Positions 1 through 64,000 of a stretch of DNA of 64,000 nt are shown one piece after another (the first letter of the stretch is position 1; every line of letters starts with the position of its first letter). The position numbers were made by a program, and so were the translations under genes. The DNA is from Bisporella sp. PMI_857 (Eukaryota > Ascomycota > Leotiomycetes > Helotiales > Helotiaceae): NCBI GenBank assembly GCA_021307315.1, contig JAJSPD010000076.1, forward strand, positions 1 to 64,000. Direction: 5' to 3'. A model generated the notes under the pieces. It made no database searches. It had not been told where the DNA came from and saw only the letters and a list, made by a program, of their open reading frames with translations.

Positions 1-715
1 AGCTGGTGGTGGTGGTGGCGGTGATAGTGATGGTAGTGGTGGTGGTAGTGCTGCGGCGCGAATGGCAGCGCGAACGGCAGCATGGCGGCGGCGGAGAGAG
101 GCAGCGCGGGCGGCGGCGGCAGCACGAGCAGAGCTATTTCCGATTAGTTACTACTAACACTAATACTAATACTACTACAGATCTATAAATTGAAAGAAAC
201 ATACAGGAAGTTGCGCTGAGAGCGCCCCCGGCGTAAAGCCCCATCGGGGAAGATAGTAACTAGGCCGAAGCCCGGGAAATTTAGTGAGTGGACTATGGCC
301 CATTGAGCCCGCGAAGCAGGCCAAACCATTCTGATGGGTTTATATGTAGTAGTTGTAGTTGTAGTGGTTGTTGAAGTTCAGAAGTTATCAGGAGTTGGCA
401 AAAGTTAAGTTATTTATATTTCAAACAGTTGTTTACTGTGGTTGCTTTACTATTGTAAGTCAAATAATACTTTATTTGTATAACAAAAATTTACAATAGT
501 AACAATCGAGTATAAACGAGTTAATCCTATATCTTACCGCTTCTTTGTATACAGAAAACAAACAGTATTCAACTATTTATGCCTGTTTAATGAGTATTAC
601 TTACATACAACAACTATTATTGTTGTTATTATTGTTATTGCAAAGCAAACCTGATACAATAGCAAGCAACAGTATAACTCACTATTGGGATAATACTAAC
701 CTCCAATAATTCATT
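1..715. other. Low-complexity and unannotated flank
   Basis: The first 180 bases are GGT/GGC and ACT trinucleotide-rich low-complexity DNA. A short open frame there is an artefact of the repeat. The rest is AT-rich and I see no gene in it. It lies beyond the native end of the helicase gene, so it is downstream flank of that locus. Confidence 0.5.
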
Positions 716-940
716 TTTATTAGCTCAGGAGTTAACAGGACTTGGTGGCCCCACTAAAACTTGGCAACCGAAGCGAGCTTAAACAACCGAAGTCTATTTT
801 ACACGGAGTTGATTAGCTCAGAAGTTTACAGGACTTAGTAGCCCCACTAAACCTTAGCAACGGTGCTTCAATAATATTGAAATTCTCTACTGCTACAACA
901 AAAACAACCCCGCAAACTCCTGTAAACTTCTGAACCAATA
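716..940. repeat. Inverted copies of a GCTCAGGAGTTT-type repeat, left side
   Basis: Plus-strand copies begin near 723 and 813 (core like GCTCAGAAGTTTACAGGA). A minus-strand copy runs from 939 down to about 900 and continues into a TGCGGGG block. The 813 and 939 copies face each other as a long imperfect inverted repeat. The same motif recurs in the opposite arrangement at 12930, 13271 and 13628, upstream of the helicase gene, so the family brackets that gene on both sides. Confidence 0.6.
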
Positions 941-1159
941 AAAAAGCTGTATTGCTTGTACACAGTTTACATATACAGTCAAACCTGTTTATATCGGAAT
1001 CATCGGTTCCACGCCTGTGTTCCGATATATAGAGGTTTCCGATGTAACCAGGTATTATGTAAGCAAGATTATATTGATTCCTAGAAGCTATTCTCAGTAG
1101 TAAATACACCAAATTTGTCTGCAGCTCGACAAATTGAAGAATTGAAACTATTACTGGCT

Positions 1160-1975
1160 ATTCTTATTTTTCGGGCTTAATAAAATAAGTTCTCAAGTTA
1201 GTTTGCCTCGTACTTTTCTACTTAAAAACGCGCTTTGACACTTTTTTTTTATAGTTTCTAAGTGAACGTAGCAGCTCGTTTGTACCAAAATAGTACTCTT
1301 GTTGCTTTTTATATCGCTGAAGCTTACGAAAGTGGTGTAGCGCTTTTTGGTTCGTGATTTCTGGCCGAGTTTCTACTTTATTTCTTGATTTTACTTCGTC
1401 GATAAAATTATAAACGTCGACAATTTGCTGTACGAGAGAATCGGCTGAAATATCGTCAGCGACTTTTTCGTCGGAAAGCGATATAAAGCTTCGTATATCT
1501 CCAACTTTTTCGATAGCTTCGCAAGCTTGTAAACGCTGTAAAGCGTTTTTTATGTTTTCTACTTAGTGTTGTACGCCTTTTTACCGATCTTTTACGTCAA
1601 TAATTATTGTATCGAAGTCAGCTCAAAAAAATTGGCTAAAGTCGTAGCACTGTAAGCACGCTTAACAGTTTTGTATTGTTGCTGCAAAAACGTTATTTTT
1701 CTATGCCGATATACACTATCGAATCGCTTTTAAAACAGTTATTTCATCGAGAAAATCGCGGCCGACATCGAAGTTTTGTACTATAAATTGAATTTATTGA
1801 GATTTAACTTGCGTTTTCTAGCATTGTATAATTCTTTAATCGAAAGGTTAATATAGCGACGTTGCGTTTGAAAAGAGCTTATAATTCAGTCGAAGTTAGT
1901 TACGTGTAAGTAATGTTTATCGAGCTAATAAAATTATTGGAAAATCTAAAAAAAAGAAAGCGGTAAAAGAAGCAC
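1160..1975 (-). pseudogene. Tigger transposase, C-terminal part
   Basis: The minus strand between about 1570 and 1230 reads without a stop from LQRLQACEAIEKVGDI to RNYKKKVSKRVFK, followed after one stop by RQTNLRTYF. That resembles the C-terminal tail of Tigger transposases, which often end in a Gln-rich helix and a short aromatic motif. It is continuous with the 8713-9850 part once the chromovirus is set aside. Non-functional. Confidence 0.7.
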
Positions 1976-2179
1976 TGTAAGGTGCTGGAGTAGGGTGGCA
2001 CAAGTCAACTGCAATTGATACGAAGACTAATCTCTACCTTCTCTACGACGTCCCGAGTCCCCTACTTATACCCTCCGAACCCCTGGCGGCTCTCTACGTG
2101 CCTATACATGCCAAGCCTCAGTGCTTTTACCGAGCCCCCCCTCAGTGCCCCTTAGCACGTGACATCCTGGCGCCTGACA
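1976..2179 (-). repeat. 3' LTR of the chromovirus
   Basis: This 204-base copy pairs with 8504-8707 and differs from it at four positions, all C/T. On the minus strand it is the downstream LTR. Ends are TG and CA. Confidence 0.95.
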
Positions 2180-2196
2180 TTGCCCCTCTCTCTAGA
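2180..2196 (-). other. Polypurine tract of the chromovirus
   Basis: Read on the minus strand, the bases just inside the 3' LTR are AGAGAGAGGGGCA, a purine-rich tract in the position where LTR elements prime plus-strand synthesis. Confidence 0.65.
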
Positions 2197-2542
2197 ACGT
2201 CGTCTCGACGTTCATGCTGGTATTGTAGCGTCAGGTGCTGGTATTGTAGCTTAGTATTGTAGCCAGCTCGTGGAGCAATCGAAGGTGAGCCGGAGAAGGC
2301 TCGTGGCGAACCCTAACTTGAGTACAATAGGAAACGGAAACTGAGTACAATAGGAACAATCAACAACGCCCTTCAAGTGAATAAGTAACAACAACAATAG
2401 CTTCCAGTTATGAATAGAAATGAGTAATAGTCGACTCTCAGCCTATAAATAGGCGCTTCCCCTCCGCTTAGCTGCGTTTTCTTTTCCTTTTTGCAACACC
2501 ATCACTATCACCATCACCACTACTACTACTACTACTACTACT

Positions 2543-3215
2543 ATGTCTGCCCCGCGTTCCGCCTCCGTCTCGGCTTCGGCCACCTCCGTCTGCTTTCGCT
2601 GCGCGAAGATTGCGGGCTCCGAGCCCGAAGTCTGCTGCTCCTTCGATAAAAAGAGCAGCATCAAGTGCTCTCGCTGCCGCGGCCTTAAGGCCAAATGTCT
2701 CCCCGTAAGTACTTTGTAGCTTCGATATCCTTTCGATCTAACTCCGGCTAGCTGCCGGCTGCTCTCCGTCGCCGTGGTAGTCGCCTCGCCCGCTGGTCGC
2801 GCTTCCTTCGGGAGCGTCCCGGCTCCGACGACCGCACGAAGCGCCTCCGTGGGGCCATCGCCCGGGTCTCTTCGGAGATCAAAGATCGTTCGGAAGCCCT
2901 GTCTCGCTAACAGGCCTACTCCAAGGGAGTGGAGGCGGTTTTCTTGGCCCTCCTCACGGAGGCCAGGAAGACCAATTCTTTTCTGCGGGAGTTGGTTATA
3001 TTGCAGCGGGTGGCGGTAAGTAATCGAACTTCTTTCGACTCGTAGCCGATCTAATTAGCTAGGCCGGCATTAACGAGGACGAGGACGAGGATGAGGACGA
3101 TGAGGATGACGATGAGGAGGAGTTTGCCTCCGAGGAGGAGGGGGGAGGAGGAGAGGGGGTGGTGGAGGAGGTGGTGGCGGATGCTTTGGCGGCGGGTGGT
3201 CTTCTGGACGTTTAG
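2543..3215 (+). pseudogene. Antisense zinc-finger-like gene inside the chromovirus
   Basis: Exons are 2543-2704, 2752-3015 and 3063-3215, with two introns of exactly 47 bases, both GTAAGT...CTAG and in phase 0. The frame gives about 192 residues. The N-terminal part has a cysteine pattern C-x2-C, then CC, then C-x2-C-x6-C (from CFRCAK to CSRCRGLKAKC), suggesting zinc binding. The middle is basic and helical-looking. The C-terminus is an Asp/Glu-rich acidic tail that ends LLDV. One in-frame TAA at 2908-2910 follows Ser-Arg; a CAA-to-TAA change would explain it. The gene lies between pol and the 3' LTR on the opposite strand, so it is an accessory gene carried by the element or captured by it. 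Function unknown. Confidence 0.7.
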
Positions 3216-3297
3216 CTTCGTTTTCGGGCACTCATCGTTTCGCCCCCGGGCCTTTGCCGTTTTGCCTTCGGGCATGAATTGACTACTTTGCTTCTTT

Positions 3298-6200
3298 CTA
3301 TTTCCTTTTTTTCGACTTTCTTGCTATTTCAAACGTAGTTTCTCGGTGATACTCCTGTACTACTTCGCCGGCGCTTCGAAGGTTCTTCGCGGGCTTTTAT
3401 GAGTCTTCCGCAGAAGAATACCCTTTCCAGCGTACTAAATACTCCATTTCTCTTTTTGTAGTTCGGTGGGCTTGAATAGCCTTTACTTCGTACTCTTCTT
3501 TTCTCTGTACTAGAATCGGCGCCGGTTCTTCGACGGCTTTTTTACGTTTATGCTACGGCTCTAATAAAGATACATGGAACACATTGTGGATTTTGTAGGA
3601 TGGCGGTAGCTTTAGCTTGTAGGCTTGCCCGTGATCTTCTATGACTTCTAAAACTTTGAATGGCCCTAGATATTTGTCTGCTAGCTTGCGGCTAGGCTTA
3701 AGTTGTCGAATATTCTTCGAGGCTAGCATTACTTTTTTTTTCGCGCGGAAACGGGTTGGCTTGTGTTTTGCGTCGTAGTACTTCTTGTGCTTTTCGTGGG
3801 CTTTTCGGAGGTTACTCGAAAGCTTCTCTCGCTTTTCCACTAAAAGTTTGATCCTTTTTTCAGCTGCCGGCACTTTTCCTTCGGGAACGTCGTTTCCGAC
3901 GTTTAAGCTCAGCTTAGGATCGAAGCCGTAAAGTAGTCTAAACGGAGTACTACCGGTGCTTGCATGGACAGAGTTGTTGTATGTGAATTCCGCTAAAGCC
4001 AGTTTCGAGACCTAGTCATCTTGTTTGTAATTGCAATACGTTCTCAAATAGAATTCCAGAGTTTGATTTTGCCGTTCCGTCTGGCCGTCCGTCTGCGGAT
4101 GGAAAGCGGTGGAGAGTCGGCGGCGGATTTTAAGGTAATACATGAAGTTTCCCTAGAATTTGCTTGTAAAGACAGATCCTTTGTCTGTAGTGATTCTTTT
4201 TGGGGATCCGAAATCCTTATAGATGTGGTTCATAAACAGTTCCGCAAGCTTATGAGCTTGAATACTCTTCCGTACAGCTATATAGCGTGCTAGTTTGGTG
4301 TATTTATCAACTATAACTAGTATAGAGTTATATATTTGGTTGTGCTTTTTGCTGGGCGGTAAATCTGTAATAAAATCCATAGTTATCTTTTCTTATGGTT
4401 TCAAGGGAATAGGGATCGGGGCCAACTCGCCGTAGGTTCGGTGCTTTTTCGGTTTGCTTCTCTGGCATTTCGTGCACGTTTTGACATGTTTTTTGACATT
4501 ATCTTTCAAGCCTGGCCAATAGTACTTTCGGCCTATCAGCTCGCGCGTTTTACGCACGCTAAAGTGGCCGGCAAGCTCTTTATTATGATGCACGTGAATT
4601 ATCTCCGCGCGTATTGATCTCTCGTCAGGGACGTATACAGCTCTTTTATGACGGAGTAGGCTATCCTCGTGGCTTATGCTCCATGGCTTTTTCGCCCCGG
4701 TTCGGCTCCGCTTCGTAGTCTTCTCGGTGATTTTTCGGACTGAGAAGGGATCAGTCTTCTGCAGTTCCGTCAGAACGTCCCGAATCGGCTTCGTCACTTC
4801 ACTATATACCGTTTCGGTCGATAACGACATAATCGCTACTTTCCGTGGCACGCGCTGTTTGCAACCAGCTATGCCAGCAGCAGGCTTAAATCCAACTTCT
4901 CGGATTACGCCGCAGTACTCTTTGGCCTATGACTTTGTTATGTTTGTTTCTAGCCCTGGCATCTCGCCGGTTCGGGGGCGCTTACTTTCCGGGGTGGACG
5001 CGACTTCACACGAGCGCGCCCAGCTCGTGCCACCTGGAAGCACATTTCTTAGATGGTCTTTTAGGGCATGAAACAACCCTGCCACACGCAGTTTGTCATA
5101 CAAGGTCGGGAGAGACGTTTCTGCCTTTTTTCCGCCTCGCCCCCGATTCAGCGTCGACTCTCTATAGTCCGGCTTCCGTGAAGGTCCGTCTGCGGGATTA
5201 GTCTTGCTTGGTCTAAACTTAATCACAAAATCAAACTCGCCCAAGCTTTCGGTTTATCTCGCCTGGCGGCCTGTAAGTTTCCTTTTTGTCATGAAATATT
5301 TCAAATTGTTATGGTCGGTGCGAACCGTAACGGTATCGGCACTGCCTCGAAGGTATTGCTTCCATTGTCGGAAAGCATAAACTATGGCCATCAATTCTAT
5401 GTCGTGAGTGTTATATCGAGACTCAACAGGAGTAAGCTTTTTTGAGTAGAAAGCGATAGAGTGCCATCTAGTTTCCTTCTTTTCTTCGAACAGCTGCGAG
5501 AGGATCCCGGCTATGGCCTATTTGGAGCCGTCTGTTTCTACCTTGATTTTACGTTGCGGATCAAAATGTCTGAGCAGAGGTGTTTCCCGGAATCTTGATT
5601 TCAGGACCTTAAAGCTCGCTAGCGCTTCGGGCCCTATTCGAAAGGGAGCCGTAGGCTTCTTCATTTTCTTGAGAAGGTCTGTCAGCGGCACACAGACGCG
5701 GGCGTATTCCCTGATAAATCGCCTGTAAAAGTTGGTGAACCCCAAAAACACCTGGATATCTTTATAGCAAGTAGGCACAGGCCATTCTTTTACGGTTTTC
5801 ACGCGAGAAGGATCCATTTCTATGCTTTTAGGCTTTACAATAAAGCTTAGAAACTCAACAGTATCCGTATTGAAGCGGCATTTAGAAAGGTTTGCGTATA
5901 GCTTGTACTTCCGTAGCCTTTCGAGAACTTTATGAACCGTTTTCGTATGGTCTTCGATTCTTTCCGAGAAAATAAGTATGTTATTAAGGTAAACCACACA
6001 AATCACATCGACAAGGCCGACTAGAGCTTGGTTGATGTAGGCTTGGAACGTAGCTGGAGCGTTCGAGAGCCCAAAAGGAAGAACTAGGTACTCGAAGTGG
6101 CCGTATCGGGTACGAAACGCCGTTTTCCACTTATCGCCTTTTTTGATGCGTATTCTGTGGTAGGCATTAGTAAGATTTATCTTCGTGAATCGTTTTGAGC

Positions 6201-7020
6201 GACGAAGCTTATTTAACGTTTCACTGATTAGAGGCAATGGCGTTCTATCTTTGATCGTGACTTTATTCAATTTTCTGTAGTCCACGCATAGCTTAAGAGA
6301 ACCGTCCTTTTTGGGTACGAATAGGATCGGCGCTCTTGCAGGGCTAGTGGATCGGCGGATCCATCTTTTTGATAAAGAGGATTCGAGATATTCTTTCAAT
6401 ACTGTCAATTCATTCTCTGAAAACGGGTAGACGGGGCCTCATGGGGGTACCGCCCCCGGCTCGAGGTTGATTCGATGCTTCATCGGGTGGTGCTTAGGCA
6501 GAATGCCTGCGGCCGCGTCATTGAACATATTCGCGTAGCTTGTGTGCTCAAGTGGGAGCAATACTGGGCCTTCTTTTACTCGTCGTAGGACCAAGCAATA
6601 GATTACCTGGCCTTTGCTAGCTTTGCGAAAGTTTTTGACGCTGAGCACCCTAATCTGGGATATCTCGAGGGGGTATCGCCAGCTTCCCGTAGAGAAACGT
6701 ATAACTGGGTCAATCTGCTGCAGCCAAGGAAACCTTAATATGAGGGAAACGTTTGGTATGTCAAAGTCGCACGCCACGAAGTCGTGTCGGTGGGGTTTCG
6801 TGGTGCTTTCGGAATTAGTGACAACAAGCCCGATATTGCTAATCCCGTAAGTAACAACTTCTTTCCCTTTTACTGTAGCCAGTTGGAACTGGGCGTTTTT
6901 CGACTCCCAATTATGCCGTATAGCCAAGGACTGTTTTACACAGCTTTGTTCCGCGCCGCTGTCGATAAGCGCTTGTACTTCCTCCGTTCTTTTTTCGGCA
7001 CTAGATACACGTACTGAAAT
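3298..7020 (-). pseudogene. pol: Chromovirus pol polyprotein (PR-RT-RH-IN-chromodomain), broken
   Basis: One frame, shifted relative to gag, carries all domains. The protease motif ALIDSGAEQSC lies near 6965. Reverse transcriptase spans about 6400-5700. RNase H follows (5540-5250). The integrase zinc-binding module with HH...C-x2-C is near 4640-4460, and the integrase core with DFITDLPP is at 4380-4153. The chromodomain motif EYLVRWKGYSSAEDS is near 3430. In-frame stops fall near 6439, 5518, 5250, 4927, 4393, 4153, 3553 and 3385. The RT catalytic box reads YLNN instead of YLDD, and INLTNAY stands where LDLRDAY is usual: aspartates have become asparagines by G-to-A changes. The element cannot make active enzyme. 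Confidence 0.92.
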
Positions 7021-7073
7021 AACTATTCGCTTTTTTTCTGCGTTTTCGCCCGTCCTTCCTGGCAGAGAGGATA

Positions 7074-8327
7074 TTAAGAACGGGCTCCTCCGTTTCTTTG
7101 CTTAGGCTCTGGGCAATTGGTGGAAATGTGACCTTTCTTTTTGCAATTGTAGCACTCTATATTGGGGCATTTAGAGGATAGATGACCCTCTTCACTGCAC
7201 CGATAGCATCGAATAGTGCTACGTTTACTCTTTGTGCCGGTACTGATAGGGGTGCGATTCGCTTCACTTAAAGTGCCCTTTGTGTTTCTCTGAGTATTTC
7301 CTGCTGCAGGGCGTTGAGCCGGTGTTTCTGATTCGGCCGTAGACGCAGGAGCATCGGCACTTCTTCGCGGGTTCTTCGTGGCTTTTTTACTTGAGCTACT
7401 GGAGTTGCTAATGATTTTCTCTGCGCTCTTTATTTTTCGGGCCAAAGATATCAGCGCTTTCCGGCTCTTAGGGAGATCCCCATAGCGCAATATGCTTGCT
7501 TTCAGGTCATCTTTGAGCTTTCCGAATAGCGTACGTTGACGGTGCGTATTATCCACGATTCCCAGCTCCCTTTCGAGCGTTTCCAGGTGTATTGCAAAAG
7601 CTTCTACCGACTGGTTTTCTCGCTGCTTGGCGTTTTCCAGCTTACTGGCTGTATCTAGTTCCCGATTGTCCTTATTTGTAAGCAAATCATAGAGGAAAGC
7701 TACAAACTCTTTCTATGTGGTATTGCCGACCCTTACTTCCGACTCGTAGCCGTTCCACTTCCGTTCCGTCATTATATCGAAAGCGGGGATACAATGGTCT
7801 ATCTTCCGCGTGTTATTAGGGAAGTAGTAATTTCCGTCTGCCTTGAAACAGCGTTGAGCAGCTGAAACAAAAGACTGTACCTCTAATAGGGTCTTCTTTT
7901 TGAAATCAGGTAGATTCTTGGGTTTCAGTACCGGTTGCTGAAAGAATGGCTGGCGCTCAGGCCTGCTTTCAAACTCTGTTCTGTTCGGAAGCGTTTCACC
8001 GGTGTGCCGGCGGCGTTTCGCCCTAGTTTCTTCTTCGGCCAGTTCCTGGTTTTCTTTAAGGTCATCCAGGCTACGCAACTGCTCCTCTAAGATCCTCTGC
8101 TGTTTCCTGACTTTCTCAAGTTCTTTAGCAGCGTTGCTTGACTTCGTAAGTCTTTGCTTTTTGCGTTGCTCCGCCTGACGTATTTCCCTTTGGAGCTCTG
8201 CCACAACAGATAGCTCGCGGGCCAACGTATCCTGTGTGTCCATGACAGCGTCGTCTCTTTGCCGTTCCTGAAGCGTTTCGTCTTCGATTTCTTCCGAGTG
8301 TTGACTTTTTTCTGAATCTCTGCGCAC
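7074..8327 (-). pseudogene. gag: Chromovirus gag with CCHC zinc knuckles, one nonsense codon
   Basis: The frame starts with Met at 8327 and is open to a TAG at 7713-7715, where Trp is expected between TT and KEF. It then continues in the same frame to 7074. The N-terminal half is charged and coiled-coil-like (many K/E/Q). Near the end are two zinc knuckles of the type CYRCSEEGHLSSKC and CYNCKKKGHISTNC, the nucleic-acid-binding module of retroelement Gag. The Trp-to-stop change is a TpG-to-TpA event on this strand, matching RIP. Confidence 0.9.
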
Positions 8328-8503
8328 ACGAGTTGTACCAGGTGGGTTAGGACTCAGGTTTTCTGTAGAAGACCGAGTAATAGGTCGACGAGCTGTAGAA
8401 GCAGATCCAGCTGCTTTTTCTTTCCCTTTCGATACTATAGCGTTCTGGGTGCGATACTCTTCTGACTCGTGCCGAACTACACTTCATGAAAGAGAGATTA
8501 GAA

Positions 8504-8707
8504 TGTAAGGTGCTGGAGTAGGGTGGCACAAGTTAACTGCAATTGATACGAAGACTAATCTCTACCTTCTCTACGACGTCCCGAGTCCCCTACTTATACC
8601 CTCCGAACCCCTGGCGGCTCCCTACGTGCCCATACATGCCAAGCCTCAGTGCCTTTACCGAGCCCCCCCTCAGTGCCCCTTAGCACGTGACATCCTGGCG
8701 CCTGACA
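8504..8707 (-). repeat. 5' LTR of the chromovirus
   Basis: This 204-base LTR carries the promoter end for the minus-strand element. Gag starts about 180 bases inside it. The following AGCAC repeats the bases before 1976. Confidence 0.95.
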
Positions 8708-8712
8708 AGCAC

Positions 8713-9850
8713 AGCGGCAATATTTCTCGATATTTAACTTACTACATTATTTTAGTATTACGCAACAACTTTGCTTTTAACAACTTTTTAACAGCAAGCT
8801 TATAAGCGCTGAAATTATCTATTAACAGCAATACAGACTTGCTTTTTATTTTTTTGTCGAAATTTAGCAAGAATTCTTTAAAAATTACGCTGTTTATTTA
8901 AGCTTTTTTGTTGTACCGCTAAACACTACTTAAAGTACGAAAGTTTTTAATCCGGTTAGCTTTAAAGCACTTTGGCTTTTCAGCTTTGCTTATAAACTAA
9001 ATAGAAAGCTTTTTTAAGCTATTAGCGTTACAAGTCAAAAAAGCAAATATTCTAGTTTTTTCTTGCTTTTTGCCGGAAGCTTTCGACGTTGCTAGCTTAC
9101 GCTTAGAGCACGCTTTCCAGTAATAACCAGTTTTATTAGTATTGAAAATATTTTTGGCTTGATATTTTTCGCACTTTTGCCGGATTTCTTTTATAATACG
9201 CTAAGTTTCGGCAAAAGAATCAACAGAAGCAGCTTTATTATGTCGAACATACTGTTTAATTCCGTAACGATTTTTAAAGCTATTTAGCCAGCTATTCGTT
9301 TATTTCGGGCAAGATTTTCTTAACAAATTACTAGTAAATATTTGTTAATCAATAAGCTAAGTTTTTACTTTTATACTTAGTTAGACCGTTTTAAAATTCC
9401 GTCGCTTTTTGCCGCAGTATTTCACCTGTTAAATGACTTTTAGCACTCTCGAATTTTTGCTGCTACTCGTATAAGCAATTTTCTAGTAAAAGCTACTTTC
9501 TTGAGCGTTTACGAGCTTTTTTTTTTTTTGTTTTAATAGTCGAATTATTAAGGAACTTGTATTTGTCGGATATATAATCCGAAGCGCTAAATAAAGTCAA
9601 AAACTACTCGTACTTCTTTTTTTACTATATACTACAATTTTTAAAGGTTTTAGTGCCGTGGAGTTCGTTTTTTAAGTAATTAGAGTCAAAATACTACGCA
9701 CGTAAACTGTATTTCTTTTCATTAGAAAAACTATAGCGCGGCTTTTTTTTGTTTAGTTGTAGTTGAATTGGGATTTCTCGAAAAATACGTACTCGATTTC
9801 TACGAGTAAGCATTTTAATAAAAAGCAAAAAGAGTGAAAATGAGTTAAAA
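8713..9850 (-). pseudogene. Tigger transposase, N-terminal part
   Basis: Translating the minus strand through stops gives a recognisable Tigger/pogo transposase. A DNA-binding part has SFSNEKKYSLRA and HLTGEILRQKATEF. Then FKNRYGIKQYVRHNKAASVD runs into the first DDE block, which here reads NTNKTGYYWK where NMDETGLFWK is typical. The Asp and Glu have therefore become Asn and Lys by G-to-A changes. Many in-frame stops are present. The frame stops at the chromovirus insertion and resumes at 1975. Confidence 0.8.
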
Positions 9851-10082
9851 TACAGTTCTCGAAAATTATTACTTATAAAGATATTTGCTAATTTTGAATT
9901 TGGTACTAGGCTCTCACCGAAAGTTTATATCGGAATGCACTCAAAATTCCTGTACCTCATTCCGATCCCGAAATAAAGAGGATTCCGGTATACCCAGCCA
10001 AAAATCGAGCGTTCCAGGGCTCCCTTCCGATGTAAGGAGGTTTCCGATATAAGGAGTTCCGATATAAACAAGTTTGACTGTA

Positions 10083-12911
10083 GTTATGTTGGCCTTTTGA
10101 AGTTAACACTCTAGTACGGCCACTTTTCGACGTAAGAGAAAAGGTTAATCCTAAACTATTACTGTCAATAGTAGACAAAGCTCTTCTTCGTTTTCGAGGA
10201 GTTATTGCTTGACTGGTAATTTCGGCATTCAATTGAGTATCCGACACCAGGTCTAACTGAGTTTCCGGCACCAAGTCTAACTGAGTTTCCGGCACTAGGT
10301 CTACTTGAGGCATATCAAATACCGCCGGGCTCGGGGAGCTTGGAGGAGCAGCAGCTATACTTGCGTCTATAGACGCTGTTCGAGCTCGAATATCTTTCAG
10401 CCGTTGAACATGTTTTTGCAGATCAGTGTCTAAGTTAAGTGGTTCTGCTGGCACTTGAGCTACAAAAGATGCTCTAAAAGGAGAAGAAGATACTAGATGC
10501 TGAACCCATGAACGAATAGAACTTGAAGACAGCGAATCTGTAGCTCCTTGTTGTTCAGATAACCGTTGTAACTCTCTTTTCGCAACTGCCATTGCCAAAG
10601 TGTCGTCGCTTTTTCGTAATTCCGCGCGAGTTAAAAGCAAGTTTGCTTTTTCTACCGATGATTGTGTTTTCTGATCAAAAGCCCTTTGCTTTTTAGAAGC
10701 TGCAATAGTTCTTGATTCCGCTCGTTTGCAATTTACTACTTTAGCTATTTGTTGCAACTGAGATATTAAATCAAAGCTTTGACTTGTCCAATGCTTCCAT
10801 AGTAAAACTAATGGAGCTTCTACAGCCAAGCTTTCGACGGTTATAGATGCCCAATATACCGAACTAATGTTGTCGTTAAATAAATGAGCTAACTGCCATA
10901 TACAACTTTGATCCATAAAAGCAGAGAAAAGCATTGGAAAACGCCTTCCGGGACAAGTAAATAATAGTTCCGCATGTAGTCTAGCCCACTCTTCTAAAGC
11001 TTCAGCTGCCCATCGACCATTAGAATTAGCTATAAGGCAAGTAATTGGAAGATCCGGTTTTGGTGCAGAAACAAAAATTGGAAATAACGCAGGATTACAA
11101 CCGCTGCAACAAGTTTCTTTAGAAGCCGGAATCGCTTGAGAATCTTGGGATAATTCGTTGTCTCCTAAAAATGCTAAAAATCCAGCACGCTTGCAATCTC
11201 CATTAATAATGGACTTCCAGTTCAAATCAAGCTTTGCACGTTTCAGCCGTTGAGTTTTGGTCCAGTATCTTTTTTTAGTAACAGGACAAATACGTGAACT
11301 GCTAACGCAAGTAGGTTCAGACACCGAAATCAAGCTTTCCGCTTCACTAAGATCTTTATTACTGCTATCCTCTAGGTTGTCGTTAAAAGCTCTTACAGCT
11401 CGATCAGACGGAAAACAATTTTTCCCAGACTTTTTCCTGCTGGGAAGTTGTTTTGTAATAGAAATAAGAACTTCGTTCGGCCGTTCTGCTCCTTCTGAAT
11501 CAAAACACCAACTAGGCAAAAAGACATACGCTATACTGGTCATTCCTGGGCCACGACCTCCGCGACCAATACGCTGCCATATCTCTTCAATAGCATCTCC
11601 TATAGAGAACTTCCAAGTGACAACTCTAGCAATATCTTTTATGTTAACACCCATTCCTAAAGCAGTTGTTGCTACTATTATTCGAATAGTTGAATCGGGT
11701 TTTTTGAATTCTTCAAATCGAGCTCTCCGGTCATACAAAGATATTTGAGACGTATAACATTGGATGATATTAGTAACACAGTATCGTTTTTCTCCGTTTA
11801 CTGTATAACGTTGGGCTTCCAGGTCGCTACTAATAAGACTTTGTAGCTCAGATACGTCGTTCCGTAAAGCATTCGCAAAATATGCTTGCAATTCGTACAC
11901 TTCTTTTCGACTGTCAATAAAAACAATCGTTTTTGAGATCAAGTGTAGAAAACGTTGCTTATTTTGGAATGCATCGCCGAGTAAGAAATACAACGTTTCA
12001 TAAAACTTTAGCTTTCCTGCTGTAATCGGACATATACACAAGCTAACATCTGGCCGATCGATTGAAGTTCTTATAACAAGAGTTTGGAATTCATGTCGAC
12101 CAACAACTCGAAACCCGGCTTCATTTAGAACTATCTGCTCCGTTTCATGGCTTACTGTGCCGGAGCAGCCGAACCAAATAACATCGCGAGGTAAAATAGT
12201 CCGCAATTGGCTTAGCATAGTAAAAGCTACTCGAAAGTCTTTCTATTGTTTTACCAAATAGCATTCATCAATTGCTACTAAACCAATATTTGATTGCAGA
12301 TTACTGGTTTTTAATAACTTGCGGAACTCCGAAGAAAAAGCTTGTTCTGGCCCAAGCAAAATATAAGTATACTTCAGATTCTGAATATCTTGAAACATAG
12401 AAAGGTCGGATTGCTTAGTTTCTCTTGTTACTAAACAAGGATTCGAACCAGGAAGCCTTTGAATATCTAAGAACTGTTCTTTGCCTAATTGATCTAAAGG
12501 AATAATTTGCAATGTAATCAATCTGGTCAAAATAGAATATGCTTGGAATATAATGCTTTTCCCGAACCCTGTACGGGCAATCAACAAAGTATCTCCATAG
12601 CAATAAATAAGCCTGCGCAAAGTTCGAACTTGCTCGTTAAAAAGCTGAGCGTCTTGCCTATGTAAATATTGTAGAATTCGAGCTAGACAGCTTTGTACTA
12701 TTTCCTTCTGATATTGAACATTCTTTGTCGTTTTTGCTGCAGCAATAATAGTATGCAAAGCTTCGATCTTCATTGTTGAGATTAATCGAATATGTGCAAA
12801 AGTAATTGTTGTATTAGAAGTAACAGTTGACTTCCTTTTTGCTCTCGCACGTTTTGTTCGTTTATCATTAACTCGTTTATGGCCATGACAAGCTTTCCGA
12901 GTAGAAAGCAT
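10083..12911 (-). pseudogene. RecQ-like DNA helicase, one nonsense codon and C-terminal transposon hit
   Basis: A single frame of about 945 codons starts at Met 12911. Motif I is ARTGFGKS (residues about 112-119). Motif II reads DECY at 215-218, where DECH is usual. A TAG at codon 223 (12243-12245) stands where Trp is expected. Motifs IV-VI follow, with ATTALGMGVNIKD and QRIGRGGRG. A cysteine cluster (CCSGC) and three DLVPETQL-like repeats lie in the C-terminal half. At 10082 the frame runs into the Tigger terminal repeat. The open frame continues to 9957, but that tail is transposon sequence. Reading across to 973 restores Tyr-Met-stop, with the native stop at 967-969. RecQ helicases unwind DNA 3' to 5' in repair; this kind is often multicopy in fungi. 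Confidence 0.85.
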
Positions 12912-12934
12912 ATTCGAGAAAGTGTTTTAATTGG

Positions 12935-13075
12935 CTCAGGAGTTTCCAGGAGTTTGAAGGAGTTTGAAGGAGTTTACAGGAGTTCGCAGAAGTTTGTAGA
13001 GGTTTGCAGAGGTTTGCAGAGGTTTGCAGAGGTTTGCAGAGGTTCGCAGAGGTTCGCAGAGGCTTGAAAGGTTCG
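12935..13075 (+). repeat. Tandem decamer repeat upstream of the helicase
   Basis: About 13 near-copies of a 10-base unit (AGGTTTGCAG and variants such as AGGAGTTTGA) run in tandem. The array begins with an ATTGGCTCAGGAGTTT copy at about 12930. Open frames through it are artefacts of the repeat. Confidence 0.85.
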
Positions 13076-13270
13076 CATTGATAAGAAAGCTGTAATATTA
13101 TTAGTAGTAGTCCATTTAGCCAGTTTTGGGTATACAAACAAGACTTCGTGAGAGTCTAAAAGGTCGAAAAACTGTCAAGAAGCTGAAGATGTTCTTGAAA
13201 TACTGGCGAAGCTGTTGTAGAGTCGAAACAATAAAATGCAATTACCCCACATGCTAACCTTATTACGGCA

Positions 13271-13322
13271 TTTGATTGGCTCAGGAGTTTCCAGGAGTTG
13301 CCAGGAGTTTGCGGGGCTGTTT
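13271..13322 (+). repeat. GCTCAGGAGTTT repeat with TGCGGGG block, right side
   Basis: Reads ATTGGCTCAGGAGTTTCCAG then GGAGTTTGCGGGG. It is the inverse counterpart of the copy at 939-900, so the helicase gene lies between outward-facing inverted copies. The surrounding DNA (13076-13589) has no gene I can support. Confidence 0.6.
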
Positions 13323-13589
13323 AGCGTGTTTGGCAACGCGACAAAAGCGCGATTGAAAATCAAAATAGTCTTTGATTTGAACTCGCGATATTATTAGTTC
13401 TATTAACTTAATCATTTTGAAAAGTATCACTTTCGATGCAGATTTAATCAATTATTATTTTTGTTCTTATAAGTAAATTGATCGCTATTATATTTAATAG
13501 AGATGTACAGCTTTGAAGTTGAGCAAAATTTTGTTAGCAAAATTGAATGGTTAGCTTTTTTTTAGGGCAAAAATTTTGCGAAAATCTCT

Positions 13590-13692
13590 CAGACCCTCGG
13601 AGAGGAACCACCCTCCGAGCTCTCTTATTGGCTCAGGAGTTCGCAGGAGTTTACGCCCCACATGTGGGGCATATTACCTCTCCGAGGGTCTG
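13590..13692. repeat. 16-base perfect inverted repeat with internal palindrome
   Basis: CAGACCCTCGGAGAGG at 13590-13605 is exactly inverted at 13677-13692. Between them lie another GCTCAGGAGTT copy (13630) and a perfect palindrome GCCCCACATGTGGGGC (13655-13670). The DNA could form a cruciform or an RNA hairpin. Confidence 0.8.
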
Positions 13693-13699
13693 ATTTATG

Positions 13700-13835
13700 A
13701 GATAAGTTATAAAAGCCTCCCTGGCATGACCTCTTAGTTCTAGAAGTAGGAATGCACACAAGCGCCGCATCCGTTGCTCTAGCTCTCATAACCGAAAAGG
13801 GAGCCCTCATGGTACTGCGAGCTGTCCGTGACGTA
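13700..13835 (-). repeat. Dispersed repeat related to 37993-38176
   Basis: Read on the minus strand, this segment shares long matching stretches with 37993-38120 on the plus strand, for example ATGAGAGCTAGAGCAACG and the GTCACGGA-type end. Both copies can be read as a short peptide beginning MRARAT, but both sit in repeats and I do not call a gene. Confidence 0.6.
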
Positions 13836-14842
13836 GCTGTCTACAGAATCAAGATTGTAGCGACGTCACCGGATTGAATAATCGACTAATAGTGTGGGAA
13901 TCACTGGTATAAAGTGGGCTGCGATTGAACTAGCAAGCATTAGCGCCCGCTAAATCCCCAGCTCAGCGCTAGTGAATTAACACGTGACCAGGACAATTAA
14001 GATCTGAATTAACCTACAGCCATGCCTTTACCTTCAAAAAATATATATATATATCGAACTATGGAATTATTTCGGTTTCTGACACCCGCCAACTGAAACG
14101 GTGATGGTTTGGTCACCGCCAAGCCTTGATCCATTTCAGCCTCAGGCACCCAACTGACACAAAGCCAATTCTACTCTACTCTACTCTCCTAATCAAATTA
14201 CTACTTGAGTAGTAGAGTAGAAATTTATCACACTGGTTTGTCCTACCCCGCTACAATGTTCCCCCGCCTTACGCATATTTCCTTGGAGCCTTGTAAAGCA
14301 TGCGGAAGGGACATGTTGATTCATGGCTAGAGCCTTCTGGCGTATGTTAAAGGATTTTCAAGAGCCTCTACTGGCGGGCCGTTCATCTTTTCTATTTTCA
14401 ATCTTTCGAATTATCTTGATGAAATGTAGCCAACATCAGAAGGATGAGCCCAAAGTGTTAACTTGTGTTGGCGGGCCGTCTTCAGAGCCAGTCGCAAGAG
14501 GCACCATAAAATTGTAAACTTATTTTAAGCTTTCAGCCCCCATACCGGTCAGTCTGGCATATTGCGCTAAGGCAGGCAAGATGAAACCACCCCTGGCGTG
14601 AAAGGGTCTCTTTTAATAACGATAGGCTGTTCGACGTCTCTCATTTCCACGACTAACTAAATCCAGGGGCAAGGCGAACAGACTATCGATCGCCTCATTG
14701 TCGTTACTCCAAGGCCCGTTATAAAGAGGGGAATCTTGCTCTTCCCTTTCAACGTCCGTTAACCGTTTGTCTTAAGTTTAATCCATATTTTCACAAACTC
14801 TGCTCCACCCCGTATTCTATAATCATTAAGCCTCTCGTTACC
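13836..14842. other. Intergenic region with promoter of the GPI protein
   Basis: No gene seen. It contains an AT dinucleotide run (14040-14054) and a CTACT simple repeat with its inverse (14173-14225). The last 150 bases before 14843 are likely promoter and leader of the GPI-anchored protein. Confidence 0.45.
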
Positions 14843-15914
14843 ATGGTTTCTCGACTGGCTATCATCAGCCTTACGGTTGTGGTCATGGTCAACATGATCT
14901 CTACGGCCTCCGCCGTCTTGTCTGGAGCAATGATGTTCAACGTTGAGCTAGATCTTGCCGCCCGCGAGGTCGGTTTTGTTGAACGCCAGTTACAGTGCCC
15001 AAATCCTTCGGATACGGCATGTACTGCGACGATTTGTGCGGGCGTTTGTTGTACATTCGGTGGAAAATTTCGTATGTTCATGCCGATATAGATAAGTATA
15101 TGAAAACGGACAAAAGTGCTGACGGATCGGTGGCCACAGTCGGTGGCTGTGCGCTGGGGAATTCATGTATCATCAGTTCCGCAGGAACTTTGGAAGGTTG
15201 CTGTCCATCGTATGTTAAGAACTTTCCACTTCGCATAGATGCTGGTGGGCTCGCGAAGATGCATATGCTTACTAGTCGAATTTTTTCCAGAGCCGATGTT
15301 TCTACCTGCAATGGACCGGTTGCACCATGTGCGAATGCTAACCAACCAGTGGTTTCACCTACAATTGCATGGTGAGTCTCAACTCTCTGAGGAAAATCCC
15401 AATGTGAGCCTCTTTATAACATCAAGTTACTTATACAATGGGTTCATACAGTCCATCTGCAACCCCAAGTTGCGTTGCCATTTCCGGAATCCCAGCTTGT
15501 ACTGGTACCTTTGGAGACGTTCTACCTCCACCTACTAGCTTGGCTTCAGGACATCCTGCAACCTCTTCACTTACCTCTACGTCAGAAACCCCTACCAGGT
15601 CAACAGTGCCTACGTCCTCTCCTACCTCTACCCCAGAAACTCCTACCACCTCTACAGCGCCTACGTCCTCGGCGTCTCCTACCACCTCAGCAGCCCCTAC
15701 TACTTCAGCAGTCTATACCACCTCGGCAGCTGTATTGACTCCTACTTCCAAGCCAGTATCACAAACAACGACGGCTATCCCAAGTGGAAATTCCACCACA
15801 GCATCTTCAACAGTCGTCCCTTTCACCGGCCAATCTTCTAAAATCGTGGCTGGGTTTATGGGAACTTTCATTACGGGTGCAATGCTTCTAGCATTCGCAC
15901 TACAGCATTTTTAA
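14843..15914 (+). CDS. GPI-anchored Cys-rich, Ser/Thr-rich cell-surface protein
   Basis: Exons 14843-15071, 15140-15209, 15291-15371 and 15452-15914 join in frame to 280 residues. Introns have GTATGT, GTATGT and GTGAGT donors and CAG acceptors. A signal peptide (MVSRLAIISLTVVVMVNM...) is followed by a cysteine-rich module with CPNPSDTACTATICAGVCC and GCCPS, then a 100-residue Ser/Thr/Pro-rich stalk with repeated TSSP/TSETPT units. A hydrophobic tail (IVAGFMGTFITGAMLLAFAL) fits a GPI-addition signal. Proteins of this plan are wall or plasma-membrane mannoproteins in ascomycetes. No enzymatic role is visible. Confidence 0.8.
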
Positions 15915-17862
15915 ATGGCCGTAGATGGGGAGAACTTGGGACACAAATGGCCATAAAGTTTTCTTGATTCTCTGGACATGACTTGTCTAGAAGCATGGCG
16001 GGCACTGGTTAATGTAATTTAGGAGGCAGATGCAAGTCTATTGAGCAGTAGTTGGGATAATAAGTATGCTACACTAAAATAATGTTTTGCTGCTGCCACT
16101 TCTGTTGAGTATTTCTCGTTCAATACGGCTGTGGAGAAGCTGGGAAATGGGGTGGTACAGGCTTTCGCGGATGGAACATCTGTATCATCCCCTCACATGG
16201 CAAATGGGCTGACTTACCTGCCTTCTTCCCATGTTTGTCTCCTTACCTTGACCGAGTACTCTGGCTTATACCTGTCAAGATTCTGCCCCAGGCACGACCC
16301 CTCCACCCGAACCACTAAATTCGACAGCCTCATCAAGCCAGCCCGCTTTGCGGCCGAGATTGTCCTCCGCAGGACACCGACACCATCAATCAAGACCAGA
16401 ATCATCCCCAAAAAGACAAGACCGAGAGAAATGTAGCTCTCAGGCATTTATAGTAGCACTGCTACAGCAGTGGATAAGTTCGCTGTTGAGCTTCCAGTGG
16501 ATCCATGTTCCGAAACGGCCCCCGCATTCGCATGACTAGGATCTGAATCCCCCCTGTAACAGAACCCAGTAATCGCAGGCCCCCCCCCCCCCCCCAACTT
16601 AAACAAGCATCAATCACCAACAAATGAGCCACGCACATTACCCCGCACCCACCAGTCCATCGTCTGAATTTACGGTGGTTCGGATGGGGGTGCACGGACT
16701 TAGTAATAGAAGTGCTGATTTTATCAGGTATTTTTTGGTATGTCGATCGGTATTATTTTTTATACTTATACTTTATTAGTTTCTAAAGACTCGTCGATTG
16801 GTTATAGGATATACAAAACAAAGTGCCTGGTGGCGCTGCCAACGAAACTTTGCAAAGCTAAAATATTGGAAAAAACGACGCAATTAAGAACCGGTCTCCG
16901 AATAAGAAAAACAATATACAATCGTTTTTTGCTGATTCGGTTCACCGTCAGTTTCATTTTCTCTCATGTAAGGATATTATGCACCAACCGAAGCAGAGGA
17001 CATACTAACAGGCCAGAATGTTCGAAGCTGCAATCGTTATTTTCTTTGTTTTCCAGCTCAGAAATAGCACAGCTTTAATTGTAGTCGGTGGCTCTAATTT
17101 CGGCACCGGAAGTGCTCTCTTAGATATATTGTTCTTCATTCTCGGGAGTTACTGTATTATTGACAATTTATTTTGTATTTGGAATCTCGAAAACATACAA
17201 GCAATACGCGGAACCAATTGTTAGCTTGTGTAGTCTGAGACGCAAGCTCTAAAAGAAACGGCAGAGTCCCAGGAGGAGACAGAAATCTGGAGTTTAATAG
17301 GATCGCTTGCTTGCCAAACAACCATGTGCAAAAAGTTGCTAATGAAGGAAAGGAGACGGAGAGCAAAGTCAGACACTTTTGTCTGAGAGGCGACATCGGG
17401 AAAGATAGTGGTTCTTCAATGCCACCGGCCATAAAAGGCTATGATGCTAGCAATTCCCACACAGCACTACATGCTCCATTGACAACTGTAGTGGCCGTTG
17501 ATCCACTTGAATATTCAGAAACTCTTAACGATTGATTAAGTAGTAAATCGATCGAATTGGGGAAATACCACAGGACGGCAATCTGAAGTGCTTTCGCCAA
17601 TTGTGTCAGCTGAAACCGCTCAAATCGTTCATTGTATACCTAACCCCTGCAGTTATGGCATGGGATATGATGCGATACTATGCTTCAATAAAATCACGCA
17701 GAGCTGACTTTCTTGCAACGAAAAAGTATGTGTTTGATGTAAACTATCAAACACTAGTATATCTCAATAGACCTCTTCTTAACTCTTTATTTTTTCGCCA
17801 AAAGTCGTAGGTTTGTCCACGTTGTCCTGTTGCCCTATTGTTCTGTTGTCCATATGTGTTAC
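15915..17862. other. Long stretch with no supported gene
   Basis: I see only short open frames without family resemblance. A run of 16 cytosines lies at 16580-16595. A short frame at 16131 has a subtilase-like GTSVSSPH string but no other protease motif. The 3' part is AT-rich. Confidence 0.4.
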
Positions 17863-18075
17863 TGTAACGGCACGTAGGATAAAAGCAACGGCTCAAAATA
17901 ATACGGGTAAAACCCGAGAATAATAGAACTACAGAACTACGGAGGTAGAAAGGGAAGCATATATACAGGAGTCTGGATCACGTGGCGTTCCGCATGATCC
18001 CCAATGCGAGTGCCCGACGGATGCCTTACGGGTTGTCGGCCATATAGAAGCCATAGGTGCGCCAGCGCCGTAACA
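17863..18075. mobile_element. Solo LTR with GTTAC duplication
   Basis: The 213-base segment starts TGTAACGGC and ends GCCGTAACA. It is flanked by identical GTTAC pentamers (17858-17862 and 18076-18080). TG...CA ends plus a 5-base duplication and no internal genes fit a solo LTR left by recombination. Its sequence differs from the chromovirus LTR above. Confidence 0.85.
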
Positions 18076-18080
18076 GTTAC

Positions 18081-18453
18081 AGCTGCATCCCATTTCTCAA
18101 TGCCTCAATTTGCTCTCCCTCCCGTAAGCCGATAAAAACCTGTATATGATATACATTTCAAACTCCAGTTGAGCCTATCGCATATACAGAGAAAAAAGGC
18201 CGTAAAGGGGAATAGCGAGAGAGAAAAGTAGAAACTCAAAACAGAAGATCCAAAAAGCAAAAAGCGCAGGTTGAAAGAATAAAAAAGATACTAAAACAAA
18301 CCAAAAAAAAAGACTGTAGCTATAATTAAATCACTGGCTTCAACGCTTCAACGCTTCACGCCGAAAAAGAATTCGAGCTCTGGTTCATCCCGATGTTGCT
18401 AGTTCCGTGGAGATCTTTTCGTCTGCGTTGTTTGTTTATTTCTTCCCCGACGA
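18081..18453. other. Short intergenic stretch
   Basis: A-rich DNA with no gene; likely 3' flank of the C2H2 gene. Confidence 0.4.
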
Positions 18454-20042
18454 TTAAACATCAATCTTATTGCGACCTAGGCTGGAATGAGAAGTATTGT
18501 GCCAATAGTATGAGTCTGCTACCCTTCTATTTACTTGAGAATTGCATGCGTAGCACGGGGCCCAGGTGATTCCATCTGCATTTTCCAAGTATCCGACGCT
18601 AGTGCAAGTAACGCAAGCCGAATAAGATGAGGATGACGACTCCCATTTATAATCATTATCGTAGTTGATAGCCGGTGACTTTCCATTCCTTTGCTGTTGA
18701 TGATTTGAATCTTGCGCCATATTTTGACGAATCTTAATCCTTTCTGTTTCGCAAGTTTGCTTGCACTGGTAGCAGTCCCACGAGTCTTTAACTCTGACAA
18801 GGCATTTCGCACAGCGCCACCACTGTACTGTGATCTGTCGTTCTTCAATCCATCTTTTTTGTGCTTTTTTCCATTCTTTTTCACTCATACCCTTAGCCTG
18901 TTTAGCAGTGCCGATATCTTCTTTATGATAGTCCTTTAAATGGTCCCTATAATGGTCCTTGCGGTTAAATGGATCACTCGATCGTGGACACTCAGAGTAA
19001 TCGCAGTTGAGCCGTAATTTTTGGTCATCAGATGCATGCACGTTCATATAGTGTCGGTCAAGGTCTGCTGGTCTTTTGAAACTCATGCAGCAGCCATTAG
19101 GAAATTTGCAAGGACAAGTGCCTCTTTTGGAATCGCTGCTGCTGAGTTAACTTGACATAACATTTCTAGGCCACGCTCTTCTCACCTTGAATCTAAATAA
19201 ACCTTTAGCGGCATTTCTGGAGAAGCTTCCCATGATTGAGCTAGCTCTAAGTATGGCTGCTTGCCTTTTGGGACCTTGAAATTGTAGTGCTTTAAATGCT
19301 CTGTTGCCGGTATTGGCCAACCCAAAGATGAAGGTGTATGCCTGGTACCATCCTCGTAATAATTTGGTTGGGACCGTAGTTTTGTAGGTTGATAGATTTC
19401 CTCATATGATGGCTGCGTCAGTTCTTCGCTGTCGTATCTAGGAATGGGCTTGTCATCGAAAGCTTGGGATTGCTCGTCATAAGACATTGTACTGGCGGAT
19501 GATGCACCAAAGGCGGAAAATCCTGAGTGAGAGCCATCGCCAGAAAAATTCCGGAATATTGCGGTTCCGCTCGAGGCCATTGTTCGTCCTGTCGCGTCTA
19601 ACCCGTAGTCTAGGCTCTGTTGAGAAATATTTCTTCTGTTCGAGCCTTGCTCAAACGAAGCGGAATGATTGTGATGTATTTGCAGCGAAGTTAGGGGGGA
19701 GTTATTGTTCAGCTTGCTAAAACGATCCCGTGTATCATATAGGGATGAAATGCGAGACACTTCAGTTCGACCTGCAGTGCTCGGTGAGGCGAAACCCGAA
19801 GTGCCGATTGCTTGTAAAGGTCCATGTGAAGGAGGTAGATGTCTTTGTGCGACTTTAACCTGCTGTTGAGTATCTAGTTCAGCATTATTGTGTTTCTTTG
19901 CAACTTCGACTACGTGTTGAGCGTCGAGTTTAGCACTGTTGTGTCGTTCCTCGACCTTGTCCGGAGGTTGATTGATAATGTTGGCCTTATTTCTGCTGAA
20001 CTTCCTCCGGCAAAAGTTAAATAACCTGCGGCGCTTGCCCAT
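18454..20042 (-). CDS. C2H2 zinc-finger protein
   Basis: Exon 1 is 20042-19186 and exon 2 is 19141-18454; the 44-base intron has a GTGAG donor and CAG acceptor. The product is 514 residues. The first 285 residues are Ser/Gln/Asn-rich and low in order, after a basic start (MGKRRRLFNFCRRKFSR). Spanning the splice is CPCKFPNGCCMSFKRPADLD then HYMNVH, a C2H2-type finger. A second CDYSECPRSSDPFNRKD...H...H unit follows. A C-terminal WWRCAKCLVRV...CYQCKQTC pair of CxxC motifs and a CVTC...CYAC pair may bind further zinc. Such proteins are usually called putative transcription factors; the target is unknown. Confidence 0.82.
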
Positions 20043-20449
20043 CGCACATAACTTTCTTTTGTGAAGTTAAGAAATCGCGCCAACTCGTCATGTAGTGTCG
20101 TCAAGTAGAATGCAGAAGTGCGTTGATTCTTGAGACGTTCTGGGAAGCATCCGTTCTTTGCATCAGTAAAATGAGCCCTTTGGAGCGTTGCAAACAATGA
20201 AGGATAGCAAGTGGCCTCATTAGCAATAACTTAATGTTTGATGATCTTGTCGAGCTGATGTTCTAAAAGGAATGGAATGGAGTAGGGTGCTTGCAAACGG
20301 AGAGTAAAAGTGGGGAAAGAACAAAACCCAATAACAGACAGCCACGCAAATCCGTTGTGCTGGATTTGTCTCCGACCCCGCTATTTGACATGGCAGCGAT
20401 CCCTCTTGCTGCCCCCTTATCCTCTCAGCCGCCTCTGACGATGGAAATA

Positions 20450-20902
20450 GTGGGGACGTTAATGGTCTACATTTTAATCGTACCCCCTATTTCGCCATAC
20501 ATCATCCACTCAAATTTTTCTACGTTAAAGCCGGACTATAATGGCACTGAACCGAACCTCATGATTCGAAATGGCTATAATGTGGCAACAATGGGCAATA
20601 GTACTGTGGAAAGTGAGTGGCTTACTTGTGTAGGATGCGCAATGCTCAGCAGGAGTTTAACAAAGACGGGCACGACGGTACCAGCTGCTTGTATAAAGTG
20701 CCTCGATATGTATTGCTGGAATGGAGCAGTGAATTCTACTTTGACGGTTAGCTATGAGCCGATATTAAAGGTGGAGATCAGCACTGCGAGTTGCGTCAGA
20801 TTTAACAAGGGCTATATGGTAGCTTTTCTAGTTGTGGCGTTTTCTTTGCTTCTAGTCCATAATAAAGGTGTCTTGAGAGGACTAGCTAGCAATGTTTCCT
20901 AA
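20450..20902 (+). pseudogene. 3' fragment of a lysophospholipase (phospholipase B)
   Basis: The frame from about 20460 to the stop at 20902 matches the C-terminal end of secreted fungal phospholipase B: NGYNVATMGNSTVESEW, then TCVGCAMLSRSLTKTGTTVP, then CIKCLDMYCWNGAVNSTL. A hydrophobic tail follows, as in GPI-anchored members. The catalytic core (GLSGG Ser and the Asp region) is absent. Sequence upstream in the same frame does not match the family. This is a truncated relic. Confidence 0.75.
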
Positions 20903-21720
20903 TAGTCGTACTTATCTCCTCCACCATCCATTGATGCACCACGAGCTTCCTCAGAAAATACTTGAAGGGTTCTTATTTGCAGTATTAAACGTACTTTTAG
21001 TTCGTAATGGGATAAGTAGCAGATTCTGTAGTCTTTTTGGCATGTCCAGAACTACGATTAAACTTGCGCCACTAACGTTTCATTCGAAAGGTAGTTTTTA
21101 TCTCACTATTAAAGAACTTTATATCTGAATATTTTGTGCATACGTATATTCTCTATTCTATAATGTAAATGGATAGTTTTCCTCGTACTAAAAGTAAATA
21201 GAAATGCCTGGCTTACAAGTATTCCACTAGTAAACTAGACCCAACTAGCAACGAAACTAAATGCAAAAGTAACCCTGGGCCAACTCTTTATGCAACCATT
21301 TGTAGCCTGGGTGAGCTTAGCGAAAAACTAAATTTGGTTAGAACTATGCTTGGCGGATGCACAATATAAGCTTAGCGTGTAAAAAACTGTATATTGTAAA
21401 CATATGCAAAGCATATTCTAGCATTCATTTTTACTACACACAGTTAGTATATTCTTAGCATATAATTAGCGTATGCTAAACCTATACTTTATAAAAATTC
21501 TACACTAAGCTGATTTATTTATTTAATTACAAATTCACTTGCAATAGTTTTTATAGTCGAATTGATTAAGCAGCGCAAAAGTACAGAGTTGTAATGTTTT
21601 TATTTTAAAGCTCAAAAGTTATGATTTCTACCCTGGCCCAAGATTTTTCTACCCTAGCCCAAATGTAACCCGGTGATACCCTAAAGTCACTAATTCAACG
21701 ATATTCTAACACGCTCCAGG
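20903..21720. other. AT-rich region without a gene
   Basis: Contains TTAGC/GCTAA-rich, TA-rich DNA (21300-21500) and inverted CCTGGGCCA / TGGCCCAAG-like strings near 21274 and 21643. It looks like decayed repeat DNA; I cannot name it. Confidence 0.35.
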
Positions 21721-21724
21721 TGTG

Positions 21725-22410
21725 TCAACTTCGATAGGTTGTCGGAACAATAGTACCCGAGGACTTGATTCAGCAACTGCTGTCGAGTTTGTTTGAGATT
21801 TGAGAACTACTGCTCATATCATTGGACACACTCACGCTGTCGCTATTTGCCAAGTTTCTCAAGCGATTTATGACATTTTCAATAAGGTTATAGTTATCTA
21901 TGAGGTCGGGAGATCTATTTCGGCCCTACAAGCTCAGCAAAAGCATATTTCGAGGAGATAGTTGGGATTGCCCTTCACGTCAGGTAACCAGCGACTTCCT
22001 GACCTCTGTCACGAATCCCAAAGGGAGAGTATCGCTGTCACTGAAATCAACGACTTGTATCAACAGCGGCCAATCGTTGAGAAACACGCCTCTTATGCGT
22101 AAGGCCCCGATGGCAGACCCCCCTGAACAGCACCTGCCTCTCCTCGTTATTAAGTTCTAATCTTCATGTTAGTTTTTACCGCCCGTTTGCCGAAGCTTTG
22201 GCAGGTGTTATTTCAGATGCACCCACTAAGCTTATTATTGGTATCTACTTCAATCTAGCCCTATACTTTTTCGCAGGACTTGTTCTAGAGCTAGCAGAGT
22301 TCTTCATTTTCTTCATTTTTACCGTGTTAGCTAGGTTTATAATGTCTGCCATATTCCGAACGGTTACCGCATTTATAAATATCATCTCCCAAGCTCTTTG
22401 CTGTTAAGTC
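21725..22410 (+). pseudogene. PDR-type ABC transporter relic
   Basis: Fragments in successive frames follow the order of a pleiotropic-drug-resistance ABCG protein. NNSTRGLDSATAVEFV is the post-Walker-B segment (21750). AVAICQVSQAIYDIFNKVIV is the H-loop region (21830). IYFGPTSSAKAYFE comes next, then after a frame change CPSRQVTSDFLTSVTNP (21975). Further on, PTKLIIGIYFNLALYFFAGL...FRTVTAFINIISQA is membrane domain (22220-22395). At least one stop and one frameshift break it, and long parts of the transporter are missing. Confidence 0.8.
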
Positions 22411-22790
22411 TAAAGTTAATAGGTTTGTAACGAAAGGAAAGAAATTTGTAGCTTTCGCCGGCGTACTTTCACCCCAGCATATGAACATCAGCCCATCCTC
22501 ATGTACTTGCATACTGTATAGCTGTAATGCAACACCTCCAAGTCAGTCAATATTCTCTAGCAACTGCATTGGATAATTGTGTAAAACGCAAGCTATGATA
22601 CAAGATTGCTAGGCTAATGGTACGGGTAGGCTGCGCTGGTGTAAACCATGCACTACAGGATCTTCAGTTTTGTTATGATTCTCCCGACCGTCATAGTCTA
22701 ACCTGTTGTAGGATCCGTAATCCATCGGCATTTATACAAGATATTTTTTTAAAAAAAGGAAAAGAGACAAAGGCTCCAATGTTGCCCATG

Positions 22791-23555
22791 CTACCTTCCA
22801 TTCGCACTCGGGGCAGCCCTTGGAAATTGCCTGTCACTCAACCAACTATTCCGATTCTGGTCCATTAACCCAGGGTCCGTCATCGGCTTTCCCATACCCA
22901 TCAGCTTCCTCTTCAACGTACTAGCATTCTCCCATTTTGTCACCTTGCACTCTTTTGTCTTATTACAGTCTTTTCTAATCCCCAGTGGTCCTCCTGCAAA
23001 GCTCCACTTCCTGCCACAGCCACAAACACAAGAAACCCAGTTCCCAAAACATTCAAGAATCTTACGGCGGTCAAGGCTGATTGGCTTGTGTTCACAGTCC
23101 GGCATGAAAGACTCTATATGCAACATATAGAGTACTGCCATGGTTAAGTTCTTGGGAAGCAAGTAGTCTGCACGACGTTCGATTTGGTGCCATGTTTCAC
23201 AGACTGCCTCCGGGCGTAGCCTGCTACTGTCAAATTGCTGACGAAAGTCTTCCACTACGGATTTGTTAGCCATGAACGGACCTACGGACACAGAAAGGAA
23301 TGTTGTGCCTTTCAAATCTGGTTTGCCTCCACCGAATAAGGAATCAAGCACTTACAACTCACGAAACCTGTCCCTGGGTCTGCACATTCGTTATATATGC
23401 TTTCATATACGCTAAGGGCGTCGATCGTCAAATACTCCCAGTATGAGTCCGAATTTTTTCTCAGAAACTTTGGGGAGTCATCTAAAGATAAAAATGCTAG
23501 TACTCTTGGGCGTGGCTCTAGAGGCGTATACGGGACGGCTTCAAGAATTAGCACG
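22791..23555 (-). CDS. Hypothetical protein, at least two exons
   Basis: Two open minus-strand stretches (23554-23312 and 23351-22791) can be joined by a short intron near 23375-23310, but I cannot settle the splice or the start codon. The C-terminal part has ALLYMLHIESF-like hydrophobic sequence (AVLYMLHIESFMPDCEH) and CVCGCGRKWSFAGGPLGIR, a possible zinc site. I recognise no family. It lies just downstream of the patatin gene on the same strand and could be read as an unrelated neighbour or an extra exon set. Confidence 0.4.
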
Positions 23556-23624
23556 AGACTTGGTAGAGGTAAACTTCATAGGTCCAAACGAGGCCCAACC
23601 CACGAAGCCCCTAAAAATACGAAA

Positions 23625-24756
23625 CTACAAACCATTTGTGGCTGTCATATCTTTTTGGAATTGCCTTAAAGCCTTCAATGTTTCTCCCTGTGTCATATAC
23701 GCCTGCGTCATTGTCGCAATCTCAGTTCGAGACTTAGCATCCTCGAGGCCAACCTTTTCGAGACCTTTCTCAACATTGAATCGATAGTAGGCGTTCCTAT
23801 CGTCGAGATCCCTGTGGCCTCTTCGAAAGTCATTTGCTGTTCTCTCGGTTTCTGTGGCGATAGCCGTCAACGTCTTCCCAACGGCAATGGCATCATTTCC
23901 AAACTGAGCAACATCCCCTTTACCAGTACCGATTGATACCAAGCACTGGACTTTGGTCTCAAGAGAGCCTCCCCATACCTCTCCGGCTTCTAACCACAGC
24001 TTCTGTACAGGATTATTTGCACTCGTAGCCCCATCGAGAAATACTTGTCCATGTCGCCCGATCTTCATTGGTTCGAAGAAAGTTGTCGCAGCTGAGGTTG
24101 CCCGACAAGCCTCCCATATTTTGACATTGTCCATAAGCTCGGTGTTGCTTTCCAAATCTCGAACATAGCTCGTAAATTCCACGGTGAGATCCCGATTCTC
24201 TGCAGAGACTGCACAAACGAATCTGTGTCGTCGCTTGCAAGTCAGATTTTGGTTATGTCTGCTCCACGTTTGGCTGGAGATCTGCTATTGAAGAAAACTT
24301 ACACTTTGCATTCATGATCATCTGGCACCTGGTACCGCATCGTTGTATCCACAGGCATACCACTATCTACAATGACCTTTTTAATCGAGCGCTCCAACTC
24401 CTCTGTGCTGAATCTTGCTTGGAAGCCGCCTGCCACGCCGATCCTATGGCGCTCTTTCTTGAAAATGCCGTCCATCATGCCGATATATACATTGATACAG
24501 TGGTTAATATCCATTTTGAGACGACCAAGCATTACAGCAATGAGCCTTTGGAAAAGTTAGCCGGCAGAAGAGTCAGGAAGAATCCAAGACCTAACCCTCC
24601 TGTGCTGGTGCCACCGATCATGTCGAAATAATTGCATGGCTTAGGCGGATTTTTTCGATTGATGGCTTCCATAAGTTGCTTGAGGATGAAAAGGGCAGAT
24701 AGTCCCCGAACACCTCCGCCGTCGATGCAGAGTAAGCGAAGCTTTTTCTCAGCCAT
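23625..24756 (-). CDS. Patatin-like phospholipase
   Basis: Exons 24756-24596, 24545-24303 and 24222-23625 join to 333 residues; introns are 50 and 80 bases. The oxyanion motif DGGGVRG is at residues 12-18, the nucleophile motif GGTSTGG has Ser51, and the catalytic Asp198 lies in DGA. These are the Ser-Asp dyad and glycine motifs of the patatin/iPLA2 family, which deacylates glycerolipids. There is no signal peptide, so a cytosolic or membrane-associated role is likely. The C-terminus ends soon after the patatin fold. Confidence 0.88.
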
Positions 24757-25230
24757 CTTGCTAAATTCAACAATCGCAAATTATTGTATTTAAGAGATAT
24801 AACAATGAGAGTACTTGGTATATTGGAATGTATTTCTCGAGAGAAAATATTTGGGGATGATTCTAGGCAATAATAAGGAAGGGACATGAACGCTTCTGCA
24901 TCGCGAAAACAAATATTAATTATCTGCCTGCAGCCTCGTATCATGCGCTGAGCTTCTCACACTCGATAGCCAATTACTGGCTGAGGGGTAACACTTCACT
25001 GTGATACCAAGTCGCGGCTGCTGCAGCCTCGTTTCAATACCCCGTCTTTATCCCAACGAAAGCTTCAGCTGAGCACAGGCCCTTTAGGAGGCTGACGCCC
25101 CCAATATTTTCTCCTTACACCTTTCTCTTGGCAATAAAGTCTATTAAAAGATACTCCTACACACTAGTATTCGCTGCAATCAGCGATATGTATTGAGTGC
25201 CAAGAAACTCTGCAACCCTACAAATCACAA
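24757..25230. other. Intergenic region between minus-strand genes
   Basis: Holds the promoter side of the patatin gene and the 3' side of the next gene. No other feature seen. Confidence 0.4.
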
Positions 25231-26328
25231 TCAACTTCGTACATTTGCATTCCATTCAGCCACTCCAACCCAAGCACTACTCCTGCCATCAAAGGAGTTT
25301 GGTCTCTGCCCATAGAGATTCTGAGAAGACTTGTTGTCTTGTAGGATCGAGGCTGGGGAGGGTCTTCGACTACGACGATAGTAGATAAAAGCTGCCGTCA
25401 CGGAAATACACACCACTGCAACTGCTATTGCCACACCTATTATTGCCTGATTGCTTAAAGCCTGGCTTGATTTTTCACTGGATGAACTTGATGCTGTACC
25501 GCTAGAGGTAGGGTCTGTCCGATATTCTGTCAGTTTTGGTCGGAGAAACGTATGTCAAGAATTGAATCAGATAAAGAATTTCCAGGAAATATATCTATAT
25601 ATACCTGTAGAAGTTGGCGAACTCTGAGTGGTACCACTGCCAGCTTTTCCAGAGCCCGCAGTCGATGTCGCCTTCGAGGTGGGGCTACTAGTTTCCGCTG
25701 TTCTCGTAGCTAAACTCTCTGCGCTCAGCGATACAAGATCTACCGCGCTACATAGTGGTAGAGCCTTTCCCTGGGCAGAAAGCTGGAAAGAGCTTGCAAC
25801 TCGAGTATCTGTCGCTCCACTCCACCACTCTTCTTCATATCCTTTCTCGTCAACCCAGACGCACAAGAGCCCATTGCTTTTTGGATCGCCAGCCTTTGCG
25901 GTTGGAGTACCGAATGCGCCGCAAATGCACAATTGAGTTCCACTACCCGGTAGTTCGGAGGAGGCTACGCCAGATAGGTCATAGATAGCTGCTGTCGCTG
26001 AAGTGGTATTGAAGGTTGACATGGCGGCGGTACATTTGTCTGGAAGGCGAAAGATGTAAATCAGATAACAGTATTTTTTTTTTGGACGAGAAAGACGCTT
26101 ACCAGAGAGATCACTCTGTCGAGTCAATGAACTTGACAATGTACCGCATACAGGCATGTAGTTTATGACTTGGAATACGGTACCTGTAAGTCCCTGAAGA
26201 TTGACAATCCCGTCCCGGATGAAGAGATCTCCATCGCCATGTCTGTAGACAGTTTGACCCTGAACTGCGGCTAGCACGAGGAAATGTGCGAGGAGAGCGG
26301 TTGTGCTGGGCATTATCGTGGTTGTCAA
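25231..26328 (-). CDS. Secreted single-pass membrane protein, Ser/Thr-rich
   Basis: Exons 26328-26103, 26039-25605 and 25514-25231 give 314 residues; introns are 63 and 90 bases. An N-terminal signal peptide ends about ...VLAAVQG. An extracellular domain follows with several cysteines (MPVCGTL, DKCTAAM, LCICGAF, LLCVWVDEKG). A Ser/Thr-rich stalk leads to one transmembrane helix (IIGVAIAVAVVCISVTAAFI), then a basic stop-transfer YYRRSRRP and a short cytoplasmic tail. The layout is like wall-stress sensors and other unnamed fungal surface proteins; no specific ligand is apparent. An internal Met 15 bases downstream is an alternative start. Confidence 0.8.
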
Positions 26329-27986
26329 AGATGTTTGTAAGTGAAGGAATAAGTCGCCAGCTCTCTATTCAATTATCATGAAATTTGCAACAGTTCACTT
26401 TATCAGGAGCGGGTCAGTGTGTATGGGAAAGGAATCTATGTGCTAAATAAATTTCAGGGGAGCTGAAGGAGCTGAAGCCTGGTTCTAAAATTACAGTTCT
26501 GATGCAAGCCCTTGTTTCTTGATGGTATCGAATCGTCCAGATGAGGAGAAAGCGCTTCCCGGAGCGGAAGTGATAGTGGCTGCATTATTACACTTTAGGG
26601 GACGGCACAAATTTCCGCGGTTGGACAAAATTGTGCCTGGTGAGAGGCGCACCATGTGAGCAATCGCAAAAGCGAAGTGCAGCCCATGAAATGCCACACT
26701 TGTGTAACTCCAAGCAGTGGCGGCCGGCCCTCTCATCTGCCAGCCTTGGTTGCACGGTGCTTCGCGTGTAGTCGGGTGGGCTTGGCGAGTTGAGAACAAC
26801 TCGTCCCGGCTCGCTTAGCTGCCCGCCTTTTGCACCACCGACAAACCGAAATAGTTTATATACTTGTAAATTTCATTCGGGCCTTTCCCTATTGATACAA
26901 CTTCATATCTGTAATTGCAATAGCTAAACATCCCCCGCTATAATTTCAGTCTAATATTTGCTTTTTTCTGGATGCTTGGTTCACATGCCCTGCATGAAAG
27001 CCACAGCCTCTGGACCTAGCTAATTGGCAAGCTACTAAGCGAAGCATCAAAATTCAGCCGCACTAGATCCCATTCAAAGACCGATCTGGGACTGGAGTTT
27101 GAATCTCTGTAACTTATTCTAAAACTTCTTTCCTTTCACTTCAGAACTTTACCAATTTGTCGTCTGTAGTAAATCGTTTCCGAGTTTCGCCTTTAGAATA
27201 GAATACGCTGTCTGTCACAAACCTGACAGTTCCAGAGCTATCCTAGTTACATGAATGGTCATGTGACCACAACATCGCATCTTTTACCAAGATGCTCATT
27301 GGCTCAGTTTTCCAATTTTCTGAGTTGCTACCACATATTTCTAGGATTCTACGGACCCGTATTTGTGGTCACCAGTCTCACGACGGATTTACGTCGGCAC
27401 CCAGAGCCGTCGAAATAATTTTAGATCGAATGATCTCAAGATATCAAGGCAGAAATTGTTCCGTAGTGTGACAGCCGAATAAGTACGTTACTTTTATCTT
27501 TGAAAAATATGGCTTTTGAGTGGGTATAGAAGACATGTCGGAGCTCACTTCGGACCAAGCAAAGGTTTATCAGGAAATACACAAGGGGCCGCGAACTTAA
27601 ATGCTGCTAGACGGAGTTTGAGTCAAAGTGTACAGGATAACACCTAAGATATATCCGAGATGGAACTTGAATCCGTTGGCGGAGAGGTAATTAATGAGGT
27701 TCAAGGAGAAGACAAGAACGAGCTTAGATGTCTTTACCTTTGCATACACATAGAATCCTACCTCTTTTGCATGAGTTATTTGACGATGTATCCAAAAGGA
27801 GCGTAAGTCGAAATTATCAATTGCGATCAGCAGCTATTTGGAAAGATCAAGGGAAAATATCTTGAATTATGTAAAAGGAGAATGTCGCTTTTTATTAAGT
27901 TGAGAGGGATATTCTTTATCCAAGTAAGTCGACAATGCATAAGTTGATCTCTGTATCTAACAAGCGCAGTTCCAGCTATTCCCAGT
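26329..27986. other. Intergenic region, possible decayed coding DNA
   Basis: No intact gene. The part from 27530 to 27978, and its continuation after the hAT insertion (30341-30420), shows short readable segments such as WLKEDKIPDDTLEYDFEGI. It may be an old gene or repeat interrupted by the insertion. Confidence 0.35.
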
Positions 27987-28356
27987 CAGTGTGAGAAATG
28001 ATTTGATTACTTGATTACTGAGCCTAGTAATCAAAATCAAATCAACCCTATTTACTGGTAATCAAAATCAAATCAAATCAGAGTAATCATTGATTACTTT
28101 GATTACTTTGATTACTGACCAGTTAGGAAAGCGGTCGGCTGAATCAAGAAAGCGGTGACAGATTTTGCCGGACATAATTTTTGAAAGTTCTACAACTGTT
28201 ACAGCAGCTACGTAACAAGCTTGCTAGGCTTTTTCGAGAAGCTTACTATGTAGATTGTTTTTTGTTTTTCATGCTTTTTTTTCTTTTTTAGCTTTACATT
28301 TTTGTATCGTACTATAATATAAAAAAGTTTGATTACTGACTTGATTACTTTGATTA

Positions 28357-30216
28357 ACGTAGTTCACAAGCGAGTTGGCCACACAAGCGAATTGGCCAAT
28401 TTTTCTTGGCATGCAAACAAAATTTGAAATAACACAACAATTACTTAATTAAATTATTAAAGCTATTCAGAATCGGAATTATCAAGCTCAATTCTATCAT
28501 TCTCGCATGTTCGTACGTTGTGTCTAAATTCTCCGCACGCTCTATATCGTCGTTGTTGCGGTTCGCCAACTTTCGTACGACCACTAGTTTGAATCAAATC
28601 AGTCTGTAATTGCGCGTTAACGTCAATTTGAGCTTAGAAATCTTGCGCATCTTGTAAACTAAGTGATTCTCCGTTTTGAATTCGACGTTTTTTCGTCCGA
28701 CGGCGTCGACTAAGTTCATTATTTGCTTTGCGCAATACGGCGTTCTTTTCGCGTAACAAAACTAGTTCGTGGATTACACGCGTTGCACTTTTTGCAAACT
28801 GATTTACACTTGACAAAAGCGCGGTTGGCGAGCTATTTTGATGTTGTACGATCTTTTTTTTCACATATTTAGTATGTAATTGCGTTTCGATCACGTTGTG
28901 CGGCGTTTTTGGCTCCTATGCCGCAAGCAGATCGGACGAAGTTGGCGGCGGAGTTAGCGTAGAAACTCGAATATCAAGCTGTGAAATCACATATTGCGAA
29001 TCGTACGGTATTAAACCAGTTCCGCGGAATCCTCCTCGAATGTTTGACTCTGTAAATGCCGCACGAAACGCAGCGTGAAATGCAAGAAAGAAGTCTTTTT
29101 TCGAAATGTAAGTAATATACGCGCGCATCAATTTTTCAATTTCAGCGCCGTATAAATGTTTTAAAGCTCGAAAACACCCAATATCAAAAGGTTGAAGCTT
29201 GTAAAACGAATAAGCAAGCATACATAAAGTAATAATATTGTGATTTTTGCAATATAGCTCAAAATCGGTCGAATAATGACTTTCGTGTCCGTCAAGAATC
29301 AAAAGTCGATATACACTTTTCGTACGGGGTTTTGTATGTCGATTAAAGTGCTGAATCTAATTTAAACCTCGCTTATTTGTAGTCCAGCTATTTGCAGTTA
29401 CTGCAATAACCCAATCGTGCAGCAATTGACTATTTTCATACCAAGACAACAAGTAAGTTTTACTCGCAACAATAATATATGGCGGCACTGCAAACTTATC
29501 TGCACTAATTCCTTGAATAACCGTAAACTATTCTCGATTGCTTTGCTGCTTCGTACGAGCCTTTTCTTTGTGTTCAGCGCTTGTTACAACCATTTCGGAC
29601 GATATTTGGCTTATTAAAAACCCTGTTTCGTCAAAGTTATATATGTCCGTCTCAAGAATTCCGTACTTGTCAATTGTGTTTCGTACGAAACGAAACTACG
29701 CGTTATACGCTTTTGGATTTTCGCATTTGGCTTTTTAATAATCAATTTGACGACTAAAACGCGTCCGCAATTGTAATTGTCGTCGTACGAAATTCGTAGT
29801 CCAGTTCTTTCCGACGCGTTGCGCGTTTCGGTCTGCGAGCAGTCGATTTGCTATATCTTCAACACAACTAACTCGAGGAGAGAATGATCGCGAATCCAAG
29901 TCAAGAATATGTCGTACGATCGTTTTTTCTTTTAACAGAGTTAGTTTTCGATTCCGAGGAATAATATCGCGTCGTGCAGATGTTCCGTGTAATCTATTAA
30001 ACAGTGTCGTACGAGGCACATTATATATCCGCGCAGCAACTCTAATCTTTAACCGTGGGTTATTTTTAAGAGCTTTTACAGCTAGTACAAAATCAGACTC
30101 TTTCCACGTACGACCCATGTTTGTAAAAAAAGTTATTGTGGTTTAAAATCAAAAGTTCGTACGCCAAGAAAAATTGGCCAACTCGCTTGTGTGGCCAACT
30201 CGCTTATGAACTACGT
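28357..30216 (-). mobile_element. Fot1/pogo-type DNA transposon
   Basis: Terminal inverted repeats of about 55 bases (ACGTAGTTCAC...CTTGGC and inverse) are flanked by TA (28355-28356 and 30217-30218). One transposase frame lies on the minus strand. Length 1860 bases is typical of the Fot1/pogo group. It is inserted inside the hAT element at 27987-30332. Confidence 0.92.
28634..30118 (-). pseudogene. Fot1/pogo transposase with several nonsense codons
   Basis: One frame of about 494 codons has no indels. It starts MGRTWKESDFVLAVKAL and has a psq-type helix-turn-helix (VAARIYNVPRTTLFNRL) and a CENP-B-like DNA-binding part. The DDE domain has NFDETGFL and LILDGHESH. The segment CMLAYSFYKLQPFDIGCF replaces the usual CMPPHSSHLLQPLDVGCF, with Pro-to-Leu and His-to-Tyr changes from C-to-T. 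Stops lie near 29735, 29700, 29528, 29357 and 28916. The pattern is that of RIP. Confidence 0.85.
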
Positions 30217-30449
30217 TACTTTAATTTTAGTAATCAAACCAAATCAAAGCTAACGGTAATCAAAATCAAATCAAATCAGAGCTGATTACTTTGATTAGTA
30301 ATTGATTCGTTGATTACTTTTTTGTCACACTGTTCCCAGTAGATTAGTGGGTGGCTGAAGGAAGACAAGATTCCAGATGATACACTGGAATATGACTTTG
30401 AGGGAATACAGGGATTAAAAGATAGTGATCTACCTGATGGTATCCCCTC

Positions 30450-30640
30450 CTTACCTTCCACGGGGCAAAAGGCACAGCTCATAGGCCGTGCTCTTGCTCT
30501 TGATGGATATGGTAATTGTTGTTGTATTAGGTTCTACTCTAGATTCTACAAAATGGGGGTTGTGTGGACCACGTGACCTGGTGGGTCGTATGTGGATCCG
30601 TAAACCCCTACTTCCTACACTACCTATTCTACCAAATATA
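30450..30640 (+). repeat. Dispersed repeat copy, also at 45000-45172
   Basis: Shares long identical stretches with 45000-45172, such as CTCTTGCTCTTGATGGATAT and ATTCTACAAAATGGGGGTTG. A shorter diverged copy lies at 38497-38580. Probably an LTR-type or MITE-type family. The DNA from 30641 to 31301 holds no gene. Confidence 0.75.
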
Positions 30641-31301
30641 ATACCGCATTTTTACAATAATCCCGAACACAGAAGGAATGACAAAATATGTTTTACTTTG
30701 ATTCTGAAAAGGAAAGCAAGCCCATTATTCTGGAAAAAAAGCTAGTTACATATTGGTTATGGAATATATTTGAAAGAAAAGCTGAATAAGACTTTTTTGC
30801 TTTTATCAAATGCTTTATAGTATTATTTGTTGACGTTAAGTAAATTGTTTACTTTGTGCATAATGATCTAAGATTTGGCTAGCAGTTTTGTGGTTTCAGG
30901 AACTGGGCTCTGCGCTTTAGAGATGTTAAAAAAGTGATTGAAAGAACGATTTGAATCTGACTTTAATTGAACAGAATGAACCTTTCCAAAGGTGTGAAGT
31001 ACTTTTTTACACCTGCAACTTTCTACCTATCGCCGTCGCACTAGTCGTATGTTTTCGATGGTATAACAACGAGTCCCTGAAGACGCCTTTCTTACTTACA
31101 CTATTATTGTAAAAAGTAGGTGTACATTTCCATCTTTAGTACAAGGCAGTCGCGGACGATTAATTAGCTAAATGGAAGATTTTTCATGCGAATAATGATA
31201 CAAACTATCGTGGGGACAAGAGTGTTACAATCACGAGTTAATCACGTTTCCTACTAGAAAGAGGTCCAGACACAAACGACGGCAGGATCTTAGAACGGTT
31301 G

Positions 31302-32444
31302 TTATAAAAAGGAGTCTACATCAATCACCTGCTGTGTTGAGCAGTGAATTACACCTCCGAAAAATGGAAGGGCGCGTACATGGACCGGTCGAACTATACG
31401 GTCCGGACATAGTTTTTTGAACAGGTCCAAAGCCCCCCTATCCTGCGATACATCTCCAAACTGGGGAACAATTAGGCCCCCATTAACAAAATAGAAATTA
31501 ACATAGTTCGTCGCAGGGTCATCATATGATAACGAACCCAGACACTTCGGCTCGGGCTCATCTATAATGTGGATCTCAAATCGTCGACCCTTGGCGTCAA
31601 TTGACCGCTCTAGAATAGCTCGGATCTCACTATGCACCTGCCACCATGCTTTTGGGGCGTTGCGGTATGGCCGCGACAGAACAATCACACCGGGTCGAAT
31701 GAAATTAACCTCGGCGTCAACGTGCACGTCAGTAGGATCAAGTCCCTGCTTTCCTGGGAACCAAATGATCTTCTCAGCGCCTAGCAAATGGCGGAGTTCC
31801 ATCTCAACTTCGTCGCGTGAAAGACCTGGATTGCGATTGTCGTTCAAGATACTGCTTTCCGTGGCCAAGAGCGTGCCTTCGCCGTCTACTACAACTGCAC
31901 CGCCCTCTAGACAGACTTTCGATTCAATTCTTGTCACCGGAGAGGGAGATATATCCCATTCAATAACTTTTTTTGCAAAATCAACATTTTCCTGAAGCTG
32001 CGTGCGGTTCATTGTAGGCCACTGTAATCTATTGGTAGCAGATAAATGATCGTTGGCTCCAGCTTTATGGCCCCACTCTGTGAAGCCAAAATTAATGGCA
32101 AATCGGGATTTCCGGTTGGCCTTGTCTGTTCCACGCACATAGATAGGGCCGGTGTCGCGAACCCAGAGATGGTTAGTAGGAAATGAGATAACTGCGATGT
32201 TGTTTATATTTCCAGAGGATTGTTTAACTGCCGGGCCGATTGTGGACTGTGCCTTGACTACATCTGTTGGTTGAGCATATAGACGGACAGGCTCAAATTC
32301 GGAGATAGCAGCAGCTAGGCTTGCAATTTCCTGGCAAGCGCTTTCGTAGTACTCAGCGGCGAGGGACGCCTTGGAAGGAAATCCCAGGATCGTCGCAATA
32401 TGACGAGCAAAGCCTCCTGGATAGATATATCGGCTGCGGCTCAT
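31302..32444 (-). CDS. Agmatine deiminase / porphyromonas-type arginine deiminase family protein
   Basis: A 380-residue frame has the family's motifs in order: GGFARHIATILGFPSK near the start, HLWVRDTGP (residues 92-100), CLEGGAVVVDGEGTLLATES, DPTDVHVDAEVNF, and GGVIHCSTQQ with the catalytic Cys368. Family members hydrolyse guanidino groups; agmatine to N-carbamoylputrescine is the best known reaction, in polyamine metabolism. The frame is open upstream of the Met (QTQNWLTPARS...), and a possible short first intron sits near 32475-32510, so the true start may lie further 5'. Cytosolic by appearance. Confidence 0.85.
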   Translation of the reverse strand: MSRSRYIYPGGFARHIATILGFPSKASLAAEYYESACQEIASLAAAISEFEPVRLYAQPTDVVKAQSTIGPAVKQSSGNINNIAVISFPTNHLWVRDTGPIYVRGTDKANRKSRFAINFGFTEWGHKAGANDHLSATNRLQWPTMNRTQLQENVDFAKKVIEWDISPSPVTRIESKVCLEGGAVVVDGEGTLLATESSILNDNRNPGLSRDEVEMELRHLLGAEKIIWFPGKQGLDPTDVHVDAEVNFIRPGVIVLSRPYRNAPKAWWQVHSEIRAILERSIDAKGRRFEIHIIDEPEPKCLGSLSYDDPATNYVNFYFVNGGLIVPQFGDVSQDRGALDLFKKLCPDRIVRPVHVRALPFFGGVIHCSTQQVIDVDSFL

Positions 32445-33240
32445 ACTTCTGGCGGGCGTCAGCCAGTTCTGTGTTTGCTAGAGAGAATTACGAAAACTTA
32501 CTGTTTAGTAAAACTCCTTCGTAGTTTCGGTCATAAAATGTTGAAATGATTCCGATATGCAGCTAGCTCAAAGGACTGCGTCTGGAGAATAAGCAACATA
32601 TAGAGATAATAGATGATGTTGGTTGCTTTACCTGTTAATTACTAAGGCTGTTTAGTCTGAACGGATCCCGCGGAACCGATGTCTAGTACGAAGTCGGGCT
32701 CCGCAGACACTGACAACATACGCTGAGGGTCCGGCGGTGGACCGTTAGTACGCCGCTACTGGAAAGATGGTCTTAATTGGGGGAATGACGTATACAGACC
32801 AACCTTTTCCTAGAGATACGTCCCCAAATCCACCTCCATTTCTTCGTCCTTCGACTTACTCGCTTGCTAGATTGGGTCCGTGCACGGCCTGCATGGGCTC
32901 GCTTCATTAAACCATAAACGAGATCCTGACTGGACCTCGGCAAATCCACACTAAAAATTGTATGGGGAACTAAATGAACTTCATGTAACCAGGATAGGCA
33001 GTTATTGCGAATAAGGTATTTATCCCAGAGCTCAAAATCCTTAGTTCCCCTTAATATACACATAGTCAGAATTCCAAGAAATAGAAATCGGATAAATTTT
33101 GATAGAGTGGCTGACCTTTACGTGGATATATGCACCTTGAGGGTCATGAACTAATTACTGGTTATGACCAAATATTATATTTATGCTGGAAGTAAGGCAT
33201 TTGAGATCTGTGTTCACTACCTATACCTGTCCTCACATAC
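32445..33240. other. Intergenic region without a supported gene
   Basis: A 96-codon minus-strand frame at 32773-33063 has no recognisable motif. Nothing else seen. Confidence 0.4.
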
Positions 33241-34464
33241 TCACTGTTGCGTCTGTTTCTTTTGGGTGAGTCCAAGCTTGACAGCCTCGCTGGTCACGGC
33301 TTCTGGGACTTCGTCGAATATAGATGAACGGGAGGGGTTGAATCCTAACAGCTTCCGAGCACGAATGGCGTTTTCTCTTCCATTGCCACCAAAGAATAAG
33401 GTGCCTTGACTATGGCCCAAGAATTTGGCCAATTGCTCCGAACTAAATTCAGACACTTTGTCCGAGGCCAGAAATCCTTGCTTATATGCAAAATTTGCGA
33501 TCATCTTCCCAACTTCACCCCATGCCTAGAATGTAAGAAAATCGTCAGTCCAAAAGCAGATGCATACAGCGTAAATAATATTGAAGTTGGTGAATAGCGG
33601 ATGATATAGGAGGTTCTCACATGGTCGCCAATGCTTGCCAAGTAATAGCCTTTCTTTCCCCATGTTGCATTTCCTCCACCTATAGTCGCCTGTTCCACCA
33701 GGAGGACGTAGAGGTCGCTCAGATCGTGGACATGAATATGCGTCTGCCTGTTCTCTCCCTTGCCCACTCGCATCCCTTCTCCGCTCGTAAGTGTGACGTA
33801 AGCAAGGTCGTAAAGCAATTTACCGCGCCTATTACCTGGTCCCCTACCTATTCCGTAGATTATTGGCGGACACACGATGGCGGTCTTAACAGGTCCGTTG
33901 TCATCGTTGCCAGCCTCGAGGATTATCTTCTCAACATTCCGGTGAGGCGCAAAGTCCGGTAGCGATGTCAATTCGTCAATGCCATCCCAGTCGTCGTAGA
34001 CCTTGGGCTCGAGGTCACCGTATGTGCCGGTGTTGATAGTCTTCCAGAACAGAATTCCGGTCCCAGAGGTGTGGATAAGAAAGACGGGCTTGCCGCCTGT
34101 GTGGCGTTTTGTTCCACGAACAAGTGCGTTGGCGCTCGGCAAGTGGTCAGAATCGGCGAAGTTTAGAATGATATCCGCCTTTGCGGCTTCTTCCTCAAGC
34201 ACTGCGGCGTCGTCGAGCCCTCCATACACTAGTCTGATTTTCTGGTAGACTGTGGTGATTAAAGCGCCTCTTTCAGCATTGCGCACGAGGACACAGATCG
34301 ATGATTCCCACGCGGGATACTTTTCTAGGAGGGCGACAATCGTGTCGCCTCCGACGTACCCTACGGTTCTTAATTAGCTGCTATTCAAGCCATGGTAGGG
34401 AAGGTAGAAGGCTTGAAACCCCACCTGTCACGCCGGTTATGAAGATTTTTGGTGGAGCCGACAT
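33241..34464 (-). CDS. NAD(P)-binding epimerase/NmrA-like protein
   Basis: Exons 34464-34425, 34360-33621 and 33525-33241 join to 354 residues; introns are 64 and 95 bases. The start reads MSAPPKIFITGVTGYVGGDT, with the GxxGxxG dinucleotide-binding turn split by the first intron. Later come NFADSDHLPSANALVRG, HTSGTGILFW and CPPIIYGIGRGPGN. The extended short-chain dehydrogenase fold is clear, and the family includes many NADPH sensors and reductases whose substrates are unknown. The third exon begins HAWGEVGKMIANFAYKQG. No signal peptide. Confidence 0.86.
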
Positions 34465-35752
34465 GATTTTGGGACACGATTGAGGAGACTGAAAGGTAAA
34501 TTAGCACCGAGCGAGATACGGGAACAGCAATCGACGAAGTATGTAAGGAGCTAAAGACAACCAAAGACCAGTGCTGCGTCTTAATATATAATCCATCGAT
34601 ACTCTACAACCAACGAGTATTAGCGAACATCTTCGCTCTTTCTAATTAGGCTCGCATACGAGAAATTATGGGGTAAGCGGATCCACAGATCGTTCAAGAC
34701 GGACAAAGCGATATTGGTGGGGTAATTGATTGGAGGCAGATAACACCATTCCGTATATAAGTTCGTACACCACTTTACAAGCATTGCCAAGCGTCTTGGC
34801 AATATATATTGGCGACACTGGTGTCAAGGGCCACCAGGATGACGACCGTAATATATTCAGGACTTTCACCAGTGAACAAGGCTGCTGCTTCATAGGTGAA
34901 GGACAGTGGCATGGTTAAACCAATAGAGATTTAACAACAATATTGAAGGGCGGCTGGGGTAATACTTGAATCCGACCAATCCGTTTGAATTGAATGAAGC
35001 TAAATTAAGAAAAGCCCAAATTTATCGAGCGGTAAAAGACTATGAATCGAAAAAAAAAGGCCATGAGCCCAATGAAAAGACATGAATCTAAGCTAAAAAC
35101 CAGTTAGAAATATACTAAAAATAGCCCTTCGGGCTGGGAAAGCCCCTCCCAAGCCTTAGTATGCTCTTTGACGAACATTCACGAGTATCCATGAATTAGA
35201 AGTGAGACCTTCTATAAGCTTGAAGTTTCAATTTATTCAAGGTGCTCAAAGATTTGAATTTCATCCCTTTGCCCTAAAGATGACTGACACACAGTAGGTA
35301 ACGAGTCTACTACAATCAGTTATCCCTTGTCCCTGGATACAGAACTTACCTGGCCCTTGGCTATGTAGAATATACCATTTGACTGCAAGGGTCTTCTACA
35401 TCTCGTATTTGTGCCTATAGGGGTGACCTTGAGTTGCATCTAATCCCGGCCGCAGTACGCTTTCCTACATGGGCTGTCTGGCCAAATGTGTAATTCCATA
35501 TCCCACATTTCTTAGCTGCGCTCCCTCTTCCTTGGACTCTATCGCCCAAGCATGGTAACGTGTTCCAATGGCAATAGCCCTTTATAAGGATGCTTATATC
35601 TATACACGGAATAACTCAGTTCAATTCAATCACTCAGACCTGCCCGTTCAACCTGATTGACGGAAGGACAGTGGGAAAACTATAGTGTCATCATCGCCAA
35701 GCGAAGGCGATTTTAGGAAACCTAACAAGTACAACACCCAACATCCTCTGCT
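34465..35752. other. Intergenic region
   Basis: No gene or repeat recognised; it is the upstream side of the NmrA-like gene and the downstream side of the enoyl reductase. Confidence 0.4.
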
Positions 35753-37069
35753 TTACGCAACGCCTGCAGTCCCTAAAACAACTACAACCTTGCCTGAGCT
35801 TCCCCCTTTGGCCTTCCGATTCTCTTCCACGGCCTCTGCCACCACCTCCCAACCGCCCCGTCGCTCATGCACCGGCATCGCTTTCAACAGGCCCTTCTCC
35901 GCTAGTGCTGTGATTACCGGATTCATCGCCAAGATCTGTTCGTTCACCTTATCATCAATACCGATTGTGCCTAGCAGGATTCGCGAAATGGTCAAGTCTT
36001 GGTGCGAGTTACTTTCCACCAGGTTGGAGCTCCTGTGTCCATGTCATGAGTTAGCAGGCCCTTCCTAAAGGAAACTAGTTTCGGTGATAAAAGAGTTGAT
36101 TATACATGTCATTCTCCACTGTCGCCAACCTCTTCCCAGAAGCCTTACTCTCCGTCAAGGCCGCAACTCCAAGATCAAGGCCGTGGCCTTCTACCGCATG
36201 CAACACCAGCTTCAAGTGCCCTGCGCTGATCCTCTTGATTTCTTGCAGCTGCTCCGTTGCTCCCATTTTATAATCCAAACTTGCCTCCGCACCATACTCT
36301 ACCACCAGCTCATTGTTCTTGGGTGAGTTCGTGCTGATAATCCGGTAGCCAGCTAGGCGTAGGAATTGGATCCCGTGGAGCCCGACAATAGTTGCACCGC
36401 CCATGACGAGGGCCCATGGGGATTGGGAGATTGAAGCCGTGGGTTTGAGCATAGTGAGAGAGGAAAGGGACGGCAGGGGAACGTTGAGAGAATAGTAGAC
36501 GCCAAGACCGGCTGTCTGGGAGCCAACACCCAGAGCAGCACATTGTGAGGGGGTGAAGTTCCTAGGAGCATGAATAGCGATGGCGGCGTCGTAGAGGTGC
36601 TAGGGAAGGGTTAGCAAACAGACGGGAAGGAATACATATTAATCTACTATGCTAATGAGAAGAGCAGAATGTCGGGGACGAAGGAGGACACACAGTATCC
36701 TGGTACGGTGCATACCCTGATGCACCAAGCCGGGTGCAGCCACAGACCAGATCACCAAGCTTGAAGCCCTTCACGTCGGCGCCGACGGAAACTACTTCAG
36801 AGATGGTGTCGCATCCCAGAACGGCAGGCCAGGAGGTGACCAGGAAGCCGGCGTCAGCTTGTTTCCAGTCGCTGGACGGGGATCGAGGCGTTAGCTTAGT
36901 GTAGTCGAGAGGGGATGAAGGAGACACGAGATAAGTACACGGGGTTGATAGCCACAGCATGAGGTTTGCAGAGCAGCTGCGTCGCGGAGGGGGTTGGAGT
37001 AGGAATGGAGTTAGAGATATGGAAAGGACCGCCGACATTGTCGACAACGACACCAGATTGGGCGGACAT
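35753..37069 (-). CDS. ToxD-like medium-chain enoyl reductase / zinc-type alcohol dehydrogenase family
   Basis: Exons 37069-36939, 36871-36694, 36599-36106 and 36032-35753 give 360 residues; all splices keep frame. The N-terminal GroES-like fold has AINPVDWKQADAG, PAVLGCDTISEVVSVGADV and FKLGDLVCG. The catalytic domain has SQCAALGVGSQTAGLGVYY. The cofactor-binding turn reads VMGGATIVGLHGIQFLRLAG. The C-terminus ends VVVVLGTAGVA. Such trans-acting enoyl reductases often work beside a polyketide synthase, but no synthase lies in this window. A stand-alone quinone or enone reductase role is equally possible. Confidence 0.86.
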
Positions 37070-37992
37070 GGTTGGTGACATGTGTGTGGAAAGAGACAAC
37101 GAACAGTGGAATGGGTTATAGATAAACTTTACTCTAGATGGAGTAAAGAGCCTTTCTGACTTTCGACCCACTAAGAAGCTATCATCATCATCAGTGCCCT
37201 CGATAGGTAGACTGCCATTCTTACCCTTACCCGGCCAGCCCATCGGGACCAATAACCGTCACCAATCCTTCCTATCCCCGCATCTACTTTATAGTCCATA
37301 CCTCATTTAATCATCCCATGTCTTCCACATGCTTGATATGGTAACCGAAGGAATGGAGTAAGGACAACAGCTCGGGAAAACTGGGGTCTGTGGCGTACTG
37401 AGCCGGTCAGATCTATGTCCCTCTATGACCAAAGAGTGTGCGAGGGGGCTGGTTATCGGCTAAATCCAAGCCGTCTTACGGAGGTAGCCCATGCTTGACG
37501 ACCCATGACGGGGTGGCCGGAGCTATATTTTCACTTCAAGCTCTAGACCACGCTCCGCTACTACACAAAGTTACAATGCCAAAACCGTGATTTTTGGGGC
37601 GTTTTTGAGCGGCTAGGATGATGGCGTAGCCAGCTAAGTGATCAGGTAGGTTAAGCCTGAAGGATGTGTCGCGGGGAATGCGCATTCTAGCTGTATGGAC
37701 CTGAGCGTTCCCCTTATCTTGTCTTTAACAAGCGTGCGTGTATTCTACAACAGTATTATATCACTTCGCTCAGCCGATAGACTATTCTACAGCTTTGATT
37801 TACTCCGTGACAAATTTCAAACTCCTGAGGGCAATTTTAAAGTCGAGGGGCGATTTTGCTCGAGCACCGATATCAAAACTCCTACTTCATGAGAGAGCTT
37901 GGTTCTGCGACCACGACTTTAAAACTGTGCATCACAACGAGGAGATCTAGTAACAACCTAATTTTAGTTTTGCATTCTCCGGCGTTAAAAGC
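37070..37992. other. Intergenic region
   Basis: Promoter side of the enoyl reductase; no other gene seen. Confidence 0.4.
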
Positions 37993-38176
37993 TGTCACGG
38001 AACAGCTCGTACGTCCCGCGAGAGCTCGTTTCTTGTTCATGAGAGCTAGAGCAACGTATGCGGCACTTGCGTGTATTCTTACCTGTAGAACTAGGGGTCA
38101 AGTCAGGTAAGCTCTTATAGCCTAGGAAAGTGGGTCGCACGCTCATGAGCACGTGCAGACCCACTTCTCCGTGACA
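37993..38176 (+). mobile_element. Short element with 5-base duplication (solo-LTR-like)
   Basis: Starts TGTCACGGA and ends TCCGTGACA, flanked by AAAGC on both sides (37988-37992 and 38177-38181). Near its end AAGTGGGTC is inverted within 40 bases to GACCCACTT, forming a hairpin. A diverged copy lies at 13700-13835. Too short for a coding element. Confidence 0.75.
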
Positions 38177-39298
38177 AAAGCCTTATCTGTTTCGTCACTA
38201 TTGACATTTTTGTATTATTAGAGCCAAAATTGTGTGACTAAATATAAAATGTTCTTCTTGTTAACGTTTACTAACGATTCTAGGATAAAATATATCAATG
38301 ACTTCCCTGTATCTCCCTCGCCTCGAATCACAATTTCGAAATTCACCCATGCCCTTCTTTTTCTCCATCTATCGGTCCACCTTCTATAGCTGTGGGCTAT
38401 CCTCGACCATTAGACCTGCCAACGGCCTATCCTACTAAAAGACGTCTTTCCGAACACCTTATAGCTGAATTATAAGTCCCTTTAAGACTGTCGGAATACC
38501 TACCACGTAGCAAAAGGCGTAGTAGCTGTGACTACGCTCTTGCTGGTGTGGTTATGATATTCGTTGATTCTTCTAAGCTACGGCCTATTGCCAGGTAGTT
38601 ATATAGATAGTAGGAGACCCACAATCCTCGCGATATGGAACGCGTGAAGCTATGTACATGCATTCCAACAAAGACATTTAGGCAATTTAATTTAAGTCCT
38701 ATCGTTGTAGGAATATCTCCAACATCAACAATGCGGAGCTTCTTGCTCTTTGTCGAGTCACGTCCTACATACGTGATGAATAGGTGGTACTTTGATAAAT
38801 CCAAAGTAAGGGATTACCCGAAGCTAGTGTGCTCCTCGCACCTCCCATGAGACTGACAGCTCTTGAAGCTATGAGCTTCCATCCTATTGCGATTAAACTT
38901 TCTATTCAATTTTGGCTGACAGCTCTCATATATACACAGTGGCACGCCCGTGCCACTAGGCTGTGACTCTCCACTTGACCCACATTAAGTATCGCCCAGG
39001 CAATGCCTTGATACCTGACTTACATTAAGTCAACAAGGTTGAGCTTGCCGAGGTAGCTATTTGGTGACGGTTGCCTGTTCTCACTGTAGCAATTTGAGGA
39101 GACATTACTTATAAGGAAATGAAGAAACATGCTATAGAGATTTCTTTCAATAGAGCTAGATATCCAAAGCAGCAATGAACTCTTGATAGGATGCGCATTC
39201 AGCTCAAGGTCAGAGCTTCGTTTCCTGGATTGACGATTCCACTTCACCACTATCCAACCCAACAACTAATGCATACTGCCATACAATATTTTAAACAG
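38177..39298. other. Intergenic region with a diverged repeat copy
   Basis: 38497-38580 resembles the family at 30450 and 45000 (GCAAAAGGCGTAG...CTCTTGCT). No gene recognised. Confidence 0.45.
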
Positions 39299-40162
39299 CT
39301 AATTGAACTGCGAGAAGAACTCCCATGTGTTTTGGGGGGCAAAAGGTGTGGATGAGCCGCTATCCATCTGGGATGGATTGTGATCTCCACTGTGTATCAC
39401 CCAGGTCACCGGATAGCCTTCCTTGCAACCTTTATATACAGTCTTGACAGATCTACCCCCTTGCGGCTGAGGCTCCTGGACCGCGGTACATCCATTGTTC
39501 TTGACGAACCTGTCACGCAACGAGCGGCCACCAGAAACATTCAGAACCGAGTCCGAAGTACCGTGCTGTCCGTAGTATGCGACTGGATCATTTCCTCCAG
39601 AACAACCACTAAGTAACGAGCCAGAAATAACGGCAATGGCACGGATATCCTTGGGCCGTGCGCATGCGACAGCATAGGACATGGCGCCACCGTAACTAAA
39701 GCCAGTGGAGAAACGGAGGGTGGTGTCCACGCAGAGATCCGCTTCAACCGTCTTGACCATATTGTCGAAGAAGGTGATATCCTCACCTCCCGCGTTGCCC
39801 CAACCATTGTTGAGTCCATTTGGCACAACGAAGATGGCGCTGTTGTTTGTTAATGGCGGGAGACCGTAGTAAGGTAGGACACCCCCCTTGTTTGGGTCCT
39901 CTCCGTTGACGATATTAATGGCGCTACCACCAAGTTGGTGCCAGGTAAAGATCAAGCGGTATGGGCGATTTTTGTCGTACTGAGACGGGAGCTTCATGAT
40001 ATACTGACGTTGCTTGCCATTGACGGTCATGGTATAAGATTGGCTGGTTATTGTCGGATTCTTGCCACAGCCAGCGGATTTTGCGGCGAGGCACATGTCC
40101 AGAGACACGAGGACAATAAATGCCACGGCTACGACCACCATGTAGTTCGGTCGCCTGTACAT
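39299..40162 (-). CDS. Secreted feruloyl esterase, CE1 type, no CBM
   Basis: The intronless frame gives 287 residues. A signal peptide is present (hydrophobic YMVVVAVAFIVLVSL, cleavage near CLA-AKS). The alpha/beta-hydrolase domain begins SAGCGKNPTI. The nucleophile Ser156 is in GFSYGG; Asp204 (HGTSD) and His261 (SGDHNP) complete the likely triad. Cysteines fit disulfides of secreted CE1 esterases. These enzymes release ferulate from arabinose side chains of xylan. It is divergent from the GH3 gene across a 1.7-kb gap and is paralogous to the CBM1 esterase at 51207. Confidence 0.88.
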   Translation of the reverse strand: MYRRPNYMVVVAVAFIVLVSLDMCLAAKSAGCGKNPTITSQSYTMTVNGKQRQYIMKLPSQYDKNRPYRLIFTWHQLGGSAINIVNGEDPNKGGVLPYYGLPPLTNNSAIFVVPNGLNNGWGNAGGEDITFFDNMVKTVEADLCVDTTLRFSTGFSYGGAMSYAVACARPKDIRAIAVISGSLLSGCSGGNDPVAYYGQHGTSDSVLNVSGGRSLRDRFVKNNGCTAVQEPQPQGGRSVKTVYKGCKEGYPVTWVIHSGDHNPSQMDSGSSTPFAPQNTWEFFSQFN

Positions 40163-41835
40163 CTTGTAGATTCAACTGATAGAGGTAAAGAGGTGATTGA
40201 CGACATACGCCGACCAAATAAGGCGCAGTAAAGAGCAAAAATCAACGGGTGGAATACATTTAACGGAATAAATCTGCAAGATGGCTGGACAGGTACTTGG
40301 TTCTGCTGTAGTAGGTAAACAGGATATATATACCTCTTACTAATGTTTACTAGAAGTTCAGGCTATAGGGCAACGAGATCATTCGACACTGTCGAAGGCC
40401 CGGCATTTGTAACGGCATCTCTCTGATGCATCTCTTCGGCATTTCATACGTATTTTTCATTTACGAAATAATTCTAGGTTGACCCCTTAAACATTACCCT
40501 ATATGTGGACTATTCGCGTGCCAAGCGGCAATACTCGCGGACCTGTGGCCGGTCCTGGACGGGAAGAATTTAAGCCTTAATTAGTTATAGATCAACTTAT
40601 TATAAGAGTAATCCTAAGAAATTCTCTACTAATGCGCCGAAGTTCACTTGGCGTCAGAATAAATCGTATTATAGTACCAGCGCTGGTTATTATTCTCTAT
40701 ACACCTACCTAGCTTTTATCTCTGTTAGGACTATATACGAAATCCCTACTACTTTTCTATTAATTATAGGAGAATCCTAAACTCTAATAATCAATTCTCT
40801 TAGCTAATGGAAGAGGCTAGTTTCATTATTTGAATAGTTTTGACAAATCTAAATATAGGTGTATCGACAATAATAACTAGTGCTATTATTGAGTATCCAA
40901 GTTATAATAGTAATTATTAATTTTATGCTTTCTATTACTATTATTAGAACTTTTAATTCTTTGCTCTAAGTAGTGTTTCTAGCGTCAGCTAAGCACGGAT
41001 AGGAGAATAAAGGCCTCTATAGCACCTATAATAAGGGTACCCGATTTAACCACATTGCCGTAGGCTTGTCTCCTAAGCGGGTTAGCTTACGGCCCCTACC
41101 GAATTAGGCTATAATGCTCCCCGCGTTTCGGCAAACGCTCTAAACTTAGTCTAACGAGTCGTCTTCTAACTTCCATGCCTTTCTTTATCTACAACTTCCT
41201 ATTTCGATTGCTGAGCACTCTTTGTCGATTAATGTTTACCTAATCTTCGACCTTAAGGGCCCGGCACTGATATGCAAACATGTCTATATGCCTCGGCCGT
41301 ATTTAGATCTCAGATAACTTCATTAGATGAGCAGCGGATATTCCGGATGGTTATTATCATCATTAATAATCATGAAATCTATAACGATCTCAAGTGCATT
41401 GCTACCTAACCTTTTAAGCCTGCAAAACCTCGTCTGGCCCGACTTAATGATGACCCTGGCGCTAGATCTTGCAACAAGGTAGCAGTTACATTTTCCGGTA
41501 GAGGCGGCCCTATAGGGTAATTAGGTGAAAATTATCCTATATCAGGAAGTGGTTTCGATAGTAACTTGGAAGGCGAGCCTCCTTTTGCGACATATCCGCA
41601 ACAATAAGCCATCGGATTCACCTGTTTTCGCAACCATTTGCTTTCTTCAATGTCGATCACCGCCAGGCCGGCCCGCCTTGACAGCCGTCACTACTAGACT
41701 TTAATCAATAAGTGTGGCCATGGCAAATGCACATAAACTCGAAATTTGAGGTAACGATCATACTTACAGCCTTGTCCATCGCTCCCGTCTATCTCATAAA
41801 GTTGCATTGTGGTTTTAGGCCCAAGTCTATCAATC
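40163..41835. other. Divergent promoter region, partly TA-rich decayed DNA
   Basis: Lies between the feruloyl esterase and GH3 starts. The middle (40560-41000) is rich in TAATA/CTATTA and looks like RIP-worn repeat DNA. I found no clear GGCTAAA boxes of the XlnR kind, only GGCTAG near 40815. Confidence 0.4.
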
Positions 41836-44163
41836 ATGAAGCCGTCATCAGCAGCTTATATCGTCGGATTGGCGTTATTAGCCTCGCAGTCGTCCAGTGC
41901 GGCTCTTCCTGACTGTGTAAACGGACCTCTAAAGTCGAATAAAGTGTGCGATGTGACCGCCTCGCCGGCCGACCGAGCGTTTGCTCTTGTTCAAGCTATG
42001 CAGTCTGACGAAAAGCTGCAGAACATCATCAGGTATGTGTTGCGAGATGGATTGATATTCGAGAATCGAAATTGACCATTTCCTAGCAAATCGCAAGGGG
42101 TCTCACGGCTCGGCCTACCGCCTTACAACTGGTGGAGCGAGGCGCTCCACGGCGTCGCCGGCGCTCCCGGGGTGTCATTCTCGGCCTCGTCACCATGGAA
42201 CTATGCTACTTCCTTTCCCATGCCACTCCTTATGTCGGCAGCATTTGATGATGATCTCATCGAGCGGGTTGGAACTGTAATTGGTACAGAAGCAAGAGCA
42301 TTTGGCAATGCCGGCCATTCTGGAATCGACTTCTGGACTCCAAATATCAACCCTTTCAAGGACCCACGCTGGGGCCGTGGCTCCGAGACACCCGGCGAAG
42401 ACACCTTGCGCCTGAAGGGCTATGTAGCAGCTCTGCTTCGGGGTCTCGAAGGAAATCATGCCCAGAGGCGCATAATTGCCACCTGCAAGCATTACGCAGC
42501 TAATGACCTTGAATCATGGGGTGGCGTAACTAGACATAACTTCAACGCGAAGATCACCCTACAGGATTTAGCCGAGTACTATCTACAGCCCTTCCAGCAA
42601 TGCGCGAGGGATTCCAAAGTTGGGTCTTTTATGTGCTCCTACAACAGCGTCAACGGAGTTCCAGCTTGTGCCAACAAATATCTTCTGCAGACGATTCTTC
42701 GGGAGCACTGGAACTGGACGAGTGGGAACCAATACATCACTAGCGACTGTGAGGCTGTCCAAGACGTTTCGCTGAATCACCACTACGCTCCTACAAACGC
42801 TGCGGGTACGGCACTTACTTTCAACGCGGGTATGGACAGTAGCTGTGAGTACACCTCATCCTCAGATATACCTGGAGCATGGCAGAGCAAGCAGCTTACG
42901 GAAGCTACGGTCGATCGGGCTTTGCGACGATTATATGAAGGGCTTGTCAGAGCTGGATACTTCGATGGAGCCAAAGCTCACTATGCCTCGCTTGGCTGGT
43001 CGGACGTCAACACACCACAAGCACAACAACTAGCTCTTCAAGCCACCGTCGATGGCATAGTCATGCTCAAGAATGACGGCGCCCTTCCTCTGAACCTACA
43101 CTCTCGCACCAGAGTGGCCATGATTGGGTTCTGGGCCAATGCGACCAACAAATTGCAGGGGGGATACAGTGGCAAGGCGCCGTATCTACACACACCTGTA
43201 TACGCCGCTCAACGGATGGGTCTGACGCTCAATGTTGCCCCCGGCCCTATCCTGGAAACAGCCTCTGCTCAAGATAACTGGACTGCCAATGCACTGGCAG
43301 CCGCGTCGAATTCAGAAGTGGTTCTGTACTTTGGGGGTCTCGATACATCGGCAGCAGGAGAAGAAGTCGACCGAACCTCGCTGGAATGGCCCAGCGCGCA
43401 AGTGGCTTTGATCAACAAACTCGCGGGGCTCGGCAAGCCGCTGGTAATTGTGCAGGAGGGCGACCAACTTGACAACACGCCGCTTCTCACCAATAAGGGG
43501 GTATCCTCAATCCTCTGGGTCAGTTGGCCAGGGCAGGACGGCGGGACGGCAGTGATGCAGATTATCAGTGGGATGAAGAGCCCCGCCGGCCGTCTTCCTG
43601 TTACACAGTACCCTGCGAATTACACCCAGTTAGCAATGACAGACATGAACCTTCGTCCAAATGGTTCCAATCCAGGGCGTACGTATCGGTGGTACCCAAA
43701 TCCGGCCCAGGCTTTTGGATCCGGCTTGCACTACACTACCTTCATGGCCGCGTTCGCAAACTACAGCGCCAGCTTGTCTATCCTGAACATCTTAGACGGC
43801 TGTAAGAACATAAACCCGGATACATGCGCTCTCCAGCCTCTCCCCGTCAGCGTCGTTAACACAGGAAATCACACGTCCGATTTTGTTGCGCTCGTCTTCG
43901 TCGCCAGCCAGGCTGGACCCAATCCGTACCCGATCAAGTCGCTCGCTGCGTATGGTCGCCTCCGAAACATCACTTCCGGCCACACGGCCACTGCGGCATT
44001 ACCGTGGACTCTTGGTAGCCTGGCCAGGCACGACGAGAATGGCAATACTGTTCTATATCCTGGTAGTTATACACTAATGCTGGATCAGCCTACGCAGATG
44101 ACGATGAACCTGGTTCTTACTGGTGATCCTGTTGTACTGGACAAGTGGCCGGCGGCGAGCTAA
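41836..44163 (+). CDS. GH3 exo-1,4-beta-xylosidase, secreted
   Basis: Exons 41836-42032 and 42087-44163 give 757 residues, close to the usual 760-800 for fungal GH3 xylosidases. The signal peptide is MKPSSAAYIVGLALLASQ. The N-terminal domain has LGLPPYNWWSEALHGVA and DPRWGRGSETPGEDT. The nucleophile Asp286 lies in ITSDCEAV. The second alpha/beta domain and fibronectin-like C-terminal domain are present. No breaks. It hydrolyses xylobiose and xylo-oligomers, completing xylan breakdown begun by the GH10 enzyme of the same cluster. It is transcribed away from the CE1 esterase. Confidence 0.93.
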
Positions 44164-44299
44164 CGGGAAGATATAATAAGTGTGGAAATAGGATGAAACA
44201 AAATATGCTGTATAGAAGTTTCGAGAATTTTACTAGTTCTTATTTTTTCGTCTTAATAGTTATTTGTTCTAATATATTAGAATACGAACTATTAGTAAC

Positions 44300-44485
44300 C
44301 TAGTCAACAAGCGAGTTTCTACCACAAGTGAATTTCCATATTTTTCTTGGCATCGTACAAAAGTCGCAAATATCCCAACAATAAAACAATTAACATGGTT
44401 CACAAGTGAACCGACAAAACGAGCAAACCGACAATTTTTTCTTGGCATGATAAAAAAAACATTAAATATTTAAACAATACAAATA
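44300..44485 (+). repeat. Two tandem Fot1/pogo terminal-repeat-like remnants
   Basis: Segments at about 44303 and 44396 resemble the left end of the pogo element at 28357 (CACAAG...TTTTTCTTGGCAT). A further resemblance to internal pogo sequence (GACATGTTCGTACGTTGTG) lies at 45220-45240, beyond later insertions. Confidence 0.6.
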
Positions 44486-44495
44486 ATTAACTATA

Positions 44496-44970
44496 CAGCA
44501 AATATCTCATATACCATACTTTTTTTGACGAATATCTTATACACAACTTTTATGGTATATATATGAGATATATGTCAACAAACGTGTGGTATATCAGATA
44601 TTCGTCAACACTCACTGTAAAGCCTGTAATACACGCTGGAACGACACTACTATAGCGACACACACTGTAACGACATATACTGTAACGACATACACTGTAG
44701 TAATACAACATACACTGTAACTATACAATATATACTGTAACAATACAGACTATATTAATACTATTGCTACAATCGCTGCAGCGTGCGTTGTATTGCTGCA
44801 GCGTGTGTCGGTACAGCGCAACAAAATAGTGGTATATAAGATATATAAGTGTTTCTTATATACCATCGTTTTGTCAATAGGTATCTGAAATACCACTGTT
44901 TTGCGCCAAGAGACAAAAAGTGTATATGAGATACTCGCCAATGAAAATATTGTATATGAGATATTTGCCG
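44496..44970. mobile_element. MITE with 9-base duplication, copy 1
   Basis: Inverted ends of the type CGGCAAATATCTCATATAC (left reads CAGC...) enclose 475 bases. Flanks TTAACTATA and TTAATTATA differ by one C/T. The interior has an ACACTGTAACGACAT-like minisatellite (44630-44760). A 9-base duplication suggests Mutator-like mobilisation. Confidence 0.78.
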
Positions 44971-44989
44971 TTAATTATAACTGTTGGTT

Positions 44990-45172
44990 TCGCTGTGTTC
45001 TTACCTTACACGGGGCAAAAGGCGTAGCTTCGTAAAGCCACGCTCTTGCTCTTGATGGATATGGTAATTGTTGTTGTTGTATTAGATTCTACTCTAGATT
45101 CTACAAAATGGGGGTTGTGCGGACCACGTGACCCTGGTGAGTCATACGGGTCCGTAAACCATACTACCTACA
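44990..45172 (+). repeat. Dispersed repeat copy, partner of 30450-30640
   Basis: Long identity with the 30450 copy in the same orientation. It follows the MITE within 30 bases. From 45173 to 45425 there is a pogo-like remnant and no gene. Confidence 0.75.
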
Positions 45173-45434
45173 ATAACTCTTCAATATCTGAATCTTCAAG
45201 TTCTAATCTACTGTTTTGACATGTTCGTACGTTGTGGCCAAACTGCTTGTAGGTGCTGTACGCCCGGCTAAGCCTAATGGCCTCTAAAGTATATAAGTAT
45301 GTGCGCGTGGGTCACTTAATTATAGCCGGCACATGCAACAGGTCATTCTTGGCAGTTGAAGAGGCGAGTGTGAAGTAGTAATGCGGGGTATTATTCCGCA
45401 AGTTAAATCCTGCTTCTAGTAATGATTAAAACTT

Positions 45435-45906
45435 CGGCAAATATCAGAGATACCACCTAAAAGTCGATTAATATCACACATACCACCTTTTTTGTATCAC
45501 TCTATGAGAGATACCACATTTTTTGTCTTGGCAAACCGTAAAAATGTAATAACGCAACAAATATAATAATTAAAAGTTGACAATTGTAGTTTTTAGTAAG
45601 TTATAGTTTACTTTAATATTAACATAAATAAATATTATATAAAGTTATGTTACTACTATAATTAAACACTTATTTAGTGTAAAATTGTAACTGTTATTTT
45701 AATATAAGATTTTAATATATAAACTTTATTTAATGCACTATTAATACGCTTAGCTATAATAAATTTCGACTTATTATAACAAAAGCAAAAAAAAGTATAA
45801 AAAAAAAATTTCGCTTTAAAAAGGTGGTATTTCTGATAGAGTGATACAAAAAAGGTGGTATGCGTGATATTAATCGACTTTTAGGTGGTATCTCTGATAT
45901 TTGCCG
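45435..45906. mobile_element. MITE with 9-base duplication, copy 2
   Basis: Inverted ends begin CGGCAAATATCAGAGATACC, with roughly 75 bases of terminal repeat. The duplication TTAAAACTT is perfect (45426-45434 and 45907-45915). Total length is 472 bases with an AT-rich interior. Same terminal family and size as the MITE at 44496. Confidence 0.88.
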
Positions 45907-46147
45907 TTAAAACTTTGACCACTTAAAAACCTAGAAGCGAATGCGTTTTGATCAATTTGCAAATTTGCTCGGTATTACTATGGAGACTAGAATAATAGGC
46001 AATAATGATACGAATACGTTTCCCTATTAGTTCGGCCCTTCTACGGAAGCTATAATGTTAGGCAATATGGTTGCCATCGCCATGTAACCCTAAGACCTTA
46101 GATACGCATGAAAACCATCAAAACTTTATCAGGGGCGAGCTCAAGCG

Positions 46148-46174
46148 GTATATATATATATATAAATATAAACT
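46148..46174 (+). promoter_or_regulatory. TATA-rich core promoter of the GH12 gene
   Basis: An alternating TA run and TATAAATATAAA lie about 75-95 bases before the GH12 start codon, a usual distance for a fungal TATA box. Confidence 0.45.
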
Positions 46175-46245
46175 GAGCAGAGTGTGCAAAGAGAGATATC
46201 AAGCAAGTTAATTTCACCTCATTTCAGCTACCTATCTTGAGTACA

Positions 46246-47101
<856 letters not shown>

Positions 47102-48415
47102 AAGAATCCCGCGTATCTCATGGGAACTGAGTGTTTGAAGTTATATATTGAATCTCAAGTGGTGGGTAGTTATAGAGATGGAGATGTACTTTCGATCCGC
47201 TTGAATTCAGATCAAGTTGAACCCAGCAAGTTTGATTTACTGTATATATCTAAGTTTAAATATTATGTATTTTCATATATCCTTAGTAGGCTCAGGGCTT
47301 GCCATGAAGGTGCCCAACTATGCCATCAGTTGCCATGTTCTAGTCGAGGGAGCCGAGCATGGCCCTTGTGCACCGTCCCCCTTTCCCCGTAAAGATATAT
47401 GTAGTGTCAAGTTGACCAAATCTATAAAATACATGTTTGTATCAATATTTACCAGTATAGATTAGTTACTGAATGGAGGATGGGTCATGTGACGAAGTCA
47501 CATGACTTAGGGATGAGGCATATCCTCATCCCTTGATTCATCCTTCGACAATCAGATCACATTCAACCCAACAGGCAACTGCGTAGCAATTACGTGGTGT
47601 TGCCACGGGTAGAGTGATCCGACAATACAATTAATTAAAATGCCTAATGTAGGTATGTCCTAGAGTCACCTCCTCACAGCCCTCCTCCTTGAAAAGCACA
47701 AATGAAATCGCTCTGACCGTTAAGTTGGCCTTTGGTTCTGACATCTTTTTCCCGTCAGCCCAGTGTGCAAGTTATATCTTTCCATTGTTGAATAGCCCGA
47801 AAGGAAATGGATTTTTGACTAATTTAATTTTCTCCAGTCCCTCCTACAAGCCGATAAGCTGCCTGATTACAAACCCCCAATTAGCAATGCCCTCTTGCGA
47901 AAGGCGACGTATTCTTGCTCATATTCGGGAGATATAGAGTACAATACAAATTTAAACTGTTAATAGTTTTTGTTCGTCCATAGCCTTAACCAGCGCTTTC
48001 TCGCACAGTCGTAAAATTAGACTGCGTAGGTTTTGCTTTCCCCCTCTACACGACTTGATTCGACATGAATCTACCTAAATTCCAGTCCTAGTTAAACCAT
48101 TTCTTTCTAATGATATTCAGAATTAAACCGCTTCTCTTCTAAACTAAACTAATCAATAAGTCAGGCGCCTTTGGCTTAAAGTGCCACGAAGGCGAATATA
48201 TTTGACTCTTAATTCAAAAAGAAAGTAATTAGAGGTTTCCAATTGTTATATATAATGAAAGTGAAGGTGCTAGAACCCTTTGGCCTTATGCTAAGCAAAC
48301 CGAAGCTGGCAGGCGGCAATGGCCCCAACTCTTACAATAGATGTATAAAATATACTCGAAACAGATGTGTACACAGAGAATATGACAAAACTTCTCGTCC
48401 GTTACGACCATAAAA
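47102..48415. other. Convergent intergenic region
   Basis: Lies between GH12 (plus) and GH27 (minus) 3' ends. No gene or clear repeat seen. Confidence 0.4.
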
Positions 48416-49796
48416 CTAAGCTTTGGTAACTTTAAATACGGCCATATTGTGGAGGCTTAGAGCGGCAGACACACTGGTTCCTGAACCAGATGCTCCCCCA
48501 TATAATTCTGACCACTTAAAAGTACCAGCACCCAATCCAGGAACATCGGCGAAATCGACCGAGAGCGTGGCAGCATTTTCTGCTGCGATGAGACCAATAA
48601 CAACACCACTGTTGCTAATTGGGCCTGCCCAGTATGGGTAGAGCTTGCCTGATTGTGGGGCGGGTTTGCCCCTTGGTTGGAATGGTGCAGCAGCTTTTCC
48701 GAGTGGATCTTGGTTGATCGCTATAAGTGCCTTCATCTCTATTAGCAAGTGCCTGGCTTGGTGACTGATCGGATCAGTTCGAAGGCTTTACTTGTACCTT
48801 ATTCTTGATGATGTTGAGAGATGAGGAAGAAATCTTTGCGAGATCGCTCCCTAGAATAATTGGTGATTTTGCAATACACCACAGTCCAAAATGGGTCCGT
48901 TCTTCGGCTGTAGTAAGTCCTCCATTCCCAACTTCCTGAAAGATGGTTAGCCTCCTGCACTTTTGTTGTATTCCCAGTGTGTGATAATTACCATCATGTC
49001 AAGGTCATTAAATCCCCCGGGTCCAGAGTAAGCGGATATAGTCCCTGCATGAGAACCAATCTTGACGATAGAGTTCCAGTTATTCTGGATATCCCCCGTC
49101 GTCCTCCAAGAATTTCCAACCGACTTACCCCAGGTCCAGACATTGTCATTACCCCACTGGCATATCGAGTAAAGAATAGGGCGCCCGGAAGTGGTTAGTG
49201 CGTCTCTCATCGTTATAAACCTGCCCGAGGAATTTCCACTTGGCGTGTAGCAATTATCATACTTCCAATAATCCACGCCCCAAGATGCCAACAGCCTTGC
49301 ATCCCTGATCTCATAGCCCTGAGATCCCGGGTAGCCTTCACAGGTCTTTGTGCCTGAGGAGCCATATAGACCAAATTTCAGCCCCATTCCGTGGATCTGA
49401 TCCGCCACGGCTTTGACCCCATTTGGCCACTTGGAAGGGTCAGGAACCATCTCTCCAGCCGAGTTTCTATCTTTTGTTGCCCAGCAATCGTCGATATTGA
49501 CATAGTTGTAACCTAAGTCTTTCAGGCCGAGGCTGACAAATGCTTTTGCAGCCGTTAGTGCGTGTGCAGCTGTTCCAGCTGAGCATCCTCCTACATTCTA
49601 AATATTTGGTGAGTATGTGTTCATTCTGATAGTTACGAAGGCAGCAGCAGAATGAGCCTACCCAGCTATTCCAGCCAAGCGCTGGGGTTCTACCCAGACC
49701 ATTCTCTAGCCGTTTGTTGTACTCTATTGAATTTGCATAGGCAGCTCTCCCTAGCGTTGCTAGCAAAAAAGGGAGTGTGAAGAGCGTCCGAACCAT
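48416..49796 (-). pseudogene. GH27 alpha-galactosidase with a one-base frameshift
   Basis: Exons 49796-49662, 49597-48992, 48936-48798 and 48730-48416 follow clean GT-AG sites and would give about 397 residues. The signal peptide is MVRTLFTLPFLLATLGRAAYA. Family motifs are GRTPALGWNSW, NIDDCWA, the nucleophile Asp159 in WKYDNCY and the acid/base Asp214 in WRTTGDI. In exon 3 the frame EVGNGGLTTAEE is followed by one extra base, seen as a run of three T on the plus strand at 48900-48902. Only after skipping it does RTHFGLWCIAKSPIILGSDL follow. As read, translation ends at 48799-48801 and loses the beta-sandwich domain. Either a true lesion or an assembly error. The enzyme removes alpha-galactosyl groups from galactomannan and related polymers. 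Confidence 0.85.
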
Positions 49797-51206
49797 TTTG
49801 TTTGTTAATTTGACTATCAATCCTTAAGTTTGTTAGTAGCGAATGCCTGAGAAATATGCTTGAGCTTCTGGAATTCTAAAAGCGCACTATATAATTGCGC
49901 AGTTAGTCTTGTGATGCGATGAATGAAAGTATACTCCCGTTACTTGCAACTCGGTTGAAGATAAAAACTGCCGACCCAATTTCCAGTGCCTGACAGGGGA
50001 TCACAATGTGTTAGATCCAGATTTGAGACTTTAGGTGCAGTACTTTCGGTGCAATGACATCCCATCTGATTTTTACGATAAGCTCACTATTTTTATCTAA
50101 ATAACCTGTTTTTTATCTAACTAGAACTTAGATTTATACGCCAATTAGGCTTGTAACTTGGCATTTGGTTGATGTTAATATGCATAGTTTAATTGTAATT
50201 ATCCTTCAATCGGAACGGAAATTCTGCGTTGCCTTTCCGAATCTATGAATGTATACCAAGTTACAATGCCTTTAGTTTATTGGAAAACCAAAGTTCACAC
50301 GGTTTAACATGAAGCCTTTATCGACTTGTTTATGTTCCCGTATAAATTTAACTTAGCAGCAAATGTTGTGCTTGAAACGAAACTAGAGTGTGTATCCAGG
50401 TCCGGTCGATCATGGCGAAAGTATTAGGAATTACTAAAATCGGTATCCCGATTAGACTGCGGTGCCTCGGCTTGCCGCCCAATAAAATACGTATGATTCT
50501 AGTCGATTCAATTATCCAGAACTAATAAGTCACCCGGGCATGCCAGTGATGCTACCCATCTGCTGCCAAGTTCCCAGAATTGAGTCATGAATACTACCAC
50601 AATGGCTATGGGTTCCAAAAACCCGGTCTATGATGCTGAATTTCTGAATTGCTCTGTTTGAAAGTCAGCTCCGTGTCGGGTAATTGTGGCTCGTATAAAC
50701 CTTGCGTGCGGCAACTTCGTATCTTTAGTACTTTTAATTTTACTGGTCGACCGTGTTGTCCCACTTCTACAGTACAGTCCCGGCTGTCGTGTGAATTTTC
50801 TAATTTCACTGCAGTCCACCCCGCAATTTCCCAATCCCTCTGCCGTGTCAGGTGCCGGCATATGTAGTGGGATAAACTATCTGGCACGCGCGCTCGATAT
50901 TGTACCTTTTTGGCCCGTTTAGTACAGTGGTAAAGCTTTACAGCTACTGTCCCTGATAGTCGGCTGCACTCGACATTTTCACAGTGCTTTACCTACAACA
51001 TAAAAGACTTAATGGGTTCAAGAGCTGGAATAATTAGTTCCGAAGCTTAAATAAGTAAGGCTACTAACTCGAACTAAACTAAAATCTGGAACGGAAAGTG
51101 TATCAAGAGGCCAGCTAGCAATTATGATATACAACTAGATGAGTCCCTTCCGGATTTCTTGCTATCCTCACATTGCCAGCCTCATCGCTTTGCAGCCTCA
51201 ATTAGT
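49797..51206. other. Divergent promoter region
   Basis: Separates the GH27 and CBM1-esterase starts. No further gene seen; short open frames at 50606-50922 have no family resemblance. Confidence 0.4.
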
Positions 51207-52285
51207 ATGGTTTCTTCAATCCCCCTCTTTGGAGCCTTGCTCTATAGCTCAACAATGGTACTAGGCTATCAAGCTTTAGGCAGCCAATGTAAAATTGCCC
51301 TCGACTCCAATCTTCCCATCCTAAGAACTAACTTAATTCGCACAAAGGCTGGGGCATCGGCTGGGCTGGTTCAACTGAATGCGCAGTCGGTGCATGCTGT
51401 CAACCATTGAACAGCAGATACTCAGAATGCCGTCCCGGAGCCTGCAACCCCTCAGGAGAAACCACCCCCTCCACTAAGCTCGAGATCCGGCCAAATTCAG
51501 CTGGCTGCGGCAAGAACCCAACCTTGACATCTGGAGTTAAATCCATCATCGTCAACGGCAAAACCAGGCAATACACCATCCGTGTACCAAACGGGTATGA
51601 CAGGAACAAGCCCTACAAGCTCATCTTCGCATACCACTGGGTTGGCGGCACGATGAACGACGTTGCAAGTGGCGGCAGCGACGGCGCCTTGTGGGCCTAC
51701 TACGGGCAGCAGCGCATGGCGAATGAGGCCGCAATCTTGGTTGCGCCACAGGGGCTCGGGAATGGCTGGGCCAACTCCAATGGGGAGGACATCGCATTCG
51801 TAGACGCGATGCGGCAGTCCATCGAGAGCGAGCTGTGCGTGAATCAGGGCCAGCGTTTTGCCCTCGGCTTCTCCTATGGTGGCGCCATGAGCTTCTCCAT
51901 TGCGTGCGCCCGCGCCAAGGATTTCCGCGCCGTAGCTGTTATTTCAGGCGGTCAGCTGAGCGGGTGTAGCGGTGGAAATGATCCGATTGCATATATGGGG
52001 ATCCACGGAATCAGCGATGGGACCTTAAATATCGTGCAAGGGCGGGGAATGCGTGATCGGTTCGTGGCGAACAATGGATGCAATATGATTATGCCCAAGG
52101 AGCCAGTTGCTGGGAGCAAAACACATGTCAAAACTGAGTACACGGCGTGTAGGGCTGGGTATCCGGTAACATGGATTGCGTTTGATGGTGGCCATGCTCC
52201 TGCTCCTGTTGACGGAGGAAATGACAGCGGTGCAAGGTCGTACACCCCCGGGGAAATGTGGAATTTCTTTTCTCAGTTAAGCTAG
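51207..52285 (+). CDS. Feruloyl esterase, CE1 with N-terminal CBM1
   Basis: Exons 51207-51288 and 51348-52285 give 339 residues; the 59-base intron carries an ACTAAC branch site. After the signal peptide (MVSSIPLFGALLYSSTMVLG) a CBM1 runs from about Gln22 to Pro57, with six or more cysteines, GWAGSTEC and SRYSEC. The intron splits its first Cys codon. A short Pro/Thr linker leads to the esterase starting SAGCGKNPTL. Triad Ser203 (GFSYGG), Asp251 (HGISD) and His310 (GGHAP). The catalytic domain is a clear paralogue of the 39299 gene. The CBM1 would tether it to cellulose so that it frees ferulate from nearby xylan. An in-frame upstream Met at 51159 exists, but the 51207 start gives the cleaner signal peptide. 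Confidence 0.9.
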
Positions 52286-52720
52286 TAGAGATAGGAAACC
52301 GTCTGAGGTTTGGAAAGTTCGAATAAAGAGATGATAATAGGATTGCAGTTTATATTGTAGTGGAAAGCTCTGTTCTCTTATATTCATTTACTCAAAACAA
52401 CTGCAAAGAAATATACGCAAAATGATTTCAATTCTTGACCAGGTCGTAGCACTACTTCTTCCAGTGGTCCGTCGAACTCTAGATGGCAGGGATGCAGTGG
52501 GTGGCTTTAGAGTGGCCATGCTAACCCTACCTTCATAATGCGGATCGCCTGTGCTCAGACTCATAGTGGTCATCATACATGCAGTGGCATTCTTCAAAGG
52601 GCTAATAGAGACTTTGAATAGAGGATATAATTTCCATGACATTCCCCAAGTTTTCTGAGTTTGCACAAGTAATTAGCACCTGATTCACCAAATCGCGCTA
52701 CTGTACGCGCGAATTCCTAA
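52286..52720. other. Convergent intergenic region
   Basis: Between the esterase and xylanase 3' ends; no gene seen. Confidence 0.4.
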
Positions 52721-53845
52721 TTATAGCGAGCCCATGATAGCTGTGTAAGCTGCCTTAGGCTGATAGTTTGCATCATATAGCAGCGGGTTATCCCCCTTCC
52801 TCCAGCTATCCCTATCACTGACGCCCCATACAGTGATACCGACGCACTTCGGAACATCGAGACATGCCTTGACAACAGTCACATAGTCTGCGGCGGCAGC
52901 ATTCTTGATGTCCAGTTCGGTCAGCGCGACTTCTTTGGTCGAGGACGCAGCTAGAGCCTTAAGCGCCGCAGGTACACCAGACGCAGCTCCAAAACCAGAA
53001 GCGGACAAATGACTCTGACTACCAATCCCATCGATGGGAATGCCTGCGGCGATCCATTTGTTGACATGTGCAACCATGCCGGTAGTCAGCTTCGCATATG
53101 AAGCGACGTCGAGATTGTACTCATTGATGTAAAGCTTGGCATTGGGGTCAGCGGCACGTGCGGCTCTGAAAGCAATGCCGACGAAATCCTCCCCTAAGAC
53201 CCGCGAGAAGACCGAATCCCGTAATGACCCATCCTCGCTGAAGATCTCGTTCACAACGTCCCAAGCATACACTTTGCCCTTGTAACGATTGACCAGTGTG
53301 GTAACGTGATTTTGGATGACGGAAGTAAGCGTTGCCCTATCGTTGATAGCGCTCACCCATGCTGGAAGTTGGGAGTGCCACACTGTTGAGTAATAGTCAG
53401 CCACATTCACTTGTACGTTTCAAAACACGGAGATCTACTTACGAAGAGTGTGACCTCGGATAAGTTTACCATTAGACGTCGCAAAGTTTGCAAGAGTATC
53501 GGAGCCCCCAAAAGTGAACTGTCCTCTTGACGCTATGAAGTTAAGATAACTTATTCTTTATAGGTTAGCCACCAGGCACTTACGTTCTGTAGCGTCCCAT
53601 TTGAAGCTATTCTCGGCCGTCAATGCACCAAATTGCGATTTAATGATGTTAGCATTTTGTGTATTTGACAAGGTTCCTGAATCGCCAATCGTTCCAAAAT
53701 ACTTCTTTCCATGTGCGACGTATTTGGAATTGAGCGTAGCTGACTGCCTCTCATTAAGTGCGTTTGGTTTTATCACGGGGAACGGACTTCCATTAACCAC
53801 TGGAAGTAAGGTAGCAAGGATTGATACGAAGTTGTACAGAAGCAT
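52721..53845 (-). CDS. GH10 endo-1,4-beta-xylanase, secreted
   Basis: Exons 53845-53584, 53532-53443 and 53382-52721 give 337 residues, a single-domain GH10. The signal peptide is [19 protein letters not shown]. Family motifs run in order: [27 protein letters not shown] (crossing the second splice), the acid/base Glu163 in WDVVNEIF, and the nucleophile Glu273 in ALTELDI, then [13 protein letters not shown]. No breaks. It cuts the xylan backbone and tolerates substituted xylan, which suits neighbours that remove arabinose and ferulate. Tail-to-tail with the CBM1-esterase and divergent from GH62. Confidence 0.94.
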
Positions 53846-54852
53846 AGTGGCAAACGAGCCTTCGAGTGAGCACAGAGGAAGGACTAACTTGGGCTTAAGA
53901 ACAAAGATTTTTCAGAGAAAATTCACTATAGTGAGAAAGTACACGGAGCGAGCACAGGTATTTGTTCACGAACTGGCGTCGAATCTTCACTAAACGGCAT
54001 GACCCCTTGTGGCATACGCGTTAAGCTGTGTCGAAGGCAAATGAAGAGGATCTACTAGAGGTGGATGAATATAAGGATGATAGGTGCGAAAAACATGTTG
54101 TCGCGAAATGAAATGCTTTAAAAACAATTAATTAAAATAAATAAAAGGCCACGGGTGTTTCTTCTCCTTTCTGATCATGAGCTCGCATTCCCCGACAACG
54201 GCACTTCCTCAGTGAATCCGGGGTAGTCGCCTTCGTATTCATCTTGGGGTCGTAGCAACAGAGAAAACGAAGGAGTAAACCCACCTGATCTCAGTTGTAG
54301 ATCTCGGATTATGCGTAAGATAATTTGCTATATTTAACTGCCGAGGTTGGTTAGGGCTATGTGCCACTCAAAACTGGCACGCTGGGTCCTCACTGGGTTT
54401 TCCCTAGTGGCGCGCTTGCCCGCCGCCCTTGGCTAATGGTCATCTCCATCGTACTGGAGCGCATAATTCTCATGGATGCTTATTGCCGCCCCAAATCGTC
54501 TCTTTTCTCGCTCATGTACCCTGGAACGAGTGGATCCGCACGCTCCTCCTTACTTACATTAAGGTTACCCTGACATTTCGGGCTGGAGTGGGATTTTTTT
54601 TAGACTTCTGGCAAGAACCTGAGTTCTGAATTCTCCACGTATCGCGAACTATCATCAGCCTAAGAACATTCAGGATGAACTCGAGGCTTTTCGACTGGAG
54701 ATTGAAACATGTGGTAAATCGGAGGGTTGCCTCTAGTTCAAGTTGCTAGGAGCCATGCTCGAGAATTATATATTTCTTAGCTGAGCCTGTCACTCCCCGC
54801 CGGCTTTCTCTGTATCCACCTGACAGCTTCCCAGGCTAGAACCGTTCTCACT
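53846..54852. other. Divergent promoter region between GH10 and GH62
   Basis: About 1 kb shared by the xylanase and arabinofuranosidase starts. No gene seen. A shared regulator is plausible but I could not identify sites with confidence. Confidence 0.4.
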
Positions 54853-56019
54853 ATGAGATTTGCAGACATCAACCATAGTATTCTCGCGCTGCTCGTGCCG
54901 GCTACGATCGTGGAAGCGCAGTCATGCAGTCTTCCGTCCTCATACCGCTGGACATCAACCAGTGTGCTGGCTGAGCCAAAGTCAGGATGGGCGTCACTAA
55001 AGGACTTCTCTAGCACTATGTATCTGGGCAAGCATCTTGTGTACGCTTCTAATAACATCAACGGAAACTACGGCTCGATGAATTTCGGCCTCTTCTCTGA
55101 TTGGTCTCAAATGAGTTCCGCTAGCCAGAACCCTATGAATCAAGGCACCGTGGCACCTACTATTTTTTATTTTAAGCCAAAGAACATTTGGGTGCTTGCA
55201 TATCAATGGGGTGCAACTGCATTCTCGTACAAAACTTCGACTGATCCTACCAACGCAAACGGGTGGTCATCCGCACAGCCACTGTTTAGCGGAAGTATAT
55301 CCGGCTCTGGCACAGGCCCTATTGACCAGACTTTAATTGGCGACGATACAAATATGTATATTTTTTTCGCCGGTGATAATGGCAAGATTTACCGAGCTAG
55401 TATGCCTATTGGAAACTTTCCTGGTAGTTTTGGCAGCTCTTACCAAACAATTATGAGTGATACGCAAGCCAACTTGTTCGAAGCAGTCCAGGTCTACACG
55501 GTCAAAGGAGCGACTGGCAATGCCAAATACCTTATGATTGTCGAAGCTATGGGAGCCCAAGGTCGTTATTTTCGATCTTTTACAGCTGGTAGTTTAAACG
55601 GCTCATGGGCTCCACAGGCTGCTACTGAAAGCAAGCCTTTTGCCGGCAAAGCCAACAGTGGTGCAACGTGGACTAACGATATTAGCCATGGTGATCTCGT
55701 TCGTCCTGATCCCGATCAAACAATGACCATCGACCCTTGCAACCTGCAGCTACTTTACCAGGGACGCAACCCTAGCTCTGGCGGCAACTATAACCTGTTA
55801 CCATATCGGCCCGGTATCCTGACGCTACAGAATCCTGTCAGAAACGATGCTGGTAGCCCAAGATCAACAGCATGATTACCACCTTCCTCAGCGCCACCAA
55901 CCGGCTGCGCAACTATACGCTATTGGCAGTGCGGTGAAAGCGGCTTCACGGGCTACACAGTCTATGAATTGGGCTCGACATGTATTGTTTCAAACGAGTG
56001 GTACTCACAGTGCCTCTAG
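54853..56019 (+). pseudogene. GH62 alpha-L-arabinofuranosidase, CBM1 cut off by a TGA
   Basis: The open frame 54853-55875 encodes a signal peptide and a complete GH62 domain: [41 protein letters not shown] and [12 protein letters not shown]. Acidic residues in SLKDF, IDQ and FEA fit the GH62 catalytic set. After a TGA at 55873-55875 the same frame continues LPPSSAPPTGC and a full CBM1 (YWQCGESGFTGYT...CIVSNEWYSQCL) to a TAG at 56017-56019. A CGA-to-TGA transition explains the stop. The catalytic part may still be secreted without its cellulose anchor. Intact length would be about 388 residues. It releases arabinose from arabinoxylan. No splice I tried removes the TGA in frame. Confidence 0.88.
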
Positions 56020-57775
56020 ACGGTTGAGGCTAAACCATTAATAAATGTGTTTTATGTGTATGTTTTCCGTAGGTTAGTGCAGCGGCGGTTATTTAAACAA
56101 ACCACTTTTCAGTTTGGAGGCATACAGATGAAGATTTGTTGGGCATGTCACCTGTATCTAAACTCTGTACAGCTGGCGATAAATACGCGCATTGAGTTTC
56201 AACTCAGATCGGTTTCACTTTTTCCAGCTTATCTAAACGGGTCGTTATTCTCTGCAAGATATAAGATTCTGAGGCATCCAAAAGCCTTTGTTTCTCGTTA
56301 CCTTTTTGCTTTTGTCTCCTGTATTTTGATGGCAAGATTCTGTATTCTTAAGAGGTGATTGTAAGCAAGATGAGTAGAATGCGTATTCAACTACGCATGA
56401 TATGAGGCTTCGGTAATTGCACCAGAACAATAGTGTAACTAGAGATAGGTGTCCATATACGCTCTTTCCTTTTCGAGATGTGCGCTGTCCGCTCCACGTC
56501 AAATATTATGACGAACCTGTGAGTGTCCGAGAAACTTGTATATATATAACTTAGCCTCACGCCAAGTCTTAACTTCACTATAGCTGTCGCCTTTGGATTG
56601 ATGACATATGTTTGACATTCCTCCACTACTAACCCGCCGCGCTCGTTGCCGTTGTATCGCATGAAGTTATTCGACATTTACATAATAATAAGTTGAGGAA
56701 ATTTATCTAACCTTGCAGACCCAGAAGGGAAGAGCTCAAGGGTGTAGAATTCCATGCTGTATATTCTATTTGACATCATTATATCTCTTAAACAAGTATA
56801 TTATGTTGAAATTGAGTACTATTTAACATTTCCAATCTCTTCGATCTGATATTAAGCGTGAATTACTTCACTATTCTTCGCGCTTATTTGAAGGCGAGTT
56901 CGTGACAGAGCATCACACTTGGGAATTGATATAGTATTCACGAAACTTGAGCCATATGTAAACAATATAACTAGCCAATTCGAGGTTTAGTTCTAGGTAG
57001 GATTGAACTTTAGGCATAGTTTACGCAACTTTGACTAAGAACGCTATAATTATAAAATATTAGAATCCGATATCAATCTTCTCTAACATTTGTGATTTGC
57101 GCGTAGTAGTTAATAAGTTTTCTAATCCCTTGATGTGAGGGATTATATAAACGTAGTGATATCTGAGATGGCTGTCGCAGGACCATATGATGTGACGACT
57201 CTGTATGATGAACCACTGGCTGGTAACTCCTGTCCCGCTGCCCAGCTGCACTTTCCTGTATAATAGAATTGGTATTGGTTGTTCCTTTACACCCCAAAGT
57301 AAGTAAATAGATTTAATATAAAAATAAGTCCACGGTTTTGCGCTAAAACCTGAATTCTCCGCACACACCTATTGGCATCGCCATTTGAAAATGATAGTGC
57401 TAAACGTGACACCACCTCCAAGTGATTGAGGTTTCTATGATATTTACTTGAAGCAAAATCAAGTAGTAAAGGAGCCGTCTGTTATATCTTACACCGCAAT
57501 TCTAAATGGCCTCATCTGCCGAGAGCCGAAATGTATCTAATGAATACATTCTCTTCTGGATTCAAAGTTTCTGTTCAACGAAACATTATCCGCAGACTCG
57601 ACTTTTCACGACTTTGCTTTTTATCTAGTTTGCTCTCTCATTGCACTCACATTGAAAGATCATATTCAATAAATTGATCCTGTTGGACAATTGCGTCCAA
57701 CAACTTTTCAAGATGAATCATCTGCCGCTTTCGAGGCTATTGCAACTGCTATATTCCGGTACATTGTATCAGCTG
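56020..57775. other. AT-rich intergenic region
   Basis: No gene recognised over 1.7 kb. Confidence 0.4.
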
Positions 57776-58395
57776 ATTACTTCTTCCACCATCTCTCCCT
57801 ACACGATGTGCGATCACAAGGGTTCGAATGCGTTCGCTACTCAACTCAGGGATTCAGCCCCATCTCGGCACCGCAATGCTGAGCAGTAACGATATGCGCT
57901 GCAATATGGGTGCCTGAGCAAATGCTGCCACTGCCAAGGCGACAACCATTAAGGCAGGCGAAACGATTGGTTTTGGCACCAACATCGCTGGTAACATCCA
58001 GCACCCAGGTCTTATCCAGGTTTGTGAGGCTAAAGCCCCAGGGAATGTCACTTAGTACGACGGTAGCAGGGACTGGTTAAAGATTTCCGAGCTTGACGCA
58101 AACATCTACAGGCGAGAGCTGGCTTGTTTGGAACAAGAATCGTATTAATGTCACTATTCCAAAAGAAGTTCTCGCTGGGCAATACCCCGTCCGGCTAGAA
58201 CATCTTGCTCTTCATCGGCCCTCTGGCTCAGAGATGTATTTCAATTGCGCTCAAATCGAGGTTGAACGCGACAGCACCATAACACCGACGGCCATAGTTA
58301 AGATTCCGGGTGTTTATAGCGCTAACACAAAAGGCCTAAGCCCCAATATAGTATTTCCAGTGGCAAAAGCTGTCATTCTTTACGCTGTAGAATAG
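57776..58395 (+). pseudogene. AA9 lytic polysaccharide monooxygenase relic
   Basis: The last 100 codons (58093-58395) match the end of AA9: NVTIPKEVLAGQYPVRLEHL, then ALH, YFNCAQIEVE and IPGVYSANTKGL. Upstream, in shifting frames, come ECVRYSTQGFSPIS (57830), LSSNDMRCNMGA, then TGA, ATTIKAGETIGFGTNIAGNI, KAPGNVT, then TAG where Gln is expected, and YDGSRDWLKISEL. Thus two stops and at least two frame changes are visible, and the N-terminal His exon is not recognisable. AA9 enzymes oxidatively cut cellulose. This copy is dead. Confidence 0.82.
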
Positions 58396-59735
58396 TACAG
58401 GCAGTTAACCAAATCTCGGAATTAAAGTCTGAACCTTCGAGAACATCCAAAAACACAATAGAAATTAACTTGGACTACTTCGTTGTTCGGTTTCTTCCGA
58501 AGCCCTAGCTGGCCACGAAATGGGTTAATTACATTATATAGCAGAAGCATTGTATGGTAGAGAGTCGTTAGAAAATGGTAGAAAATGGAGAGGGGCCACC
58601 ACTCGAGGAACCTACCAAACAGATAATGAGATATAAGATCCAGGCGGGTACAGATTCGGGCGAAAGCATTGCGTTTCGTGGCCGAGGGAGCTAGGCTTAA
58701 AACGTGCACGATACTAAAGGTTGATTGCAGATGCAACGGGAGGCTACGAAGCTTTGGTAAGCTTTCCAGATTGGGAATGCTTGATAAAATATGGATCCAA
58801 AAGCGCTTAATAGGCTTTCACTCGTGCTTTCAGCTTGAGGTATTGTTGGGTGATCTGGCTGGACGTATAGCTGTGGATTGAAGCCATACCTCTACTCCGC
58901 TTAGACTGTGCCTGCCAAGGATTTCTGGTCCCACGGCCGTGCCAGCTCTAAAACCCACCTGCAGCTTTGCAGCGTCTTTATCCGCATACTTTTGAGTGCG
59001 CCCGCCGGGAATATTACCACCTTGAAACAAACTTTGCGTCTTTCGCACGCTGTGACACCATGATACACCCAAGAATAGGGGTTCGATTAACTCAACGGGG
59101 TAAGCTAAGCGAGCCGCCCTCATCAAATATTTACGATGCTCCCTCCTCTTTTGTCAACACCACGAATGCAAATAATGCGCTGATGCAATATATTAGCAGG
59201 AATAAGATCTGTTGGGGTGGGCGGATGAGCATCTCAAAAAGAACGGGCGAGGCGACCACTTTTACGCTGTCGACGCGTCGGACGGTAGTCTTCCATCGCC
59301 TAACAGTGACTGCGCATCTGCCTTTCTGATTCAAGTTTAATCGGCCTCCGCCTTATGTAAAGGTTTATAAATGTCCAGCAACTGCCAAAGTTTTATGTAA
59401 AAATGTAGTTATTTATTTAGTTCCTCATGTTTAAAATACTTCAGTTTAGCAATTTATAGTTTGCTTTATTTTGCAATGTTTTTATTTGTGTACAAAAAAC
59501 TTAATGTTCAGTCTACTTTATATACAGTACCAACTAACGTACCCCAAGCATTGTACAGAGCCCAAGGCAACCCCAGAACGCTACATAGTTGTTGCTACAA
59601 ATATAACTTCCATTGACCCTTAACCTTAGCCGCTCCGCTAACTCTAATTTTTATGCCAAACTCCAAGCCACTCTATACCCATCCCAAGCCTCCATACTTT
59701 GTACACGATGATTACCACTCTAGAAAACGTTGCTA
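58396..59735. other. Intergenic region
   Basis: Short open frames only; no family resemblance. T/A-rich between 59340 and 59520. Confidence 0.4.
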
Positions 59736-60824
59736 CTAATGCTTAGAAGCATCCGCAACAGCAGTAGCTCCGTATCCATCAGCTTGATCAACGCTAGTGG
59801 CAGCAGCTCGCACGCTATCTGCAACCGACACGGTGGGGATAACGCCGAGCACGTTAACGCTGCCTCCGGTAGTCGTAAGCCCTGCAGCAGTGGAGTTGAC
59901 CCCAACGGTGATGTAGCCCACAAGGCCGTCGGCAAGGTCGTCGCCGAGCTGGGTAACGCTGACAACGGATGAGTAGCCGTCGGCATTGGCGGCGGAGTAG
60001 AGAGAATCATTTACGTTCTCGATAATGTCAAGGGTCTCAAGATGCGCGGCGTAGGGGCTAAGTTTGTACACGCTATCAATCAAGTCTTGATCAAAGAATA
60101 GCTGACCGATATGTTGAACAGATGCGGCGCTATAGCTGGAACTATTGGTGACGCTGGTTTGGACCGTTAGGTGGATGTGGGTTGCGCGAGTGGTGTAATA
60201 GCCGGGAAAGATGGTCAAGAACTCAGCGACTCCCTCGTCGCTCGTGGCCATGATACCACGGAGAAAAGTCTCGTCATCCGTCATGCCGTTATCCTTCCTG
60301 GTATATCCGTCCATAAGGTTGGCGGTGTCGGGATCAATACCCGTGAAGCCGGAGTAGTACCCGGTGGCGTTGCAGTGCCAGATGGTCAAGTAGGCGTCGG
60401 GGAGAGGCTCGCAAGTCTCAACATCGATAACACCGATGTCCAGGTACAGGTCAACCCCTGTGTGGCTTTCACGCACATCGTGGCGATAGATCTCGCCATC
60501 CACGGCGTAGGGCCCCCAAACAACATCGGGGGCTAAGACGCAGGTGTCGTTTTGGATCGTGGTGTACTTATCACGCTTGACTGCGGGCGAAGTCAAACCC
60601 CGGCGAAGGAGTGAATTACGCTCGGCTTCTCGACGACGAAAGAGACTCTCGGCCCTCTTGGCTAAGGCAGCTTCTTTGCGGGCCTCAATCTGAGCCGTGC
60701 ACTTGTCAGATCCTCGGCTAATGAGCTCATGGCTGTGAGAATGCTCCTCGGAGAGCTTCGAGGGGTGTGAAGCTACAGAGGATATAGTGGCAGCGCAGGC
60801 CACAAGCAAGGTGATAAGCTTCAT
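59736..60824 (-). CDS. Secreted intradiol ring-cleavage dioxygenase-like protein
   Basis: An intronless 362-residue frame has a signal peptide (MKLITLLVACAATISSVAS) and a basic, probably processed N-terminal segment with KR and RR sites. The dioxygenase-like core begins TCVLAPDVVWGPYAVDGEIY. LYLDIGVIDVETCEPLPDA and LTIWHCNATGYYSGF follow. The metal-site region is GYYTTRATHIHL, with Tyr and two His. A Gly/Ser/Thr-rich tail follows. Intracellular members open catechol rings; extracellular fungal members are thought to act on catecholic or lignin-type aromatics. It sits next to a cluster with two feruloyl esterases, so a role with released phenolics is a reasonable inference. Confidence 0.85.
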   Translation of the reverse strand: MKLITLLVACAATISSVASHPSKLSEEHSHSHELISRGSDKCTAQIEARKEAALAKRAESLFRRREAERNSLLRRGLTSPAVKRDKYTTIQNDTCVLAPDVVWGPYAVDGEIYRHDVRESHTGVDLYLDIGVIDVETCEPLPDAYLTIWHCNATGYYSGFTGIDPDTANLMDGYTRKDNGMTDDETFLRGIMATSDEGVAEFLTIFPGYYTTRATHIHLTVQTSVTNSSSYSAASVQHIGQLFFDQDLIDSVYKLSPYAAHLETLDIIENVNDSLYSAANADGYSSVVSVTQLGDDLADGLVGYITVGVNSTAAGLTTTGGSVNVLGVIPTVSVADSVRAAATSVDQADGYGATAVADASKH

Positions 60825-61727
60825 GGGTGTGAGAGAGATACGCTGTGGAGAGAATAAGAAAAGGATGGTCAGATTGCAAAGAAAGAATGTGATGACAGTG
60901 AAGAGAGAATGTTATGAGGGTGAAGAGAGAAAAGTCAAATGAGAATGGCGCGAACTATAGTTATATAGCTAACGATAACTTCATATCTCTAGAGGCCAAA
61001 AAAAAAACTCTTGGCATATGGGGATCTAACATTATGAGGAGTGCGTTAACCTAACGTATGTTCAGCCAATGAGAGAATTGCAAACACATAATCGTAAGCA
61101 TGCGTGGCATGTAAAAAAAGGAGGTGGGATGACGAGTGAAAATGAAAAAACAATGCCATAGTTTTGCGCCACAATATTTGCGCGTTCTATGACGCGCAGT
61201 CGCTTATTTTCAACCCGTACCAATCAAATTGTGGCCGCCTCCTTCTAGAGCACCCCACACTCCACCCCAGAGCCTGGACCCGACACGCGGCGCAATCCAC
61301 CACACAGGGCATTATTCCCCCCCAGTTTAAGCCTTAGGAGACATGATTCATAGGCTGGAAGGCAGGCAAGTCAGACATCAGCGGGTCCCCGTACAGAATT
61401 TGCCAACCACTGAACTTTTATCGTGATATATCTTTCTATGTTCCTCCCAATATTAAACAATATGGGCATTCGTGAGAGGTAAAATCCTCACCTCGCGACA
61501 TTCCTGATACACTAGCGCGGGACGAATGCCGATCAACCTAATAACGGAGATGCCGCTTCATTAGCTTATATGCCAGCTACCCCTGGAACAGTATCCAAGT
61601 GGATTCCCACGGCATATATAGACCCAATCAGTGTCCGCTTATTCGTCTACGTTATAAAACCCCACAGTCGTGAAGCGAGTTTGCCCCCGTTCGTGAATCC
61701 ACCAGCTTGAAAATATAGTGCCTTTTC
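60825..61727. other. Upstream region of the dioxygenase gene
   Basis: GA-rich leader (60840-60950) followed by unannotated DNA; no gene seen. Confidence 0.4.
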
Positions 61728-62066
61728 CTAGTTCGTAGAGCCGCGGGAGGCGGGTGCAAGGCGGTGCTCGACGCTGATGACAACGGCATCACCGTGCGTA
61801 GCCCAGCTTAGAGGAGCCTCGGCGCCGAAAACCCGATTGAAGAAGACCACATCCCCACCACGTATATGGTGGACGCATGGCCTTGGCCGCTGTGTTTCTG
61901 GTTTGGGGGTGAAGATGGGCAGCAAGATTTCAGGGTCGTCACAATCGTAACCTGGCATGGTGCGCTCGACGTGGACAACAGGCAGCCCGTCAAGGATATT
62001 GGCCAAGGGTAAAGTAGGCGGCTCAAGAGACCTGTCCGCACGCATAGCAATGACATCTCCTACGGC
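61728..62066 (-). pseudogene. Alpha/beta-hydrolase (HSL-like) fragment
   Basis: The frame reads PGYDCDDPEILLPIFTPK, CVHHIRGGDVVFFNR and DAVVISVEHRLAP, the N-terminal part of hormone-sensitive-lipase-like esterases. The oxyanion box HGGG reads RGGD. The frame ends right after RLAP, so the nucleophile elbow (GDSAGG) and the rest are missing. A truncated relic. The remaining 62067-62581 holds no gene. Confidence 0.68.
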
Positions 62067-62581
62067 GAAAGTTGGCCCATAAAGTGATGTCTCGATATTT
62101 CGCTAGCGCTGCGGCTGGCTCTGGGTTGTAGCAGGCCGCGGGAGCCGGGCGGCCATCATGACGAACCGACACTTCCAGAAAGGGGACAAGATTTGCAGTG
62201 CACGGAGCAGCAATGGCTGGTGGGGAGAGACAATGAATTTAAAAGGTAAGAGCGAGTAAGTGCTTTCAATATATCCATAAGTCTGCACAGGTAGATTTAC
62301 GCTGTTGTTACAGTTGACTCATTGTCTCCTGAGTCATTCTAATGTAATGTACAATCAGATCTTGAGAAACAATGCAACGCATCTCATTTGTTGCATATAT
62401 TCAAGCTTCATGGCATATGGTCTGACCAACATGGCGTTTAGACCGGACCGCGGTATGATAGTAAGTCATACAAACGCTCCAACTTGTGCTGATAGAATGG
62501 CTCGACGATAAATACGAACTGCGGTCGCTTTGTGGCCTATAATTGCTAAATGTTTGCAGATATGTGTATCATGATTTAAGG

Positions 62582-64000
62582 CTACTTCTTCAGGTAAAGT
62601 GTTTGTGGATTACAGAATGCCTTAAGGCCTTCCTTTCCCCACTCGGCACCGATACCACTTTGTTTATGGCCTCCGAAAGGGAATGAAGGAGAAACCTCAA
62701 GATGGGTATTAACCCACACACTTCCAGCTTCAAGTTTGCGCGCGATTCGCGTAGCCTGTGTTAAGTCTGTGCTCCATACAGAGGCCCCAAGACCCATATT
62801 TGTATGGTTTGCCAGATTTACAACCTCCTCTTCAGTGCTCCAAGGCATTATTGGAAGGATAGGTCCTGCAAAACATCAGAGGCCATTGGGAATGCGTTCT
62901 AACGAAAGGACCGGGGAAAATGAGATGAGGAATCGGTACTTACCAAAAGGCTCCTCCTGGACAATTCGGGAGCTAGGTTCAGGGTTATCAATGATCGTAG
63001 GGTGGATGAAAAACCCCTGCGAGGGCTGTATGTCTCCCCCAATTGCCACTTTCTGACTCTGTTTTTGTATGTCGTCAAAAAAGCTGCAAACTCGGTCGTA
63101 CTGCATTTCATTCTGAATAGGACCCATGAATACACCTTGCTGAAATCCATCGCCAACTGTGAGCTTTTTGGTTGCCTCTATCATAGCATCTCTGAATTTA
63201 GCATATATAGAGGCGTGAATGTAAATGCGTTTTAACGCCAAACAAATCTGTCCAGAGTTGAGGAAAGCCAGAGTGACTATTTTGGAAGCAACTTCGGGAA
63301 TGTTGATGTCGCTGCAAATAATCGCCGGGTCTTTGCCTCCGAGCTCCAGAGTTATACGCTTGAGCGTTTTGCTCGCGCTCTCCATAACTTTTTTGCCGGT
63401 TGCAGTTGAGCCAGTGAAGCTAATCTTGTCAATATTCGCGTGGGAAGTCATCCACGGTCCAAGATTATCGTCGCCGCTTAAGGCCTGTACCACGCCAGGT
63501 GGGAAGAACTGCTGAGCAAGCTCGGCAATCTTCAACCCGCAGTACGGAGTGAAGGGAGATGGTTTGATGATGATTGTATTTCCTGTGACCAGCGCGGGGG
63601 CAATCTTGGCCACTGTAAGCTGAATTGGAAAGTTCCATGGGATGATCGCTGCTACCACTCCCAACGGTGTATATCTTGTAATAACCTGTCTATCATCTGT
63701 TTCTTCTGCAATCTCCTCGTCAAGCTGGATGCTATTGATGCCGCGGATCCAAACCGGCCCAGTTTCGGCTTCTCCCGTTGCAAAAATGAGTGGTTTTCCT
63801 TGCTCCGTGGTCAACAATTTTGCAAAGTCGTCTTGGTAAGTCTCGAGTGCGACAGCGAACTGCTCGAGCGCCGCTCTCCGCTCTGTCACGGGAACCTTGG
63901 ACCAAGTTGTGAAGGCTCGACGGGCGGCTTCAACGGCGGCATCAAGATCGTCCCGTGTCGCTACAGGTACTTCAGGAAGAGGCTCCTTGGTAGCAGGGTT
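62582..64000 (-). CDS. Aldehyde dehydrogenase, 5' end beyond the window
   Basis: Two exons in view, >64000-62944 and 62865-62582, joined by a 78-base intron (GTAAGT donor, GCAG acceptor). NAD-binding and catalytic motifs are intact: IIPWNFPIQL, ISFTGSTATGKKV, Glu in LELGGKDP, Cys in NSGQICLALKRIY, EEPFGPI across the splice, and FPFGGHKQSGIGAEWG. No signal peptide is visible, but the start is outside. ALDHs of this type oxidise aliphatic or aromatic aldehydes to acids; the substrate is not evident. Confidence 0.9.

Follow-up and report, generated by a model that had tools for sequence, protein, structure and literature searches.

Bacterial polysaccharide utilisation loci place backbone-cutting, debranching and finishing enzymes together with a transporter and a regulator. 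In the fungus Trichoderma reesei, a CAZyme cluster has been defined as three or more CAZyme genes with no more than eight other ORFs from one to the next; 71 of 228 CAZyme genes fall into 20 such clusters, 12 of which are found no further than 150 kb from a chromosome end, and clustering is reported generally not to influence expression, save that clusters close to chromosome ends have a lower basal level (PMC4812632). Gene order in the CAZyme clusters of Trichoderma is more than 80% conserved, according to the accessible part of a further study (PMC5908196). We describe here a block of eight CAZyme loci from seven families—CE1 (two feruloyl esterases), GH3, GH12, GH27, GH10, GH62 and AA9—at 39.3–58.4 kb of contig JAJSPD010000076.1 (C259) of Bisporella sp. 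PMI_857 (Helotiales), the first 64,000 nucleotides of which form the window of this analysis; a secreted-looking intradiol dioxygenase gene comes next (Table 1). Our literature search found no description of this locus, and the one paper found that names the strain deals, in its accessible part, with secondary metabolites.

The block shares with the T. reesei clusters that different CAZyme genes lie closer together than chance, with repeat-rich or AT-rich DNA nearby (accessible parts of PMC4812632 and PMC5496416), and it has both the spacing (eight loci uninterrupted by any other recognised gene) and the density of a T. reesei-type cluster. However, the T. reesei clusters are loosely defined, whereas the block consists of eight consecutive loci, nearly all of them fitting one substrate; the original prediction, that fungal CAZyme genes are usually scattered and only loosely clustered, agrees with T. 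reesei, and the present block is tighter. It fits the fungal CAZyme cluster type in an unusually contiguous, substrate-coherent form. As in bacterial utilisation loci, genes for enzymes that cut the backbone of a single glycan, remove its branches and complete its breakdown adjoin; unlike in those loci, the genes occupy both strands with separate promoters, and the ORFs scanned include no transporter or regulator. We consider, with moderate confidence, that the block is a non-random, substrate-themed hemicellulase gene cluster and not a self-contained utilisation locus.

All eight cell-wall enzyme loci were found where the original prediction had placed them, and Pfam matches for GH3, GH12, GH27, CBM1, GH10, GH62 and AA9 confirm its family calls, as the profile match and signal-peptide-like start do for the predicted secreted dioxygenase. 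Starts resembling signal peptides, judged by eye, are present in CE1, GH3, GH12, GH27, CBM1-CE1, GH10, GH62 and the dioxygenase, and seven of the eight loci retain whole catalytic domains, the eighth (AA9) being dead. The esterase domains of CE1 and CBM1-CE1 gave sub-threshold Pfam matches only, and both align with the solved feruloyl esterase 8jh8 (E=4.2e-70 and E=1.3e-77, respectively). The spliced GH3 frame is open, and the solved structures that match it best are those of xylan 1,4-beta-xylosidases, including 5a7m and XlnD 6q7i; GH27 has a beta-sandwich at its C-terminal end; and the dioxygenase has the solved intradiol dioxygenases 6bdj and 5vg2 as homologues. These assignments and solved homologues bear out a complementary arabinoxylan theme, in which the single roles are predicted ones: GH10 would cut the xylan backbone and GH62 would remove arabinose; the two esterases would free ferulate; GH3 would finish xylo-oligomers; GH27 would remove galactose; and GH12 would attack accompanying glucan or xyloglucan. 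The gaps between the genes had been described as free of recognisable genes, and of the ORFs in the gaps six reach 100 aa, none of which matches Pfam, in a scan that left ORFs below 100 aa and 11 ORFs overlapping genes in other frames outside its scope. Two further ORFs, not among these six, carry the first exons of GH27 and CBM1-CE1.

Table 1. Features of the hemicellulase block and their positions in the window
Feature	Position	Strand	Structure and evidence
CE1 feruloyl esterase	39299..40162	-	Single exon, 287 aa, signal-peptide-like start; gene model
GH3 beta-xylosidase	41836..44163	+	Exons 41836-42032 and 42087-44163; 757 aa; signal-peptide-like start; Pfam GH3 N + C
Repeat-rich, AT-rich GH3-GH12 gap	44164..46240	.	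MITE-like; RIP-like dinucleotide indices
GH12 endoglucanase	46246..47101	+	Three exons assembled by eye, signal-peptide-like start; Pfam, profile matches on three exons, solved homologues
GH27 alpha-galactosidase	48416..49796	-	Several exons assembled by eye, signal-peptide-like start; Pfam Melibiase_2 + Melibiase_C, solved homologues
CBM1-CE1 feruloyl esterase	51207..52285	+	Two exons, signal-peptide-like start; Pfam CBM_1, 8jh8
GH10 endo-1,4-beta-xylanase	52721..53845	-	Three exons, 330 aa, signal-peptide-like start; Pfam, gene model, solved xylanases
GH62 arabinoxylan arabinofuranosidase	54853..55875	+	340 aa, catalytic domain entire; Pfam E=7.9e-152, solved GH62
Decayed CBM1-like tail	55876..56019	+	3' of GH62 stop
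AA9 pseudogene	57760..58395	+	Pfam; two in-frame stops + frame change
Intradiol ring-cleavage dioxygenase	59736..60824	-	Single exon, 362 aa, signal-peptide-like start; Pfam PF00775

A contiguous set of this kind had been called unusual, and its density bears this out: eight of 103 genes mapped in the genome lie within one 21.6-kb stretch of C259, a density never reached when 103 genes were placed uniformly (no more than four in 21.6 kb in 20,000 runs), nor when 600 genes were assumed instead (maximum six in 5,000 placements, against the eight observed). The mapped set comprises eight families, seven picked because they are present in the block and GH43, which is not; profile matches were merged by a distance rule with CBM1 and PF00775 excluded, identical-scoring copies on contigs C241 and C263 are each counted in the 103, and counts for large families are to be read as "at least", with fragments possibly figuring as genes. 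The second-densest place in the genome for these families holds three genes. Outside C259, eight gene pairs lie within 21.6 kb of each other (three of them of differing families) versus 4.1 expected and a simulated maximum of 12, so clustering elsewhere is weak by the pair measure. GH11 occurs at two places in the genome, both on other contigs. A tandem duplicate array is ruled out as the origin of the block, which spans seven unrelated families and whose sole same-family pair, the two CE1 proteins, is 50–52% identical; a segmental duplication common to contig C28 was also rejected, as GH62 alone matched there among 12 window ORFs compared as proteins with other stretches of the genome.

Two members of the block are in decay. 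The AA9 locus, originally listed as an enzyme, carries both its in-frame stops and its single frame change inside homology alignable to the two proteins compared, and is therefore a pseudogene. GH62 had been read as GH62-CBM1; its frame closes at an in-frame stop (55873–55875) 3' of the catalytic domain, the CBM1-like tail lacks two cysteines present in the paralogue on C28 (86% identity), and the CBM1 profile does not detect this tail at E 0.001. The GH62 model deposited for the genome includes a short intron in the region of 55.8–56.0 kb. Decay in two of eight members argues against selection acting on the entire set.

The window also agrees with the prediction in showing neither a sugar transporter nor a regulator among the 40 of 87 ORFs of at least 100 aa that were scanned, all six gap ORFs included, and no Zn_clus match falls inside the block. 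Between 64 and 124 kb, 10 of 38 ORFs of at least 130 aa were scanned and yielded one peptide transporter, at 95 kb; the ORF at 65.2 kb has no match in Pfam or NCBIfam. By the gene models, three pairs in the block are head to head (CE1/GH3, GH27/CBM1-CE1 and GH10/GH62), a number not unusual among eight genes, as about 1.75 are expected with random strands. For the promoters we used words that we take to be those of XlnR (GGCTAA), AraR, CreA and CLR-type factors. GGCTAA is not enriched in the block promoters (1 found vs. 3.7 expected), and neither the AraR and CreA words nor three composite patterns exceed shuffles; GGCWWW is mildly enriched, with 42 occurrences vs. 28 expected, a count that 4 shuffles in one set of 300 and 2 in another of 200 also reached (uncorrected, for one of nine distinct patterns tried), with a ratio of 1.51 in the block vs. 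1.10 in 28 non-CAZyme promoters and 1.12 in 13 other CAZyme promoters. Two CLR-type patterns reach 0.60 and 0.40 per kb vs. a background of 0.24 each, and no word of seven to nine bases is common to all five promoter regions. The resemblance that the original prediction had drawn to polysaccharide utilisation loci is thus not upheld: no transporter or regulator appears among the ORFs scanned, GGCTAA is not enriched, AA9 is dead and GH62 has lost its CBM.

To the left of the block, which begins 39 kb from a repeat-rich contig end, there are repeats together with a reverse transcriptase gene and a helicase-like one. With the RIP index thresholds used here, RIP-like indices mark all but one of the 11 one-kb windows at the contig start and recur at 21, 29, 38, 40 and 44–46 kb; by eye, the first 900 bases of the contig contain no evident telomeric repeat. 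HET genes are located at 67 and 101 kb and a patatin domain at 23.6 kb.

This setting bears on how the block arose. A repeat-rich, possibly chromosome-end-like compartment might passively gather secreted-protein genes with no functional coupling, the block now eroding; the repeats, reverse transcriptase and helicase-like gene at its left, the RIP-like indices, the dead AA9, the decayed CBM1 of GH62 and the proximity of 12 of 20 T. reesei clusters to chromosome ends (PMC4812632, accessible part) are all consistent with this. We nevertheless regard it as possible but rather unlikely, because an unbroken run of eight recognised genes that share one substrate theme would seem to exceed a compartment bias, because groups on contigs C274, C28 and C243 are themed too, and because the contig start has no evident telomeric repeat. 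A true fungal counterpart of a utilisation locus, with its own regulation and conserved across relatives, would account for the coherent enzyme set, and on contig C243 of the same genome two GH43 genes and a GH35 gene are indeed accompanied by a sugar porter gene and one for a Zn2Cys6 protein; we consider it highly unlikely for the present block, given the scans of the window and of the right flank described above and the distribution of its families in other species. Three families were queried, and in each of the three species seen to carry two of them (best 120 matches per search) the two lie on contigs of different length; the species are Sordariomycetes and the matches candidate orthologues, and the observation speaks weakly against a conserved block.

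Horizontal transfer of the block, or its carriage by a giant mobile element (Starship), could be read from the repeat-rich flanks, the HET genes and patatin domain, and the actinobacterial relatives of GH62 at about 80% identity among the matches listed. This seems scarcely probable: DUF3435, the Starship captain, has 44 matches in the genome and none on C259, which rules out Starship cargo for this contig; a study of Trichoderma rejected lateral transfer as the origin of the CAZyme clusters there (PMC5908196); and the nearest named relatives, outside this genome, of all three genes searched, among the best 120 matches listed, are Leptodontidium, Phlyctema vagabunda and Stipitochalara, all Helotiales, which fits vertical descent. 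The CE1 at 39299..40162 is 97% identical to an ENA protein and 85% to a Stipitochalara protein, and the dioxygenase has an 80% identical homologue in Leptodontidium; CE1 also has Sordariomycete relatives at 80–82% identity among the matches listed. Vertical descent of the single genes would fit the Helotiales relatives, but is made less certain by the actinobacterial and Sordariomycete ones. In the substrate-themed cluster that we favour, the genes would have come together singly, by descent and by rearrangements within repeat-rich DNA; induction would come from a general trans-acting factor (XYR1/XlnR-type), aided by the three head-to-head promoters; and sugar uptake and regulation would be encoded outside the block.

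Should the genes be co-induced, the block would clearly exemplify the grouping, by a fungus, of the enzymes needed for a single plant polysaccharide, and it would lend itself to testing whether selection or drift shapes fungal CAZyme gene order; should they not be, it would warn that tight themed clusters may form and decay without function. The block also constitutes a natural enzyme set for arabinoxylan.

Other stretches of the genome are similar in kind. C28 holds a tannase/feruloyl esterase, a GH62-CBM1, a GH127 piece, a GH43 and a sugar transporter; C243 holds GH43, the Zn2Cys6 gene, the sugar porter, GH43 and GH35; and C274 holds three AA9 genes around a CBM1-GH6. The C28 and C243 stretches are likewise substrate-themed, but have fewer enzymes and are looser than the C259 block, that on C28 being interrupted by two genes, for a subtilase and a DUF6594 protein; a transporter is present on both C28 and C243, and on C243 a regulator as well, whereas the C259 block shows neither. 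The genome might hold several substrate-themed polysaccharide loci as its counterpart of utilisation loci, the transporter and regulator of one serving the enzymes of another, a reading that we find unlikely: C259 would then cover the arabinoxylan backbone and side chains; C28, with its porter, arabinose and ferulate debranching; C243, GH43/GH35 action with its own regulator and porter; and C274, cellulose. Within the block itself, the GH3-GH12 gap contains an 89-nt inverted repeat (45435–45523 / 45818–45906).

Our analysis indicates that the cell-wall enzyme block on contig C259 of Bisporella sp. PMI_857 (211,103 bases, in a genome of 55.6 Mb and 284 contigs; Helotiales, Leotiomycetes) is real and non-random. 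It belongs to a known kind of cluster, stands out by its tightness and coherence, and has partly decayed; its genes may or may not be functionally coupled. The enzyme families of the original prediction were borne out by Pfam and solved structures, and the predicted exon limits were set with a simple home-made gene finder and by following reading frames by eye, with starts and stops re-read.

Features of the block and its flanks (positions on C259, of which the window is bases 1-64000)
Feature	Position	Strand	Support or remark
Quinone-reductase/ADH-like gene	36-37 kb		left flank
Agmatine-deiminase-family intact ORF	31302-32477		left flank; scores under curated agmatine deiminase cut-off
CE1 feruloyl esterase	39299-40162	minus	sub-threshold Pfam hits, solved structures
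GH3, beta-xylosidase group	41836-44163	plus	Pfam, solved structures
GH12	46246-47101	plus	Pfam, solved structures
GH27	48416-49796	minus	Pfam, solved structures
CBM1-CE1	51207-52285	plus	Pfam (CBM1), solved structures
GH10	52721-53845	minus	Pfam, solved structures
GH62	54853-55875	plus	Pfam, solved structures
AA9 locus	about 57760-58395	plus	Pfam
Intradiol dioxygenase	59736-60824	minus	Pfam, solved structures
Aldehyde dehydrogenase	62876-64000		right flank; extends 123 bases past window
ORF without family assignment	65.2 kb		right flank

Eight families mapped across the genome gave 103 genes (GH10 5, AA9 29, GH43 20, GH62 3, GH12 4, CE1 6, GH3 30, GH27 6), eight of which lie within 21.6 kb at the block; the second-densest spot holds three AA9 genes, on contig C274. 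Uniform placement of the 103 genes reached a maximum of four in 20,000 trials, and the exact odds are biased because seven of the eight families were picked from the block itself; eight was not reached even when an assumed 600 genes were placed regardless of family (maximum six, 5,000 trials). On the other contigs, close pairs of the mapped families are not exceptionally many (8 against 4.1 expected; simulated maximum 12).

The block falls within the definition published for T. reesei CAZyme clusters (at least three CAZyme genes with at most eight other ORFs between; PMC4812632) and is tighter than that definition asks. Likeness to a polysaccharide utilisation locus, as originally proposed, is not supported: as far as scanned, two of the defining features, a sugar transporter and a regulator, are missing. 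Pfam matched none of the six ORFs 100 aa or longer that lie between the genes. The GH3-GH12 gap (44164-46240) is AT-rich, MITE-like repeat DNA that contains an 89-nt inverted repeat (arms 96% complementary). Parts of this gap DNA turn up again at 28.3 and 30.5 kb, near 77.5 kb of the contig and on contig C28. One published account describes T. reesei CAZyme clusters as divided by AT-rich blocks (PMC5496416). The left flank also carries an epimerase, transposase pieces, phospholipase-like genes, a helicase and a reverse transcriptase; beyond the window, the right-flank scan (10 of 38 ORFs of at least 130 aa) found HET genes, an integrase piece and a peptide transporter. No DUF3435 match was found on C259. 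The aldehyde dehydrogenase adjoins the dioxygenase and possibly handles aromatic aldehydes.

Two members have decayed. The AA9 locus, originally counted among the enzyme loci, is a pseudogene, because its stretches alignable to two predicted C274 AA9 proteins are broken by two in-frame stops and a change of frame; a third AA9 protein (contig C167) aligns only downstream of these breaks. Its neighbours look intact. For the proposed GH62-CBM1, the GH62 assignment holds and the CBM1 does not: the frame stops within the linker (55873-55875), and the CBM1-like tail that follows in the same frame, to 56019, is without two of the cysteines that the C28 paralogue has, and gave no match in a CBM1 profile search. 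The deposited GH62 model bypasses the in-frame stop by a putative short intron.

Nothing in the sequences points to transfer of the whole block, because for all three proteins searched (dioxygenase, GH62 and CE1) the nearest named relative outside the genome, among the matches listed (best 120 per protein of 864, 6253 and 2309 scored), is a Helotiales fungus. Relatives of GH62 at about 80% identity occur in Actinobacteria as well, and relatives of CE1 at 80-82% in Sordariomycetes. Among the same matches, two of the three families occur in each of the Sordariomycetes Poronia punctata, Apiospora kogelbergensis and Thozetella sp. PMI_491, in all three on different-sized contigs; this counts weakly against a widely conserved block, since each listed contig is the longest member of its 90% cluster and the matches are family members that may not be orthologues. 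Within Trichoderma, another account describes CAZyme clusters as syntenic, with lateral transfer not their source (PMC5908196).

Judging by the known activities of its families, these enzymes together would open arabinoxylan, with GH10 cutting the backbone, GH62 acting on arabinose, the esterases on ferulate, GH3 on xylo-oligomers and GH27 on galactose. Three neighbouring pairs, not an unusual number, are head-to-head, which could permit shared promoters. GGCWWW, which we take to be the XYR1 core and which was one of nine promoter patterns tried, is enriched 1.5-fold in block promoters, while the ratio is 1.1 both for 28 non-CAZyme promoters and for 13 further CAZyme promoters; GGCTAA is not enriched in block promoters.

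Other themed groups were found where part of the ORFs was scanned. On contig C243, about 19 kb (10-29 kb) holds GH43, a Zn2Cys6 gene, a sugar porter, a 631-aa ORF without assignment, GH43 and GH35, which places this group nearer than the C259 block to a utilisation locus. An arabinose/ferulate theme is seen on C28 (14-39 kb): a tannase/feruloyl esterase, a GH62-CBM1 86% identical to the window GH62, a GH127 piece, GH43 and a sugar transporter. This run is interrupted by a DUF6594 gene and a subtilase. C274 adds a CBM1-GH6 gene to its AA9 genes, and contig C244 has a GH3-GH43 pair. Contigs C241 and C263 carry AA9 and GH12 matches of identical score in opposite orientation, which suggests that the assembly includes them as duplicates or haplotypes of one another.
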